Assembly: GCA_963565915.1 (NCBI GenBank)
Contig: OY751486.1
Coordinates: forward strand, 5,580,001 to 5,644,000
Source: Entoloma clypeatum
Lineage: Eukaryota > Basidiomycota > Agaricomycetes > Agaricales > Entolomataceae
Reading direction: 5' to 3'
DNA: 64,000 nucleotides
Shown here: in pieces, positions 1 through 64,000 of the stretch
Layout of the letters: each line of letters opens with the position of its first letter
Position numbering within the stretch: position 1 is the stretch's first letter
Notes under the pieces: generated by a model
What the model was told of the DNA's origin: nothing
Databases searched by the model: none
Seen by the model: the letters and a program-made list of their open reading frames with translations, nothing else
Program-made: the position numbers and the translations under genes

Positions 1-316
1 GCCATCCCACACCATCTTCGTGCAGTTCCACCACCATTCTGTCCACAATGAGTATTCAGTAGATACGAATTTTCTCTGCTCCTGTTAACAAGCACCCCAG
101 TCTGTAACTCAGGTGCATTCTTTAGCCCATCTGTAGCCACACCCTAGTCATACCCTGCCACCCACCCTAGCTGTACCCTAGTCATATTCTGTCATCCACC
201 CTAGCCATGCCCTAGTCCACACCCTAGTCATACCCTGCCACCCACCCTAGCTGTACCCTAGTCAAAAAAGTTTTGTACCCTACCCTAATTCCAAATCAAT
301 TCTTCTAGATAACCCC
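1..316 (+). repeat. R1 repeat, copy 1
   Basis: This 316-bp block recurs almost unchanged at 12556-12871 and 16819-17134. Its second half is built from degenerate CCCTAG-type words (CCCTAGTCATA, CCCTGCCACCCACC, CCCTAGCTGTA) that look like decayed telomere-type repeats. It closes with a fixed 28-bp tail ending TTCTAGATAACCCC. In this copy the tail is joined to the first hammerhead element. No coding potential is visible. The window cuts in at its first base, so sequence to the left probably continues another macro-unit. Confidence 0.9.
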
Positions 317-679
317 TATGGCTTGCTTGTTCGCCCTTGCTTACTCCAGCTCTGATGTCAACCATTGTGTCTGGCGTTTTTACGTACATTTCGTAAATAA
401 TGTACTTAGGTGGTTTCCCGTAACTGTTCTTACATGTTACTGGGTATTGGTTAGTTTTCTTGCTGTGTGTCCCTCGGGATAACGGTCTTCGCCTTCAAAG
501 ATCTTCGGACTTTGATGTGGGAGCGATCCGTTATCTCGGTTCACTCGGATCTCACCCGGACCGTTGGTCCGTGATGGGGATTCCCCATAGCCTTACCTTT
601 GCAGGGTCCTACTCGGGTCCTGTCTTGGCGAGCGCTATTGTGGCGTTTTCCTCTCACGACCTGTCAGGCGTGTGACGAA

Positions 680-823
680 GTGGACAATAGGCGGAGTCAG
701 CTGCCCAGAGAACAATAGTTCTATTGTTCTCTGAATGACTCAACCGATTGCCGTTTTCGGACCTGATGAGGCCTATAAAGGCCGAAATAGGATCCTGGAC
801 TTATCCCAAGTCCTATTGTCCAC
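680..823 (+). repeat. 12-bp inverted repeat enclosing hairpin and ribozyme, copy 1
   Basis: GTGGACAATAGG at 680-691 is the exact reverse complement of CCTATTGTCCAC at 812-823. The right arm straddles the predicted hammerhead cleavage site (817/818). Between the arms, 705-732 forms a hairpin with 13-bp arms and a TT loop. The arrangement is conserved in copy 2 (1363-1507). It would let the upstream strand compete with the ribozyme for its cleavage strand. Confidence 0.75.
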
Positions 824-830
824 ATCGGCA
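748..830 (+). ncRNA. Hammerhead ribozyme 1
   Basis: The full hammerhead core is present. CTGATGA (763-769) is followed by stem II GGCC/GGCC with loop TATAAA, then GAAA, then a long stem III (TAGGA/TCCTA, with inner CTT/AAG pairing possible). Next comes the cleavage triplet ATT (815-817), and stem I is GGAC/GTCC. Stem I extends beyond an internal loop through TGCCG/CGGCA. Stems II and III are closed by loops and stem I is open, so the topology is type I. Cleavage is predicted between 817 and 818. The AUU triplet satisfies the NUH rule but is less common than GUC. Activity is inferred from structure only. Confidence 0.85.
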
Positions 831-851
831 CACAGGCCCCTCAGTCGCACT

Positions 852-877
852 CCCCTAACCCCTAACCCCTAACCCCC
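852..877 (+). repeat. Telomere-like (CCCCTAA)n tract, 1
   Basis: CCCCTAACCCCTAACCCC and flanking bases form just over three units of the 7-mer CCCCTAA, read on the plus strand. The tract directly follows the 3' end of hammerhead element copy 1. Its complement is TTAGGGG, one G longer than the common TTAGGG telomere repeat. Confidence 0.8.
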
Positions 878-905
878 TTCCAAATCAATTCTTCTAGATA
901 ACCCC
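878..905 (+). repeat. Isolated 28-bp R1 tail
   Basis: Only the last 28 bp of R1, ending TTCTAGATAACCCC, is present here, directly after the telomere-like tract and before hammerhead element copy 2. It shows that the R1 terminus can be attached separately from the rest of R1. Confidence 0.85.
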
Positions 906-1362
906 CTGCGAGTCCGCCCTTTGATAAGGCGCTGCTGTAGTACTGTAAATACTGCGCTTTGGGGAGTAGTACACGACTCGTACTCTGTTTGGTAATTGTA
1001 GAGCGTTACGCGACGAAGGTGACCCCCTGGTCATCCAAGTCACGTGACCCTTAGGTATCTTTTCACATTCGCTGATCGCCGTGATCGTTGATCACTGGGT
1101 CTTAAGACCGGTGTTCTGGGAACATCACATGCGATTCGGTCCACCCGGACCTCACCGGACCTTCGGTCCGTGATGGGGATTCCCCATAGCCTTACCTCTG
1201 ATTCTTATCGGGTCATCGGTTGCACCCTGCTTGATCTGGAGAAGGATCAGGCGCTCCTTCTTGTCTAGAAAGGGGTGCTCCCTAGATCCTGAAGTCCGAT
1301 TTGGACACTGGTGAGCGCTGTGTGGCGTTTTTCTCCCACGGACGACAGTTCGTGTGAACGTG

Positions 1363-1507
1363 GTGGACAATAGGCGGAGTCAGTTGACCTGTGGAACAAT
1401 AGTTCTATTGTTCTTCAGATGACTCAACCGATTGCCGTATTCGGACCTGATGAGGCCTTTAAAGGCCGAAATAGGATCCTGGACTTTCCCCAAGTCCTAT
1501 TGTCCAC
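1363..1507 (+). repeat. 12-bp inverted repeat enclosing hairpin and ribozyme, copy 2
   Basis: GTGGACAATAGG at 1363-1374 pairs exactly with CCTATTGTCCAC at 1496-1507, which spans the second predicted cleavage site (1501/1502). The enclosed hairpin GAACAATAG-TT-CTATTGTTC is shorter than in copy 1, but both the hairpin and the flanking arms are retained although surrounding sequence differs. Confidence 0.75.
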
Positions 1508-1513
1508 TCGGCA
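1433..1513 (+). ncRNA. Hammerhead ribozyme 2
   Basis: The core matches ribozyme 1: CTGATGA (1447-1453), stem II GGCC/GGCC with loop TTTAAA, GAAA, stem III TAGGA/TCCTA, triplet ATT (1499-1501), and stem I GGAC/GTCC with outer TGCCG/CGGCA. Nearly all differences from copy 1 fall in loops: loop II TATAAA versus TTTAAA, loop III, and the stem I internal loop. That is the pattern expected if the fold is maintained. Cleavage is predicted between 1501 and 1502. Confidence 0.85.
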
Positions 1514-1563
1514 CAGGCCCCCCAGTCGCTTCCTTCCCTCCATCGTCTTTGGCGTTGGAAATA

Positions 1564-1586
1564 CTAACCCCTAACCCCTAACCCCC
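1564..1586 (+). repeat. Telomere-like (CCCCTAA)n tract, 2
   Basis: Three CTAACCCC-type units plus extra Cs directly follow the 3' end of hammerhead element copy 2, as in copy 1. The G-rich strand lies on minus, so the element's plus-strand RNA would end against the tract. Confidence 0.8.
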
Positions 1587-1999
1587 AGAAACACTATACA
1601 ACACCTTCGAACTTGCTAACTTTTTCATATTTGTACATGCTTGGTCATAATATTTCATTGTTTGGCCATCATAGACAATGTACACAAGTGCAAACAACCT
1701 TTCGCAGAATTACTGAGCACGGCATTCTACCTAAGAATGAGGCATCTGACAGAGATGTGCACACAATACAGGTGTGTAAGCATATAATAATTCGTCGGCG
1801 ACGAAACCATACAGACACCTGTGCGTGGGCAATAACATATTTGTCGCGAAATTGCACCCAGAACCCACCCACACGCGCGAAAATCATTCCCTCCAGACAA
1901 AACGGGAACCAGGGCAATAACCCCCTGCGTCCATCAATATAGGCACCCAAAACACGGTCGGATTGGTGATGGATGCAGCCATCTTGCTCATCGTCCATG
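1587..1999. other. Unassigned AT-richer stretch
   Basis: No conserved gene is recognised. Two overlapping ORFs of about 109 codons on opposite strands (1613-1942 and 1669-1998) have no recognisable domain. The first GTCGGCGAC-type dyad appears at about 1796, so this may be degenerate satellite mixed with unique DNA. Confidence 0.4.
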
Positions 2000-4900
2000 T
2001 GTGGCGCAGCTGTCTCACTTCTTCCTGCCGTTAAACAAAGTCAGATGGTGTGGGCGACTGTTGTGAGAGGTGTGGTAGTACAGCTTTCTCGCGTCGTCGC
2101 CGACGAAGTCTGGGAAAGTTGTCAGACTAGTGGTACAGCCGTCTCGTCCAGTCATGGTTGTTGTCCACTGCGAAGTGAATATGCATGTTGTATGTAAGAA
2201 TGTGTCGTCGTCGATAAAACGTAGAGACAGGCAGCCGTCGCAGCAGCATAAAAATGTCGTCGTTGTCGACATGTGAGTGAGCAACAATAAAATGTAGAAA
2301 TGACGACGACAACGACGACATGTGTAGAGCAGGGGCACTGGGGCAGCAAAGGGGTTAGGGGGGGGGGGGGGGGCGGGGGGGGTTACAGTGACATGTCTTC
2401 GTCGACGAGGTGGGGTGGCTCGTCCCCCAATGTGAAAATACGTCGACGACGTATGAGTGGACGAACTGCAGCAAACATAATCGGGTTATTCCACCAGTAG
2501 CACAAACAGTGAAGAGCAGGCGTTTGCCGTACAGGGTGGGGGTGTGGTACCGTGGTGTAGCCATCCAACGGTCGGACGTTTCGTGACAGGCATCAGCCGC
2601 CAAACAGGGCGTAGTAGGTATCAATGGGCGAGACAGCGAGGTGGTACGGACGGATGTGAGTAGTTGAGCGGAAGAAGGAGGTGAGAGGGCGAAGGGACGA
2701 CGTGAGCCGTCAAACGGGGCGTGGTAGGTCCCGATAGGTGACACAGGGAGGTGGCTGGGTGCCGCGCAGACGCAGGGGTCAACCCACTGCGTTGCGACCG
2801 CCAAATCCGACGCAGGGGTAAACCCCTTGCGTGGATGCTCTCGGGTCGGATGTGTCGATGGGGTGGAAGGGGTGAGTGCTGGTGTGGGTCATTAGCAGGC
2901 GTCAAGGGTGAGGGAACGTGGGGTGCTTACCTCGGCAGCGGACGGCGAAGGATGGGGGCATAGCCGTGCTGGCTATTAAACGGGGTACGCTGGAGGTCGG
3001 TGCTGGACGGTCATCAAACGGAGGGCAGAGCGTAGGTGTCGAAGCAGCTACATGGCGAGAGGCGGGCTGTAGCGATTAAACGGCGTGTGCCTGTTTAAGG
3101 TCACCATGGGCTTCATCAGGGCCGTGCCGCTGTGGTGTGTCGTGAGCGGGCGTCAATAGTGGGAAGCGGGGCATGCGTACTGAGTCTTGCTGGGCCTGGG
3201 ATGTTGGAGGCGAGGGACTGGGACTCATGGTCCAGCCGTTTCTTCCCTTCGTCAACGAAGTGAGGTGGTGAGCCTCGTGGCGTAGCTGAGCCGCCTCGTC
3301 TCCTCATCGACGACCTGATGATGTAGCCTCTCGTGCCTTGCGGCGTAAGCTGTCAGGCAGGGTGTGGTAGGCATCGCATTCCTCGTCTCGTATCGTCCAT
3401 CTCGTCTCCTCAGTGTCGAGGTGGAATGGTGGGTCCGTGCGCGCATCGTCTCGTCGCGGACAAGATGAGGTGGGTTGGTGGGGGTGATGGGTTTCGTGTA
3501 GCCGTCTCAGTTCTTCGTCGACGACGAGGTGAGGTGGCGGGTCCCATGGCGCAACCGTCCCATCCCTTCGTCGACGAAATGAGGTTGAGGGTCTCGTGGC
3601 GCAACCGTCTCATGTCTTCGTCGACGACGTGAGGTGGTGGGTCCCTTCTCCTCGTCGTCGACGAGGTGGTGGGTCCCTTCTCCTCGTCGTCGACGAGGTG
3701 TTGGTCTCGCCGTGCAGGTGTCTCGTCTCAGTAGACGAGGAGGAGGGGTGATGGGTCCAGCCATGGTCCCTTCGTCGACAAGGTGGAGGTCCCAGTCGAA
3801 TCTTCCTATTCGTGAAGGAATCGTCGTCGAGAAATGGAGACTTGCGAAAATCCCGGCATTTCGTCGTCGAAGGATGGTGTGGAGATGGCCGCCGATTGGA
3901 GTGGGAAATGGAAATGGCGTGGCGTGTGGTGGATGTGGGCGGAGTGGTGTAGAAACGGATATGTCGTCAGGAAAGGCAGAGCGGATGGGTGTGGAGGGGT
4001 GAATGGGCGAGTGGGTCATCGTCAACGGAAGGGGAGGTAGAACGACTATGGGTACGTGAGAGGGGGACGTTAGTGTACTGAATGTGGGGTTGAATGTGGG
4101 GTTGTACGCACAATTGTGGCGTCGTCGACGAAGCGACGAGGCAGGCAGAGTGGCCGCGCAGATAGAGTAGCGCCTGGAGAGAACGGAGCGTCGACCAAGC
4201 ATCCCGTCGTGGCTTGATGACCAGAGAGCGGGCGTCCAGAGGCAGATGACGACGGATCGATGTTTACTAGGGACTGTGGTGGATGTGGTGGTGGTACAGC
4301 CGTGGCGTCTCTCCCGACGCAGCCATGTCGCCCCTTCGTCGTGGACGTAGTGGCGAGTCTCGTGGTGTAGCCTTGCCATTGACCCCTCCGACGCACCTCC
4401 TTCTCTTCCCTTCTCACCTTCTAGCACCTCCAAGACTATTCTCTGTTGGGTGTCCCGGCGCATCCGTCCTGTTTCATCGTCGAAGGAGAGGGTGGAAGGC
4501 GTCTTGGCGCAACTGTCTCGTTTCGTGGTCGAAGGAGTGGCGGTGGGGCTCTCCTGGCAGCAATCGCATCTCGTTCCCTCGTCGAAGGAGTGGCATGATG
4601 GGCGCCCTGTGCGTCGTCCCCGTCCCTCGTCGACGGAGTATGACGGGAGGTGTCCTGATACAGTCGTCCCGTTCCCTCGTGGAAGAAGTGGGGTGAGTGG
4701 TCCTCGTCTCGTTCCCTCGCCGTAGAGTCGGATGGGAGCTGCCCTGGTGCGTCGTCTCGTTCCCTCGTCGAAGGAGTGGCACGGGCGGCCTCCTGGCGCA
4801 CGTGTCTCATTTTCTCGTTGGAGAAGTGGCGTGGAGGGTGTCCTCGTGCAGCCGTCTCGTTCCCTTGTTGAAGGAGCGAGGCAGGTGGTCTCCTAAGCAG

Positions 4901-6160
4901 CCGTACCGTTTCGTCGTCGACCCAAAACATGGATGTGGTCGTACAGCATGTAGCGGTCTCGTCTTCTTGTCGACAAGGTGGGGTGCTGCCGGGTCGTCGC
5001 CAGCGTGGGCTGGTGGGAATGGTGGTGCAGCCCGTCATGTCGTCGTCGACGAAATGGAGTGGTGGGCGTCGTGGTGCAGCAGTCTCGTCTCCCCGCCGAC
5101 GAGGTGAGGTACTGCGTACTCGTAGTGCAGCCGTCGCGTCCTTTTCGTCGACGAGGTGGAGTGGTGGAGGGTGCAGCTGTCTCGTCTCGCACTGTCTCAT
5201 CTCTTCGTCAACGAGGTGGTGGTGCAGCCCATCTCGTCTCTTCGTCGACAAGGTCGAGTGGTCGTGGTTCAGCTGTCTTCTCTCGTGGTGCAGCTGTCTC
5301 GTCTCTTCGTCTTGAAGAGGCCGAAGAACTGGAGGGGCTTGGAGAGGATCATGGGGTACGCAGAGACTATGGTGCCCCAGAATGAAGGATCTTGATCTCG
5401 ACCGTTGTATGGTGGTAGTTGTCGCGTCGTGTGGGTCGTGCAGGTCTGTGGGAAATGACAAGGGTGGCGCTGCGCATCATCGCGTCCTTTTCGGCTTCAG
5501 AGGACCCGTCGTCGTCTTCACCATCCTGTTAAAACAATAGAATAGTGATTAGTATGTTGAAAACACCAGGGAAGGGGTCGCGAAATAGACTAACCATGGA
5601 GATGCCGTGGGAGATGCTGTCTCGCGTCGTCGGCGTCGTCGACGGTGGGAGGTGTGGTGCAGCCGCAATGTCTTGTGAAAGGTCTCGTGGTGCAGGTGGT
5701 ACCAGTCGTCTCGTGTCGTCGTCGACGTGTGGTGGGAGGGGGTGATGCCAATGCGCAAGACAGGGAGTGCTGGTGCGGTCCCGTTAAGTGGGCGTCAAGG
5801 CTGGGAGACGCGGGGTACTTACCTCGGCCATGCACGCGTGGGCGTCTGGTGTAGCTGCATACTAGCCGTCCCATTCCGTCGTTGAAAGAGGGAGCCGGGG
5901 AGTTGGTGCAGCCGCGTCCGTCGTCGAAGCAGGGATGTGGGGAGTTTGGTGCAGCCACGTCCGTCGAAAGAGAGGTTGGGGCATCCTGGGGCAGTCATCC
6001 TGCTCCGTCGAAGGAAGGTGTCGTGGAAGGACGGAGGTTGGCGGGGAGAGTCGTCAAGAGGGAGGTTCGGGGGATCCTGGGGCAGCCGTCGCGTTCCGTC
6101 GTCGAAGGATGGAGGTGGGGAGGTGTCGCCGAAAGAGAGAGGTTGGAGGGCCGACCTAGA
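2000..6160 (-). repeat. Dyad satellite, left (inverted) part
   Basis: Irregular tandem units of about 45-60 bp each carry a GTCGAC-centred dyad such as TTCGTCGACGA. Spacers read GTGGTGCAGCCGTCTCGTC and variants. Read on the minus strand, these spacers match GACGAGACGGCTGCACCAC in 7741-9450 and 12872-13900, so this block is inverted relative to the right part. Sub-blocks differ: 2600-3080 has recurring TCAAACGG and ATTAAACGG words, 4440-5300 has Arg/Ser/Val-rich readings, and 5540-6160 has GGTGCAGCCGCGTCCGTCG units. Long ORFs (for example minus 3507-4463 and 4436-5461) reflect absence of stop codons in a GC-rich repeat and are not called as genes. Confidence 0.75.
2351..2382 (+). repeat. TTAGGGG word and G-tract
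   Basis: A single GGGGTTAGGGG word runs into a tract of about 28 G broken by one C. This is the G-rich telomere-type orientation, opposite to the C-rich tracts at 852 and 1564. It marks the start of the inverted satellite part and could form a G-quadruplex. Confidence 0.7.
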
Positions 6161-6354
6161 TAATGATATCATCTACTAGGGACTACTCCCCAGTAGATGG
6201 CGACGAGAGGAGGGAGCCAGGGCTTACCACAGAGGACGATTGCACGGAACTTGCTTCCGTGCAATCGAAAGTGAAAGATAGACACTGCACGAGGCTGGTC
6301 CTCGTGCAGTGTGTCGTCGTCGACGAAGATTCGCGGCCGTGGGAAGTAAACGAC

Positions 6355-6470
6355 ACACAGCTGTGCACAGCCAGCGCACAGCCGCCAGTGCACAGCCAGC
6401 GCACAGCCGCCAGTGCACAGCCAGTGCACAGCCAGCGCACAGCCGCCAGTGCACAGCCAGTGCACAGCCC
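6355..6470 (+). repeat. CAGCC-type minisatellite
   Basis: Ten-bp words CACAGCCAGCG, CACAGCCGCCAGTG and CACAGCCAGTG alternate about a dozen times, giving a higher-order period of about 30 bp. It is open on both strands for that reason and is not called as coding. Confidence 0.85.
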
Positions 6471-6491
6471 CACGGAACCGCATTCGTCACC

Positions 6492-6574
6492 GACGAATGC
6501 AGACTGTGGGAAGCTCCACGCACCCGGGTGTAACAAAGTTGCCGGTGGGAGCTTTCCCACAGTCCGCATTCGTC
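6492..6574. repeat. 28/30-bp near-perfect inverted repeat
   Basis: The left arm 6492-6519 begins GACGAATGCAGACTGTGGGA. The right arm 6545-6574 is its reverse complement with one substitution and two single-base insertions. The spacer is about 25 bp. The outermost bases GACGAATGC/GCATTCGTC resemble half of the satellite dyad. It could extrude as a cruciform or fold as a stable RNA hairpin. Confidence 0.85.
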
Positions 6575-6644
6575 CACGACGAACTTATCTCTGCACGATC
6601 TTGCTCGTGCAGCCACTCTCCTTCCTCTCTCCCCTCGTCGCGCC

Positions 6645-6678
6645 CGAGGGACGTTCTGTCGGGGAGTAGTCCCTGGCA
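6645..6678 (+). repeat. S-box 1 (34 bp)
   Basis: CGAGGGACGTTCTGTCGGGG followed by AGTAGTCCCTGGCA. The ends AGGGAC/GTCCCT can pair. It is preceded by a pyrimidine-rich run and recurs at 9465, 11657, 13935 and 15900, each time at a junction between two satellite families. Confidence 0.85.
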
Positions 6679-6699
6679 TCGCGGCCCTCGTCTCTCGTC

Positions 6700-7740
6700 C
6701 CTCCTCGGTCGCCTCAAGCTGCCTACGGCAGCCTCTCGTCCCCTACGGCCTCCTGGAGTGCCCAACCACTGCCTCTAGCCCCCAACGGCTGCCTCTCGTC
6801 CTCTACGGCCTCCTGGCGTGCCCAATGACCGCCTCTCTCCCCCCACGGCCGTCTCTCGCCCCGTACGGCCGTCTCTCGTCGCCAACGGCTGCCTCTCGCC
6901 CCCTACGGCCTCCTGGCGTGCCCAACGACCCCTTCTCGCCCCCAACGGCTGCCTCTCGTCCCCTACGGCCTCCTGGCGTGCCCAACGACCCCTTCTCGCC
7001 CCCAACGGCTGCCTCTCGTCGCCAACGGCTCCCTGTCGCGCCCAATGCCCGTTTCCCGCCGCCTACGGCTGCCTCTCGTCCCCTACGGCCTCCTGGCGTG
7101 CCCAACGACCCCTTCTCGCCCCCAACGGCTGCCTCTCGTCCCCTACGGCCTCCTGGCGTGCCCAATGACCGCTTCTCGCCCCCAACGGCTGCCTCTCGTC
7201 GCCAACGGCTCCCTGTCGCGCCCAATGCCCGTTTCCCGCCGCCTACGGCTGCCTCTCGTCCCCTACGGCCTCCTGGCGTGCCCAACGACCCCTTCTCGCC
7301 CCCAACGGCCGTCTCTCGTCGCCAACGGCTCCCTGTCGCGCCCAATGCCTGTTTCCCGCCGCCTACGGCTGCCTCTCGTCCCCTACGGCCTCCTGGCGTG
7401 CCCAACGACCCCTTCTCGCCCCCAACGGCCGTCTCTCGTCACCAACGGCTCCCTGTCGCGCCCAATGCCCGTTTCCCGCCCCAACGACCCCTTCCCGTCG
7501 CCAACGGCTGCCTCTCGTCCCCTACGGCCTCCTGGCGTGCCCAATGACCGCCTCTCTCCCCCCACGGCCGTCCCTCGTCGCCAACGGCTACCTCTCGTCC
7601 CCTACGGCCTCCTGGCGTGCCCAACGACACCTTCTCGCCCCCAACGGCCGTCTCTCGTCGCCAACGGCTCCCTGTCGCGCCCAATGCCCGTTTCTCGCCC
7701 CGTACAAATGCCTCTCGTCCCCTACGGCCTCCTGGCGTAG
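6700..7740. repeat. 20/60-bp minisatellite
   Basis: Three related 20-bp subunits follow one another: CCCCAACGGCTGCCTCTCGT, CCCCTACGGCCTCCTGGCGT and CCCAACGACCCCTTCTCGCC. Together they make a 60-bp unit and a 180-bp higher-order unit. Because 60 is a multiple of three and the units lack stops, ORFs of 200-240 codons stay open on both strands (plus 6825-7547, minus 6803-7405) with a 20-residue periodic Pro/Arg-rich or Gly/Arg-rich reading. No start context, intron or known domain supports a gene. Confidence 0.85.
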
Positions 7741-9464
7741 CAAGCGCCCGTCCACGGTCCAGGTAAGCACCACACGTCCATCAGCCTTGACGCTCGCTAA
7801 CGACCCACACCAGTCCTCACCACCCTCCCACGGTCTCTCTCGCCCATCTGCACCTACCACGTCCCGTTCTGACGGCTCGCGCCCGCCCTTCACACTGGGT
7901 GACAAGACAGCTGTCGACGAAGCGACAAGGCAGGACCAGGGGACCAGGGGCGAGAGGACCACCAGACGTCCTACCCTCTCTGCCTCGACGAAGGGAGAGG
8001 CTGCATCACCACCACACCCCCCATCATCTTACCTGGTCGACAAAGGGGCGATACGGCTGCGCCACAGGGGAACCACTACCCTGCATCGTCGACGAGGCGA
8101 GACAGCTGCGCCACAGGGGAACCACTACCCTGCATCGTCGACGAGGCGAGACAGCTGCGCCACGAGGTAGCCACCGACCTGCACACACTTCCTTCGGAGA
8201 CGGAGCTTCCGATTCCATCCTCCGTCTCTTCCCATTGCCAACAACCCACTCCTGGCTCTAGCCTCTGCCGACCCCGTGTCGTCGCGAAGACCCTGAATCC
8301 CTGCCCCTCACTTCCCTCAGCGTAAACAGGTGCTCGAAGGCCAGGAGGGAACTGACGGCCGCGTCACCAGATCCACGAGCACTTACCACACCACGCCTGA
8401 CGGCTTACACCGCAAGGGACGAGACAGCTGCACCAGGAGCTCACGCTGTCGCGCCACGAGACGCACCACTCCATCTCGTCGACGAAGGGGCAACACAGCT
8501 GCAACACGAGACCAATGACTCCACCTCATCGACGGAGGGGCGAGACGGCTACACGACGAGACCCACCACATCGTCCACGACGGGGGAATGACAGGGCTGG
8601 GGCACCAGAATCACCAATACCTCCACGACGAAGGGGTTAGAGACGCCACGGCTGTACCACCGCCACCACATCCACGTCGTCGACGAGGACATGGGTGCCA
8701 CCTCACGACACGGCTGCACCACCACACCTTCCACCTCACGTCGTCGACGACGACACGAGACGACTGCACCTCCCACGTCGTCGTTGAGGGCACGAAACGG
8801 CGCCACCACCACCACTCCCACCACGCGTCGTCGATGGCACGACACGGCTGTACCACCTGCACCACCACCCCTCCAACCACATGTCGTCGACGACGACACG
8901 ATGCGGCGAATTTCGAGGTCTATGGCTGCACCACAACACCTCACGCCTCACATCGTCGATGACGACTGGGACTCACCACACCACTCCGTCGACGACGAAA
9001 CGACGCAGCTGGACCGAGAGGCCCACCACGCCACACTCCGTTGACGAAGGAGCCATGCAGCTGGACCAGGATCACCAAACCACTCCGTCGATGACGAAAT
9101 GCCGCAGCTGGACTGAGAGGCCCACCACACCACACTCCGTTGACAAAGGAGCAATGCAGCTGGATCAGGACGACCACTGCACGACTCCTCGAGGAAGGAG
9201 TGACGGAGCCGCAGCAGGTGAGTAACCAGTGGCCACACCACTCCGTCGACGAAGGACTGACACGGCTGCAGCAGGGGACTCACCACACCACTCCGTCGAC
9301 GACGAAACGATGCAGCTGGACCGAGAGGCCCACCACGCCACACTCCGTTGACGAAGGAGCAATGCAGCTGGACCAGGACGACCACACCACTCCGTCGACG
9401 ACGAATCGCGAGGGAGCAATATGCAGCTGCACTGGGGGACCCACGACACGACTCCGTTCGCGGG

Positions 9465-9498
9465 CGAGGGACGTTCTGCCGGGGAGTAGTCCCTGGCA
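9465..9498 (+). repeat. S-box 2
   Basis: The 34-bp box GGGACGTTCTGCCGGGGAGT with flanks is preceded by CGCGGG. It separates the GGAGTGACACGGCTG-type array on its left from the CTGCTGCTG-type array on its right. It is followed by TGGCACTATGTCTCTCAT, which is also conserved after S-boxes 3 and 5. Confidence 0.9.
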
Positions 9499-10019
9499 CT
9501 ATGTCTCTCATTGAATTCTACTTATTCACATGTTGTCGACGACGTCATGTTATGTTTGCTGCAACTGTTCGTGCTTTGACTCCACTTCGTCGGCGACGAA
9601 TTCTTTCGTCTGCTGCTGCTGCTCTCACACTTCGTTGTTGTCATCGTAATTTTACCTCTGCTGCTGCTCGTGCATTCACACCACTTCGTCGATGACGAAT
9701 TCTTTTTGTCTGTTACTGCTGCTGTCACTCACACTTCGTCGACAACGACGTAATTTTTACGTCTGCGGCTGCTGCTCATGCTTTCACCCCACTTCGTCGA
9801 CGACGAAGTTTTTTTTGTCTGCTGCTGCTCTCGCACTTCGTCGACGACGACGTAATTTTTTACATCTGCGGCTGCTGCTCGTGCATTCACACCACTTCGT
9901 CGACGACGAATTCTTTTTGTCTGCTACTGCTGCTGTCACTAACACGTAATTTTTACGTCTGCTGCTGCTGCTCTCACACTTCGTCGTCGACGTAATTTTC
10001 ACGTCTGCGGCTACTGCTC

Positions 10020-10425
10020 ATGCTTTCACCCCACTTCGTCGACGACGAAGCTTTTACGTCTGCTGCTGCTGCTCTCACACTTCGTCGTCGACGTAATTTT
10101 TACGTCTGTGGCTGCTGCTCATGCTTTCACCCCACTTCGTCAACGACGAAGCTTTTTCGTCTGCTGCTGCTGCTCTCACACTTCGTCGTCGACGTAATTT
10201 TTACGTCTGTGGCTGCTGCTCATGCTTTCACCCCACTTCGTCAACGACGAAGCTTTTTCGTCTGCTGCTGCTGCTCTCACACTTCGTCGTCGACGTAAAT
10301 TTTACGTCTGTGGCTGCTGCTCATGCTTTCACCCCACTTCGTCAACGACGAAGCTTTTTCGTCTGCTGCTGCTGCTCTCACACTTCGTCGACGACGGATT
10401 TTTTTTGTCTGCTACTGCTGCTGTC
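10020..10425 (+). repeat. 101-bp tandem repeat (four units)
   Basis: Units starting at 10020, 10121, 10222 and 10323 are nearly identical. Each is a dimer of about 50 bp with two dyads: TTCGTCAACGACGAAGC and the shorter TTCGTCGTCGACGTAA. They are separated by CTGCTGCTGCTGCTCTCACA and GGCTGCTGCTCATGCTTTCA. A related but less regular run occurs at 14410-14690 in macro-unit B. Confidence 0.9.
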
Positions 10426-11656
10426 ACTCACACGTCGTCGTCGACGAATTATTTTCGTCTGCTGCTGCTGCTCTCACTGGGGTGTCGACGACAATGACTT
10501 TTTTTTTTCTGTTGCTGCTGCTCTCACTCACATGTCGTCGACGACGACATTTTTACGTTTCCTACTGGAGGTACCACTTTGTCGGCGACGAATAATTCTT
10601 GATTCACACAACTGTATCCTGGGCAGCATTTCGTCGGCGACGAAACATTTTTTACTTGCGCATCTGTGCTCTGGGTATTGTATACTCGGGCACATGTGTC
10701 CTGGATGCCAGTTCGTCGGCGACGCAAGATTCTTTACTTGCGCACCTGTCTGCTTTGTATCAATTTGTCGGCGATGAATCATTTACTTGTGCACCTGTGT
10801 CCTGGGTACATTTCGTCGCCGACGAATGATTTTTTTTTACTTACACACCTGTGCCCTGGGCAACACTTCGTCGGAGACAAAAGATTCTTGACTCATGCAC
10901 CTGGGGCACCCACCACTACACTCCGTGCCCTCACCACCACTCCGTCGATGACTGCTCACCCCAGCAACCACTTCAACCAACCACACTTTGTCGACGAGCG
11001 GATGGTTGCGCCATGGACACGGCTGCACGACGAGACCCACCGCATATCGTCGTCGACGAAGGGGCGAGAGACACCACAGCTGTACCAGAGACTCATGACA
11101 CGACTCCGTTAACGAAGGAGTGACACGGCTGCAGCAGGGGACTCACCACACCACTCCGTCAACAACGAAACGACGCAGCTGGACTGAGAGGGCCACCACA
11201 CCACACTCCGTTGACGAAGGAGCAATGCAGCTGGACGAGGACGACCACTTCACGACTCCTTCGACGAAGGAGTGACGGAGCTGTGCAGGTGAGTAACCAA
11301 TGACCACACCACTCCGTCGACGAAGGAGTGACACGGCTGGCAGGGGACTCACCACACCACTCCGTCTACGACGAAACAACGCAGCTGGACCGAGTGGCCC
11401 ACCACGCCACACTCCGTTGACGAAGGAGCAATGCAGCTGGAACAGGACGACCACACCACTCCGTCGACGAAGGAGTGACACGGCTGCCACAGGGGACTCA
11501 CCACACCACTCCGTCGACGACGAAACGACGCAGCTGGACCAGGACGACCACACCACTCCGTCGACGACGAAACGATGCAGCTGGACTGAGAGGCCCACCA
11601 CACCACACTCCGTTGACGAAGGAGAAATGCAGCTCATTCTCTCCCCCCCTCGCGGG

Positions 11657-11690
11657 CGAGGGACGTTCTGCCGGGGAGTAGTCCCTGGCA
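11657..11690 (+). repeat. S-box 3
   Basis: Identical in core to S-box 2. It is preceded by CTCTCCCCCCCTCGCGGG and followed by CTATGTCTCTCATCC. It again marks the switch from the GGAGTGACACGG array to the CTGCTG array. Confidence 0.9.
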
Positions 11691-12555
11691 CTATGTCTCT
11701 CATCCAATTCCACTTGTCTTACACTTCGTTGGCGACAAATTGTTTTGTCCACTGCTGCTGCTCTCACACTTCATTGACGATGACATAATTTTAATTTTAC
11801 GGCTGCTGCTGCTGCTGGTGTTGTTACTCACACGTCGTCGACGACAACGTCATTCTACGTAGGGTGCTGCTACAGCTCTCACTCACACTTCGTCGTCGTC
11901 GAATTTTCTGCTGCTGCTGCTTCACTCACATGTGTCGTCGACGACGAATTTTTACGTAGGGTGCTGCTGCAGCTCTCACTCACACTTCGTCGACGACGAA
12001 TCTTTTACGTAGGCTGCTGCTGCTCTCACACACGTTGTCATTGATGACATCATTTTTACATAGGCTGCTGCTGCTGCTCTCACTCACACTTCGTCGTCGA
12101 CAAATGTGCTGCTGCTGCTGCTTACTCACACACCACGACGCTGCTCCGTCGACGACGAACAGACAGAGCTGCAACAGGAGGCCCACCACACCACTTCGTC
12201 GACGAAGGGGCAATGCAGTTGTACCAGGGGATGCACGACACCACGGACACAGCGGCACCAGGCGAGAACCACCACACCACTCCTTCAACGTCCGTCAACG
12301 AAGGAGCATTGCAACTGCATCATGAGCCGCATGACACTACTCCATCGATGAAGGAGTGTTATGGCTGCAGCTCGAGACTCACGACACCACTCTGTCAATG
12401 AAAGAGCAACGCAGCTGCAGCAGGATATCCTCCACACCATTCCATTGATGACGAGACAATGCAGCTGCAGCAGGTGACTCTCCACACCACTCCGTCGATG
12501 AAGGAGCGACACACCTGCACCAGGAGACTCATCACACCCTCCGTCGACGAAGATA

Positions 12556-12871
12556 GCCATCCCACACCATCTTCGTGCAGTTCCACCACCATTCTGTCCA
12601 CAATGAGTATTCAGTAGATACGAATTTTCTCTGCTCCTGTTAACAAGCACCCCAGTCTGTAACTCAGGTGCATTCCTTAGCCCATCTGTAGCCACACTCT
12701 AGTCATATCCTGCCACCCACCCTAGCTGTACCCTAGTCATATTCTGTCATCCACCCTAGCCATGCCCTAGTCCACACCCTAGTCATACCCTGCCACCCAC
12801 CCTAGCTGTACCCTAGTCAAAAAAATTTTGTACCCTACCCTAATTCCAAATCAATTCTTCTAGATAACCCC
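12556..12871 (+). repeat. R1 repeat, copy 2
   Basis: Same length as copy 1 (316 bp) with a few substitutions. It ends macro-unit A. After TTCTAGATAACCCC the sequence continues TAACCCAGTCC into macro-unit B. Confidence 0.95.
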
Positions 12872-13934
12872 TAACCCAGTCCTCACCACCATATCACAGT
12901 CTCTCTCGCCCGTCTACACCTACCATGTCCCGTTTTGACGGGCGCCCGCCCTTCACGCTAGGTGACGAGACAGCTGTCGACGAAGCGACAAGGCAGGACC
13001 AGGGGACCAAGGGGCGAGGACCACCTGACCCTCTGCCTCGACGAAGGGAGACGGCTGCATCACGACCACACCCCCCACCACCTCACCTGGTCGACAAAGG
13101 GGCGATACGGCTGCGCCACAGGAGAACTGCACCACCACCATACGACGAAGGGGCGACAGACGCCACGGCTGTACCGCCGCCACCACATCCACCTCTCCAC
13201 GTCGTCGACGAGGACATGGGTGCCACCTCACGACATGGCTGCGCCACCACACCTCTTGCCACCTCACGTCGTCGACGACGACACGAGACGCACCACGCGT
13301 TGTCAACCCCTCCATCAACAAGGCCACGAACGGCACCATTGCAGCTTCACCACCCCTCTTACCATTTCACGTCGTCGACGACGACACGAGACGACTGCAC
13401 CTCCCACGTCGTCGTTGAGGGCACGAACCGGCAGGAAACCCACCACCACTTCGTCGACGACGACGAGACGACACAGGTACCGCAGGAGACCTACGCAGTA
13501 ATGACGGGGTCAACCACTTCCCATCGTCGACGAGGGATGGCTGCGCCACGATACCCACCGTCTCACGTCGTGAACCCCTACCCGACATCGTCGACGAGGC
13601 GACACAGCTACGCCACAAGACCTTCTCCACGTCGCCGATGAAGGGGCGACACGGCTGCACGACCGTCGGCGACGAAGGTGCGAGAGACGCCACGGCTGTC
13701 CCACCACCCCATCAACCACTTCAACCACTTTACTTTGTCTTCAACGGCACGAGACGGCTGCACTACGACACCCCACCACCCGACGTCCACGACGATACGA
13801 TACAGCTACAACCCCCCTCCCCACCTCATCGACAACATGACGCGCGACGGCTATACCACCGGCACCACCGTTCTCACAACACATTGCATTGCTCGTCCTC
13901 TATCCCCCCCCCCCCCCCCCCCCCCCCTCGCGGG

Positions 13935-13968
13935 CAAGGGACGTTCTGCCGGGGAGTAGTCCCTGGCA
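13935..13968 (+). repeat. S-box 4
   Basis: Core as in S-box 2 with one change (CAAGGG for CGAGGG). It is preceded directly by a long C-tract and TCGCGGG, and followed by a CTGCTG-type dyad array. Confidence 0.9.
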
Positions 13969-15899
13969 CTCTGTCTCTTGTCCGATTCCACTTATTCACG
14001 CGTCGTCGACGACGTCATTTATAGGTTTGCTGCTCCTGTTCGTGCTTTCACTCCACTTCGTCCGCGATGAATTATTTCGTCTGCTGCTGCTGCTCGTGCA
14101 TTCACTCTACTTCGTCGACGACGAATTTTGTTTGTCTGCTGCTGCTGCTCTCACACTTCATCATTGACGACGTAATTTTTACGTCCGCTGCTGCTGCTCA
14201 TGCTTTCACCCCACTTCGTCGACGACGAAGTTTTCTCGTCTGCTGCTGCTACTGTCACTCACACGTCGTCGACGACGACGTAATTTTTACGTTTGCTGCT
14301 GCTGCTCGTGCATTCACTTTACTTCGTCGACGACGAATTATTTCGTCTGCTGCTGCTGCTCTCACACGTTGTCGATGACAACGTAATTTTTATGTCTGCT
14401 GCTGCTGCTCATGCATTCACTCTACTTCGTCGACGACGAAGTTTTTTCATCTGCTGCTGCTGCTCTCACACTTCGTCGTCGACGTAATTTTTACGTCTGC
14501 GGCTGCTGCTCATGCTTTCACCCCACTTCGTCGATGACGAAGCTTTTTCGTCTGCTGCTGCTGCTCTCACACTTCGTCGTCGACGTAATTTTTACGTCTG
14601 CCGCGGCTGCTCATGCTTTCATCCCACTTCGTCGACGACGAAGTTTTTTCATCTGCTGCTGCTGCTCTCACACTTCGTCGACGACAGATTTTTTTTGTCT
14701 GCTACTGCTGCTGTCACTCACACGTCGTCGTCGACGAATTATTTTCGTCTGCTGCTGCTGCTCTCACTGGGGTGTCGACGACAATGACATTTTTTTTTCT
14801 GTTGCTGCTGCTCTCACTCACATGTCGTCGACGATGACATTTTTACATTTCCTACTGGAGGTACCACTTTGTCGGCGACGAATAATTCTTGACTCACACA
14901 ACTGTATCCTGGGCAGCATTTCGTCGGCGACGAAACATTTTTTACTTGCGCACCTGTGCTCTGGGTATTGTATACTCGGGCACCTGTGTCCTGGATGCCA
15001 GTTCGTCGGCGATGCAAGATTCTTTACTTGCGCACCTGTCTGCTTTGTATCAATTTGTCGGCGACGAATCATTTACTTGTGCACCTGTGTCCTGGGTACA
15101 TTTCGTCGCCGACGAATGATTTTTTTTTACTTACACACCTGTGCCCTGGGCAACATTTTGTCGGAGACGAAAGATTCTTGACTCACGCACCTGGGGCACC
15201 CACCACTACACTCCGTGCCCTCACCACCACTCCGTCGATGACTGCTCACCCCAGCAACCACTTCAACCAACCACACTTTGTCGACGAGCGGATGGTTGCG
15301 CCACGGACACGGCTGCACGACGAGACCCACCGCATATCGTCGTCGACGAAGGGGCGAGAGACGCCACAGCTGTACCAGAGACTCATGACACCACTCTGTT
15401 AACGAAGGAGTGACACGGCTGCAGCAGAGGACTCACCACACCACTCCGTCAACGACGAAACGATGCAGCTGGACTGAGAGGCCCACCACACCACACTGCG
15501 TTGACGAAGGAGCAATGCAGCTGGACCAGGACGACCACTTCACGACTCCTTCGACGAAGGAGTGACGGAGCTGCGCAGGTGAGTAACCAGTGACCACACC
15601 ACTCCGTCGACAAAGGAGTGACACGGCTGGCAGGGGACTCACCACACCACTCCGTCAACGACGAAACGATGCAGCTGGACCGAGTGGCCCACCACGCCAC
15701 ACTCCGTTGACGAAGGAGCAATGCAGCTGGAACAGGACGACCACACCACTCCGTCGACGAAGGAGTGACACGGCTGCCACAGGGGACTCACCACACCACT
15801 CCGTCGACGACGAAACGATGCAGCTGGACTGAGAGGCCCACCACACCACACTCCGTTGACGAAGGAGAAATGCAGCTCATTCTCTCCCCCCCTCGCGGG

Positions 15900-15933
15900 C
15901 GAGGGACGTTCTGCCGGGGAGTAGTCCCTGGCA
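15900..15933 (+). repeat. S-box 5
   Basis: Identical in core to S-box 3, including the CTCTCCCCCCCTCGCGGG lead-in and the CTATGTCTCTCATCC follow-on. It is the counterpart of S-box 3 in macro-unit B. Confidence 0.9.
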
Positions 15934-16818
15934 CTATGTCTCTCATCCAATTCCACTTATTCACATGTCGTCGACGACGTCATTTTTACATTTGCTGCTG
16001 CTGTTCATGCTTTGACTCCACTTCGTCGGCGACGAATTTTTTCGTCTACTGCTGCTGCTCTTGCACTTCGTCGTCGATGCCGTGATTTCTACGTCTGCTG
16101 CTGCTGCTTTCACACTTCGTCGTCGTCGATGTAATTTTACGTCTGCTGCTGCTGCTGTCACTCACACATCGTCGACGACAAATTATTTTTATCTGCTGCT
16201 GCTGTCTTACACTTCGTTGGCGACGAATTGTTTCATCCACTGCTGCTGCTCTCACACTTCGTTGACGATGACATAATTTTAATTTTACGGCTGCTGCTGC
16301 TGCTGGTGCTGTTACTCACACGTCGTCGACGGCTGCAGCTCTCACTCACACTTCGTCGTCGTCGAAATTTCTGCTGCTGCTGCTTCACTCACACACCACG
16401 ACGCTGCTCTGTCGATGACGAACAGACAGAGCTGCAACAGGAGGCCCACCACACCACTCCGTCGACGAAGGGGCAATGCAGGTGTACCAGGGGATGCACG
16501 ACACCATGGACACAGCGGCACCAGGCGAGAACCACCACACCACTCCTTCTACGTCCGTCGACGAAGGAGTATTGCAACTGCATCACGAGCCACATGACAC
16601 TACTCCATCGATGAAGGAGTGTTATGGCTGCAGCTAGAGACTCACGACACCACTCTGTCGATGAAAGAGCAACGCAGCTGCAGCAGGATATCCTCCACAC
16701 CATTCCATTGATGACGAGACGATGCAGCTGCAGCAGGCGACCCTCCACACCACTCCGTCGATGAAGGAGCGACACACCTGCACCAGGAGACTCACCACAC
16801 CCTCCGTCGACGAAGATA

Positions 16819-17134
16819 GCCATCCCACACCATCTTCGTGCAGTTCCACCACCATTCTGTCCACAATGAGTATTCAGTAGATACGAATTTTCTCTGCTCC
16901 TGTTAACAAGCACCCCAGTCTGTAACTCAGGTGCATTCTTTAGCCCATCTGTAGCCACACCCTAGTCATACCCTGCCACCCACCCTAGCTGTACCCTAGT
17001 CATATTCTGTCATCCACCCTAGCCATGCCCTAGTCCACACCCTAGTCATACCCTGCCACCCACCCTAGCTGTACCCTAGTCAAAAAAGTTTTGTACCCTA
17101 CCCTAATTCCAAATCAATTCTTCTAGATAACCCC
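16819..17134 (+). repeat. R1 repeat, copy 3
   Basis: The third 316-bp R1 ends the satellite domain. After the terminal TTCTAGATAACCCC the sequence changes at once to a gypsy gag remnant (minus strand). R1 therefore joins a different neighbour at each of its three full copies. Confidence 0.95.
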
Positions 17135-17170
17135 AAAACTGAGTGGGGGCTGACATCGGTACAGGCCACT

Positions 17171-18340
17171 TTATTGAAAACCCTGCTTCTCCATCTCAGA
17201 GATTAAGGCGTCTTGTTCCTCATTTGGTAAGTCCTTGAAAATGCCTCGGATATGGGCATATGCATCGGAAGCTTTCTTGAACATGTTGTTCACAACCGGG
17301 GTCTTTCCTCCTTTGTGTGCATCAGCGCGGTGTCCAGCCTGATGGCAGACGAAGCACAACCCTTTCTTGAAGTGGTTGTCTCTCTCTTCGGCAGTCAGCC
17401 GGTCAATGTCCATAGTGTTTGGGTCTGGGGCAAAGTGCGTGTTTTGGGGTGCAGGGTTATAGTTAACCTTGAACTTCTTCTTTCCCCCATCGGGCCTAAG
17501 CCTTTGAGAGGCTGCCCTGGCTCTCCTCCACTGGTTGTCCAATCTGGACGCCGTGGTGTACCATTCGTCGACTGTTCCTGGGATCTTGTCAAGACCCAAG
17601 ATCTTGTCTCGGAGTGCGTGTGGCAACGCCTCCATGAAGTAATCTTTGAGGGATCGCTCCTCTGTGATCAAACTCTCTGCAACCCATAGTTTGAATTTTT
17701 CAACAAATTTGTCAGCTGTCATGCCCTCCATCTTCTGTGTTTTCATCATGGTTAACATGTCTCCTTCTTTGTCAACTGGGGAAAATGATTTCCTCAGTTT
17801 CTCAATAAAATCCGTGTATTTTGGATAGGTGGGTACTCCGGCGGTGGTGATGTCTCTGTACCAAGACTCCTTCCATGGTCCGGCAGTTCCTCCTTTCATG
17901 TACGAGACAGTGAAGAGAATTTTCTTCTTGTTGGAGTTGTAGATGTCATCGTTCATTTCCAAGTATAAGTTCGCATCAAACAAAAATTCTGACAGTTTTC
18001 TTCTGTCTCCATTGAAGATCACTGGCGGGCTGATCTTGATCTCTTTGTCTGGGGTTCTTGCCTGAGAAGTCATTTCTACAGGTGCTGGTTTAACTGGGGT
18101 GTCTGGGATCTTTGGTCTGGGTGCAGCAACAGCAACAGCTGGCGGCGGTGGGATTCGTCTTGGGGAGAGGTAAGAGGGTGATGTGGGGTTGACTGGTACA
18201 AAAGAGGAGGTTACTCTTCTGTATGGTGTCAGCGGTTGTCGTGGTGTGATGGGTGCGTCAACAAACTCCTGTTCATCTTCTGAGTCAGATGAGACTCCAA
18301 AGGTTGATCAATGGGGAGGAATCTTTGCGTCTAAAACCAT
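17171..18340 (-). pseudogene. Ty3/gypsy Gag remnant with one nonsense codon
   Basis: Gag assembles retrotransposon particles and binds element RNA. The reading frame begins at ATG 18340 and is interrupted by TGA at 18310-18308. It then continues for about 88 codons through a Pro-rich linker into a 300-codon ORF from ATG 18073. That ORF has a typical gag matrix/capsid-like region and, near its C-terminus, a zinc-knuckle-like motif CFVCHQAGHRADAH whose last metal ligand is His instead of Cys. TAA is at 17173-17171. No protease or RT follows: the satellite R1 repeat starts 36 bp downstream, so pol was lost or never present. The TGA lies where CGA would fit. Gag assignment is firm; the original upstream start is inferred. 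Confidence 0.8.
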
Positions 18341-18361
18341 GGTGGGTTGACAACATTGATC

Positions 18362-18371
18362 AGCTTGACCT
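18362..18371 (-). promoter_or_regulatory. Candidate self-primed primer-binding site of the gag remnant
   Basis: On the minus strand AGGTCAAGCT lies 2 nt after the inferred LTR end (ATAACA, 18374). Its exact complement AGCTTGACCT is in the LTR at 18590-18581, about 30 nt downstream of a TATATAAG box (now displaced by the LINE). This is the arrangement of Tf1-type self-priming. Confidence 0.55.
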
Positions 18372-18597
18372 TTTGTTATGGCGATATCCTACAATTGGTA
18401 CAAGGTCCTAGTCACATGGGTTTGTACTGTTTCCACACAAGTCCCTCAGTAGGATGACTTGTTCAAGATCAGCGAGTTCCTCAGAAGGACGACTCGGTTC
18501 AGGGTCTGGCAGAGCTAAGTCCTCGCAAGGCACTTAGTTGGAGAGCGTTTGAAGAATAGACAAGTAAGCATTGTATGCCTAGGTCAAGCTAAGGACC

Positions 18598-21500
18598 GGC
18601 CCGCCTCAAACGCGACTCCCCTGCCTCCCTCATCACCTCCGAAACTGAATTCAACAAGAAAGTAGACGACCTCACACAAATAATACAAGACACCATCACA
18701 AGCCACGCCCCGCTGAAGAAATCTTGCCCCTTCTCGAAACGCTGGTGGACCAAGGACCTCACGGACCTCAAAAAATGGAAAAACAAGCTCAGCTACCAGG
18801 CCCATCGCTTCAGAGACATACGCAACCACCCCTCCATCGAGGAACACAAGAAGATCTCTCGAGAATTCGCCAAGGCAATCAACGACGCAGCCACATCACA
18901 CTGGGCAGACTGGCTCGAAAACATCTCCCCCCAACAAATCTACCTAGCAAATAAATATGTCACCGATACCCCATCTGACCTATCCAGTGCCCGCATCCCG
19001 TCCCTCAAGACCTCAAACGACGGCTCCTCCCCCGATGCCCTCTCCAACGACGTGAAAGCCCAGGCCCTGGCCGCCTCCTTCTTTCCCCCTCCGCCTACCC
19101 ACTCACCAACCCCAACAAGCCCCTCTCACCCACCCCCTCTCCCCAGCATCCGCTTCTTCACACGCCGCCGCATCCGTGAAGCAATCAAGACCCTAAAACC
19201 TCACAAGGCCCCCGGCCCCGATGGCATTCCAAACGTCATTCTCATTCGCTGCGTGGACACCCTTATTGACCATCTCTTCTATATCTACAGAGCAGTCCTC
19301 GACCTCGACGTTTACCACGAACACTGGTTAACCTCAACCACCCTCGTACTTCGCAAAGCCGATAAGCCAGCCTACAACGTCACCAAGGCATACCGTCCAA
19401 TCGGCCTCCTAGACACCATTGGCAAACTCCTGTCCACGCTGGTTGCAGCGGACCTCTCGCATCTCGCAGAACGTCACCACATGCTACCCCCTGGCCAATT
19501 CGGAGGCAGACCCGGTTGCTGCACGTCCAACGCCATGCACTCACTTACGCACAAAGTCAAGGACGCCTGGAGAGGAGGCAAAGTGGCTGCAGCCCTCTTC
19601 CTCGATGTCCAAGGCGCCTTCCCAAACACGGTCAAATCCCAACTCATCCACAACATGAAAACTCGAGGAGTACCGACATGCTACATCAAGCTCACTGACC
19701 GCATGCTGACTGGCAGGAAAACACATCTCAAGTTTGACGACTACACCTCAGCGCCGATCGACATCGTCAACGGCACCACCCAAGGCTGCCCCCTCTCCAT
19801 GCTCCTCTATGCCTTCTACAATGCCCACTCATCCAGGTAGCCCTCCGGAAACACGAAACGTCCCTGGGTTTCGTCGACGACTCCATGGTGCTGGCGGTTG
19901 CGGACAGTCTCGAAGACTCACATGCCATGATCAGGGACATGATGGAACACCCAGATGGAGGCTTCGCCTGGTCCTCCTCACACAACTCCCCGTTTGAGTT
20001 ATCCAAGCTTGCCCTCATGAACTTCCCTCGCACTCTCCATGATCACGCACCAGCTGACCTGATCCTTTCTAGGCCCAACCAAGATGGCTCGCTCACGACA
20101 CAAACCATCAAGACTGTCCCCACCTACAAGTACCTTGGGGTCATCTTCGACTCGAAACTTCAGTGGACTGCCCACCATCACAAGGTGTCCGCCAACGCGG
20201 CCTGGTGGACCAACCAAGTATCCCGTCTCTCCAAGCTATCGGGAGGTATGCCGGCACACCGGATCCGCCAACTATACAACACAGTAGCTGTCCCCGCCTT
20301 CACCTATGCAGCAGACGTCTGGTACACCAGGATCCACCTCTCTCTCTCTGGCAAGAAACATATGGGTTCAATCGCCGTCACCAGCAAATTAGCCCCAGCC
20401 CAACGACGAGCAGCCAAACTCGTCACGGGAGCCCTAAGCACTACAGCGGGCGACACTCTGGACGCACATGCTAACCTCCTCCCCATAGACCTACTCCTCA
20501 ACAAAGTCCTCCACCGTGCCATGCTCCGTCTCGCCTCACTCCCTCCCACTCACCCTCTCCACGCCCCAGTCCGCAGGGCCGCCAGACGCTATGTTCGCAG
20601 ACACAGATCCCCTCTACACAACCTCTTTGCCGACCTGAACTGCGACCCTTCACTCCTGGAACAAATCTCTCCAACCCGCCGTCGACCGAACTACACCCCG
20701 TCCTTCACCACCCACATTCCCGACGACAAACTATCAGCCCTTACAGCAGCCGAAGACAACCACCACAAGGCCCATGTGATGGTTTACTGTGACGGTTCAG
20801 GCGCCGAAGGCAAAATCGGGGCATCCGCAGTACTCTACATCAACGCCGTCGAAACCCAACACCTTCAATACCACCTAGGCCCAGCCTCACTTCACACGGT
20901 TCATGAAGCCGAAATTGTAGGCCTCACGCTCGCTCTCCACATGCTGACCACCCTCCAGACCCCCCTTCACACCTACATCGCCATAGGCACGGACAGCCAA
21001 GCAGCCATATGCGCCCTCAACAACCAACGACCCCACCCAGCCCACCACCTCTTAGACCGTGTCCATGACGCTGCAGAAAGGCTCCACGCTGCCCAATACA
21101 GACAGAAAGGCAACCGAAACCCTATCCGAACCACGAGCAAAGGTAAGCGCCCCGCAAAAGATGCGGTCAACCTCCAAATACACTGGACGCCCGGACACAT
21201 TGGATTCATGCCGAATGATCGGGCAGATGAGCTAGCCAATCAAGCTGCTCAGGGAACCTCGAGCGCGCCCCCCCTCCTCCCATCCTTCCTCAGAAGAAAA
21301 CCCCTCCCCAACAGCCTGACCGCCCTTCGCCAAACCCACCTCGCCACTCTCAAGTCCCAATGGACCCGCCACTGGAGATCTTCCCCTCGCTTCCCCTCCA
21401 CGAACGCCATAGACAAGTCGCTCCCATCCGGGAAATACCTGAAACTCATCGCCAACCTCGATCGTCGGCAGTCAGCAATCCTCACCCAGCTCCGGACTGG

Positions 21501-22231
21501 CCACTCCCCACTCAACCAACACCTCTTCCGCATTCGCTGATCAGAAACCCCTTCCTGCCCCCACTGCCGTGGACTGGTCCCCGAGACAGTCCACCACTTC
21601 CTCATAGCCTGTCCACGCTACCAACGCGAGAGACACATACTGAGACGCAAACTGTTACGCAAAGCTGAGTCCACCTCCTACCTCCTATCAGATCCTTCTG
21701 CTCTCAAGCCCCTCCTTGACTACATCCAGTCCTCAAAATGTTTTGCTTCTCCTACCACCCAAGCTCTCCAAACAACCCGCTAACGCCCGACACCCCCCCT
21801 CATCCCGCCCCCTGACCCCCCCCTACTGACTTATACCCCTCACTAATCCCCCTCCCCCCCAACCGGTAGGCACCTGTCGTGGTCGCCCATACCCCCTCTG
21901 CTCAGCGGACCTGTAGCACGCCCCATGAGCCACCTCACACATACGTATTGTCACATTTTTCTCAGGAGTTAACAGGGGAGCACGGCCTAAAATGGTGGAG
22001 GACACGCTGGCCTGTTCATTCTCCGCTGCCTCGTCAGTGGGGGGACACGGCATTTCGCGGCTCTCATAGTTCTATCACACAAATCACGCAGGGTTGATCA
22101 GAGCGTCGACTTAACACACCGCCCAAGCCTTGCTCACCCACTTACCTACCTGTCTGCATGTAATGTGTAGCATAGGAACTCAGTTCCTCCAGCACAATAA
22201 ACTTGATTCAAAAAAAAAAAAAAAAAAAAAA
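18598..22231 (+). mobile_element. 5'-truncated LINE with poly(A) and 12-bp target duplication
   Basis: The insertion is flanked by AAGCTAAGGACC at 18586-18597 and 22232-22243. It ends in a run of more than 20 A. ORF1 and the endonuclease domain are absent, and the sequence starts inside ORF2 upstream of the reverse transcriptase, as expected from incomplete target-primed reverse transcription. The 3' UTR is about 420 bp. It landed in the gag remnant's LTR close to the presumed transcription start, so it is younger than that LTR. Confidence 0.9.
18600..21783 (+). pseudogene. LINE ORF2: reverse transcriptase and RNase H, two lesions
   Basis: The frame is open from 18600 to a TAG at 19838. It contains RT landmarks: KTLKPHKAPGPDGIPN, KAYRPIGLLDTIGK, GQFGGRPG, ALFLDVQGAF (catalytic Asp) and NGTTQGCPLS. 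One base is missing in a C-run near 19823. The frame then continues from 19829 with the catalytic GFVDDSMVLA and an RNase H domain (VYCDGSGAEGKIG, HEAEIVGLTLALHML, IGTDSQAAICAL, HWTPGHIGFMPNDRADELAN). An in-frame TGA at 21538-21540 precedes a C-terminal CPHC...H...C zinc motif, and TAA is at 21781. The TGA replaces a codon where Arg (CGA) fits. The copy is inactive. Confidence 0.9.
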
Positions 22232-22403
22232 AAGCTAAGGACCTCTACTCTAAGGTTACAGGTCTTATATATGTTATCTGATGGCTATAAATAAGTAGGT
22301 GCTGCGCAGGAGCTAAATAGGCCATTGGTTAGTTAGATGTTTCAAGGGGGCTGTGGCATAGGAGTCAGAGATAAGGCCTCAAGGCCGTGAGTCAGAGATA
22401 ACA

Positions 22404-22835
22404 AGTGAAAATGTATCTAAAAGGGGAATTGTCCAAGTCGATGTGAGTCATAGCGCTGATAGGGGGGACACATGTCCCAGGGTCCTCGGAGTTAAGTGAA
22501 ATGGGGTTTGATAAAGATCGAGGGTTGAGGGGTCATGTGAAGGCGCATAGGAAGAGGGTGAAAAAGTGTAACAGTGATAAGGTTGACTGCAGGGGGGGCG
22601 ACAACAGGGTGGGAGACTGCAGGAGGGGCGACAATGGGGTGTGTGACAGGGTGGGAGGCAGCAGTGATGGTGACAGCAGCAGTGGTGGTAGAGGTGGTGG
22701 CAGTGACAGTGGCTGGGGGCGACGGCAAGGGTGAGTTATTCCAGCCACTAACCAGCGAATGCCCAATGGCAAAGGAAGCGGCGTAGGGGTTGTCTGGCAA
22801 ATATTGGAGTTATCGATGACACTAGCACTGTCTAC
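22404..22835. other. No gene seen; G-rich trinucleotide-like stretch
   Basis: From 22560 to 22740 the sequence is a degenerate GGGGCGACAACAGGGTGGGA / GGTGGCAGTGACAG repeat. Short ORFs on both strands follow from its composition. The last five bases, TCTAC (22831-22835), are the left target duplication of El1. Confidence 0.6.
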
Positions 22836-23205
22836 TGTTACGGACTAACGACTACGGACGTATGCGCTTACTTTTTCGCTTTTACTCATCGGCCCCCGCT
22901 TACACATATCGTATTATACTTTATTTCCTTTAGTATACTTCGCTCCCGCGCTGACTCGCTTTCCGCAGCTGTCTGACTCATTCCGCAGTCAGCTTACTCA
23001 TTAGTGCATAGCCTTCCGCAGTCGCCTTACTCATGCGCACTGCCTTCCGCAGTTACTGACTCATTCGCTACCGCTCATAGTCAGTACTATATAAACCTCA
23101 TGTACCATAGCTACATTCCTTAGATTTAGCAATCACATTGCTCTTCGCCTTTCCATCTTCCTGCATACTCTGCCCGAACCTTGGAACGGTTTGTTACGCA
23201 TAACA
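22836..23205 (+). repeat. El1 5' LTR
   Basis: Starts TGTTACGGACTAACGACTAC and ends GTTACGCATAACA. U3 contains direct repeats of CCTTCCGCAGT/CTTACTCAT. TATATAAA is at 23088-23095, and the presumed RNA start AGATTTAGCAA is at 23122. Confidence 0.95.
23088..23132 (+). promoter_or_regulatory. El1 core promoter and transcript 5' end
   Basis: TATATAAA (23088-23095) lies 34 nt upstream of AGATTTAGCAA (23122-23132). This 11-mer is exactly complementary to TTGCTAAATCT just after the LTR, which fixes the likely transcript start as in Tf1-type elements. Confidence 0.65.
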
Positions 23206-23207
23206 AG

Positions 23208-23218
23208 TTGCTAAATCT
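23208..23218 (+). promoter_or_regulatory. El1 primer-binding site (self-priming)
   Basis: TTGCTAAATCT begins 2 nt after the LTR and does not start with the TGG expected for a tRNA primer. It is the exact complement of 23122-23132 at the presumed RNA 5' end. Tf1/sushi elements prime minus-strand DNA from a folded-back 11-nt RNA 5' end, and this fits that layout. Confidence 0.7.
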
Positions 23219-23994
23219 CGTTAGGTTCGCCCAGAGCGAAGAGAGCAACTACCAGACGAGTCAAGACGTCGCGCTTCTTTGAAGACTTCACCAGTAACCC
23301 ATTCAGCACGCCAGAAGCCCGACAGGAGGAGCTAAGTCCTCGAGACAGTATCGATTTTACACTCATCCAGCAGTACATCGAATCGGAGATCCGTCGCATC
23401 CTACAGCAGGTGCTTGACGAAGAACTAGACAACGACGAGCATCGCCCCCACGGCGAGATAGCAGAGAGCATCCATCTTGCTCGGCAACACCAGATCGCGC
23501 GTTACAACGCCCGACAGAACGAACTCGAAAGCTTTCGCGTTCAAGAAGGACCTCAGACAGGTCGGATCACAGAGATCAGAGAGTTTATCGGTGTCCAGAC
23601 AACCGTTATCAGAAGATTGATTAGGACGCTCACATCGAGACGTCCCAGAGCCGCATCACCACGTCTTACTCGAAGCAGCAGATCTACGCCCACTTCACCA
23701 CCGACGAGCAACAGACCGAGTACAACCGTTGGGCACGAAACGAGAGACTTGACCCCTTCTCGCGACCAACAGATGCGCAGGAACAGAGATTCCTTAGAGA
23801 TCTACAGAGAAAATACCCCGAACGTTTTGCCACCGATTCCGCCGACGAGTCCCCTGACGAATTTACTTTTGACTCCGCGCAGTCAGATACCGAACAGACG
23901 CCTAGAACAGGGACTGATTTTCAACCCCTACCTGTATCCCGAACCCCATCTTCATCCCAACAATCCGACACCTCTCCTACTCCGCAGGTTCTAG
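23215..23994 (+). other. El1 leader with an ATG-less open frame, overlapping an open extension of gag
   Basis: A frame without an early ATG is open from 23215 to TAG 23992-23994. It reads as a hydrophilic, partly coiled-coil protein in its first half (for example DSIDFTLIQQYIESEIRRIL). The gag frame itself is open upstream of its ATG back to TAG 23622-23624 and reads as a coherent acidic, polar sequence. El2 keeps both. In the overlap, El1/El2 differences look more conservative in the gag frame than in the other. A spliced or frameshifted longer Gag leader is possible; the feature may also be just a long 5' leader. Confidence 0.45.
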
Positions 23995-23996
23995 AT

Positions 23997-24863
23997 ATGG
24001 CAGAAGCACCAACAGTACAAACAATGGATACATCCAAGATCATCAAAGATCCTGGGATGTTCAAAGACAGACACACCTTCGACGAGTGGTGGAAAGCCAC
24101 CAAATTATACATCAGGTTCCAGAAGGGCCTGTCCGACGATCAGAAAATTCTTGCGGTGTTATCCCGCATGATGGAAGGGTCCGGTAAACACTGGGCCAGC
24201 AACAAGTTAGACGACCTTGCCACCGATGGTGAGAACATCACCTCGTTAGGGTTCTCAGACGACATCGCTACGCGATTCTCTATTGCCAACAAGTCGGCAG
24301 CGGCCAAGGCGAGACTCGAAGTCCTGAAACAGGAGAAACGCACCATCGACAAATTCTTGGACGAATTCGAAGAGCTCTTGAAGCTGTCAAACCTTGGCGA
24401 AGAAACTGGGAAATATATCCTGGAAAAGAACGTCAACCGCAGAATTTCTGAACAAGTGGCTAGCGATGGCAAGACGTACACTGATTATGCAAAGGAGATC
24501 CGAAACAAGGGACGACAGATGGAGGGACATGCATTAGTCATCCGAGGGGGTGGCGACACACGCACCGGATCGGGCACCACTTATGGTGGTCAAGGCAAAG
24601 CCATGGAGATCGACAAAGCAGGAGTAGCCCGTTGCTACAACTGTCAGCGCTTTGGTCACCTTGCCAAAGACTGCAAAGCCCCAAAGAAGAAAGATGGTCA
24701 TAAGTGTTTCAACTGCGACCAAGAAGGACATATCGCGCGCAACTGCCGCAAGCCGAAGAAGAACTCTGGAAAGATTAGGAAGGTGTCTGATGGAGATACC
24801 GATGATGATGAAACCATCACCATAGAGACCGATGAGAAGGATTTTCCCGAAGGGTCCGATTAA
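23997..24863 (+). CDS. El1 Gag
   Basis: Retrotransposon capsid/nucleocapsid protein of 288 residues from ATG 23997. The N-terminal two thirds form a gag capsid-like domain ([17 protein letters not shown] near residue 25). Two consecutive CCHC zinc knuckles lie near residues 208 and 231: [14 protein letters not shown] and [14 protein letters not shown]. These would bind element RNA during packaging. The C-terminus is Lys- then Asp/Glu-rich. The stop at 24861-24863 overlaps the open pol frame by 28 nt. The start is the first ATG of the frame, but the frame is open for about 124 codons further upstream, so a longer form cannot be excluded. Confidence 0.9.
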   Translation: MAEAPTVQTMDTSKIIKDPGMFKDRHTFDEWWKATKLYIRFQKGLSDDQKILAVLSRMMEGSGKHWASNKLDDLATDGENITSLGFSDDIATRFSIANKSAAAKARLEVLKQEKRTIDKFLDEFEELLKLSNLGEETGKYILEKNVNRRISEQVASDGKTYTDYAKEIRNKGRQMEGHALVIRGGGDTRTGSGTTYGGQGKAMEIDKAGVARCYNCQRFGHLAKDCKAPKKKDGHKCFNCDQEGHIARNCRKPKKNSGKIRKVSDGDTDDDETITIETDEKDFPEGSD

Positions 24864-27800
24864 ACGACGCTAAGTCGCGACCCTTATCCATTAAACGAAC
24901 TCGCTTGCCTGGTGCAGCTACAGACAATATAACTTATGTTATCCCTGCAAAGCGAGCCGTTGCGTCAACTAAGATTGTCAAGGGAGATAAACCTCCGAAA
25001 CGACGAGAGATCAAGCTGCAAGCTCAGATCAAAACACGACGAGGACCAAAGGCCATTCGACCCGAGGTTGATAGCGGATGTGAACGCACATGTATCCATC
25101 CCAGAATAGTACGCGAACAGAACCTTCCCACACGGGGAATAAAGCCCATATCAATCCTAAATGCGGATGGATCGCCGAACCGACAACAGAAAGCAGAAAA
25201 ACTTGCCGAAGTCAAGCTGGACTTAGGAACACACCAGGAAACCATGGAAGCAATGGTATTGGACATTGGGAGAACGGACATGCTTTTGGGACATGACTGG
25301 TTGGTGCACCACAACCCCACAATCAATTGGACGACCGGCGCTGTAACATTCAACCGGTGCCCATCAACATGTCAAACCAAGCACTCGGATTTCAGGGTTA
25401 ACCTTAATGGTCGCAAACATCGGGTTCGCATGGTGGAAGTACGAGACAAGGACGCGCCCAAGAAATCGGATCAGAAATGGAAGCCCGGAGACCCCATATT
25501 GGAAGCAGTTACTCCCACACCACCTCCCACAACCAAACGACCCTCATACGTTGAACGTTTTGCCCATCTCTTTGAAAAAGAAAACTTTGACAAGATCCCA
25601 AAAGAAAGAGAATGGGACCACGGCATCGAACTTACACCGGACGCACCAAAGGAGCTAGGAGGAAACACGTATCCTATGACCCAAAAGGAGCAAGAAGAAC
25701 TGGACGAATTCATCGATGAAGGCCTGGCAACTGGAAAGATCCGACCGTCCAAATCCCCTTATGCATCACCCTGCTTCTTCATTAACAAGAAAGACGGTTC
25801 CAAACAATTGGTACAGGATTATCGCACGGTCAATAAATTCACGGTTAAGGACAAATTCCCACTCCCACGCATCAACGACCTCTTGGATGTATTGAAGGAT
25901 GCAGTCTACTTCAATAAAATGGACATCATGTGGGGATACAATAACGTGCGGATCAAGAAGGGTGACGAATGGAAAGCCGCCTTCCTGACCAGCCGAGGAT
26001 TGTTTGAACCATTGGTCATGTTTTTCGGTCTCTGCAACTCCCCGGGAACGTTCTCTCGGATGATGGCCAGCCTATTCAGGGATCAGATCCGTCGGCGCAT
26101 CTGTGTGATTTACATGGATGACATAGTGGTTGTTGGTAAAACCAAGGAAGAACTCGCCCGGAACACCGAAGAGATCTTGCAGATTCTGTCAGACAATGAC
26201 CTGTTCCTAAAGGAGAAGAAGTGTCTTTGGGAAGTAATGAAATGCCCCATATTGGGATATGTCGTTGGAGAAGGACGTGTTGAGATGGAAACTGAAAAGG
26301 TGGACACAATCCGGAACTGGCGAGTACCCACATCAAAAAAGGAAGTCCAGAGGTTCCTGGGATTTGCCAATTTTTATCGACGCTTTATTGAAGGATACTC
26401 AAACATCGCAAAGCCACTCACAACACTTACGGGAAATACAGCATTCACGTGGGGACCAGCGGCGCAAGAAGCATTTGAAGGTCTCATACGGGCAATCACA
26501 ACGGCACCAGTCTTGGCATTGCCCAAACCGGACGGACAGTTCAGGGTCGAAACCGATGCATCGGGTTATGCGATTGGAGCAGTACTTTCACAGAAACAAG
26601 ACGACAAGTGGCATCCTATCGTGTTCTTGTCGCGGACCATGTCCGCGGCCGAACAGAATTACGAGATATACGACAAGGAACTCTTGGCTGTCATGGAAGC
26701 ATTGAAGGACTGGCGACATTATCTACTTGAAGCCAAGGAACGTTTCGAGATCTTAACCGATCACAAAAACCTGGAGTATTTCCGGCGTCCTCAGGACCTA
26801 AACCAACGACAGAGGCGCTGGAAGATGAAGTTACAAGACTATGACTTCGAACTGCGACATGTACCTGGGAAGACAAACGCAAAAGCAGACATCCTGTCAC
26901 GTTTACCCTGGTATGAGACGGAACTCGAGCCGCAGGACAGCGACCAAATGCTCAAGGAGGGGCTATTCTTGAAACGATTGGAATCAGAAGATGTGATACA
27001 AATGGAGATGTTCACGGAGGAACAATTCTTTGAAGGGGGTGAAACATCTGATTCCATCAAAATTGGAAACATCACAACCATCGAAAACCCATGGATCGCA
27101 CGCATCAAAGCCTCGAAGCGTATGGAGACAGAAGTAGCCCAGGGTCTGAAGAAGAATCCTCACTGGTACCAGCAGGAAAATGGCATCACCTACGCAGGAG
27201 AACGAGTCTATGTTCCACCAGACCCACAATTGCGCCAAGAACTGATGTTTGAAGCGCACGATGCACCAGTGGCAGGACATCCAGGACAATATCGAACACA
27301 TGAACTCCTCACTCGCACCTACTGGTGGCCCACCATCCTACATGACGTAAAGAAGTATGTGAAAGGTTGTGACACCTGTCAACATAACAAGATCAGCCGC
27401 CAAAGGAGACACGCCCCTCTACACCCTAACGCCGCGCCAAGTCAACCATGGGAAGACATAGGAATTGACGTTGTGGGACCGATACCAGAATCTGATGGGA
27501 AGAATGCAATTCTGGTCATCACGGACAGACATTCAAAGATGCTTCATCTCATCCCGACAACCGTGGAACTATCGGCTGAAGGATTAGCCAAGATCTATCG
27601 GGACCAGATATGGAAGCTTCATGGGATCCCTAAGAAGATCATTAGCGACAGAGGACCACAGTTCGCCGCGAAGTTCATGGAGATACTTTGCCGCATGTTG
27701 GGAATCAAGAGAAACCTGTCCACTGCGTACCATCCACAAACTGATGGACAAGCCGAACGATCACATCAGGAAACCGAGGTGTTCTTACGAAACTTTGTCA

Positions 27801-28513
27801 ACCATCTACAAGATGATTGGGCGGAATGGATCGCAATCGCAGAATTCCAGTACAATGACAAAGAACATCAAGCGACAAAGTACACACCATTCTATCTCAA
27901 CTACGGTCTGCATCCTTGGAAGGGAGAACTTGTGTTGGAAGACACCAATCCAGCGGCAAACGACTTCTTGAAAAAACTCAAACAGGCACGAGAAGAAGCC
28001 AACGCAGCACTGAAACAGGCCCAGGATCAGATGAAGAAGACAGTTGACACACGACGAAGCCCGTCTTGGAATTACCGCATCGGAGACAAGGTGTGGCTGG
28101 AAGGGACTAACATCAGGACTGATCGTCCCTCAAAGAAACTTGACGCCCTCCGACATGGACCGTTCAAAGTCCTAGAGAAGAAAGGAGCTAGCGCATACCG
28201 TCTTGATCTTCCCAAAGCCTGGAAGATGATCCACCCTGTGTTCAACGAGACCCTGTTATCGCCATACAAAACCCCGAAGTATGCCATTCAGAAAAAGAAG
28301 CCAGCCCCTGATCCAATCATCATCGAAGGACGAGAAGAATACCATGTCTCCACGATCCTGGACTCTCGGAAATTCCGCGGAAAGATCCAGTACCTTGTCC
28401 AATGGGAAGGGTATGGCCCAGAAGAGACCACGTGGGAACCTCGGACTAATGTTCAGAACGCTCAAGACTTGATCCGAGATTTTCATCGGCAAAATCCATC
28501 GCGTCCACAATAA
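24836..28513 (+). CDS. El1 Pol: protease, RT, RNase H, integrase, chromodomain
   Basis: The pol frame opens at 24836, 28 nt before the gag stop and in the -1 frame, and has no early ATG, so expression as a Gag-Pol fusion is likely. Domains in order: aspartic protease (DSGCERTC), RT ([34 protein letters not shown], catalytic YMDDIVV), RNase H ([33 protein letters not shown]), integrase zinc region (H...H...CDTC), the DDE core (GIDVVGP, SDRGPQF, and the Glu within [14 protein letters not shown]) and a C-terminal chromodomain ([17 protein letters not shown]). Relative to El2, the RT-core SKRLVQDYR has become SKQLVQDYR (CGA to CAA at 25805), which may weaken activity. Confidence 0.95.
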   Translation, partial: EGFSRRVRLNDAKSRPLSIKRTRLPGAATDNITYVIPAKRAVASTKIVKGDKPPKRREIKLQAQIKTRRGPKAIRPEVDSGCERTCIHPRIVREQNLPTRGIKPISILNADGSPNRQQKAEKLAEVKLDLGTHQETMEAMVLDIGRTDMLLGHDWLVHHNPTINWTTGAVTFNRCPSTCQTKHSDFRVNLNGRKHRVRMVEVRDKDAPKKSDQKWKPGDPILEAVTPTPPPTTKRPSYVERFAHLFEKENFDKIPKEREWDHGIELTPDAPKELGGNTYPMTQKEQEELDEFIDEGLATGKIRPSKSPYASPCFFINKKDGSKQLVQDYRTVNKFTVKDKFPLPRINDLLDVLKDAVYFNKMDIMWGYNNVRIKKGDEWKAAFLTSRGLFEPLVMFFGLCNSPGTFSRMMASLFRDQIRRRICVIYMDDIVVVGKTKEELARNTEEILQILSDNDLFLKEKKCLWEVMKCPILGYVVGEGRVEMETEKVDTIRNWRVPTSKKEVQRFLGFANFYRRFIEGYSNIAKPLTTLTGNTAFTWGPAAQEAFEGLIRAITTAPVLALPKPDGQFRVETDASGYAIGAVLSQKQDDKWHPIVFLSRTMSAAEQNYEIYDKELLAVMEALKDWRHYLLEAKERFEILTDHKNLEYFRRPQDLNQRQRRWKMKLQDYDFELRHVPGKTNAKADILSRLPWYETELEPQDSDQMLKEGLFLKRLESEDVIQMEMFTEEQFFEGGETSDSIKIGNITTIENPWIARIKASKRMETEVAQGLKKNPHWYQQENGITYAGERVYVPPDPQLRQELMFEAHDAPVAGHPGQYRTHELLTRTYWWPTILHDVKKYVKGCDTCQHNKISRQRRHAPLHPNAAPSQPWEDIGIDVVGPIPESDGKNAILVITDRHSKMLHLIPTTVELSAEGLAKIYRDQIWKLHGIPKKIISDRGPQFAAKFMEILCRMLGIKRNLSTAYHPQTDGQAERSHQETEVFLRNFVNHLQDDWAEWIAIAEFQYNDKEHQATKYTPFYLNYGLHPWKGELVLEDTNPAANDFLKKLKQAREEANAALKQAQDQMKKTVDTRRSPSWNYRIGDKVWLEGTNIRTDRPSKKLDALRHGPFKVLEKKGASAYRLDLPKAWKMIHPVFNETLLSPYKTPKYAIQKKKPAPDPIIIEGREEYHVSTILDSRKFRGKIQYLVQWEGYGPEETTWEPRTNVQNAQDLIRDFHRQNPSRPQ

Positions 28514-28631
28514 AAAGAACAAACTTTGAGAACCATTTTCCACATCGACTTCTGTCACATCGAGTTCCCCGCTCCAACTCTTCTCGCCCAACACGCCGTT
28601 CTTCTTATACCTTTCAAACATCATTTCTGCC

Positions 28632-29000
28632 ATGTCCAACATCACCGCCACCTCCACCGATGCTTCCGATATCAATCCCACCATCACCACCCTCATCGGT
28701 GAAGCGCTCTCCATGCGCGACCAGATCCATGCGCTCGAAACCTCCGTCGCCGACATCCTCCACCGGCAGATGCATATCCGCCTTCATACCCTCTCTGATT
28801 TACCAACCGCCCCCACCGCTGAGGAGAAGCTCATCCTCAAAAACTATACCAACACCCTTGCTGTCGAAAATCGACGCCTTCGCCTCGCCGTTCGAGGTTT
28901 AGAGTTTGCCACGGCGGTAAACGATGAACTGATAAAGGATTGGGGTAACCGGGTTGACCCTGCCTGGGCTGATCCAAATGGCAACAATGGATGGGAGTAG
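28632..29000 (+). CDS. El1 ORF3: coiled-coil protein of unknown function
   Basis: A 122-residue ORF from ATG 28632 lies between pol and the 3' LTR, in the position of env or accessory genes. It is predicted helical with heptad-like stretches (MRDQIHALETSVADILHRQM, EEKLILKNYTNTLAVENRRL) and a tryptophan-containing C-terminus. No signal peptide, membrane segment or zinc motif is seen, so it is not an envelope protein. El2 has the same ORF (47649-48017). By my reading the two differ by 11 silent and 2 replacement changes, which indicates protein-level constraint. I do not recognise the family. Confidence 0.75.
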   Translation: MSNITATSTDASDINPTITTLIGEALSMRDQIHALETSVADILHRQMHIRLHTLSDLPTAPTAEEKLILKNYTNTLAVENRRLRLAVRGLEFATAVNDELIKDWGNRVDPAWADPNGNNGWE

Positions 29001-29024
29001 GTAGTCTGTGAGGACACAGACCTT

Positions 29025-29037
29025 GAGGAGGGGAACA
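29025..29037 (+). promoter_or_regulatory. El1 polypurine tract
   Basis: GAGGAGGGGAACA directly precedes the 3' LTR. It is the expected plus-strand primer position and is identical in El2. Confidence 0.75.
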
Positions 29038-29407
29038 TGTTACGGACTAACGACTACGGACGTATGCGCTTACTTTTTCGCTTTTACTCATCGGCCCCCA
29101 CTTACACATATCGTATTATACTTTATTTCCTTTAGTATACTTCGCTCCCGCGCTGACTCGCTTTCCGCAGCTGTCTGACTCATTCCGCAGTCAGCTTACT
29201 CATTAGTGCATAGCCTTCCGTAGTCGCCTTACTCATGCGCACTGCCTTCTGCAGTTACTGACTCATTCGCTACCGCTCATAGTCAGTACTATATAAACCT
29301 CATGTACCATAGCTACATTCCTTAGATTTAGCAATCACATTGCTCTTCGCCTTTCCATCTTCCTGCATACTCTGCCCGAACCTTGGAACGGTTTGTTACG
29401 CATAACA
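29038..29407 (+). repeat. El1 3' LTR
   Basis: 370 bp, followed by the target duplication TCTAC (29408-29412). Three substitutions against the 5' LTR were seen (CCCCCGC to CCCCCAC, CCGCAG to CCGTAG, TTCCGC to TTCTGC), all in the G:C to A:T direction. Confidence 0.95.
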
Positions 29408-29412
29408 TCTAC

Positions 29413-30606
29413 CATATGTCAGGGCTTGACCAGAGACATTCTTGCGAGAGGTTTGGTCAACATGCGCCGTGCTTCACATCCAAATCATCTGTATTGGGAA
29501 TATCGAAATGACATCGGATGATACAGACTGAGATCGGGTTTGATATGTTGCGATCAACGTGACCTTATGGTGAACTTTGATAGAGATCGAATCTGATGAA
29601 TGGCTTACCGAGGCGACCCTTAATTGATGCAGTTGATACCTCACGGTAACTAGTCAGCATCGTCCCGGGTACATCGCAAAACCAAGATATTGAAATAGTG
29701 GCCTCTCCAGTGTGGCAGAGGTTCGGATATAGAAAAGGGGCATACCTGTGGCGTTGTCTACCACATGGGCACATCAAAACAACTTTAGCGAAGGTCATTT
29801 GACTGGATACCATTTATCGATACCACATGCAACCTTTTTCTATATTTATTGCTGCTCATGTACAAAATCTCGTAGTTTTGTCGTAGATAGGTTAGGTTAG
29901 ATTGTGCCCCAGAATTGATAGCATTTGTCTTGTGCATCTGTTGTCATTCACGAGTATCATTGAAGCCTCGAGATCGTTTGGTTTGCATCGGAAGTCAGTT
30001 GTAATTGTGTTTTGTGTGTTTGAGAACTTGTCAATCATCAAATTGTGTTATCTATCGGTCGTATTGGTCATTGTTGTGTTCATATTTGGTCGAGATCATG
30101 TTTGCGAAGTCTTGTTGGTTTGGAAATCACAAACCTCGGTTCATTATCTATTGAGAACTATCTCTAAGTCTTGTTCAAGACTTATTGAGCCATCATTAAA
30201 CAAGTTATTCAATTGTTGTTTGAAAGAGTCACATCCTGAGTGATCCCACTCATCACCCCGAACTATATCGATTGAGAAGTACGCATCACGAGACTTGTTT
30301 GGTCTTCGTTGTTGTGTTTGGTGTTTGTGTGTGTGATAGAGATATCGCTTGTGCTCATCCCCAGACTCACTTCATTTGTTTCATCTGGAGCCCACCGCGA
30401 GGGGTGGTTCTAAAATAACAAATTTACTCAGTATCGGCTCAATACAGTTCCTCTCAAGGAATTTAGTTATAGTTCTTGCTTGAGAGATAACCCTGTCCTC
30501 TACAAGCAAACCCACTGTTGCATCTAGCAGCAAACACATTAAAGCAAACTTGTGGAAGCCTCCAGTTCATAAAAGAGGTCTCGCGAGCGGTCATAACCCA
30601 AAGACA
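29413..30606. other. No gene recognised; likely leader/LTR remnant
   Basis: AT-rich sequence with scattered stops. The part from about 29870 to 30540 is T-rich and directly precedes a gag-like ORF, so it may be the decayed LTR and 5' leader of that element. No matching second LTR was found in the window. Confidence 0.4.
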
Positions 30607-31290
30607 ATGTCTCTAAAAGTGTCATCTTCAAAAGCAACAGATTCACAATCTATTGAAATGGCTCACGAGCACGTGACCTGTAGTCTATCGAAAGCAGGAG
30701 CAGAACTAGTAGGACCTCTCGAAGAGCCCATAAAGCATACTCCAAAGAGAACACTAGAAAACCTTGAATCAGAAAGGCTACTAGCATTGCGAGAGCATTC
30801 AGTATCCATTGTGCAACCAATAGAAACTCAAAATCAAAATCTTAACAGTCAATTGTTGACATATACAATGGCTACAAATATACAGAATGTTGCAGCAACT
30901 GCACCAAGGAATGGTTCGAGAATGCCACGTCGAAGTGAACGAGGAGCACCGAGATTTGATAAAGAAAAGGCCTCCAAGCTTTTAAGATTTATTGATGAAG
31001 TCGAAATCTGCTTTGATCATGCAGGTATAACCAATGTCGTGGAAAAGAAAAAGTTAATCGGAGGCTATGCAGATAGTGTCTCTGAAGAAGAATGGACAAC
31101 TCTCGATTCCTATGCTACAGGAACATGGGAGGAGTATAAGAAAGAGTTAATAAACAACTACCCAGTGGTAGCGAGCGGACGTGACGGTACCTTGGCCAGA
31201 TTATCGAGTATCTGCAAGGAGCACAGTTGTCTTGGACTAGGCAATCTAGATGAAATTATGTCCCTAAAACATAGTTTCAAAGCCAAAGGT
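30607..31290 (+). pseudogene. Gag-like fragment of another gypsy element
   Basis: The ORF from ATG 30607 has a disordered N-terminus followed by a capsid-like region (residues about 120-225) with APRFDKEKASKLLRFIDEVE and TWEEYKKELINNYP. These resemble Gag N-terminal capsid segments of Agaricomycete gypsy elements. Similarity stops near 31290 (FKAKGKK). There is no zinc knuckle and no protease or RT downstream, so it is a truncated remnant. The family call rests on pattern recognition of the capsid helices only. Confidence 0.55.
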
Positions 31291-32477
31291 AAGAAACTGA
31301 CAAGGGGCAAATGCACAGCTGGCGATGCAGGAGGAGAACACATACTCCCACCTGTTGTACATGGAGGACACACTCGAGGGGTTGAATGTCAGGTTGACAG
31401 ACATTGAGAACTACCTGGGTTTTGACCACCGTCCCGCCCACGATGACCACGAGTACTGGTGTCCCTACCTTCCCCCACCGCCAGAAGTCAACATAGAGCG
31501 CCTCTGGCCTGCGGACCCTGAGGGGATGGACCCTGAGCACTACAAGATGGGGGGGTGGCAGCAGGACAAGGGTGCATGGCAGGATTTGCCCCTGTGACGG
31601 CCATCAATGATGAGTGACCCGCTGTCATCAACCCCTCGCGCCTCGCGCCGACCACCCTTCGCCGGATCCTTTGCTGGGTCCCTTGCTGAGCCCTTCACCA
31701 TGGGATCTGGGGCCATGCCTGGCCCATCTCGGTGAGTGCCATTTGCCGGGTCCTTTGCCGATTTGCCATCTCCTTGTTTCACGCTTCGTCGCGAGAGGCA
31801 CTCAATAGTCTTTTCTATCTCGCGAGACAATCCCATAGCTCTTGAGTATCATAGCTAAGCCCATAGTGGTGACCAGCACTATGTCCTACATTGCCAGGGT
31901 CACTGGTCTCTCTCTAATGTCGCCACTAAGTCCTCAGAATCAGAGCTCATCTAGGACTCTCTATATCCCTTAGAGATAGTGTGAAAGGGTGCAAAATGCA
32001 CAGATTTTAGGCCTAGACACATCACGGCCTTATCACCGTGAGGGCAGGGGGCAGCGTTGAATGTGCTGCCAGCAAACATTCATCTGCGGCATGCAACATC
32101 TCCAGGGGAGTACTCACCAACTTTCTCTTCATCCCCTTTAACCCTTCAATGATGCTTCCATCAGCCATCCCCTTGCAAATGGTGGCGTCGAAACAGGCGA
32201 AGTCAGCGACAATGTCTTTGGTCTTGTGGGGAGTAGCGGACATCTTGAGGGCAGTGTTGTGGAAATGCATTGGTAGTAGATAGGTAGATAAGTTGGAAAT
32301 GCATATAATCACTGCTCGCCGTTGAATAAATGGAAAAAAACAAACTTTTCTAACACATGACTACTTCCGCCCTGATTATTGTGATGATCGGCAACCTAAT
32401 TCCTGCTGGTTGCCTTCTTTTCTGCTACTCCTCATGTCTGCCCCATCCAACCAACCCCATCGCAATGTGCCACCGGG
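31291..32477. other. Unassigned stretch with two short ORFs
   Basis: An ORF at 31325-31597 (plus) is acidic and Pro-rich with a helical start, and one at 32022-32312 (minus) has no recognisable domain. Neither has supporting context. Short TE scraps are likely. Confidence 0.35.
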
Positions 32478-33410
32478 CTATACGATAGGTACCACCCCCA
32501 ATGGGCATGAGTATCTGGTGCCAAATTTCATTGTCCCTGCCATGGATCTGGCCCTGAACATGGCAGAGATGTGGTGATCTCTTGATGTTGAGCACACCGC
32601 AGGAGGGGTGAGCACACTTTCTGTTCCCCTGATGTTTTGAGCTGTTTCAAACTGATCCATGTGTTTCATAAACTCCACAATCTTTTGCTTCTGATGAAAT
32701 GCACTGGCATAACAAAGAGATGACACAAGAGCATTGGACTTTGAAAAGCAGTGTTTGCAGCCCTCTAAATCCTCAAGCCCCATGCCCTTTACATATGTTG
32801 TGAGAAAGTTCATTTGGCAAAGACGATTATGTGCATGTCTGTGGAAAGAGCCCACCAGTGCCTTATAAGCTAGTTCACGTGCTTGTGATCCCAGTTCGCT
32901 CCTGTCCAATATTGTCCCAAACTTACATCCTATGTTGTAGCCACCACCCAATCCCTTTCCAAAGGCCTTGAGTAAGGTCTCGACAATAGCAAGGGGGTAC
33001 TTTTCCCTGCACAATAAGTTAATAGCTTGTCATGTTAAGTCTTAATCATATGGAACTCACAGTTCTCCACTTCAAATCATGTCGGCAACAACGAGCACAA
33101 AGCCATGACGACACAGAGAGAGAAATATTCCAGTTTCATCAAAAATGCCCCACATCCAGGCAGTGACCTCATTGACCATGTTTGTCCAACAACCAGCACA
33201 TGGATTATCTTCTTCATTGTTGTCCTTGAGAAGTTCCTGGAGAGGAGCTTGTCCCCAAGGATCAACATGTTCACGGGGCAGGTAGTAGTCTCCCATGACC
33301 TCTCGCTCATCTTGCAGCTCTCTTGATTCACCACAGCCCTTCTGACCCTCGGGTGTATTGGTAATATTTTCACAATGCCTTACATGTTTCAGTGAGTCAT
33401 TGCCATCCAT
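32478..33410 (-). pseudogene. KDZ-family transposase fragment
   Basis: Minus-strand exons 33410-33061 and 33006 onward are joined by a 54-bp GT-AG intron (33060-33007). They match the core of Kyakuja-Dileera-Zisupton transposases: MDGNDSLKHV, GDYYLPREHVDPWG, MWGIFDETGIFLSLCRHGF, YPLAIVETLLKAFGKGLG, YNIGCKFGT, HNRLCQMNFLTTYVKGMGLE. The middle part of the DDE-type nuclease is therefore recognisable. Similarity ends near 32625 and the rest is missing. An in-frame TGA (33074-33072) stands where CGA (Arg) fits in ADMI-R-SGEL. Inactive. Confidence 0.75.
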
Positions 33411-33744
33411 AGTAACAAGCTGTTACAAGCATCACGAAACAAAGTTGTTCCTTGTTCTTGAGTACATAGGTACAAGCTGAACATGCATTTTGAAGATGCC
33501 ACTTGGGCGTGTCACGTCCAAGAGCTGAATGAACAAGTCTTGATGAATTCGGAGGTACATGTCATTGCGATACTGAAGTGTCAGGCAAGAGCGGGGCAGA
33601 AAGAGACACCATGGGGGTCACAAAGGCTTTTGATGTAAGGGTGTATTGCGAGATGTGGACACTGGAGGTGAGTATTCCAATATATTTCTAGGGCATGTGT
33701 TGAAGGTTGTCCAAGCCCTGCAAGACACCTCAAGACATGTAGAG
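33411..33744. other. No gene seen
   Basis: Unique-looking AT-rich sequence between the KDZ fragment and the left end of the Plavaka element. No conserved ORF. Confidence 0.4.
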
Positions 33745-33839
33745 GAATAATGACTTAAAACTACTTATACATTCTTACACCACCACTGATTTTAAGTAGT
33801 TTTAAGATGCTGACTTAGCTTAAATAACTTAAACCACTT

Positions 33840-33860
33840 CATCGGGAAAAACACAAAATG
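33840..33860 (+). repeat. Plavaka left subterminal inverted repeat
   Basis: This 21-bp arm matches 39772-39792 in inverse orientation at 19 of 21 positions. It is embedded in AT-rich DNA with repeated ACTTAAA words. Confidence 0.6.
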
Positions 33861-34164
33861 TAAATATAACTTTATTGCACTGAATTATCCGAACTTTGGT
33901 ATAATATGACGAATTGCGCCAATTGTGTCAAACCGGCCAATTTAACTCTTGGGTTCAGATAATCGAGACATACTTGCATAATATAGTATCTATTTCGCAA
34001 GAATTAGGAATGTTTCTCTAGCCACTAAGCTCAATGTTAACACACTTTACATGAGGATTGATAGCTTTTCGACAACATTTTCAGCTGACTATGCAGTTTC
34101 AAGGAGGCAAACGACTTCGATTGACACGTCTACATAACACACAGATCTATGTAATAGACGAAGC

Positions 34165-36114
34165 TTAGACAGGCATGGCATTCAGATCCAGTAGTTGCAT
34201 TGCATTGTTGGAAGGTTTACGTGAACGAGTAAGCTTGCACCTAAAAACAAAGTACTATAAGCTTGGGGTTGAAACCACGACCCATTACTCACGCCATGAG
34301 CATGTATAGATCAGCCATGAGGCGGGTGTAAGCCAGGGGTTTGTGTTCCTCAATCTCATTCAAGAAGGCAACATGTTGAAGGTAGGTGTCTTCATAGATG
34401 TTGGCGCTGAACTTGCGTCCATCAGCGAGCTCATCAAGGGCAGCGCGGACCTGAACCAGAATGTCAGATGGGACGTGAAGATGAAATTGAGACATAGTAC
34501 AGCAGTGGCTGCCATCGCCACCATGGCAGTAGGAAGCTGAAATTCTATCTTCTCCTCGAAGCGGTCACGATGTTTCTCGGCAAGGCTTTGACGTCTATCC
34601 CCAGAGAAAAACACATTGCGAAGTACGCGAAGGATGGCAGGGTGATGGAAGGGCTTTGCAGGATGTATGGAGCCATCCTATGATAAATCGAGTAAGATAC
34701 ATCATAGATGTGTGAAACAAGGATACTTACCTCGCGCCGAGCATAGATATAGCTATCATAGTCCACGAGGGTGTCGATTTGCTCCTTGCGCTCAGGACTA
34801 GGTCCTTCTACAAGACCGTACTTGTGTTCGACGATTTCAGTCGCACATCGTTTGATCTTGCTTCGGAACAGAGTGATACAAACACTGATCTGCGGGAAAA
34901 CTTATTATTTGCATGAGATGAGAGATGTAACAGCTTACAAGTCGGATGCACTCTCGCTTAAGAGTCATATCCCCACGTAACCGCTGGACATAGTTGGGAC
35001 ATTTGAAGAACTTTGCCGAATTCACAATCGTGGTGATGATGTAGTTCGCATACTCATCAACACCAATATAGAATGAAACAAACATGGCATCGCCCTCGAC
35101 AGAGCAGAATGAGTGCTTGATGATATGTCGAAGATCTTCAGGCTGTGCATTGACCTTGATGCTGCGTTTTCCAGGGGCGGGACGGCGGTAGGGGGCATCC
35201 GGCCATCCCCAATCAAGTCCACCATCAACATCAGAATCCTCGTCATCATCCAGGAGGTCACCATCCTCGTCATTTTCATCATTGTCATCTTCACCACTGC
35301 CAGTGGGGGCCTGTTGAGCGAGTATGAGATGACAAAATAAACAGTCGGATGGGTATGTACGCAAATTTTTACCATTCCTATCCCTCCATTGGGGAATCTG
35401 ACAAAAAGAAAAGTTAATAGTAGATTTGAGTGGTTGATAGCATTTACCTCGGCTTGCCGCTCAGCAGTGCGCTTGCTATTCTTTTTCCGGGGGGCCAGCA
35501 CATCATCGTCATCATCCAATACATCATCGTCGTCGGGAAACAAATCAGTAGGGTCATCGTCAGCTTGATAACGACGACCACTCCCGTCCTCGGAGTCAAG
35601 GTCCTTTTCAGGCTCGTCCTCAACCTCATCCTCTGAATCAGTGATAGATGGAGCTTTCCGGCGATGGCGGGGCACAGGTTCCTCACCCTCATCCTCTGAA
35701 TCAGGGATAGGTGGAGCTTTCCAGCGATGGCGGGGCGCAGGTTCTTCATCCTCATCTTCGTCTTCCTGAAGGGTGGGAGCCTAAGGACGCTTCATAACTT
35801 GAGCTGTCATGCCATTGTGTCAGAGAAAGCATGGAGAAGAAACAGACTTGTATTACCTTTCCCACTAGGCATGCAATGTTTCTTCTGTGCAGGACCAGCG
35901 CTAGATCCTGCATTCTCGTCTGTACGTGAGCTTGCTCCTTGTCGGGTGGACTTGGTTTGGAGACTTCGCCACGCGGCATTGTTGAGCGTCTTGGTTTTTG
36001 AAGTGCGAGGGACTAGTGTCATCTGGTTAGAAGTGTATGCATCCATCAGAAAACCCACTTACGTCGAGAAGAAATAGCAGCTGAGACCTGCTCGATAGCG
36101 TTACGATGTGCCAT
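34165..36114 (-). CDS. DUF6532-like protein carried by the Plavaka element
   Basis: A multi-exon minus-strand gene from ATG 36114 to TAA 34165. The N-terminal half is basic, then strongly acidic, with a tandem 60-bp repeat (RHRWKAPPIPDSEDEGEEP and RHRRKAPSITDSEDEVEDE, around 35600-35760). The C-terminal half has the layout of the fungal DUF6532 domain: a Phe-rich start (HSFCSVEGDAMFVSFYIG region), QLPTAMVAMAATA, and the ending FSANIYEDTYLQHV...YTRLMADLY. Introns of about 50 bp with GT-AG ends are visible (for example one between TAMVAMAATA and VRAALDELADG). The function of DUF6532 is unknown. Exon boundaries are partly inferred. Confidence 0.6.
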
Positions 36115-36306
36115 GATAGAAGAGTGAGTGGATAGGGTCTTTCGTTACTCTGCCAGCAGAGTAGAAGAACGGCGGTAGATAGATGCGAGTGGTAAAGGCA
36201 GCCTAGTGACCACAGCGCCACAGTATGATTGGAATTGTACAGTTGCTGATCGTGACTTGCTAATTCGAAATTCCATGTTTGGCAATGGGTAGCTCCAATT
36301 CCAAAC

Positions 36307-39300
36307 ATGCCTATCTGTAAAGGATGCGGGATGAACGTAAAACGAAGCGGCCTTTACCCCCATCTGCGTGGAAGAGAAGATCCTCGTTGCAAAACGTACT
36401 TGAAATTGCTTCTGGATGCACAACGAGTCATAAGAACAGTGCCAAAGGGCAGGAAAGTGAAGAAGAACATACCAACCAACGAAGAGCCAGAAGCTGAACC
36501 TATGGTGATGAGTCCTAGTAAGTGTTCTTCTATCGTAGTTTAAGTGCTGATAATGCATGTAAAGTGTTAGCTATAGGGATGGAGTCCGTATATGACAATC
36601 CCGACAATAGTGACCATGCTACCAGTTCGGCTTCGCTGGCAGTAGATGACGGAGCAGAGACGAGTCCGAGTCTGAGTCAAGTGCATCAGGACTCAGAAGA
36701 TGATGAGGGAGATGACTTCGATGAGATGGCCGCTCGCATCGCTGAGGAAGAGCGTTCTCTTGAACCAACACGTGCGCCAGTTGTTCCCGAAGTGGACTCC
36801 AACACAAATCTTCCACCTGTTGATGCTGCTGAAGACGATACACCGGTGGATGGTTTGGCGATACAAACAATGCACGGAAAAGCAGAACGAGTGCTAGAGA
36901 ACCACCCATATGTCGTCAAATATCCAGGGAAGACGGCCGGCGCCATCCATTCATCCTCAGGCTTGGCTGGACATCGGGAATACAAGAATAAGATTGGAGA
37001 TAGATCACAGACAAATATGTACGCACCGTTTGCATCAAAATTGGAGTGGGAAGTTGCAAAGTGGGCAAAACTGCGAGGGCCAAGCTCAACGGCCTTTACT
37101 GAGCTGATGGCAATTGAAGAGGTGCGTCGTGTTGGTTTGACTTTGCCTGTGATCAAATCATCGTCTGATTCCTCTCAGGTTCAAGAACGGTTAGGACTCA
37201 CCTTCAAAAATGCACGTGAACTCAATATGCTCATTGATGGGCATCTTCCTGGCCGACCAGCATTCCGGCACCACGAGATTGTGGTGGATGATGAAGTTTG
37301 CGAAATTTACTTCCGCGATATTCTTGACTGCATCCATGCACTTTTTGGGAACCCAGATTTTGCACCATATCTCGTATTTGCTCCAGAGAAGCACTACACA
37401 GACGATACGAAAGAAGAATGCATGTTCCACGACATGCACACTGGAAAGTGGTGGTGGGTGACACAGGTAAGATCACACGCATGTGTAACCACGTTCAACC
37501 CTGGCTGATGTTGATGTTGCAGGCTGCTGTCGAGAAGGACAAGCCAGGCGCTACTATTGTTCCCATTCTCCTCTCCACTGACAAAACACTCTTGACATTG
37601 TTTTGGAATAAAAGTGCATATCCCATCTATATGACAATCGGCAACATCCCTAAGGAAATCCGACGTAAGACTTCGTCAGGCACCTATGTCTTGCTCGGTT
37701 ACCTACCGACGACAAAGCTCGAGTTCGTCACCAACAAGGCCAAGAAACGACGGCTTCTTTCAAATTTGTACCACACCTGCATGGCCCGCGTTACCGAACC
37801 TCTGAAGATTGCAGGAGAACAGGGCGTCAATATGTCGACTGCAACAGGAAAGATTCACCGAAACCATCCAATCTTTGCTGGAGAAATCGGCGACTACCCT
37901 GAACAGGTTCTTACAACTTGTACGCTGACAGGGGATTGCCCTAGTTGCGGATGCACTCACAATAATTTGGGCGACTTTGATCCTGAGAACCCTCGGCCTT
38001 TCCGCGACTTGGATGCTATTCTCGCAGTAATCGACTCTTTTGACGACTATTCCAAAAACTATCTTAAGGCTTGCCACGAGATTCGTATGAGGCCTGTCCC
38101 TCATCCCTACTGGAAAGATCTGCCTTACGTCAACATCTATCGGTCCATTACACCTGATGTTCTGCATCAACTCTACCAGGGAATCCTCAAGCATTTGATT
38201 GCATGGATCATCGAAGCCTGCGGCGCTGCTGAGATTGATGCACGCTGCCGACGCTTACCCCAAAATCACAACATTCGAGTATTTATGAAGGGGATTAGCT
38301 CGCTTTCTCACGTTACAGGTCATGAACATGACCAGATGTGCCGATTTCTCCTCGGCTTGGTTGTCGATATTCATCTCCCCAACCATCTTTCCAACGCGCG
38401 CCTCATCCGTTCTGTACGCGCTCTTCTCGATTTTCTTTATCTATCACAGTATCCCATCCATACTACGACAACTCTCAAACTTCTCGAAGATGCATTGGCC
38501 CGTTTTCATGCAAACAAGGATATATTATTGACCTTGGCATCCGTGACAACTTCAACATTCCCAAACTCCATTTCGCCAGTCACTACATCGAGCTCATCAA
38601 GCTGTTTGGCACAACTGACAACTTCAATACACAGTATACAGAACGCTTGCACATTGACCTTGCTAAAGATGCCTATGAAGCCACGAATCGCAAGGATGAA
38701 TTTGCGCAAATGACCATGTGGCTGAGTCGGAAGGAGAAGATTCTTCGTCATGCTCAGTACATCAAATGGCATCTAGCAGGATCTTCCATTCCGAAACACG
38801 TTGATTGGATTCCGCCAGGGTTGGACACAGAGCGGGAACTGTTGGTTGCGAAGCACCCAAGCATTTATACTGTATCTCGCGTGCGACTCGAAACCGCATA
38901 TGGCGCGTCTTTCTTTCTTCCTGCCTTGCGTCGGTTTGTTTCTCTCTTAAACAATCCAGAGCAAACTTCAACACAGCTCGATCGATCTATCTACAATGTC
39001 CAAATCCCTTTCACTGCACTCCCTGTATGGCACATCCTCAAGTTCCTTCGCCCTGACCCTGTAACAGGCATCCAATCAACGGCCGACTCAATTCGCTGTC
39101 AACCTGCAAGAAGTGATAAGTATGGTAACCTTATTCCGGGACGCTTTGATACTGCATTGATCAATGATGGTACTGGTGAACAGCATCGTGGTGTCAAAGG
39201 TGTGTTTCCTGCTCTTCTATTGACAGTTTCGGTGTTCCGTTGAGCGTGTTGCTTCCTACTACAGGCTACCATGTTGTACGTGTCCGCATCATTTTTTCGA

Positions 39301-39644
39301 TCCCGGAGAAACACCACCCTATCATGTTTCAACCCCATGTATTGGTTCCACTTCATCTAGCCTATGTCGAATGGTATACGGCCCTCACCCGGATGGATCC
39401 CAACAATGGAATGTTCAAAATATCGCCTAAGAAGGATAGGCAGGGTGATCAGATTTGTAGTATTGTTCCGATTGGGAACCTACAACGCTCGGTACACCTA
39501 TTGCCAAAATTTGGAGCTGTCGCACCACCCGAATGGACGAGTAGCAATGTCCTCGACACTTGCCAGACATTCTTCGTCAATAACTTTACTGACCGCCACC
39601 TGTATCGGATTATGTACGATGCCGGAGAACAAGGGATAATTTAG
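36307..39644 (+). pseudogene. Plavaka transposase, one frameshift
   Basis: A DDE-type transposase of the Plavaka (CACTA-related) group. The exons are 36307-36517, 36577-37466, 37523-39199 and 39265-39644, separated by introns of 59, 56 and 65 bp. It begins with a zinc finger (CKGCGMNVKRSGLYPHL), then an acidic segment. Conserved core blocks follow: HTGKWWWVTQ, LLSTDKTLLT, PIYMTIGNIPKEIRR, GTYVLLGYLPT, CPSCGC, DVLHQLYQGILKHL, FNIPKLHFASHYIELIKLFG. The C-terminus ends in an RIMYDAGEQGII segment. One base is missing in a T-run near 38525 (between NKDI and IDLGIRDNF). Restoring the count makes all exon phases agree. Either a recent inactivating deletion or a sequencing error. Confidence 0.85.
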
Positions 39645-39771
39645 GTTTTGTAGTCTCGGAATAGATATGATTATGCTACATTATCCCTGGCCTCATAAAT
39701 GTAGCATTACTGTGGATAAAGTTGTCGATTGTGCGATATTTGCATAATTTAGGTACATTGTGCCAAATTGC

Positions 39772-39792
39772 CATTTTGCGTTTTTCCTGATG
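39772..39792 (-). repeat. Plavaka right subterminal inverted repeat
   Basis: Inverse partner of 33840-33860. It is followed outward by two copies of TTTAAGTGGTTTGGCC (39825-39858). Confidence 0.6.
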
Positions 39793-39959
39793 TTAACTTT
39801 CACTTTAAGTTTGTTTAAGTACCATTTAAGTGGTTTGGCCTTTAAGTGGTTTGGCCTTTTCCTGAGGAGTATGCATGAGTACAACATACTACAATAGGAA
39901 GGAGGGGGGGGCTCCCTTGGGCCCGAAAAAAAAAAGTTCAACCCCCAGTATATTTTTTC

Positions 39960-40210
39960 TGTTCCGCCACCCCCTTGCCCCTGACCTCACACTCTTCCTG
40001 CATATCACCGCGGATGCGGCCAAGGCACGCGCGGGGTACGGCAAGGAGCGCTACGAGGTCGAGGAGATGCAGCGCGTTGTAGCCGACATTTTCCGGCACA
40101 TCGGGGTGGGAGCTGAACGTGGACTGTTGGTCTGGCAGGCCATAGAGCCTCTCGTCCACAGTGTCGACAGCCCTTTGCAGCGCTTGTGGATGGAGGAGAT
40201 AAGGGTGTAG
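39960..40210 (+). pseudogene. Thymidylate kinase-like C-terminal fragment
   Basis: The open frame reads PDLTLFLHITADAAKARAGY and GKERYEVEEMQR, ending in WQAIEPLVHSVDSPLQRLW and TAG 40208-40210. This is the order of the C-terminal half of dTMP kinases: the Asp-Leu-Thr strand, the Arg-Gly/Ala-rich LID and an ERYE helix. The N-terminal P-loop half is absent, and the segment between the LID helix and the final helix is shorter than normal. The Plavaka end lies about 100 bp upstream, so truncation may be linked to that insertion. It is GC-rich at third positions, so it was recently a real gene. Confidence 0.6.
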
Positions 40211-40493
40211 ATCGGCCCCTTCCCCCCTGTGTACTGCAAATGACCGAGGGACGAAGCGTAAGGGTATGATATTGATTGGCCAGTTAGGCTGCTGCATTTG
40301 AGTATGTGTATGTAGTGTTTTAGAAATACACCAGGGATTATAATTATAAGAAGAAGGGAAAAGATCCTGGAGTTGAATAGGATGAATCGGACCTGAAACT
40401 AAGAAAAAAAAAAGAGGACTTCAACAAGCTGCACTACCCCCCCCCCCAATGTGTGAAAGAGTAGAATCTAGAAAAGGAGAGGACTATTGCAGT
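40211..40493. other. Intergenic region between convergent fragments
   Basis: AT-rich with A- and C-homopolymers. It probably contains the 3' ends of the kinase-like fragment and of UBC6. No ORF of note. Confidence 0.4.
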
Positions 40494-41818
40494 TCAAATC
40501 GATGAGAACCGAGAAACAATTACGGCGAGAGCGATCAAGACTCCCCATCTCCATTTCTCCCAAATGACACGGCCCCAGGTGACGGCTAGACCAGGGGCAG
40601 GCTTTTTGCTGTCATCGTTCTTTCCTGTCAATGGACTCGCCACAAGAAGAGGGGCTGGCAGGAGGTTGAACGATGCAGAGGGGGTGATGGCGGAAGATGA
40701 CGGCGACGGACCAAGTTCAAGACGAGCTGCCGGGGACTGGATCATAGGGAAAGACGGCATCGAAAAGAGCGGTGGTTTGATGGGAACGTCGGCCTTCCCT
40801 CGTTCCTTGATCCCCATATTAGGCAGGTCACGAAGTTCGGCGGTGCAGTACTGCCAAAGATGGCCAGTTAGCATTGTATTCATTATGAGAGAGAGAACAG
40901 AGATTTGGGAAAGAATGAATCGTCCGGGCCGAGCTGGCTTGGAGTCCCCGAAGCCTCGGAAAATACGAGGGTATGTGAAATTGAAAAACTCACGTCGGGG
41001 AAAGCGTCCTTGAAACGTTGCTGAGTAAGGTTCCAACCGTGGCTGGCTGCAGCGAAGCCCCGCTTATGGGGATCGGAGGAGGTGACGGACCCTGTCGTCA
41101 TCTCGTCGGACAGCATGAATGATAAAAGACCCGTCAAGCTGTAGAGAGAAAGAGGGAAAGACATCAATCAGGATTGGGGCCACCGAGGGCGAAAGGTGGT
41201 GGTTACTCACATGGTGGCCACACTCCAAGCGGGATTCCACTTGATAGATGAAACGACGTCAGTTATCATCAGCCTCCGAACCCGAGAGCCATATGACGCA
41301 CCGTCCCCGGGTGAAAATCGGACATCGAGAAGCAGATTTTTCTGTCAGGTTGGAAGCGACCGGAGGGTGTTATCATCTAATAAGCGCCAGTGGCATCAAT
41401 TCAAATGCTCGGTGTGGGTAGTCCCAACTACGCACCTTGATCCCTGGGGGCTTGAAGGGATATTCCGATGGGAAGAGAAGAACACCATGGTACTGTCCGC
41501 CGGCATAAACAGAATCGGGGGGACCATGCTATATCGCCATGTCAGCGAGATGATGGAAAATAAGCCCAAAAGTCTCGTACGATGAGGTAGTTCCCTGCGA
41601 TGAATCCCTCGAGTCAATTCAGGCTCGGAAAATTAGGGGGAAAATGTGAACGCACAGGTCAGGATGTTCTTCTCGTCAGGAACTGCCCATACAAATGGCG
41701 GCGGCTCTTTTTGCATTGCAACGTACTCCTTTGTAAGCTGTCACCGTCGTTACAGACGAGGTATTTTGACAGAATGGCGAGGGGAACGTACACGTTTCTG
41801 GGCGGCTTTACTGGCCAT
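40494..41818 (-). CDS. UBC6: Ubiquitin-conjugating enzyme E2, Ubc6 type (ER tail-anchored)
   Basis: Ubc6 is a tail-anchored E2 of the ER membrane that transfers ubiquitin in ER-associated degradation. Eight exons on the minus strand: 41818-41792, 41737-41656, 41594-41581, 41528-41436, 41376-41302, 41239-41211, 41138-40994 and 40850-40494. All have GT-AG introns and sum to 822 nt (273 residues), as usual for fungal Ubc6. Landmarks: [40 protein letters not shown], the catalytic Cys in [34 protein letters not shown], a Ser/Pro-rich linker and a hydrophobic C-terminal anchor [14 protein letters not shown]. No lesion is seen. The El2 5' LTR starts 37 bp upstream of the ATG (32 bp plus target duplication), so its promoter is displaced or replaced. 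Confidence 0.93.
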
Positions 41819-41854
41819 TACGGCTGTGATGTCGTTCAGGATTGATGTGCTTCC

Positions 41855-42222
41855 TGTTACGGACTAACGACTACGGACGTATATGCTTACTTTTTCACTT
41901 TTACTCATCGGCCCCCGCTTACACATATCGTATTATACTTTATTTCCTTTAGTATACTTCGCTCCCGCGCTGACTCGCTTTCCGCAGCTGTCTGACTCAT
42001 TCCGCAGTCGTCTTACTCAGACGCACTGCCTTCCGCAGTTATCTTACTCAGATACACTGCCTTGCGCAGCACTGACTCATATGCTATCGCCTATAGTCAG
42101 TACCTATATAAACCCTTTGTACTATAGCTAGATTCCTTAGATTTAGCAATCACATTGCTCTTCGCCTTTCCATCTTCCTGCATACTCTGCCCGAACCTTG
42201 GAACGGTTTGTTACGCATAACA
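41855..42222 (+). repeat. El2 5' LTR
   Basis: TG...CA ends, with TATATAAA upstream of the presumed RNA start AGATTTAGCAA (42139-42149). The complement TTGCTAAATCT is at 42225-42235, 2 nt after the LTR, as in El1. Confidence 0.95.
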
Positions 42223-42224
42223 AG

Positions 42225-42235
42225 TTGCTAAATCT
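42225..42235 (+). promoter_or_regulatory. El2 primer-binding site (self-priming)
   Basis: TTGCTAAATCT is exactly complementary to 42139-42149 inside the LTR. It has the same position and sequence as in El1. Confidence 0.7.
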
Positions 42236-43011
42236 CGTTAGGTTCGCCCAGAGCGAAGAGAGCAACTACCAGACGAGTCAAGACGTCGCGCTTCTTTGAA
42301 GACTTCACCAGTAACCCATTCAGCACGCCAGAAGCCCGACAGGAGGAGCTAAGTCCTCGAGACAGTATCGATTTTACGCTTATCCAGCAGTACATCGAAT
42401 CGGAGATCCGTCGCATCCTACAGCAGGTGCTTGACGAAGAACTAGACAACGACGAGCATCGCCCCCACGGCGAGATAGCAGAGAGCATCCATCTTGCTCG
42501 GCAACACCAGATCGCGCGTTACAACGCCCGACAGAACGAACTCGAAAGCTTTCGCGTTCAAGAAGGACCTCAGACAGGTCGGATCACAGAGATCAGAGAG
42601 TTTATCGGTGTCCAGACAACCGTTATCAGAAGATTGATTAGGACGCTCACATCGAGACGTCCCAGAGCCACATCATCACGTCCTACTCGAAGCAGCAGAT
42701 CTACGCCCACTTCACCATCGAAGAACAACAAACCGAGTACAACCGTTGGGCACGAAACGAGAGACTTGACCCCTTCTCGCGACCAACAGACGCGCAGGAA
42801 CAGAGATTCCTTAGAGATCTACAGAGGAAATACCCCGAACGTTTTGCCACCGATTCCGCCGACGAGTCCCCTGACGAATTTACTTTTGACTCCGCGCAGT
42901 CAGATACCGAACAGACGCCTAGAACAGGGACTGATTTTCAACCCCTACCTATATCCCGAACCCCATCTTCATCCCAACAATCCGACACCTCTCCTACTCC
43001 GCAGGTTCTAG
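42232..43011 (+). other. El2 leader open frame
   Basis: Counterpart of the El1 leader frame, open from 42232 to TAG 43009-43011 without an early ATG. The gag frame is again open upstream to TAG 42639-42641. Differences from El1 cluster in the Ser/Thr/Pro-rich middle. Confidence 0.45.
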
Positions 43012-43013
43012 AC

Positions 43014-43883
43014 ATGGCAGAAGCACCGACAGTACAAACAATGGATACATCCAAGATCATCAAAGATCCTGGGATGTTCAAAGACAGACACACCTTCGAC
43101 GAGTGGTGGAAAGCCACCAAATTATACATCAGGTTCCAGAAGGGACTGTCCGACGATCAGAAGATTCTTGCGGTGTTATCCCGCATGATGGAAGGGTCCG
43201 GTAAACACTGGGCCAGCAACAAATTAGACGACCTTGCCACCGATGGCGAGAACATCACCTGGTTAGGATTCTCAGATGACATCGCTACGCGATTCTCTAT
43301 TGCCAACAAGTCGGCAGCGGCCAAGGCGAAACTCGAAGTCCTGAAACAGGAGAAACGCACCATCGACGAATTCTTGGACGAATTCGAAGAGATCTTGAAG
43401 CTGTCAAACCTTGGCGAAGAAACTGGGAAATACATCCTGGAAAAGAACGTCAACCGCAAAATTTCTGAACAAGTGGCTAGCGATGGCAAGACGTACACTG
43501 ATTACGCAAAGGAGATCCGAAACAAGGGACGACAGATGGAGGGACATGCATTAGTCATCCGAGGGGGTGGCGACACACGCACCGGATCGGGTACCACTTA
43601 TGGTGGTCAAGGCAAAGCCATGGAGATCGACAAAGCAGGAGTAGCCCGTTGCTACAACTGTCAGCGCTTTGGTCACCTTGCCAAAGACTGCAAAGCCCCA
43701 AAGAAGAAAGATGGTCGTAAGTGTTTCAACTGCGACCAAGAAGGACATATTGCGCGCAACTGCCGCAAGCCGAAGAAGAACTCTGGAAAGATTAGGAAGG
43801 TGTCTGATGGAGATACCGATGATGACGATGAAACCATCACCATAGAGACCGATGAGAAGGATTTTCCCGAAGGGTCCGATTAA
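43014..43883 (+). CDS. El2 Gag
   Basis: 289 residues, colinear with El1 Gag, with one extra Asp in the acidic tail. Both CCHC knuckles are intact ([28 protein letters not shown]). Role and context are as for El1 Gag. The stop at 43881-43883 overlaps the pol frame, which opens at 43856. Confidence 0.92.
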
Positions 43884-46800
43884 ACGACGCTAAGTCGCGA
43901 CCCTTATCCATTAAACGAACTCGCTTGCCTGGTGCAGTTACAGACAATATAACTTATGTTATCCCTGCAAAGCGAGCCGTTGCGTCAACTAAGATTGTCA
44001 AGGGAGATAAACCTCCGAAACGACGAGAGATCAAGCTGCAAGCTCAGATCAAAACACGACGAGGACCAAAGGCCATTCGACCCGAGGTCGATAGCGGATG
44101 TGAACGCACATGTATCCATCCCAGAATAGTACGTGAACAGAACCTTCCCACACGTGGAATAAAGCCCATATCAATCCTAAATGCGGATGGATCACCGAAC
44201 CGACAACAGAAAGCAGAAAAACTTGCCGAAGTCAAGCTGGACTTGGGAACACACCAGGAAACCATGGAGGCAATGGTATTGGACATTGGGAGAACGGATA
44301 TGCTTTTGGGACATGATTGGTTGGTGCACCACAACCCTACAATCAATTGGACGACCGGCGCCGTAACATTCAACCGATGCCCGTCAACGTGTCAAACCAA
44401 ACACTCGGATTTCAGGGTTAACCTTAATGGTCGCAAACATCGGGTTCGCATGGTGGAAATACGAGACAAGGACGCACCCAAGAAATCAGATCAGAAATGG
44501 AAGCCCGGAGACCCCATATTGGAAGCAGTTACTCCCACACCACCTCCCACAACCAAACGACCCTCATATGTTGAACGTTTTGCCCATCTTTTTGAAAAAG
44601 AAAACTTTGACAAGATCCCAAAGGAAAGGGAATGGGACCACGGCATCGAACTTACACCGGACGCACCAAAGGAGCTAGGGGGAAACACGTACCCTATGAC
44701 CCAAAAGGAGCAAGAAGAACTGGACGAATTCATCGACGAAGGCCTGGCAACCGGAAAGATCCGACCGTCCAAATCACCTTATGCATCACCCTGCTTCTTC
44801 ATTAACAAGAAAGACGGTTCCAAACGATTGGTACAGGACTATCGCACGGTTAACAAATTCACGGTTAAGGACAAATTCCCACTCCCACGCATCAACGACC
44901 TCTTGGATGTATTGAAGGACGCAGTCTACTTCAACAAAATGGACATCATGTGGGGATACAATAATGTGCGGATCAAAAAGGGTGACGAATGGAAAGCCGC
45001 CTTCTTGACCAGCCGGGGATTGTTTGAACCATTGGTCATGTTTTTCGGTCTCTGCAATTCCCCGGGAACGTTCTCTCGGATGATGGCCAGCCTATTCAGG
45101 GATCAGATCCGTCGGCGCATCTGTGTGATTTACATGGATGACATAGTGGTTATTGGTAAAACCAAGGAAGAACTTGCCCGGAACACCGAAGAGATCTTGC
45201 AGATCCTGTCGGACAATGACTTGTTCCTAAAGGAGAAGAAGTGTCTTTGGGAAGTAACGAAATGCCCCATATTGGGATATGTCGTGGGTGAAGGACGTGT
45301 CGAGATGGAAACTGAAAAGGTGGACACAATCCGGAACTGGCGAGTACCCACATCAAAAAAGGAAGTCCAGAGATTCCTGGGATTTGCCAATTTTTATCGA
45401 CGCTTCATTGAAGGATACTCAAACATCGCAAAGCCACTCACGACACTTACGGGAAATACAGCATTCACATGGGGACCAGCGGCGCAAGAAGCATTTGAAA
45501 GTCTCATACGGGCAATCACGACAGCACCAGTCTTGGCATTGCCCAAACCGGACGGACAGTTCAGGGTTGAAACCGATGCATCGGGTTATGCAATTGGAGC
45601 GGTACTCTCACAGAAACAAGACGACAAGTGGCATCCTATCGCGTTCTTGTCGCGGACCATGTCCGCGGCCGAACAGAATTACGAGATCTATGACAAGGAA
45701 CTCTTGGCAGTCATGGAAGCACTGAAGGACTGGCGACATTATCTACTTGAAGCCAAGGAACGTTTCGAGATCTTAACCGATCACAAAAACCTGGAGTATT
45801 TCCGGCGTCCTCAGGACCTAAACCAACGACAGAGGCGCTGGAAGATGAAGCTACAAGACTATGACTTCGAATTGCGACATGTACCTGGGAAGACAAACGC
45901 GAAAGCAGACATCCTGTCACGTTTACCCTGGTATGAGACGGAACTCGAGCCGCAGGACAGCGACCAAATGCTCAAGGAGGGGCTATTTTTGAAACGATTG
46001 GAATCAGAAGATGTGATACAAATGGAGATGTTCACGGAGGAACAATTCTTTGAAGGGGGTGAAACATCTGATTCCATCAAAATCGGAAACATCACAACCA
46101 TCGAAAACCCATGGATCGTACGCATCAAGGCCTCGAATCGCATGGAAACAGAAGTAGCCCAGGGTCTGAAGAAGAATCCTCACTGGTACCAGCAGGAAAA
46201 TGGCATCACCTACGCAGGAGAACGAGTCTATGTTCCACCAGACCCACAATTGCGCCAAGAACTGATGTTTGAAGCGCACGACGCACCAGTGGCAGGACAT
46301 CCAGGACAGTATCGAACGCATGAACTTCTCACTCGCACCTACTGGTGGCCCACCATCCTACATGACGTAAAGAAGTATGTGAAAGGTTGTGACACCTGTC
46401 AACGCAACAAGATCAGCCGCCAAAGGAGACACGCCCCTCTGCACCCTAACGCCGCGCCAAGTCAACCATGGGAAGATATAGGGATTGACGTCGTAGGACC
46501 GATACCAGAATCTGATGGGAAGAACGCAATTCTGGTCATCACGGACAGACATTCAAAGATGCTTCATCTCATCCCGACAACCGTGGAACTATCGGCTGAA
46601 GGATTAGCCAAGATCTATCGGGACCAGATATGGAAACTTCATGGAATTCCCAAGAAAATCATCAGCGATAGGGGACCGCAGTTCGCCGCGAAGTTTATGG
46701 AGATACTTTGCCGCATGTTAGGGATCAAAAGAAATCTGTCCACTGCGTACCATCCACAGACTGATGGACAGGCCGAACGATCGCATCAGGAAACCGAGGT

Positions 46801-47533
46801 GTTCTTACGAAACTTTGTCAACCATCTACAAGATGATTGGGCGGAATGGATCGCAATCGCAGAATTCCAGTACAATGACAAAGAACATCAAGCGACAAAG
46901 TACACACCATTCTATCTCAACTACGGTCTGCATCCTTGGAAGGGAGAACTTGTGTTGGAAGACACCAATCCGGCAGCAAACGACTTCTTGAAAAAACTCA
47001 AACAGGCACGAGAAGAAGCCAACGCAGCACTAAAACAGGCACAGGATCAGATGAAGAAGACAGTTGACACACGACGAAGCCCGTCTCGGGATTACCGCAT
47101 CGGAGACAAGGTGTGGCTGGAAGGGACTAACATCAGGACTGATCGTCCCTCAAAGAAACTTGACGCCCTCCGACACGGACCGTTCAAAGTCCTAGAGAAG
47201 AAAGGAGCTAGCGCATACCGTCTTGATCTTCCCAAAACCTGGAAAATGATCCACCCTGTGTTCAACGAAACCCTGTTATCGCCATACGAAACCCCGAAGT
47301 ATGCCATTCAGAAAAAGAAGCCAGCCCCTGATCCGATCATCGTCGAAGGACGAGAAGAATACCATGTCTCCACGATCCTGGACTCTCGAAAATTCCGCGG
47401 AAAGATCCAGTACCTCGTCCAATGGGAAGGGTATGGCCCAGAAGAGAACACGTGGGAACCTCGGACTAATGTTCAGAACGCTCAAGACTTGATCCGAGAC
47501 TTTCATCGGCAAAATCCATCGCGTCCACGATAA
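43856..47533 (+). CDS. El2 Pol: protease, RT, RNase H, integrase, chromodomain
   Basis: An intact polyprotein in the -1 frame relative to gag, open from 43856 to TAA 47531-47533. It keeps the protease DSG, the RT core with SKRLVQDYR and [10 protein letters not shown], RNase H, the integrase zinc region ending CDTCQRNK, the DDE residues and a C-terminal chromodomain ([17 protein letters not shown]). Chromodomains of chromoviruses bind histone marks and guide integration. It looks competent by sequence. Where El1 and El2 differ at conserved positions, El2 carries the expected residue. Confidence 0.95.
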
Positions 47534-47648
47534 AAGAATAAACTTTGAGCCATTTTCCACATCGACTTCTGTCACATCGAGTTCCCCGCTCCAACTCTTC
47601 TCGCCCAACACGCCGTTCTTCTTATACCTTTCAAACATCATTTCTGCC

Positions 47649-48017
47649 ATGTCCAACATCACCGCCGCCTCCACCGATGCTTCCGATATCAATCCCACCA
47701 TCACCACCCTCATCGGCGAAGCGCTCTCCATGCGCGACCAGATCCATGCGCTCGAAACCTCCGTTGCCGACATCCTTCACCGGCAGATGCATATCCGCCT
47801 TCATACCCTTTCCGATTTGCCAACCGCCCCCACCGCTGAGGAGAAACTCATCCTCAAAAACTATACCAACACCCTTGCTGTCGAGAACCGACGCCTTCGC
47901 CTCGCCGTTCGAGGTTTAGAGTTTGCCACGGCGGTAAACGATGAACTGATAAAGGATTGGGGTAACCGAGTTGACCCTGCCTGGGCCGATCCAAATGGCA
48001 ACGATGGATGGGAGTAG
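47649..48017 (+). CDS. El2 ORF3: coiled-coil protein of unknown function
   Basis: 122 residues, same start and length as El1 ORF3, with replacements only T to A (residue 7) and N to D (near the C-terminus). It lies between pol and the polypurine tract. Conservation of the frame against a background of silent changes argues that it is expressed and useful to the element. The family is not recognised. Confidence 0.75.
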   Translation: MSNITAASTDASDINPTITTLIGEALSMRDQIHALETSVADILHRQMHIRLHTLSDLPTAPTAEEKLILKNYTNTLAVENRRLRLAVRGLEFATAVNDELIKDWGNRVDPAWADPNGNDGWE

Positions 48018-48054
48018 GTAGTCTGTGAGGACACAGACCTTGAGGAGGGGAACA

Positions 48055-48422
48055 TGTTACGGACTAACGACTACGGACGTATATGCTTACTTTTTCACTT
48101 TTACTCATCGGCCCCCGCTTACACATATCGTATTATACTTTATTTCCTTTAGTATACTTCGCTCCCGCGCTGACTCGCTTTCCGCAGCTGTCTGACTCAT
48201 TCCGCAGTCGTCTTACTCAGACGCACTGCCTTCCGCAGTTATCTTACTCAGATACACTGCCTTGCGCAGCACTGACTCATATGCTATCGCCTATAGTCAG
48301 TACCTATATAAACCCTTTGTACTATAGCTAGATTCCTTAGATTTAGCAATCACATTGCTCTTCGCCTTTCCATCTTCCTGCATACTCTGCCCGAACCTTG
48401 GAACGGTTTGTTACGCATAACA
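48055..48422 (+). repeat. El2 3' LTR
   Basis: Identical by eye to the 5' LTR. It is preceded by the GAGGAGGGGAACA polypurine tract and followed by target duplication CTTCC. Confidence 0.95.
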
Positions 48423-48427
48423 CTTCC

Positions 48428-48808
48428 TGGTAGGGAGCAGGTCTTTTGAAGGCCGGACAGCTTTTTACAAGCATCAGCAAACACTGATTTTGGAGTCCTA
48501 TATGCTGTGCAGCTCTTCGCACGGTTGGTGTTGAGTAGTAGCGTTCTCGCTTTGAGATCATGAGCTTTCGTAGTGGAGGGGACAACCAGTGACTGCGTTC
48601 TGGTTCTGAACGTTCGAAATTCCCATTTATGGTAAATTCATATGTAAGCAGCGAACACTGCAGTATCTCGTGTTGCTTCTCGACACCACCCTCCACGTTT
48701 CAAGCTGTCGAAAAAAGCAACATTCGCAAAGCTTAAGAAGCAAGAGAAGAACGTCGCTGCAGCAACACGTAGATTTGCCAGTCGTGGGTCATCTCAGCAG
48801 CGACGAAC
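48428..48808 (+). promoter_or_regulatory. Former UBC6-GCN1 divergent promoter region
   Basis: Before El2 inserted, the two start codons (41818 minus, 48809 plus) would have been about 410 bp apart. This stretch is what remains on the GCN1 side. No specific factor site is claimed. Confidence 0.45.
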
Positions 48809-50730
48809 ATGAACGGCGAGGACTCTCCATCGTCGGGCGATGTACTAACCTGGCAGAGAGATCGCGTGTTGGACGACCGGCAGAGATCGATGGAGCGCGC
48901 GCATCGTGTCCTTGTCGCTGGAAAAACGAAGGGAAGAATCGGGTTTTTGGAGGACGAGTTGTTGGCATCAGCGAAGCAAGCAGGTATGTCGATAATCTTG
49001 ACGACTCAAATTCTTCTTGTAGTGTTCACCACAGAGTATGGGCCCCAGATCTGAATCTGTCCCAGATCATGGTTGTTTTCAAGCTGCTCACGCTGACGTA
49101 CCCCCGATACTCTGACGCTGGATCGAGAGACGCAGTGGAAGCTGTCGGGATGGAGTTGGTCAGACGGGATGAATTGCGTGGCTTGCTTGACGAGGCGCCG
49201 ACGGAATTCAAATTTGGGATTTCCGAGCAGATTGTGGGATGGTTGTCGAATGAAGTCGTTTGTCTGGCGAAACGCGGTTCACCAAGGTAGGGTTTTCGAC
49301 TTGTTCGAAAATACTTGCTTTCTTAACGTGTTTTTCTAGCTCGTACGCGTCGTCAGACCTTTTCGTCCTTCTCAGTTGGTCCTGTGGTATATGTACTACC
49401 TGCGTCACCGTCAGCCCCGAATTTTCGTCTACGAACACTTGGCGCGTCCTCTTGAGTTCAATGGCGACGTTGCTCGTTATGTTGAGTGTGTCAGACGTTC
49501 GGTATGTCGTTGGTCTTTTCATCTTCTCTATGTTATATTCAAGCATCATTGGTTTTAGAAGGGCGACAAGGTGGTGGAGGCTATTCGAACATTGGTAGAT
49601 TTGGCAAAGACAGGTCAGGCGCCGGAACCGTTGAGGTTCATTCTGCGTATCGGCGTTGCTGTCGCCGTTTTGCTGCGTCTGCGGCATGTTGATGCGGAGC
49701 CTGTTTCTCGGCTACCCCAGGATGTCAAGGTGTGGATTTTGGTGCAACATTTATTGAAGTCAAGCATTCGATTCGATGCGACGAAGAACGAAATTTCAGG
49801 TTTATACACATCAAACATACTCATGTCCAAAACCGCCGTCCCACCACACGTCTTTGTAAAGTTTTTCCTCTACCTGTATGGACTGCAACTTACCCTGTTG
49901 TTTTCTTGCCATTCAGGCTGCATTGGACGATTTCATCCAAATATTCATCACCGAAGCGGACCTCTCTGAAGCGCTTCTTCCCTCAATCGAAAAGGCTTTG
50001 CTGCGGTCTCCCGAGATTTCATTCCCAGGTAATTCTCCGTCGTTTTTCGTATCGCTCACGCTCTGACGTCAACTCCAAAACAGCCGTCACAGGTTTCTTC
50101 CTCGCCTATCCCCACCATCCTCCTCCCGGACCCACTTTGGAGCCCATGTTAACCCAGATCATCAACAGCGCCAAGTCAAGTAACGCACAGACCCGCGCTG
50201 CCTCCGTTCTAACCTTCAAGTCTCTCTTCCAGCCCTCCAATGCCGAGAGTCCCGCAAACCTTACCTCAGCCATCGAACTCGCCTCGGCATCCCTCCTTGC
50301 TCTCCCCAAGGTTAGCAAAACAGCGGGTTTAGACCACCGTATCGCCATGTACTCCATGCTCGCCCATCTCCCAGTCCCATCATCCTCTTCGACCGACGTG
50401 TCGTTGTCTATCATCAAAACCGCCACTCCACTCCTGGCGAAGGAGACACACCAGGCGGCGGTGGGTGTGCTGACAAGGAGCGCGTTCCCCGCACATCTTG
50501 TAGCGCTTCTTGGGGCGAACGTGCCTGTCCCGAGCGAGACGACGAGCTTGATAGTCAAGGAGATGGGGAGCGCAAAGCCAGGTGTAAAGCGGGCGTTTTG
50601 CGGGCTTGCTGGGGGCGTGTTCTTTGGTGCTGCGGAGGTTGCTGTCGATTTTGGAGCTGGATTGGCGTCGTTGGAGTTTGCGAGGGTGTTGGTGCCGGGG
50701 TTGGAGGGGAGCTTGAGGACGGTCGCGGCG
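48809..50730 (+). pseudogene. GCN1: GCN1 N-terminal part, 3' truncated
   Basis: Gcn1 is a ribosome-associated HEAT-repeat protein that activates the eIF2alpha kinase Gcn2. Exons from ATG 48809 read MNGEDSPSSGDVLTWQRDRV, then FKLLTLTYPRYSDAGSRDAV, SSYASSDLFVLLSWSCGI, LYTSNILMSKTAVPPHV, ALDDFIQIFITEADLSEALL, EKALLRSPEISFP and a long helical-repeat exon to about 50730. Short GT-AG introns separate them (for example 49289-49338 and 50030-50082 areas). The order matches the N-terminus of fungal Gcn1. Homology stops abruptly after SLRTVAA at 50730, leaving roughly a fifth of the protein of about 2600 residues. Either a truncated duplicate or a gene broken by a rearrangement whose other side is outside the window. 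Confidence 0.75.
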
Positions 50731-51629
50731 CTCCGATACCACCACGATCCTCCCCCTATTTGTTGCAGTTTGCTTGTTTTAGCTAGATATAATAAACACG
50801 AACCACCACCCATCTTCATTTGAGAGAGACCCCCAGGTCTAGTCTCTCTGTAAGTTCAATGGCGTTCTCCATGTAGTCGGTGATTTTCTACATAAACCTG
50901 GCACAATGATACTTCCTGAAGTTTCCAAGAGTCGGCCCTATCTTTCTCATGGTGTTCATTTTTGTGATGGGGGCAAAAGTTCCATTGCTACCTTCAAGAG
51001 GTCTCGGATCATGTAAGGTTGATTTTTAACATACTATTCTTTGACTTAAGTGGTGTATAGCGTTGAGCAAGGTCCACCTGTGCAGCTTAAATAAGAATGT
51101 AGGTCTCCTTGATTTTATTTTTCTTGTCATTGAACCCCCAGCAACTTTTATAGCATATTTGTTGCTGAAGAGGGACTATCTCTTCACCTCAAATCTTTCA
51201 AGTAGCATGCAGCATTTATGGAGCTACACTTATCCAACAATGATTGGTGTATCTGTTCAAGTCACAGTTTTCCGGGAAGCAACAGCAGCGCCATCCGCAT
51301 CTATTGCCATAGCCTCTACGCCATCTGAATTGCAAGGTGCACAGTCCCATCCAAAGGGTCAACATGAGTTTCCTTCCAAGGGGGTATCATGTGCCGGATT
51401 TGCCACATAGGGATGGTTAGTTAGTTGCTCGCCAGGGGTCTTAAATTTTTTTCGGAGGTCAATTTTTTATGGATGTCCAGAGCCTCTGGGAGGTCGAACA
51501 CTTATGTTTTGAGATATAATACAAGCTCCCCAGCCTGTTATGTGTTTATTTATCAGTATTGTGCAACAGGTTCCGAAAACAAGACATCCGTGATCCTCTG
51601 AGTCGCCCCCCTATTTCCTCAGAAGACTG
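50731..51629. other. No gene recognised
   Basis: Sequence after the GCN1 breakpoint has only short ORFs (51063-51410 is the longest) without domains. It may be decayed transposon DNA. Confidence 0.4.
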
Positions 51630-52143
51630 ATGGATTCGAGTACCCTGGTGAGCATATTGAGAACTTATAGATGATAGATATAATCCTTATTTTAGCTTCT
51701 TTTAGCCAGCCGAACTGACAGTCGATGACAACAATAATGTTTTATGTCCTGATTGCAAGACACTGGTACACGTCAGTGCTGTGGGCATCAAAAACTTCAA
51801 GAAACGGCATAAGAACAGTAAGAAATGTAGGGAGAACAAGAAACGACATGAAGCGGACCAGGCCATGGAGCGAGAAACTATCCGCGTACCTGACGACCGT
51901 TTCTCATCGAAAGCAGTGAGGAAAGTGGGGGCGACGAGAATGAGAATGAGGATCCCATGGGCAATGATGGCATGGAGGACGGAGGCCACTTCAACACATC
52001 CGAAGAGACACCGAGCGACGTTACCAGTCGCGGAAAAACTCCACTGGCTTCAGACACCGAGGAGCACAGCAGTTCTGACAACTTAGAGACCGGCGGTGGC
52101 AGAGTGAGTGTGAGTCAATATTACAAACCTCAAGGTTTGAGAA

Positions 52144-52632
52144 TGTTACATTCTGATCAATTCCGACAATTTCCGACCAATCCCGACACCTCTGACACCT
52201 CTGACATTTTGACTAATACTTATTATGCATACTTACTGTTATGTTACTACGTACATTACTTACATCCAACTATTTTACTTATGTTAAGAATCTCTGACAG
52301 CCACTCGTTATCCAACTCCGACGAAGCCACACGTCCTCCAACATAGTATTTAAACTTATGTAGAATCATGTATTAGCTTCAGTTTGAATAGCAACTTAGA
52401 TTCAACATCTTACCTCCCATCCTCTTTCCGACTCTTAACTTGAGTCCGACCTCCGACCTCCAATCCTCCAATCCTCCAATCCTCCGAAATAAGGACACCA
52501 ACGTATTAGCGAGGGCGCAACACACAAGTTAAAGCCAAGTCCTTGCCCCTACGTCGCACGTGCTCCGACCACCCTCCAACCCTCCGACGTGTCCGACGCA
52601 GCTCCGACATTTTTGTCGATCAGTTCTTAACA
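52144..52632 (+). repeat. El3 5' LTR
   Basis: Rich in TCCGAC / CTCCGAC words. TATTTAAA lies near 52346, about 33 nt before CAGTTTGAATA (52380-52390), the presumed transcript start. Confidence 0.9.
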
Positions 52633-52635
52633 GTA

Positions 52636-52646
52636 TATTCAAACTG
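52636..52646 (+). promoter_or_regulatory. El3 primer-binding site (self-priming)
   Basis: TATTCAAACTG begins 3 nt after the LTR and is exactly complementary to CAGTTTGAATA at 52380-52390 in the LTR. This is a third unrelated sequence with the same self-priming geometry. Confidence 0.7.
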
Positions 52647-52678
52647 CCACTCGCTTATCCATATTTCAAATTCCAGTT

Positions 52679-53278
52679 ATGGCAGCCCACACCACTCAGA
52701 ACTCCCATGCAGCAGCAGCCGTGGCAGAAGCTTCAAACCTGCAGGACACCAGGGCATCATTTCTACATATGTTCCAAGATCTTTCCGCAGAACCCAAACC
52801 TGACCCCATATCTCCGACACCACATTCCCGAACACCTCAGACATTGGGACCTCCGATCCCTGAAGGATCCTGTCATTCCCACAAATCTCCGACTTCTCCT
52901 TTCGATGACAACAATCCTTTCCGTCGCAAGCAAACTCCAAACCTCGCCGAAGCAATTATGCTTATGATGCAGGAGCTCCGATGTAGAGAGACTCCGAAAA
53001 CTCCGAAAAAGAAGTCGAAGGAACCCGACACTTTTGACGGTTCTGACTCTCGGAAACTCACCAGTTTCCTCGCACAATGCACACTATATTTCCAAAACAA
53101 CCCCGCCTTTGACGACGATGATAACAAAGTCAGTTTCGCTCTGTCGTACCTCCGAGGAACCGCGCTCGAATGGTTTGAGCCCACCCTCTTGGGAGAGTCT
53201 GACAACGACTCTGTCTGGTTGGACGACTGGTCCACCTTTGTGCACATCCTCCGATCCGACCGGAGAAGCAGAGGATAG
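52679..53278 (+). pseudogene. El3 Gag, N-terminal half
   Basis: 199 codons from ATG 52679: an Ala/Pro-rich start, then KEPDTFDGSDSRKLTSFLAQ and SFALSYLRGTALEWFEPTLL, a capsid region typical of gypsy Gag. It stops at 53278 soon after WLDDWSTFVHILRSD. The capsid C-terminus and zinc knuckle are missing. Confidence 0.8.
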
Positions 53279-53399
53279 CCTGGATCACCTTCGGATGTGC
53301 GACAGTCAGAAGATCGTACGTTACAACATGGACTTCAAACGTCTTTCTGCTCGCACGCAGTGGGATGATGGCGGGCTCTGATATCGGTACTATACCGGT

Positions 53400-55270
53400 T
53401 TAGCACGGCCCCCAAAGTAAACTATGACACCCACGATAAGGAACTTCTTGCCATCTACAAAGCATTTAAAATTTGGCGCCATTACCTGGAAGGCTCCGGT
53501 ACTCCGATTGACATCGTTACCAACCACAAAAATCTCGAGTGTTTTGCCACCACCAAAGTTCTTTCACGCCGACATGTCCAATGGTCGGAATACCTTTCTC
53601 AGTTCAACCTCTTCATCCACTTCTGCCCCAGCCGATTGGGAACTAAACCCGAATCTCTAACTAGACGTTGGGATGTCTACCCTAAAGGGGGAAATAGCGA
53701 CTACATCAACATCAATCCGACCAACCTCCGACCAGTCTTTTCGCAAGAACAGCTCTCCGCTTCAGTTCACGCAACTCAACTCCTTGAGCCTGTCCTCCAT
53801 GCAACCATTATCATAGACACAGACAAGCTCCACCATGACATACTCACAGCACTCCCTTCCGACACTCTTTATAACACTCTTTCCAAAGATCCTAAACCCC
53901 ACTGGTCTCTCAACTCCGATGGTTTCCTCTGACATGACGATCAGATATATGTTCCTGACTCCGACAACCTCTGACTTTGAGTCCTACAGCACAAGCATGA
54001 TCACATGCTTGCTGGACACCCAGGTCAGAACAAAACACTCAGTCTCATTTAGCACGACTACACCTGGCCCAGAGTACGAGATTTCGTCAAACACTATTGC
54101 AAGTCATGTACTACTTGCATGTGATCAAAGCCACAAAGACACAAGCCTTACGGCCTACTCAAACAGCTTCTGATCCCAGAATGTCCTTGGAATTCTATCT
54201 CAATGGATTTCATTGAGACCCTTCCGACCTCTGACAACTTTGACTCCATCCTCGTTATCATTGACCGATTAACGAAGCAAAGTATCTTCATTCCGACAAC
54301 CATTCACTGCACCTCTGAAGACCTTGCCATACTCTTCGTATCACATGTCTTCTCTAAACACGACGTCCCCAAACATGTCACCTCTGACCGCGGCCCCGAA
54401 TTCGTCTCCCGATTCTTCTGATCTCTCGGAAAGGCTCTAAACATGACCCTCCACTTCACAAGGCGATGGCCAAACCGAACGCACTAACCAGACCCTCGAA
54501 CAGTACTTGCAGATATTCTGCAACTACCAACAGGACAACTGGTCCGCTCTCCTTCCAATTGCGGAGTTTGCGTACAACAATGCACCTAGTGCTACCACTG
54601 GCATATCTCCCTTCTTTGCTAACAAGGGTTACCATCCGAACATCACTGTTCACCCAGAACGAGACCTTGCCTCTTCCCGAGCCTGATCCTTCGTGACCGA
54701 CTTAGATGAACTTCACCAAGAACTGAAATCCACCATCTCTGACGCTCAACAACGTTACCAAAAGTCCTCCGACAACAATCAGATCACAGCTCCGACGTTC
54801 TCTGTTGGACAACAGGTTTTTGTCAAAGCACAGTTCTTCCGCACAACACGCCCATCCAAGAAACTCTCAGAAAAGTACTTGGGACCATATGAGATTATTG
54901 CACAACCCGGCACACACTCCTTTACCCTCCGACCCCCCAACACATTCCGCGGAGTTCACCCCGTCTACCACGTCTCCATGCTTGAACCCGCAACTCCAAA
55001 CACCATTCCGAATCGGACCCAACCTCCGCCTCCTCCGATTGACATTGATGAAAACTTGAGTACGAGATTGCTGAAATTGTCGACTCAAAGATCGACCGAC
55101 AACGTAGCTGCAAGCTACTATATTTTGTCCGTTGGTTAGGATATGAAAACACTGATGAAGAATTCTCTTGGCTACCAGCCAATGAACTGGAAAACGCCCC
55201 CGAGCTTGTCTCCAACTTTCATTCCGCTTATCCCAACAAACCGGGTCCGCTCACGTCGCTCTGAAACAAG
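53400..55270 (+). pseudogene. El3 Pol remnant: RNase H, integrase, chromodomain-like end
   Basis: Pieces in several frames: NYDTHDKELLAIYKAFKIWR (RNase H), then [57 protein letters not shown] and [20 protein letters not shown] (integrase core), RPSKKLSEKYLGPYEI and GVHPVYHVSMLEP (integrase C-terminus), then a chromodomain-like reading up to about 55240. Multiple frameshifts and stops are present (for example near 54420, 54475 and 54690). Protease and RT are absent. Not translatable as a unit. Confidence 0.8.
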
Positions 55271-55291
55271 AAAAACAAGTACTATTACTAT

Positions 55292-56266
55292 CTACTTAGT
55301 ATGTTGTTTCTTGTTTGACAGACCCTCCTCCTTGTCTGACTCCTCCTCTGACTCCGCCTTCTCTGATGGCTCCGAAATCGACATGTCGGAATCGTCCGAC
55401 AGCTCCGGCAACTCCAACCTCTTCCTATTCACAAGATCCTTCCTTATCCTCCTCGCGATCCTCTTCTCCAGCCTTAACTCATGCATCTCCTCCCTCATAT
55501 CCATCTCCGACTCTGACCCTTCCTCCGACACCTCCAGCGACTTGGGTTGATACTCGGTGTTCACCGAGCCTTCGACTGCTGTTAGCAGTCGCCTCACCTG
55601 CCTCGTCTCTGCCAGTATCATATTGAGGACACCCAAGACGGTGTCCTCCGACCCACTCTCCGACGGCATCTCCGACGCCTTTTTCTTCCCCTTAATCACC
55701 TTCACCGTTTTCTTCACCTCCTTCACCTCCGACTTTCCCTCCGACGCTCCGATCTTGCACTTCTTCTTGTCCTTGACACAACCCTTGCAGGACGACTTAT
55801 TCCTAAAACAAAAGGTTAAAACAGAAGAGACGAACCAAAGAAGAACTTACTCATTGTGTTCGCATTCGACGCCCTTCACATTGCACCTATCACAGGCGCC
55901 GACCCCGACCCCGACTCCCGACCCCTCTCCGACCGTCGCCGTCACCTCCTCTACCTTCCTTTTCTTCGTCACCTTCTTCTTCTTCTCTGCCTGCGGCCCC
56001 CCCGACCCCTTGCTCACTGCGTCTTGCGCAGTGGCCACTTCATCAACCCTCTTCTGAGCTGCCAGCTCCGACGCCTGACACATCTCCTCTGCTACCTGCA
56101 TCTCCTCCGCTAACCGCGCCGCCTCTGCAGCCCTCTCTTCCTCTGCTCTCTGCTCCTCCTCAGCCTTCCTCGCAGCCTCCTCCTCTGCTGCTCGCTTCTT
56201 CGCCTCCACCTCCATGAGCTTAGCCTGCAGCGCCTCCATCTCCTTTTGAAAATCGGTTGCCGACAT
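55292..56266 (-). CDS. El3 antisense gene: coiled-coil zinc-cluster protein
   Basis: Two exons on the minus strand, 56266-55851 and 55802-55292, with a 48-bp GT-AG intron. The joined frame is 927 nt (308 residues). Residues 1-90 are a charged coiled coil (MEALQAKLMEVEAKKRAAEE). Then comes a Cys-rich cluster split by the intron: CDRCNVKGVECEH and SSCKGCVKDKKKC, spacing C-X2-C-X6-C...C-X2-C-X6-C, like a fungal zinc-cluster domain. The C-terminal part is Glu/Ser-rich with a further helix (LRLEKRIARRIRKDLVNRKR). It lies opposite to gag-pol, between integrase and the 3' LTR. Perfect exon phase suggests it is intact while gag-pol is ruined. Function is unknown. Confidence 0.7.
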
Positions 56267-56430
56267 ATTGAGGTTTTTTCAGAAGAGTTTAAAACGAAAA
56301 GAGAATGGGGGAACAAGAAGAAAGAACCACTCAGACGGTATTTTCAACCAACACATCACATGACGCAGTTCACACGCACCGACCACCTAGGTCCTTAGGC
56401 CTCATGGGTTCGGCCCTAAGGGGGAAATAC

Positions 56431-56926
56431 TGTTACATTCTGATCAATTCCGATGATTTCCAACCAATCCCGACACCTCCGACACCTGCGACATTTTGAC
56501 TAATACTTATTATGCATACTTACTGTTATGAATCTCGTTACTACGTACATTACTTACATCCGACCATTTTACTTATGTTAAGCATCTCCGACAGCCACTC
56601 GTTATCCAACTCCGACGAAGCCACATGTCCTCCAACATAGTATTTAAACTTATGTAGAATCATGTATTAGCTTCAGTTTGAATATCAACTTAGATTCGAC
56701 ATCTTACCTCCCGTCCTCTTTCCGACTCTTAACTTGAGTCCGACCTCCGACCTCCAATCCTCCAATCCTCCAATCCTCCGAAATAAGGACACCAACGTAT
56801 TAGTGAGGGCGCAACACACAAGTTGAAGCCAAGTCCTTGCCCCTACGTCGCACGTGCTCCGACCACCCTCCGACCCTCCGATGTGTCCAATGTAGCTCCG
56901 ACGTTTTTGTCGATCAGTTCTTAACA
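56431..56926 (+). repeat. El3 3' LTR
   Basis: Similar to the 5' LTR with several substitutions and small indels (496 versus 489 bp), so El3 is clearly older than El2. Confidence 0.9.
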
Positions 56927-57459
56927 GAGAACTCACCACTAGGCCTCAGAGTCTACCTGTGTCAGAACCTCTCCAGCTTCCTGTTGCCGCTCCTGCCCGC
57001 CCTCTGTCCATTTTTATGAGCACAGGTCCATCAGGACCACCACCGCCTTGCGGGAAGGGATTGCCGACCATAGATACGGCCCCAGGTGGAAGCTCATCTG
57101 AGCTCAAATCTCATCCATTCACGGTTGCAGCCGCCCCAGCAACTTGTTTGGGGAGAATCCGCAAGACAAGGGACCTTGGAATGCTCTCAGTCTGTACCTG
57201 TGGTGTTACCGTTGAGGAGAGGGAAATCGGTGATGGGACCGACGTTATAAGATGCAAAAGAGTGGGCTGTGAAATGAGATGGGTGAGTCAGTGTTGAGCC
57301 TCAGTTGCAAAGACTTATTTGTTGTTTGTTCTTTAGTATCACTTGAGTTGTGTCGATCTTGAGTATCCCACAGCAAATTGGGCATGTGACGCATGTGAAT
57401 CAGACGTGCGGGGAGGAAAACGGCATCGCACCCAACGTCGAGGAGAAGATGGGCTTTAG

Positions 57460-58430
57460 TGTCAGTTCCATCGCAGAGCTTCTGCTTCCGGTCTTTCCAT
57501 ATTTGGTAATTATGTCACGTGTTAGTCAGTTAGTCTGTCCTATTCGACGTTAAAAAAAAAATCGACCCCAGGTCTTTTTCTAAATTTGTGAGACCCCCTT
57601 GTTCCCTTCTGCCTATCCTCTTACACTGCCGACGGTTGATAAGTCTCTCCACACCTATCACGGGAAGGCATTGGCTGTTTTGTCTGATGGCAGGAGGAGA
57701 TCTTTGATCCAGCTCAGGTGCCTGAGTGAATCCTCCCAGGTTTGTGCCGCATTTACTTTCAGCGAGTCATTGATAGGGGCATCATGCACAGGTTACAATC
57801 AATTCTACTCCTCAGCCTACGACATCTCTTCTTTGCAAAGGCCTGCAGCTGTTTGCTGCTGTACTTATGCTTCTCCCAACTTATGTTTCCTTCCTTCCTC
57901 GCATCTGCTCTCTTGTCCACATCTTCCTCTTTGACCCCTTCTCTCCGTTCATGTGACTCCTGTATGGACCCCACTATTGGTGAGCACTGTTCTGTGCCAT
58001 ACCACACACTAACAAAGAGCAACAGAAGACATGCACAAGAGAACATAATGGCAGTAGGCAACACAGCAGAATGGCAGGACACAGGTGAAGGGCAGGACAT
58101 GCGCAAGAACGGTGGGACATCCGGATGGCCCGGGATGGGGCATGAGGGATGTGTGACAATGCATTGCCAAGGGACATATTGGGCAGGGGGACTTGTCTCC
58201 AGTGGGACACGGCAAAAGGGCGGGACAGGTTTGAGAATGGTGGCATGGCACGCGGGCAGTGGGGAGGGATACTGAGATGGCCAAAGCAGAAGAACACTGG
58301 GACATGCACAAAGTGGGACATATGCAAGGTGTGGGGGCGCGAGGAGCATATATACAAGTGGGATGTTCATGCATTTTTGAATGAAGGCCGGATGCTAACC
58401 AACACATTATCTGGTTTCGTATCATAATGT
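57460..58430. other. No gene recognised; GGGACA-rich stretch
   Basis: 58060-58340 contains many GGGACA and GGGACAT words spaced 15-30 bp apart, giving overlapping ORFs on both strands. No domain is seen. Confidence 0.45.
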
Positions 58431-61400
58431 CTGTTTTCTCATCTTCTCATGGCACTCAAAGATAAGAAAAACCAAGCATGAGGACTGATTGATGAGTATG
58501 GCTTACTAGGTTACTATGATGATATGGCAGTTCTATGTTACAAAGTATTACAAAGCTATGGCTTGCTAGGGCACTACAATACTAAGGCAGTTCTATGTTA
58601 CAAGGCTACATCTTTCTACATCTTGCTACGGCCCTAAGTTACATTACATGTTTGGGAGTGTTTGCTACAGTTTGCTACTGGCCAAATCAGAGTTTGCTGA
58701 TGATACCCTACCAATTCTTCACCTTGTCCTCCACGCAAAATACGAAGCGCAGAGTGCCCCTGCATATAAACATCCTGACTCACTCTTGTACGCATCTATC
58801 CATGTGTTATGGATTTGAACGCCTATTACTATTTATATTATGCTTTCCATCTTTTGTTGCACTTCTCTCTGAATCCTATCCTATGATGGTTCTTGGATGC
58901 TTGATACAAGAAAATTTGTCTGACTCCATCACTAGTGCCATGGCTGCAACCTCCACCTCATCCATCATGGGTCCACTAAAACAATTCATCCCCATCTACC
59001 AGTTCATCTTGATCACCTTTGCTGGCAGCCGGCCAGACAAAGAAGCACCAGATGTGCATGTTAAATTGCTATCACAAGTTGAGGACATGTTGATGGCGAT
59101 GTCCACCTGATTATCACATCCGCAAATCTGGCTCAACCTCCCTCCATGTCCAAATCATTCTTTGTCTATGCCCCTGCTAGTTGGCAACATCAGGTTCCAC
59201 TACATTGACCTCCATCATGGCGGCCTGCACACCACGCAGAGGTTTTGGATCTCAAGCTGCGTGATGGTGTGACTTATCTTTTGTAGTGTTTTATTGGCTT
59301 TGTTGCTGACTCTCATACTTTCTTTTATCTCTCTTTTGCTAGCCTTGCCTATGGACTATACAGATTCCCTTATCCAAGATGCACATGTCACAATACCCAT
59401 TCCAAACCACCTTAAACCTCAACTCCACAAGTTCTTGTGGCAGATTATCAAGGGCTCCATTGATCCTGGTCTTGATGTCATCTCATTTTCATGTGATGGC
59501 ACTGAAACAGAGTGAGCAGTCCAGCGAAGCCTTGTACAACAAGCTTCTCGTCAGCTGATTCAGATTACAGTGAAGAGACCCCAAGTCTTGAGCAAATTTC
59601 TTTTGCAAGACCAACATGTCCTTTCAGAACAGTCTGGGATTCAATAACAGGGGCTCAAGGCAACATGAGATGGTCTCTTTTCTGGCAACTCACTGCTTGT
59701 GTTGGGAAACCTTTTTGTGCAATTCTGAGCTACCAAGAGGGCTGATTCATCTTTATATCATGACATCAAAAAATTTGATCGGTGGAACAGTATTTTGTTG
59801 ACATGTGGAAGGACTATACCAATTTTGAAATTCCCGCCATTTCCTCTCCTGAGAGTATGTCAACATCATCCCCTGCCTTGTCAATGGCTTTATCTTCCTC
59901 ATCGTGATCCATTGAGATTATGTTTACAGCACATTCCCTTTGCTTTCCTGGTTTCATTCAACAGAAGCTTGCGAGCATATTTTGAAATAGCTCGATAGCT
60001 CGCCAAGGATCTCACTAGATGGATTCTGTTTATATTCTACAAAAATTGGCTATCAAAGTTTGTGAAGTGGCACTCAATGAACACAAGAGGGATTCAGAGA
60101 TGAGCGACAGTCAGATAAAGATATGATCTGCAGCCAGTGTGCAGATGGACATAAGGCTTCACATTGACAAGTCAACCTTCAAGCTGGTGGTGTGCGCTTC
60201 TGTGGAAGATGTGTCTGCTTTCGCTGGCCTGAGGAAGGAAGGGCGTCGGTGGTTGAGGGTTATCTTGCTTGTGCACTATTAGCTGAGGGGAGATGGCACC
60301 AATGTGAAAGGCAGGGGATACTTACTCACTGTGGATCTGAACTGATGACTTGCCTGTGGCAATGTTGCGTGGTTGATTTGCCTGAGCAGATCAACCAAAA
60401 TTTCCCATCAGATTCAATCCTTCCAGGGTCCTAACCACCACTACCTCCAGACAGCCATGGAGCCCCACCTTTACATGCTCACCCGCCTCAAATATTACAC
60501 CGAGGAGCACCCTCTCGACCTACAGTCATCCACCACTCTTTGAGACACCATCTGTTAGCAACGCCAACACAAACCCAGTTCTTGCTAGAGAGAAAACACA
60601 GGAAGGAAGAGAAAAGGCTTAAAAAGAGGTTTGAGGTGGTAGAGACCAGCTCAAGACTGGAATTCCATATTCCTTCCTAACTTATATACTACTACTAAAC
60701 ATGTGGTATAAATGAGGACAATCCGTGGTCTGCTGATGTAAACTACTGTTGTGGTACTCAACATGCATCTTCCATGATGTACTGTGCTTTACTGTGCATC
60801 TACCATGCCATGTCCATGTGTCTGGATAAGATGAGATTATCTACAATCAGATAAGAGAAGATGAGATAAGATAAGGGAAACGATGGAAAAGTGTTCGTAA
60901 CACCATCAGTCAATAATACAAATGGCTTTGGATGCCTCCCTGGCCACTTTTTGTGCTCAGACTTTTTGCAAGACTCTAATGTTATGCTCTATATCAGCAT
61001 TTCCACAAAAAGCTATTGATCTATTTGGAGCTATTTTGCTCATCACTAGATAACAAGTCCAACTAGCCTGAAGACTTGATTAGTCATTCATTCATTATGA
61101 AAGTGCTAGAATACATTACAGATGATGTACATAATGATTACAAAAGTAAGCCCAATACCATTGAGAACAAGAAAAAACCATAGTCTTTGGTCTCTTGGCG
61201 ACATGTTCAGATTCATCATCCGAGGATGGTGCTGTGCTGGCATCATCTCAACACTGCCCTAGTGATCAATCTGACCTAGATTATTGAACTTGTGATTATT
61301 GAATTATTTCAGGCTAGTAGGCACTAGTACTAGCCCGAAATAGCCCCACTAGCCAAATCTGTAGGAATCATGATGTAGCTATCCACAACTCCAGCTGCAT

Positions 61401-62036
61401 GTCAAGAATCTGATATAACATCGAATAATCAGACAATTTATAGCTGTTTCAAAGCTAATTCAAAGCTAGAGGCCCTGTTAAAAAAGGTTTTGGAGGTTTT
61501 TTGGTGTCAAATTGTTGGATAGACAAATAATGAAAAGAATGAGAATAATATGTATCAAGTGAAAGAGCTATGCTATCATGTGGTATGAAGGGAGATTGCG
61601 CAAGAGGTGAGATTGAGAATATCACACATCACAGTTACCCAATGGAGAAAGCCCATCTGAAGCTTCATCACAACACCAGCTTGAGAAACATACTCCCAGA
61701 CCAAGAAAACCAGCAAACAGCGAATCTGACAAGGAAGACAAAGAAAACTTTGCGAACAATGATGGAGAGGACACCAAAATGGATGATGATTAGATTAGAT
61801 AGTATCCAAATATAGAATTTCATTGTGTCTGATGTGACTGTCTCATTGAATGGTGGTTCATTGATAAAGATAATTTGTACTGATCCTCAGATCCTTCAGT
61901 GAATATATTCATTGTCTACAGATCTTGATGAGACAAGATACATGAGTCATTCCTCCAAACAAAAATATAGCCCAATTTTTTCAGGGTAAACCAGGTTCTG
62001 AATCTGAGACTCAAATCAAAATCTCTGTCTCAAAGA
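58431..62036. other. Degenerate AT-rich DNA with short ORFs
   Basis: Several ORFs of 60-170 codons (58595-59110, 59294-59515, 60192-60434, 61570-61815) have no domain I recognise and are separated by stops in all frames. Stretches near 59520-59960 read like a decayed transposon ORF broken by stops, but no family can be named. Confidence 0.4.
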
Positions 62037-62135
62037 CACAGCACAGGATTCAAAATTTAGCCTTTGCAAATGATATTGATAAAGGGTTTGCGAAGTAATA
62101 ATTTGCAAAGGCTAAATTTTGAATCCTGTGCTGTG
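62037..62135. mobile_element. 99-bp perfect inverted-repeat element (MITE-like)
   Basis: The 35-bp arm 62037-62071 (CACAGCACAGGATTCAAAAT...) is exactly reverse-complementary to 62101-62135, with a 29-bp spacer. AGA flanks both sides (62034-62036, 62136-62138), a possible 3-bp target duplication. CAC...GTG termini plus a 3-bp duplication suggest the CACTA/CMC group. No coding capacity. Class assignment is inference. Confidence 0.65.
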
Positions 62136-63139
62136 AGAGCGGTGGATGACTGTATGGGTGGTACGAGAAGGTTTTCACTGGGCGTTAGTTGACCATTCTG
62201 CCGCTATCTCGGAACACTATGAAGGCCTGGATTGGCTTCTTGTGTCTGTTCATGCCCCCCATTTATTTCAATAGACTAACAATTTGGATAGGTCCAGTTA
62301 TCATCTGTCCAAATTGGCTCCTGAAGGCCACTACACTTTATGCCATCGATCAAAATGGGATGCCATTTGCAACCATCCACCATTTCGGCGGGACAAGGAC
62401 CGAACTCTTCGACACAGCGACAGTGGAAGGATATCTTGGCTGCCAGATGAGAATTTTCTACCATCAATCTCATAGACAGTGCGTTGAATATTTTGGAAAT
62501 TGTCACTTGTTGACCACATTTCAGCAAGTGGGCCTATAATTGGCCACTCAGTGGCCCACTTCCTGCGTGCCTGGCTCGCCGTTTGGTTGCGGGATTTCTT
62601 GTGGGGTGGGCATGCAATCAATACCACCATCAGATTGTGGATCTATTGCGCACTTAGATTGGCTGATCTGTGTATAGCCTAGTTACAAGTTTCTTTTGTA
62701 GTATAAATGTGCAATTGTCTGTGTAATTGCCTCCCAGCTATATTCACAAGCTAATTGTTCGCTTTATTGTGAAGCCGGATCACAACCAATCATGCAATCA
62801 AAACAAAAAACCAAGAAAGTAATTAAATTGCATGTTTCGCTGTGCCACGGGCGAATAGACCAATACCCAATGTAGTTATGAGTATTTTTGTGAGACCCAC
62901 TCCCAGGTTGACTCCCAGTCATTTGCACTTATTTGTGTGAGACGGCTGGGAACTGCCGTGCAATGTCCCCTGCCAGCTGTGTGTGAAAACGGTGTGTCGT
63001 CTTGCTACGATGATCCTCCTCTCCGTTCGTGATCGCACTAGCAGGGTTCGACGGGAGATGCGGGGGCCGTTGGTATGGGTATGGCCAGGTCAGCCACTCC
63101 CGTTATCTGTGCTTTTGAGACTACATTGCACTTCCTAAT
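62136..63139. other. No gene recognised
   Basis: Overlapping ORFs at 62189-62539 (plus) and 62331-62630 (minus) have no recognisable domain. The rest is AT-rich with stops in all frames. Confidence 0.4.
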
Positions 63140-63700
63140 TTCATACCTTAGACTTCAACGGCCATCGCCTAGGGATTGAACAAGAAGGGCGATGAATCTC
63201 AGATCATCGTTTACGAGTTCGGTGGTGGAACTCCCGATGTCTCCTGAAAGTCGGCGCTGCCGATAAGGGAAGGTAAGTGTCGGATATTATTTCAAGGCCA
63301 AAAGCATTACTATCAAGAACGAGAAGGGTCGTCTCAGCCGGGAGGAGATCGAACACATGGTCGCTGAGGCCGACTCGAGGTTTGCCGAGGAGGACGAGGC
63401 TCATCGCAAACACATTGAGGCCCTCAACTCCCTTGCTTCATTCGCCTACGGCCTCAAGACTCAGCTCGGTGACCAGGAGGGTTTTGGCGGCAAGATCCCC
63501 GACGAGGAGAAGAAGACCATCCTCGCCACCACCATCAAGGAGACTGATGAATGGATTGACGAGAAGGGGAAGTTGGCTGGTATGTTTCGTGACATCGCGG
63601 CCCACGTCGGTATCCCGTGCATCTTCCATTCCACCATCTCATTGTTACTAACCTCGGCCGATAAGATCAACCTCGACGGAAGCACGCCGGAGCCTGGATG
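63140..63700 (+). pseudogene. HSP70 (BiP-like) pseudogene with internal deletion
   Basis: HSP70 chaperones fold proteins using an ATPase and a substrate-binding domain; BiP is the ER form. A piece of the ATPase domain (TAIA-stop-GLNKKGDESQIIVYEFGGGT, 63150-63246) has TAG at 63170-63172 where Tyr is expected and a TGA at about 63244-63246. After a gap the frame 63290-63700 gives the end of the beta substrate domain and the helical lid: ITIKNEKGRLSREEIEHMVA, EALNSLASFAYGLKTQLGDQ, GKIPDEEKKTILATTIKETD. The lid resembles BiP more than cytosolic Hsp70. Most of the ATPase and substrate domains between the pieces is missing. A dead partial copy. Confidence 0.8.
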
Positions 63701-64000
63701 AGAGGGAACAGGGAAGTATGGGTGGGGTGGGCTGTAGTTGAATACTAACGTACGTTTATACTTTCCCTACGACGATTCCCAATGCTAACCACTTTAATTC
63801 CATTCTTGTATTATGTTTAAGTACTTCCAATACTAAGTTTTTCACATACAATTGTAACGATTGAGAGAGTCAAGTTTCAAGTTTCAATCAACCTTCTCAC
63901 TCTCGCTATTGGAGGGCGGCGTCGTGCCGATTGCTGCCACTTTTGGTGATGAAGATGCCGTTGACATTGTCGACTATCGTTGCACCACGTACGAGCCCGT
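63701..64000. other. Window end; possible start of an exon
   Basis: After AT-rich DNA, 63911-64000 has an open plus frame reading GGVVPIAATFGDEDAVDIVD up to the window edge. It is too short to assign. Confidence 0.3.

Follow-up and report, generated by a model that had tools for sequence, protein, structure and literature searches.

What are two closely similar hammerhead ribozymes doing side by side in a fungal genome, and does the distance between them define an RNA of its own? They lie at the start of a 64,000-nt stretch of the Entoloma clypeatum genome (C2:5580001-5644000, here called the window; the genome is assembled as 60.08 Mb in 20 contigs). To judge from the sequence, each hammerhead is very probably the 3'-terminal module of a broken copy of a Penelope-like element that attaches to telomeres and apparently lacks an endonuclease.

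Two hammerheads near a chromosome end

A 200-N scaffold gap (C2:5578141-5578340), with a telomere, (CCCCTAA)n, on its right side, lies 1.66 kb before the window, which thus begins near an end of an assembled piece; an earlier note, made from the letters alone, had called the region subtelomere-like, which this setting bears out. The same repeat is carried by many contig ends (among 100 matches listed of 181). Four loci with 200-N gaps were inspected: within the contigs, the gap adjoins telomeric repeats at L028 (3141-3340, the gap next to the window), L047 (4721-4920) and L027 (6618-6817), where chromosome ends appear to have been joined in the assembly, and the gap at L032 is without a telomere. 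Further into the window, a gypsy-type LTR element (41855-48422) that has a 1225-aa frame and LTRs of 368 nt, identical to each other, is a recent insertion, and a related copy, 96.4% identical to it, occupies 22835-29407. Another repeat is present in three copies (1-316, 12556-12873 and 16819-17134; 98.7-100% identical, ending in TTCTAGATAACCCC); at locus L030 the end of this repeat passes directly into (CCCCTAA)n, and it is possibly a second telomere-linked element.

Both ribozymes run through TGCCG, GGAC, CTGATGA, GGCC-loop-GGCC, GAAA, helix III, ATT/GTCC (the slash marks a cut or junction) and CGGCA, and so have the type I core, with CUGANGA and GAAA boxes, three stems and an NUH triplet at the cut. 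The letters of both copies agree with the two complete motifs described in the earlier note, predicted cut positions 817/818 and 1501/1502 included (Table 1). The canonical fold holds as well: folded alone, each ribozyme has the hammerhead as its minimum-energy structure in RNAfold (-30.1 kcal/mol for copy A, -29.0 kcal/mol for copy B), and a generic descriptor (4-bp stem I, CTGANGA, stem II of at least 3 bp, GAA, helix III of at least 5 bp with A15.1-U16.1, and H17) matches twice in the window, exactly at these sites, and not once in 100 dinucleotide-shuffled windows. A pattern for the central part likewise has two matches in the window against 0.02 expected. By eye, an internal loop in stem I could serve a loop-loop tertiary contact. 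The significant covariance-model match proposed in the note as a check did not come from Rfam, which gave no match over the whole window at gathering score, a curated threshold rather than a biochemical criterion; in e-value mode (600-1600) the models fell short with RF02275 at 746-831 (22 bits against a gathering score of 52, E 0.011) and RF00008 at 1426-1477 (20.1 bits against 48.5, E 0.23). The likely reason for these sub-threshold scores is the long interrupted helix III. A covariance model made from the present family scores 115.5 and 113 bits at the two sites, by construction, and at most 10.4 bits in the rest of the window.

The two ribozymes are identical at 79 of 83 positions, while most of the flanking parts, conserved blocks excepted, are only 10-51% identical, the lowest values falling where copy A is truncated. 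That both ribozymes are active now, or were so recently, is plausible. The proposal that they mark RNA ends 684 nt apart is not supported as a statement about a unit: these are two separate 5'-truncated insertions, each from its own subfamily, and what separates them is telomeric repeats and a 28-nt foreign piece. Copy A opens at the junction AACCCCT/ATGGCTTG (L028:5319, window 318) and has 536 nt in common with copies at several other loci (at least 93% identity); the relatives of copy B extend further upstream than 908. Elsewhere in the genome, ribozymes are spaced by 4820 nt, 780 nt and irregular values. Reading the 684-nt spacing as that of a retrozyme or satellite was not retained as the main explanation, as the copies come from different subfamilies and were truncated separately. 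A block with TGGGGATTCCCCATAGCCTT, found in both copies, is kept in every subfamily terminal repeat (pLTR) aligned; Rfam in e-value mode has no match to it at 1136-1200.

Table 1. Parts of the two insertions at the start of the window
Feature	Position	Strand	Basis
Copy A, 5'-truncated pLTR, subfamily A2, ending in CCCCTAA repeats	318..877	+	5' junction and shared sequence
Conserved pLTR block in copy A, TGGGGATTCCCCA core	536..601	+	subfamily alignment
arm1 of copy A, complementary 12/12 to 812-823 across the cut	680..691	+	inverted repeat
P0 of copy A: stem 694-699/736-741, inner hairpin 707-732	694..741	+	folding; inner-hairpin covariation, 27 modules
Hammerhead ribozyme A, type I, predicted cut 817/818	748..830	+	sequence, RNAfold, descriptor
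Post-cut tail of copy A, ending in C-strand telomeric template 852-877	818..877	+	sequence
28-nt piece between the copies, matching the 3' end of the repeat at 1-316	878..905	+	match
Copy B, 5'-truncated pLTR, subfamily B2, ending in CCCCTAA repeats	908..1587	+	related copies share from 908
Conserved block in copy B, counterpart of 536-601	1136..1200	+	subfamily alignment
arm1 of copy B, complementary 12/12 to 1496-1507	1363..1374	+	complementarity
P0 inner hairpin of copy B	1389..1418	+	folding, covariation
Hammerhead ribozyme B, type I, predicted cut 1501/1502	1432..1513	+	sequence, RNAfold, descriptor
Post-cut tail of copy B, predicted hairpin, telomeric repeats 1564-1587 at end	1502..1587	+	sequence

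The parent element and its telomeric junctions

A full-length copy of the element consists of a pLTR (~780 nt, with the ribozyme), an ORF, a 3'UTR and a second pLTR; the unit measures 4821 nt in subfamily A (L009) and 4756 nt in subfamily B1 (L013), each with one long sense-strand ORF. P0001, a 1191-aa ORF lying between two same-strand pLTRs, carries PKIHK..RPI, DVVAFYP, YIDD and other motifs that we take to be those of a Penelope-type reverse transcriptase (RT). It has 296 protein relatives at E ≤0.001 among 7988 scored candidates; the best 120 of the 296 are 48-61% identical to it, with Lentinula edodes and Armillaria ostoyae named among them. Pfam at E 0.1 recognizes no domain in P0001, RT included, and finds RVT_1 in two relatives, P0009 and, below cut-off, P0118. 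A structure model of P0001 (25-sequence alignment; pLDDT 66.1, pTM 0.48) is of moderate quality, and a Foldseek search with it against the PDB places telomerase subunits at ranks 1-10 with low TM-scores (0.20-0.24 by query); this ranking and the RVT_1 domain of the relatives are in keeping with the telomerase-like RT of an endonuclease-deficient Penelope-like element. No GIY-YIG domain is matched by Pfam in P0001 or included in the domains precomputed for the 120 relatives listed, which is weak evidence because Pfam finds no domain in P0001, not even its RT; the element apparently lacks the endonuclease. Searched with P0001, the genome gives 39 matches, seven of them full-length at 100% and without stops; these seven frames, with the conservation of the ribozyme relative to its flanks, point to an element that was recently active. 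Searches of the viral_contigs set for the RT and the ribozyme, and of the genome_contigs set for the RT, found no relatives. The pLTR begins with CCCCTAACCTAACCCTAACCGGTTAACGTTAGGGG on the minus strand of L009 (reverse complement, about 3690-3740); this stretch has telomere-like repeats and can fold on itself, and it would supply cDNA with a telomere-like 3' end.

The exact ribozyme core occurs 121 times in the genome (66 forward, 55 reverse; reversed control 0). Of the 100 cores listed, 76 are no more than 50 kb away from a contig end, and every one of these is oriented so that its transcript carries CCCCUAA; the other 24 are internal, several but not all of them beside scaffold gaps, and count against the main explanation. 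The 44 loci used, outside which 17 of the 121 exact cores fall, contain 119 ribozyme matches, of which 103 are full-length and represent 18 distinct sequences. CTGATGA and ATT/GTCC are kept in all 103, and the GAAA box is altered in two of the 18 distinct sequences. Within 120 nt past the cut, a telomere-type motif follows in 99 of the 103 (against 39 of 2000 random stretches), and in 92 of these 99 it lies 62-68 nt past the cut. On the sense strand, the element ends in the order P0 hairpin, hammerhead, tail and CCCCUAA repeats. With such an end, the C-rich RNA would pair with a chromosome's G-rich 3' overhang, which the RT would extend, and the new end would be capped again with telomeric repeats; the folded hammerhead would cut some 65 nt before the telomeric template, separating the units of tandem transcripts.

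Could the short copies instead be non-autonomous elements of a retrozyme-like kind, propagated as small RNA circles one pLTR long? The presence of exact 780-nt pLTR doublets and the finding that the ORF leader lies downstream of only 8 of the 103 full ribozymes speak for this, but the window copies, like many others, have lost their 5' parts to varying extents, as truncation of the coding element explains, and the 684-nt spacing separates two subfamilies; such an origin is very improbable.

The 5' ends of the copies argue for attachment to telomeres. Starts were mapped for 128 copies, 13 of them at locus edges, and by rule 68 of the remaining 115 follow telomeric repeats. Two tail-only copies start with T/GTCCAC straight after the telomere (C2:299 and C13:12426), and four further copies start within 5 nt of the cut. 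By rule, the interval -4..+5 contains five of the 20 telomere-capped 5' ends that lie within -150..+75 of the cut, which is not significant (scan p 0.11). If two ends are placed by eye, L012:4058 at -4 instead of -15, because the BLAST match had continued into telomeric letters, and L046:4784, newly included, at -13, the count becomes 6 of 22 (scan p 0.023-0.024), and an interval of fixed width, the width having been chosen afterwards, gives p 0.0002. The T/GTCC of the two tail-only copies may be microhomology, because an element T is preferred after CCCC at the junctions. Each junction was read individually, since pattern searches also matched the reversed controls and did no better than these (6 versus 13 and 7 versus 11). 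As a footprint of cleaved RNA rather than of microhomology, the cluster of 5' ends is suggestive at best. At L032:1254-1454, a 200-N gap ends exactly at a tail copy beginning with TGTCCAC, that is, at the ribozyme cut site; as it follows a scaffold gap, this start was omitted from the cluster. For 3' ends at the cut site, which a 5' cleavage product copied onto a telomere would leave, the pattern used had no matches genome-wide.

The conserved module and the strand opposite the cut

Alignment of five subfamily pairs (A/B1, A/B2, B1/B2, A2/B2 and A/A2) sets the terminal module apart from its surroundings: identity is 14-48% at -160..-139 from the cut, 92-100% in arm1 (-138..-127), 75-96% in the hairpin stretch, 95-100% in the ribozyme and 38-69% after it; this last range leaves out a sixth pair, A/A', whose first tail parts are nearly identical. 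The conserved module starts at the first letter of arm1. These comparisons bear on whether the ribozymes are inert relics that resemble each other through recent amplification or gene conversion, as might be thought from the three sequences that account for 88 of the 103 full copies and from the many copies of the same subfamily that are 98-100% identical throughout. Between B1 and B2, though, the ribozyme is identical at 83 of 83 positions while parts outside the conserved module are 8-69% identical (exchange of modules between subfamilies is possible), and P0 has 11 double-changed cells that keep pairing, a number reached by none of 500 shuffles that leave the relatedness of the copies in. 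This covariation comes from 27 aligned modules out of 30 distinct ones, found with a pattern demanding an arm1-like start; L012, L031 and L054, with expanded hairpins, were left out. Other counts for P0 are less telling, since 69 of 500 shuffles also reach three pairs with double changes, and 452 of 500 reach the observed count of pair types. The hammerhead stems show two double-changed cells (a number that 23 of 500 shuffles also attain), few because the stems hardly vary, 14 of 19 pairs never doing so. We regard inert relics as very unlikely.

Arm1, 138 nt upstream of the cut, is a strand complementary to the 12 nt across the cut site. The earlier note, sound on the ribozymes, had missed these strands (680-691 and 1363-1374), the difference in subfamily and the parent element. 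The complementarity is conserved: of 102 usable full copies, 94 have an arm1 with no more than one mismatch, and in the other eight none was found at its place, telomeric or foreign sequence beginning there in several. Subfamilies A2 and B2 have a perfect GTGGAC in arm1; A (L009) and B1 (L013), which have intact coding copies, have GTGAAC, with one mismatch to the cut strand. At position 4 of the helix, 11 of 27 modules have an A.C mismatch, and no covariation is seen between arm1 and the cut strand in the 27, which neither supports nor refutes the helix.

When the whole module is folded with RNAfold, which covers neither the tertiary contacts of hammerheads nor folding during transcription, an inactive fold is preferred to one with the hammerhead forced in copy A (-64.5 versus -57.8 kcal/mol), copy B (-62.5 versus -51.7), L009 (-61.3 versus -59.5) and L013 (-63.4 versus -57.6), and this predicted disfavouring of the ribozyme counts against the main explanation. 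In all 27 aligned modules the arm1 helix has a probability above 0.8 and stem I one below 0.1; with arm1 removed, stem I exceeds 0.5 in 20 of the 27. The controls are mixed. With arm1 alone permuted, which by itself often weakens the ribozyme in RNAfold too, the native value is reached in 0 of 200 cases for copy A, 0 of 200 for copy B, 3 of 200 for L013 and 42 of 200 for L009, the worst result being that of the young subfamily A; with the whole 68-70 nt upstream shuffled, it is reached in 2.5% (A), 0% (B), 44.5% (L009) and 12.5% (L013).

The preference for a ribozyme-free fold also favours the idea that the hammerhead serves as a structural handle for RT binding or for display of the telomeric template, cleavage being incidental. 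Arkhipova and Yushenova propose that the fold exposes the telomeric stretch and that cleavage is auxiliary (PMC6431247), and for a Penelope element of Anolis, core mutants with unchanged insertion in vitro and no reads ending at the cut are described (PMC11167929). A mere handle would presumably not need CTGATGA and ATT/GTCC, which all 103 full copies keep, and we hold this idea to be possible, if on the doubtful side. Whichever part cleavage plays, the 3'-terminal module of a telomere-attached element is the reading retained here, and within it arm1 may be modelled as a switch or a splint. Arm1 (GTGRACAATAGG) would pair with CCUAUU/GUCCAC across the cut and lock the hammerhead until it is displaced; after cuts at two pLTRs, it would provide a 12-bp splint joining the 2',3'-cyclic-phosphate and 5'-OH ends, whose ligation would give a circle bearing the telomere template, and cut RNAs reaching telomeres would leave tail-only insertions starting at the cut site. 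This scheme of lock, splint and cut RNAs at telomeres is, as a whole, unlikely; if it were true, the tail-only insertions at the cut site would be a trace, left in the genome, of cleavage inside cells.

Relation to known telomere-attached elements

The kind of element is already known: Penelope-like, attached to telomeres, apparently endonuclease-lacking and with a 3' hammerhead. The genome that carries it here has (TTAGGGG)n ends. Fungal endonuclease-deficient Penelope-like elements go by the name of Coprina, and fungal Penelope hammerheads were reportedly found by Cervera and de la Pena in 2014 to be stable as monomers. Endonuclease-deficient Penelope elements, those of fungi included, prime at chromosome termini and have telomeric repeats on their truncated 5' ends (PMC3846280), and Penelope elements of Agaricus bisporus are linked to telomeres (PMC7473861). 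The present element resembles Athena of rotifers and its fungal and other relatives, as described in PMC3846280, in its telomerase-like RT, the lack of a detected endonuclease, its polarity at contig ends and its capped 5' ends; a 3' hammerhead with a closed helix III, P0 and arm1 may set it apart from Athena and Coprina.

Terminons of bdelloid rotifers likewise have a 3' hammerhead with C-strand (reverse-complement) telomeric repeats immediately after it, telomeric 5' truncation and tandem arrays (PMC6431247). Those elements reach 40 kb and carry accessory ORFs, in contrast to the two units measured here, which are neither giant nor equipped with accessory ORFs. The architecture matches that of published telomere-attached, endonuclease-deficient Penelope elements and of Terminons. 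Penelope and Terminon hammerheads are characterized as minimal, without helix III or loop contacts (PMC7761336), whereas helix III is present here. In the Penelope/Poseidon element PAc of Anolis, too, the pLTRs have a hammerhead close to where the ORF starts; PAc differs in having a GIY-YIG endonuclease and AT-rich targets (PMC11167929). Retrozymes share the non-coding repeats with hammerheads (PMC7761336); unlike them, the present copies are telomere-directed and share a genome with their coding parent element.

A complementary arm was not found in the partly covered literature searched (PMC11167929, PMC6155905, PMC6431247, PMC7473861, PMC3411680, PMC7761336, PMC3088659 and PMC3846280), and the arm1 strand opposite the cut is possibly a new feature, one that may lift the case above routine. 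Many identical ribozymes, seven identical intact RT frames, readable telomere junctions and a conserved strand opposite the cut come together in one genome, which makes it possible to test what the ribozyme contributes to telomere attachment.
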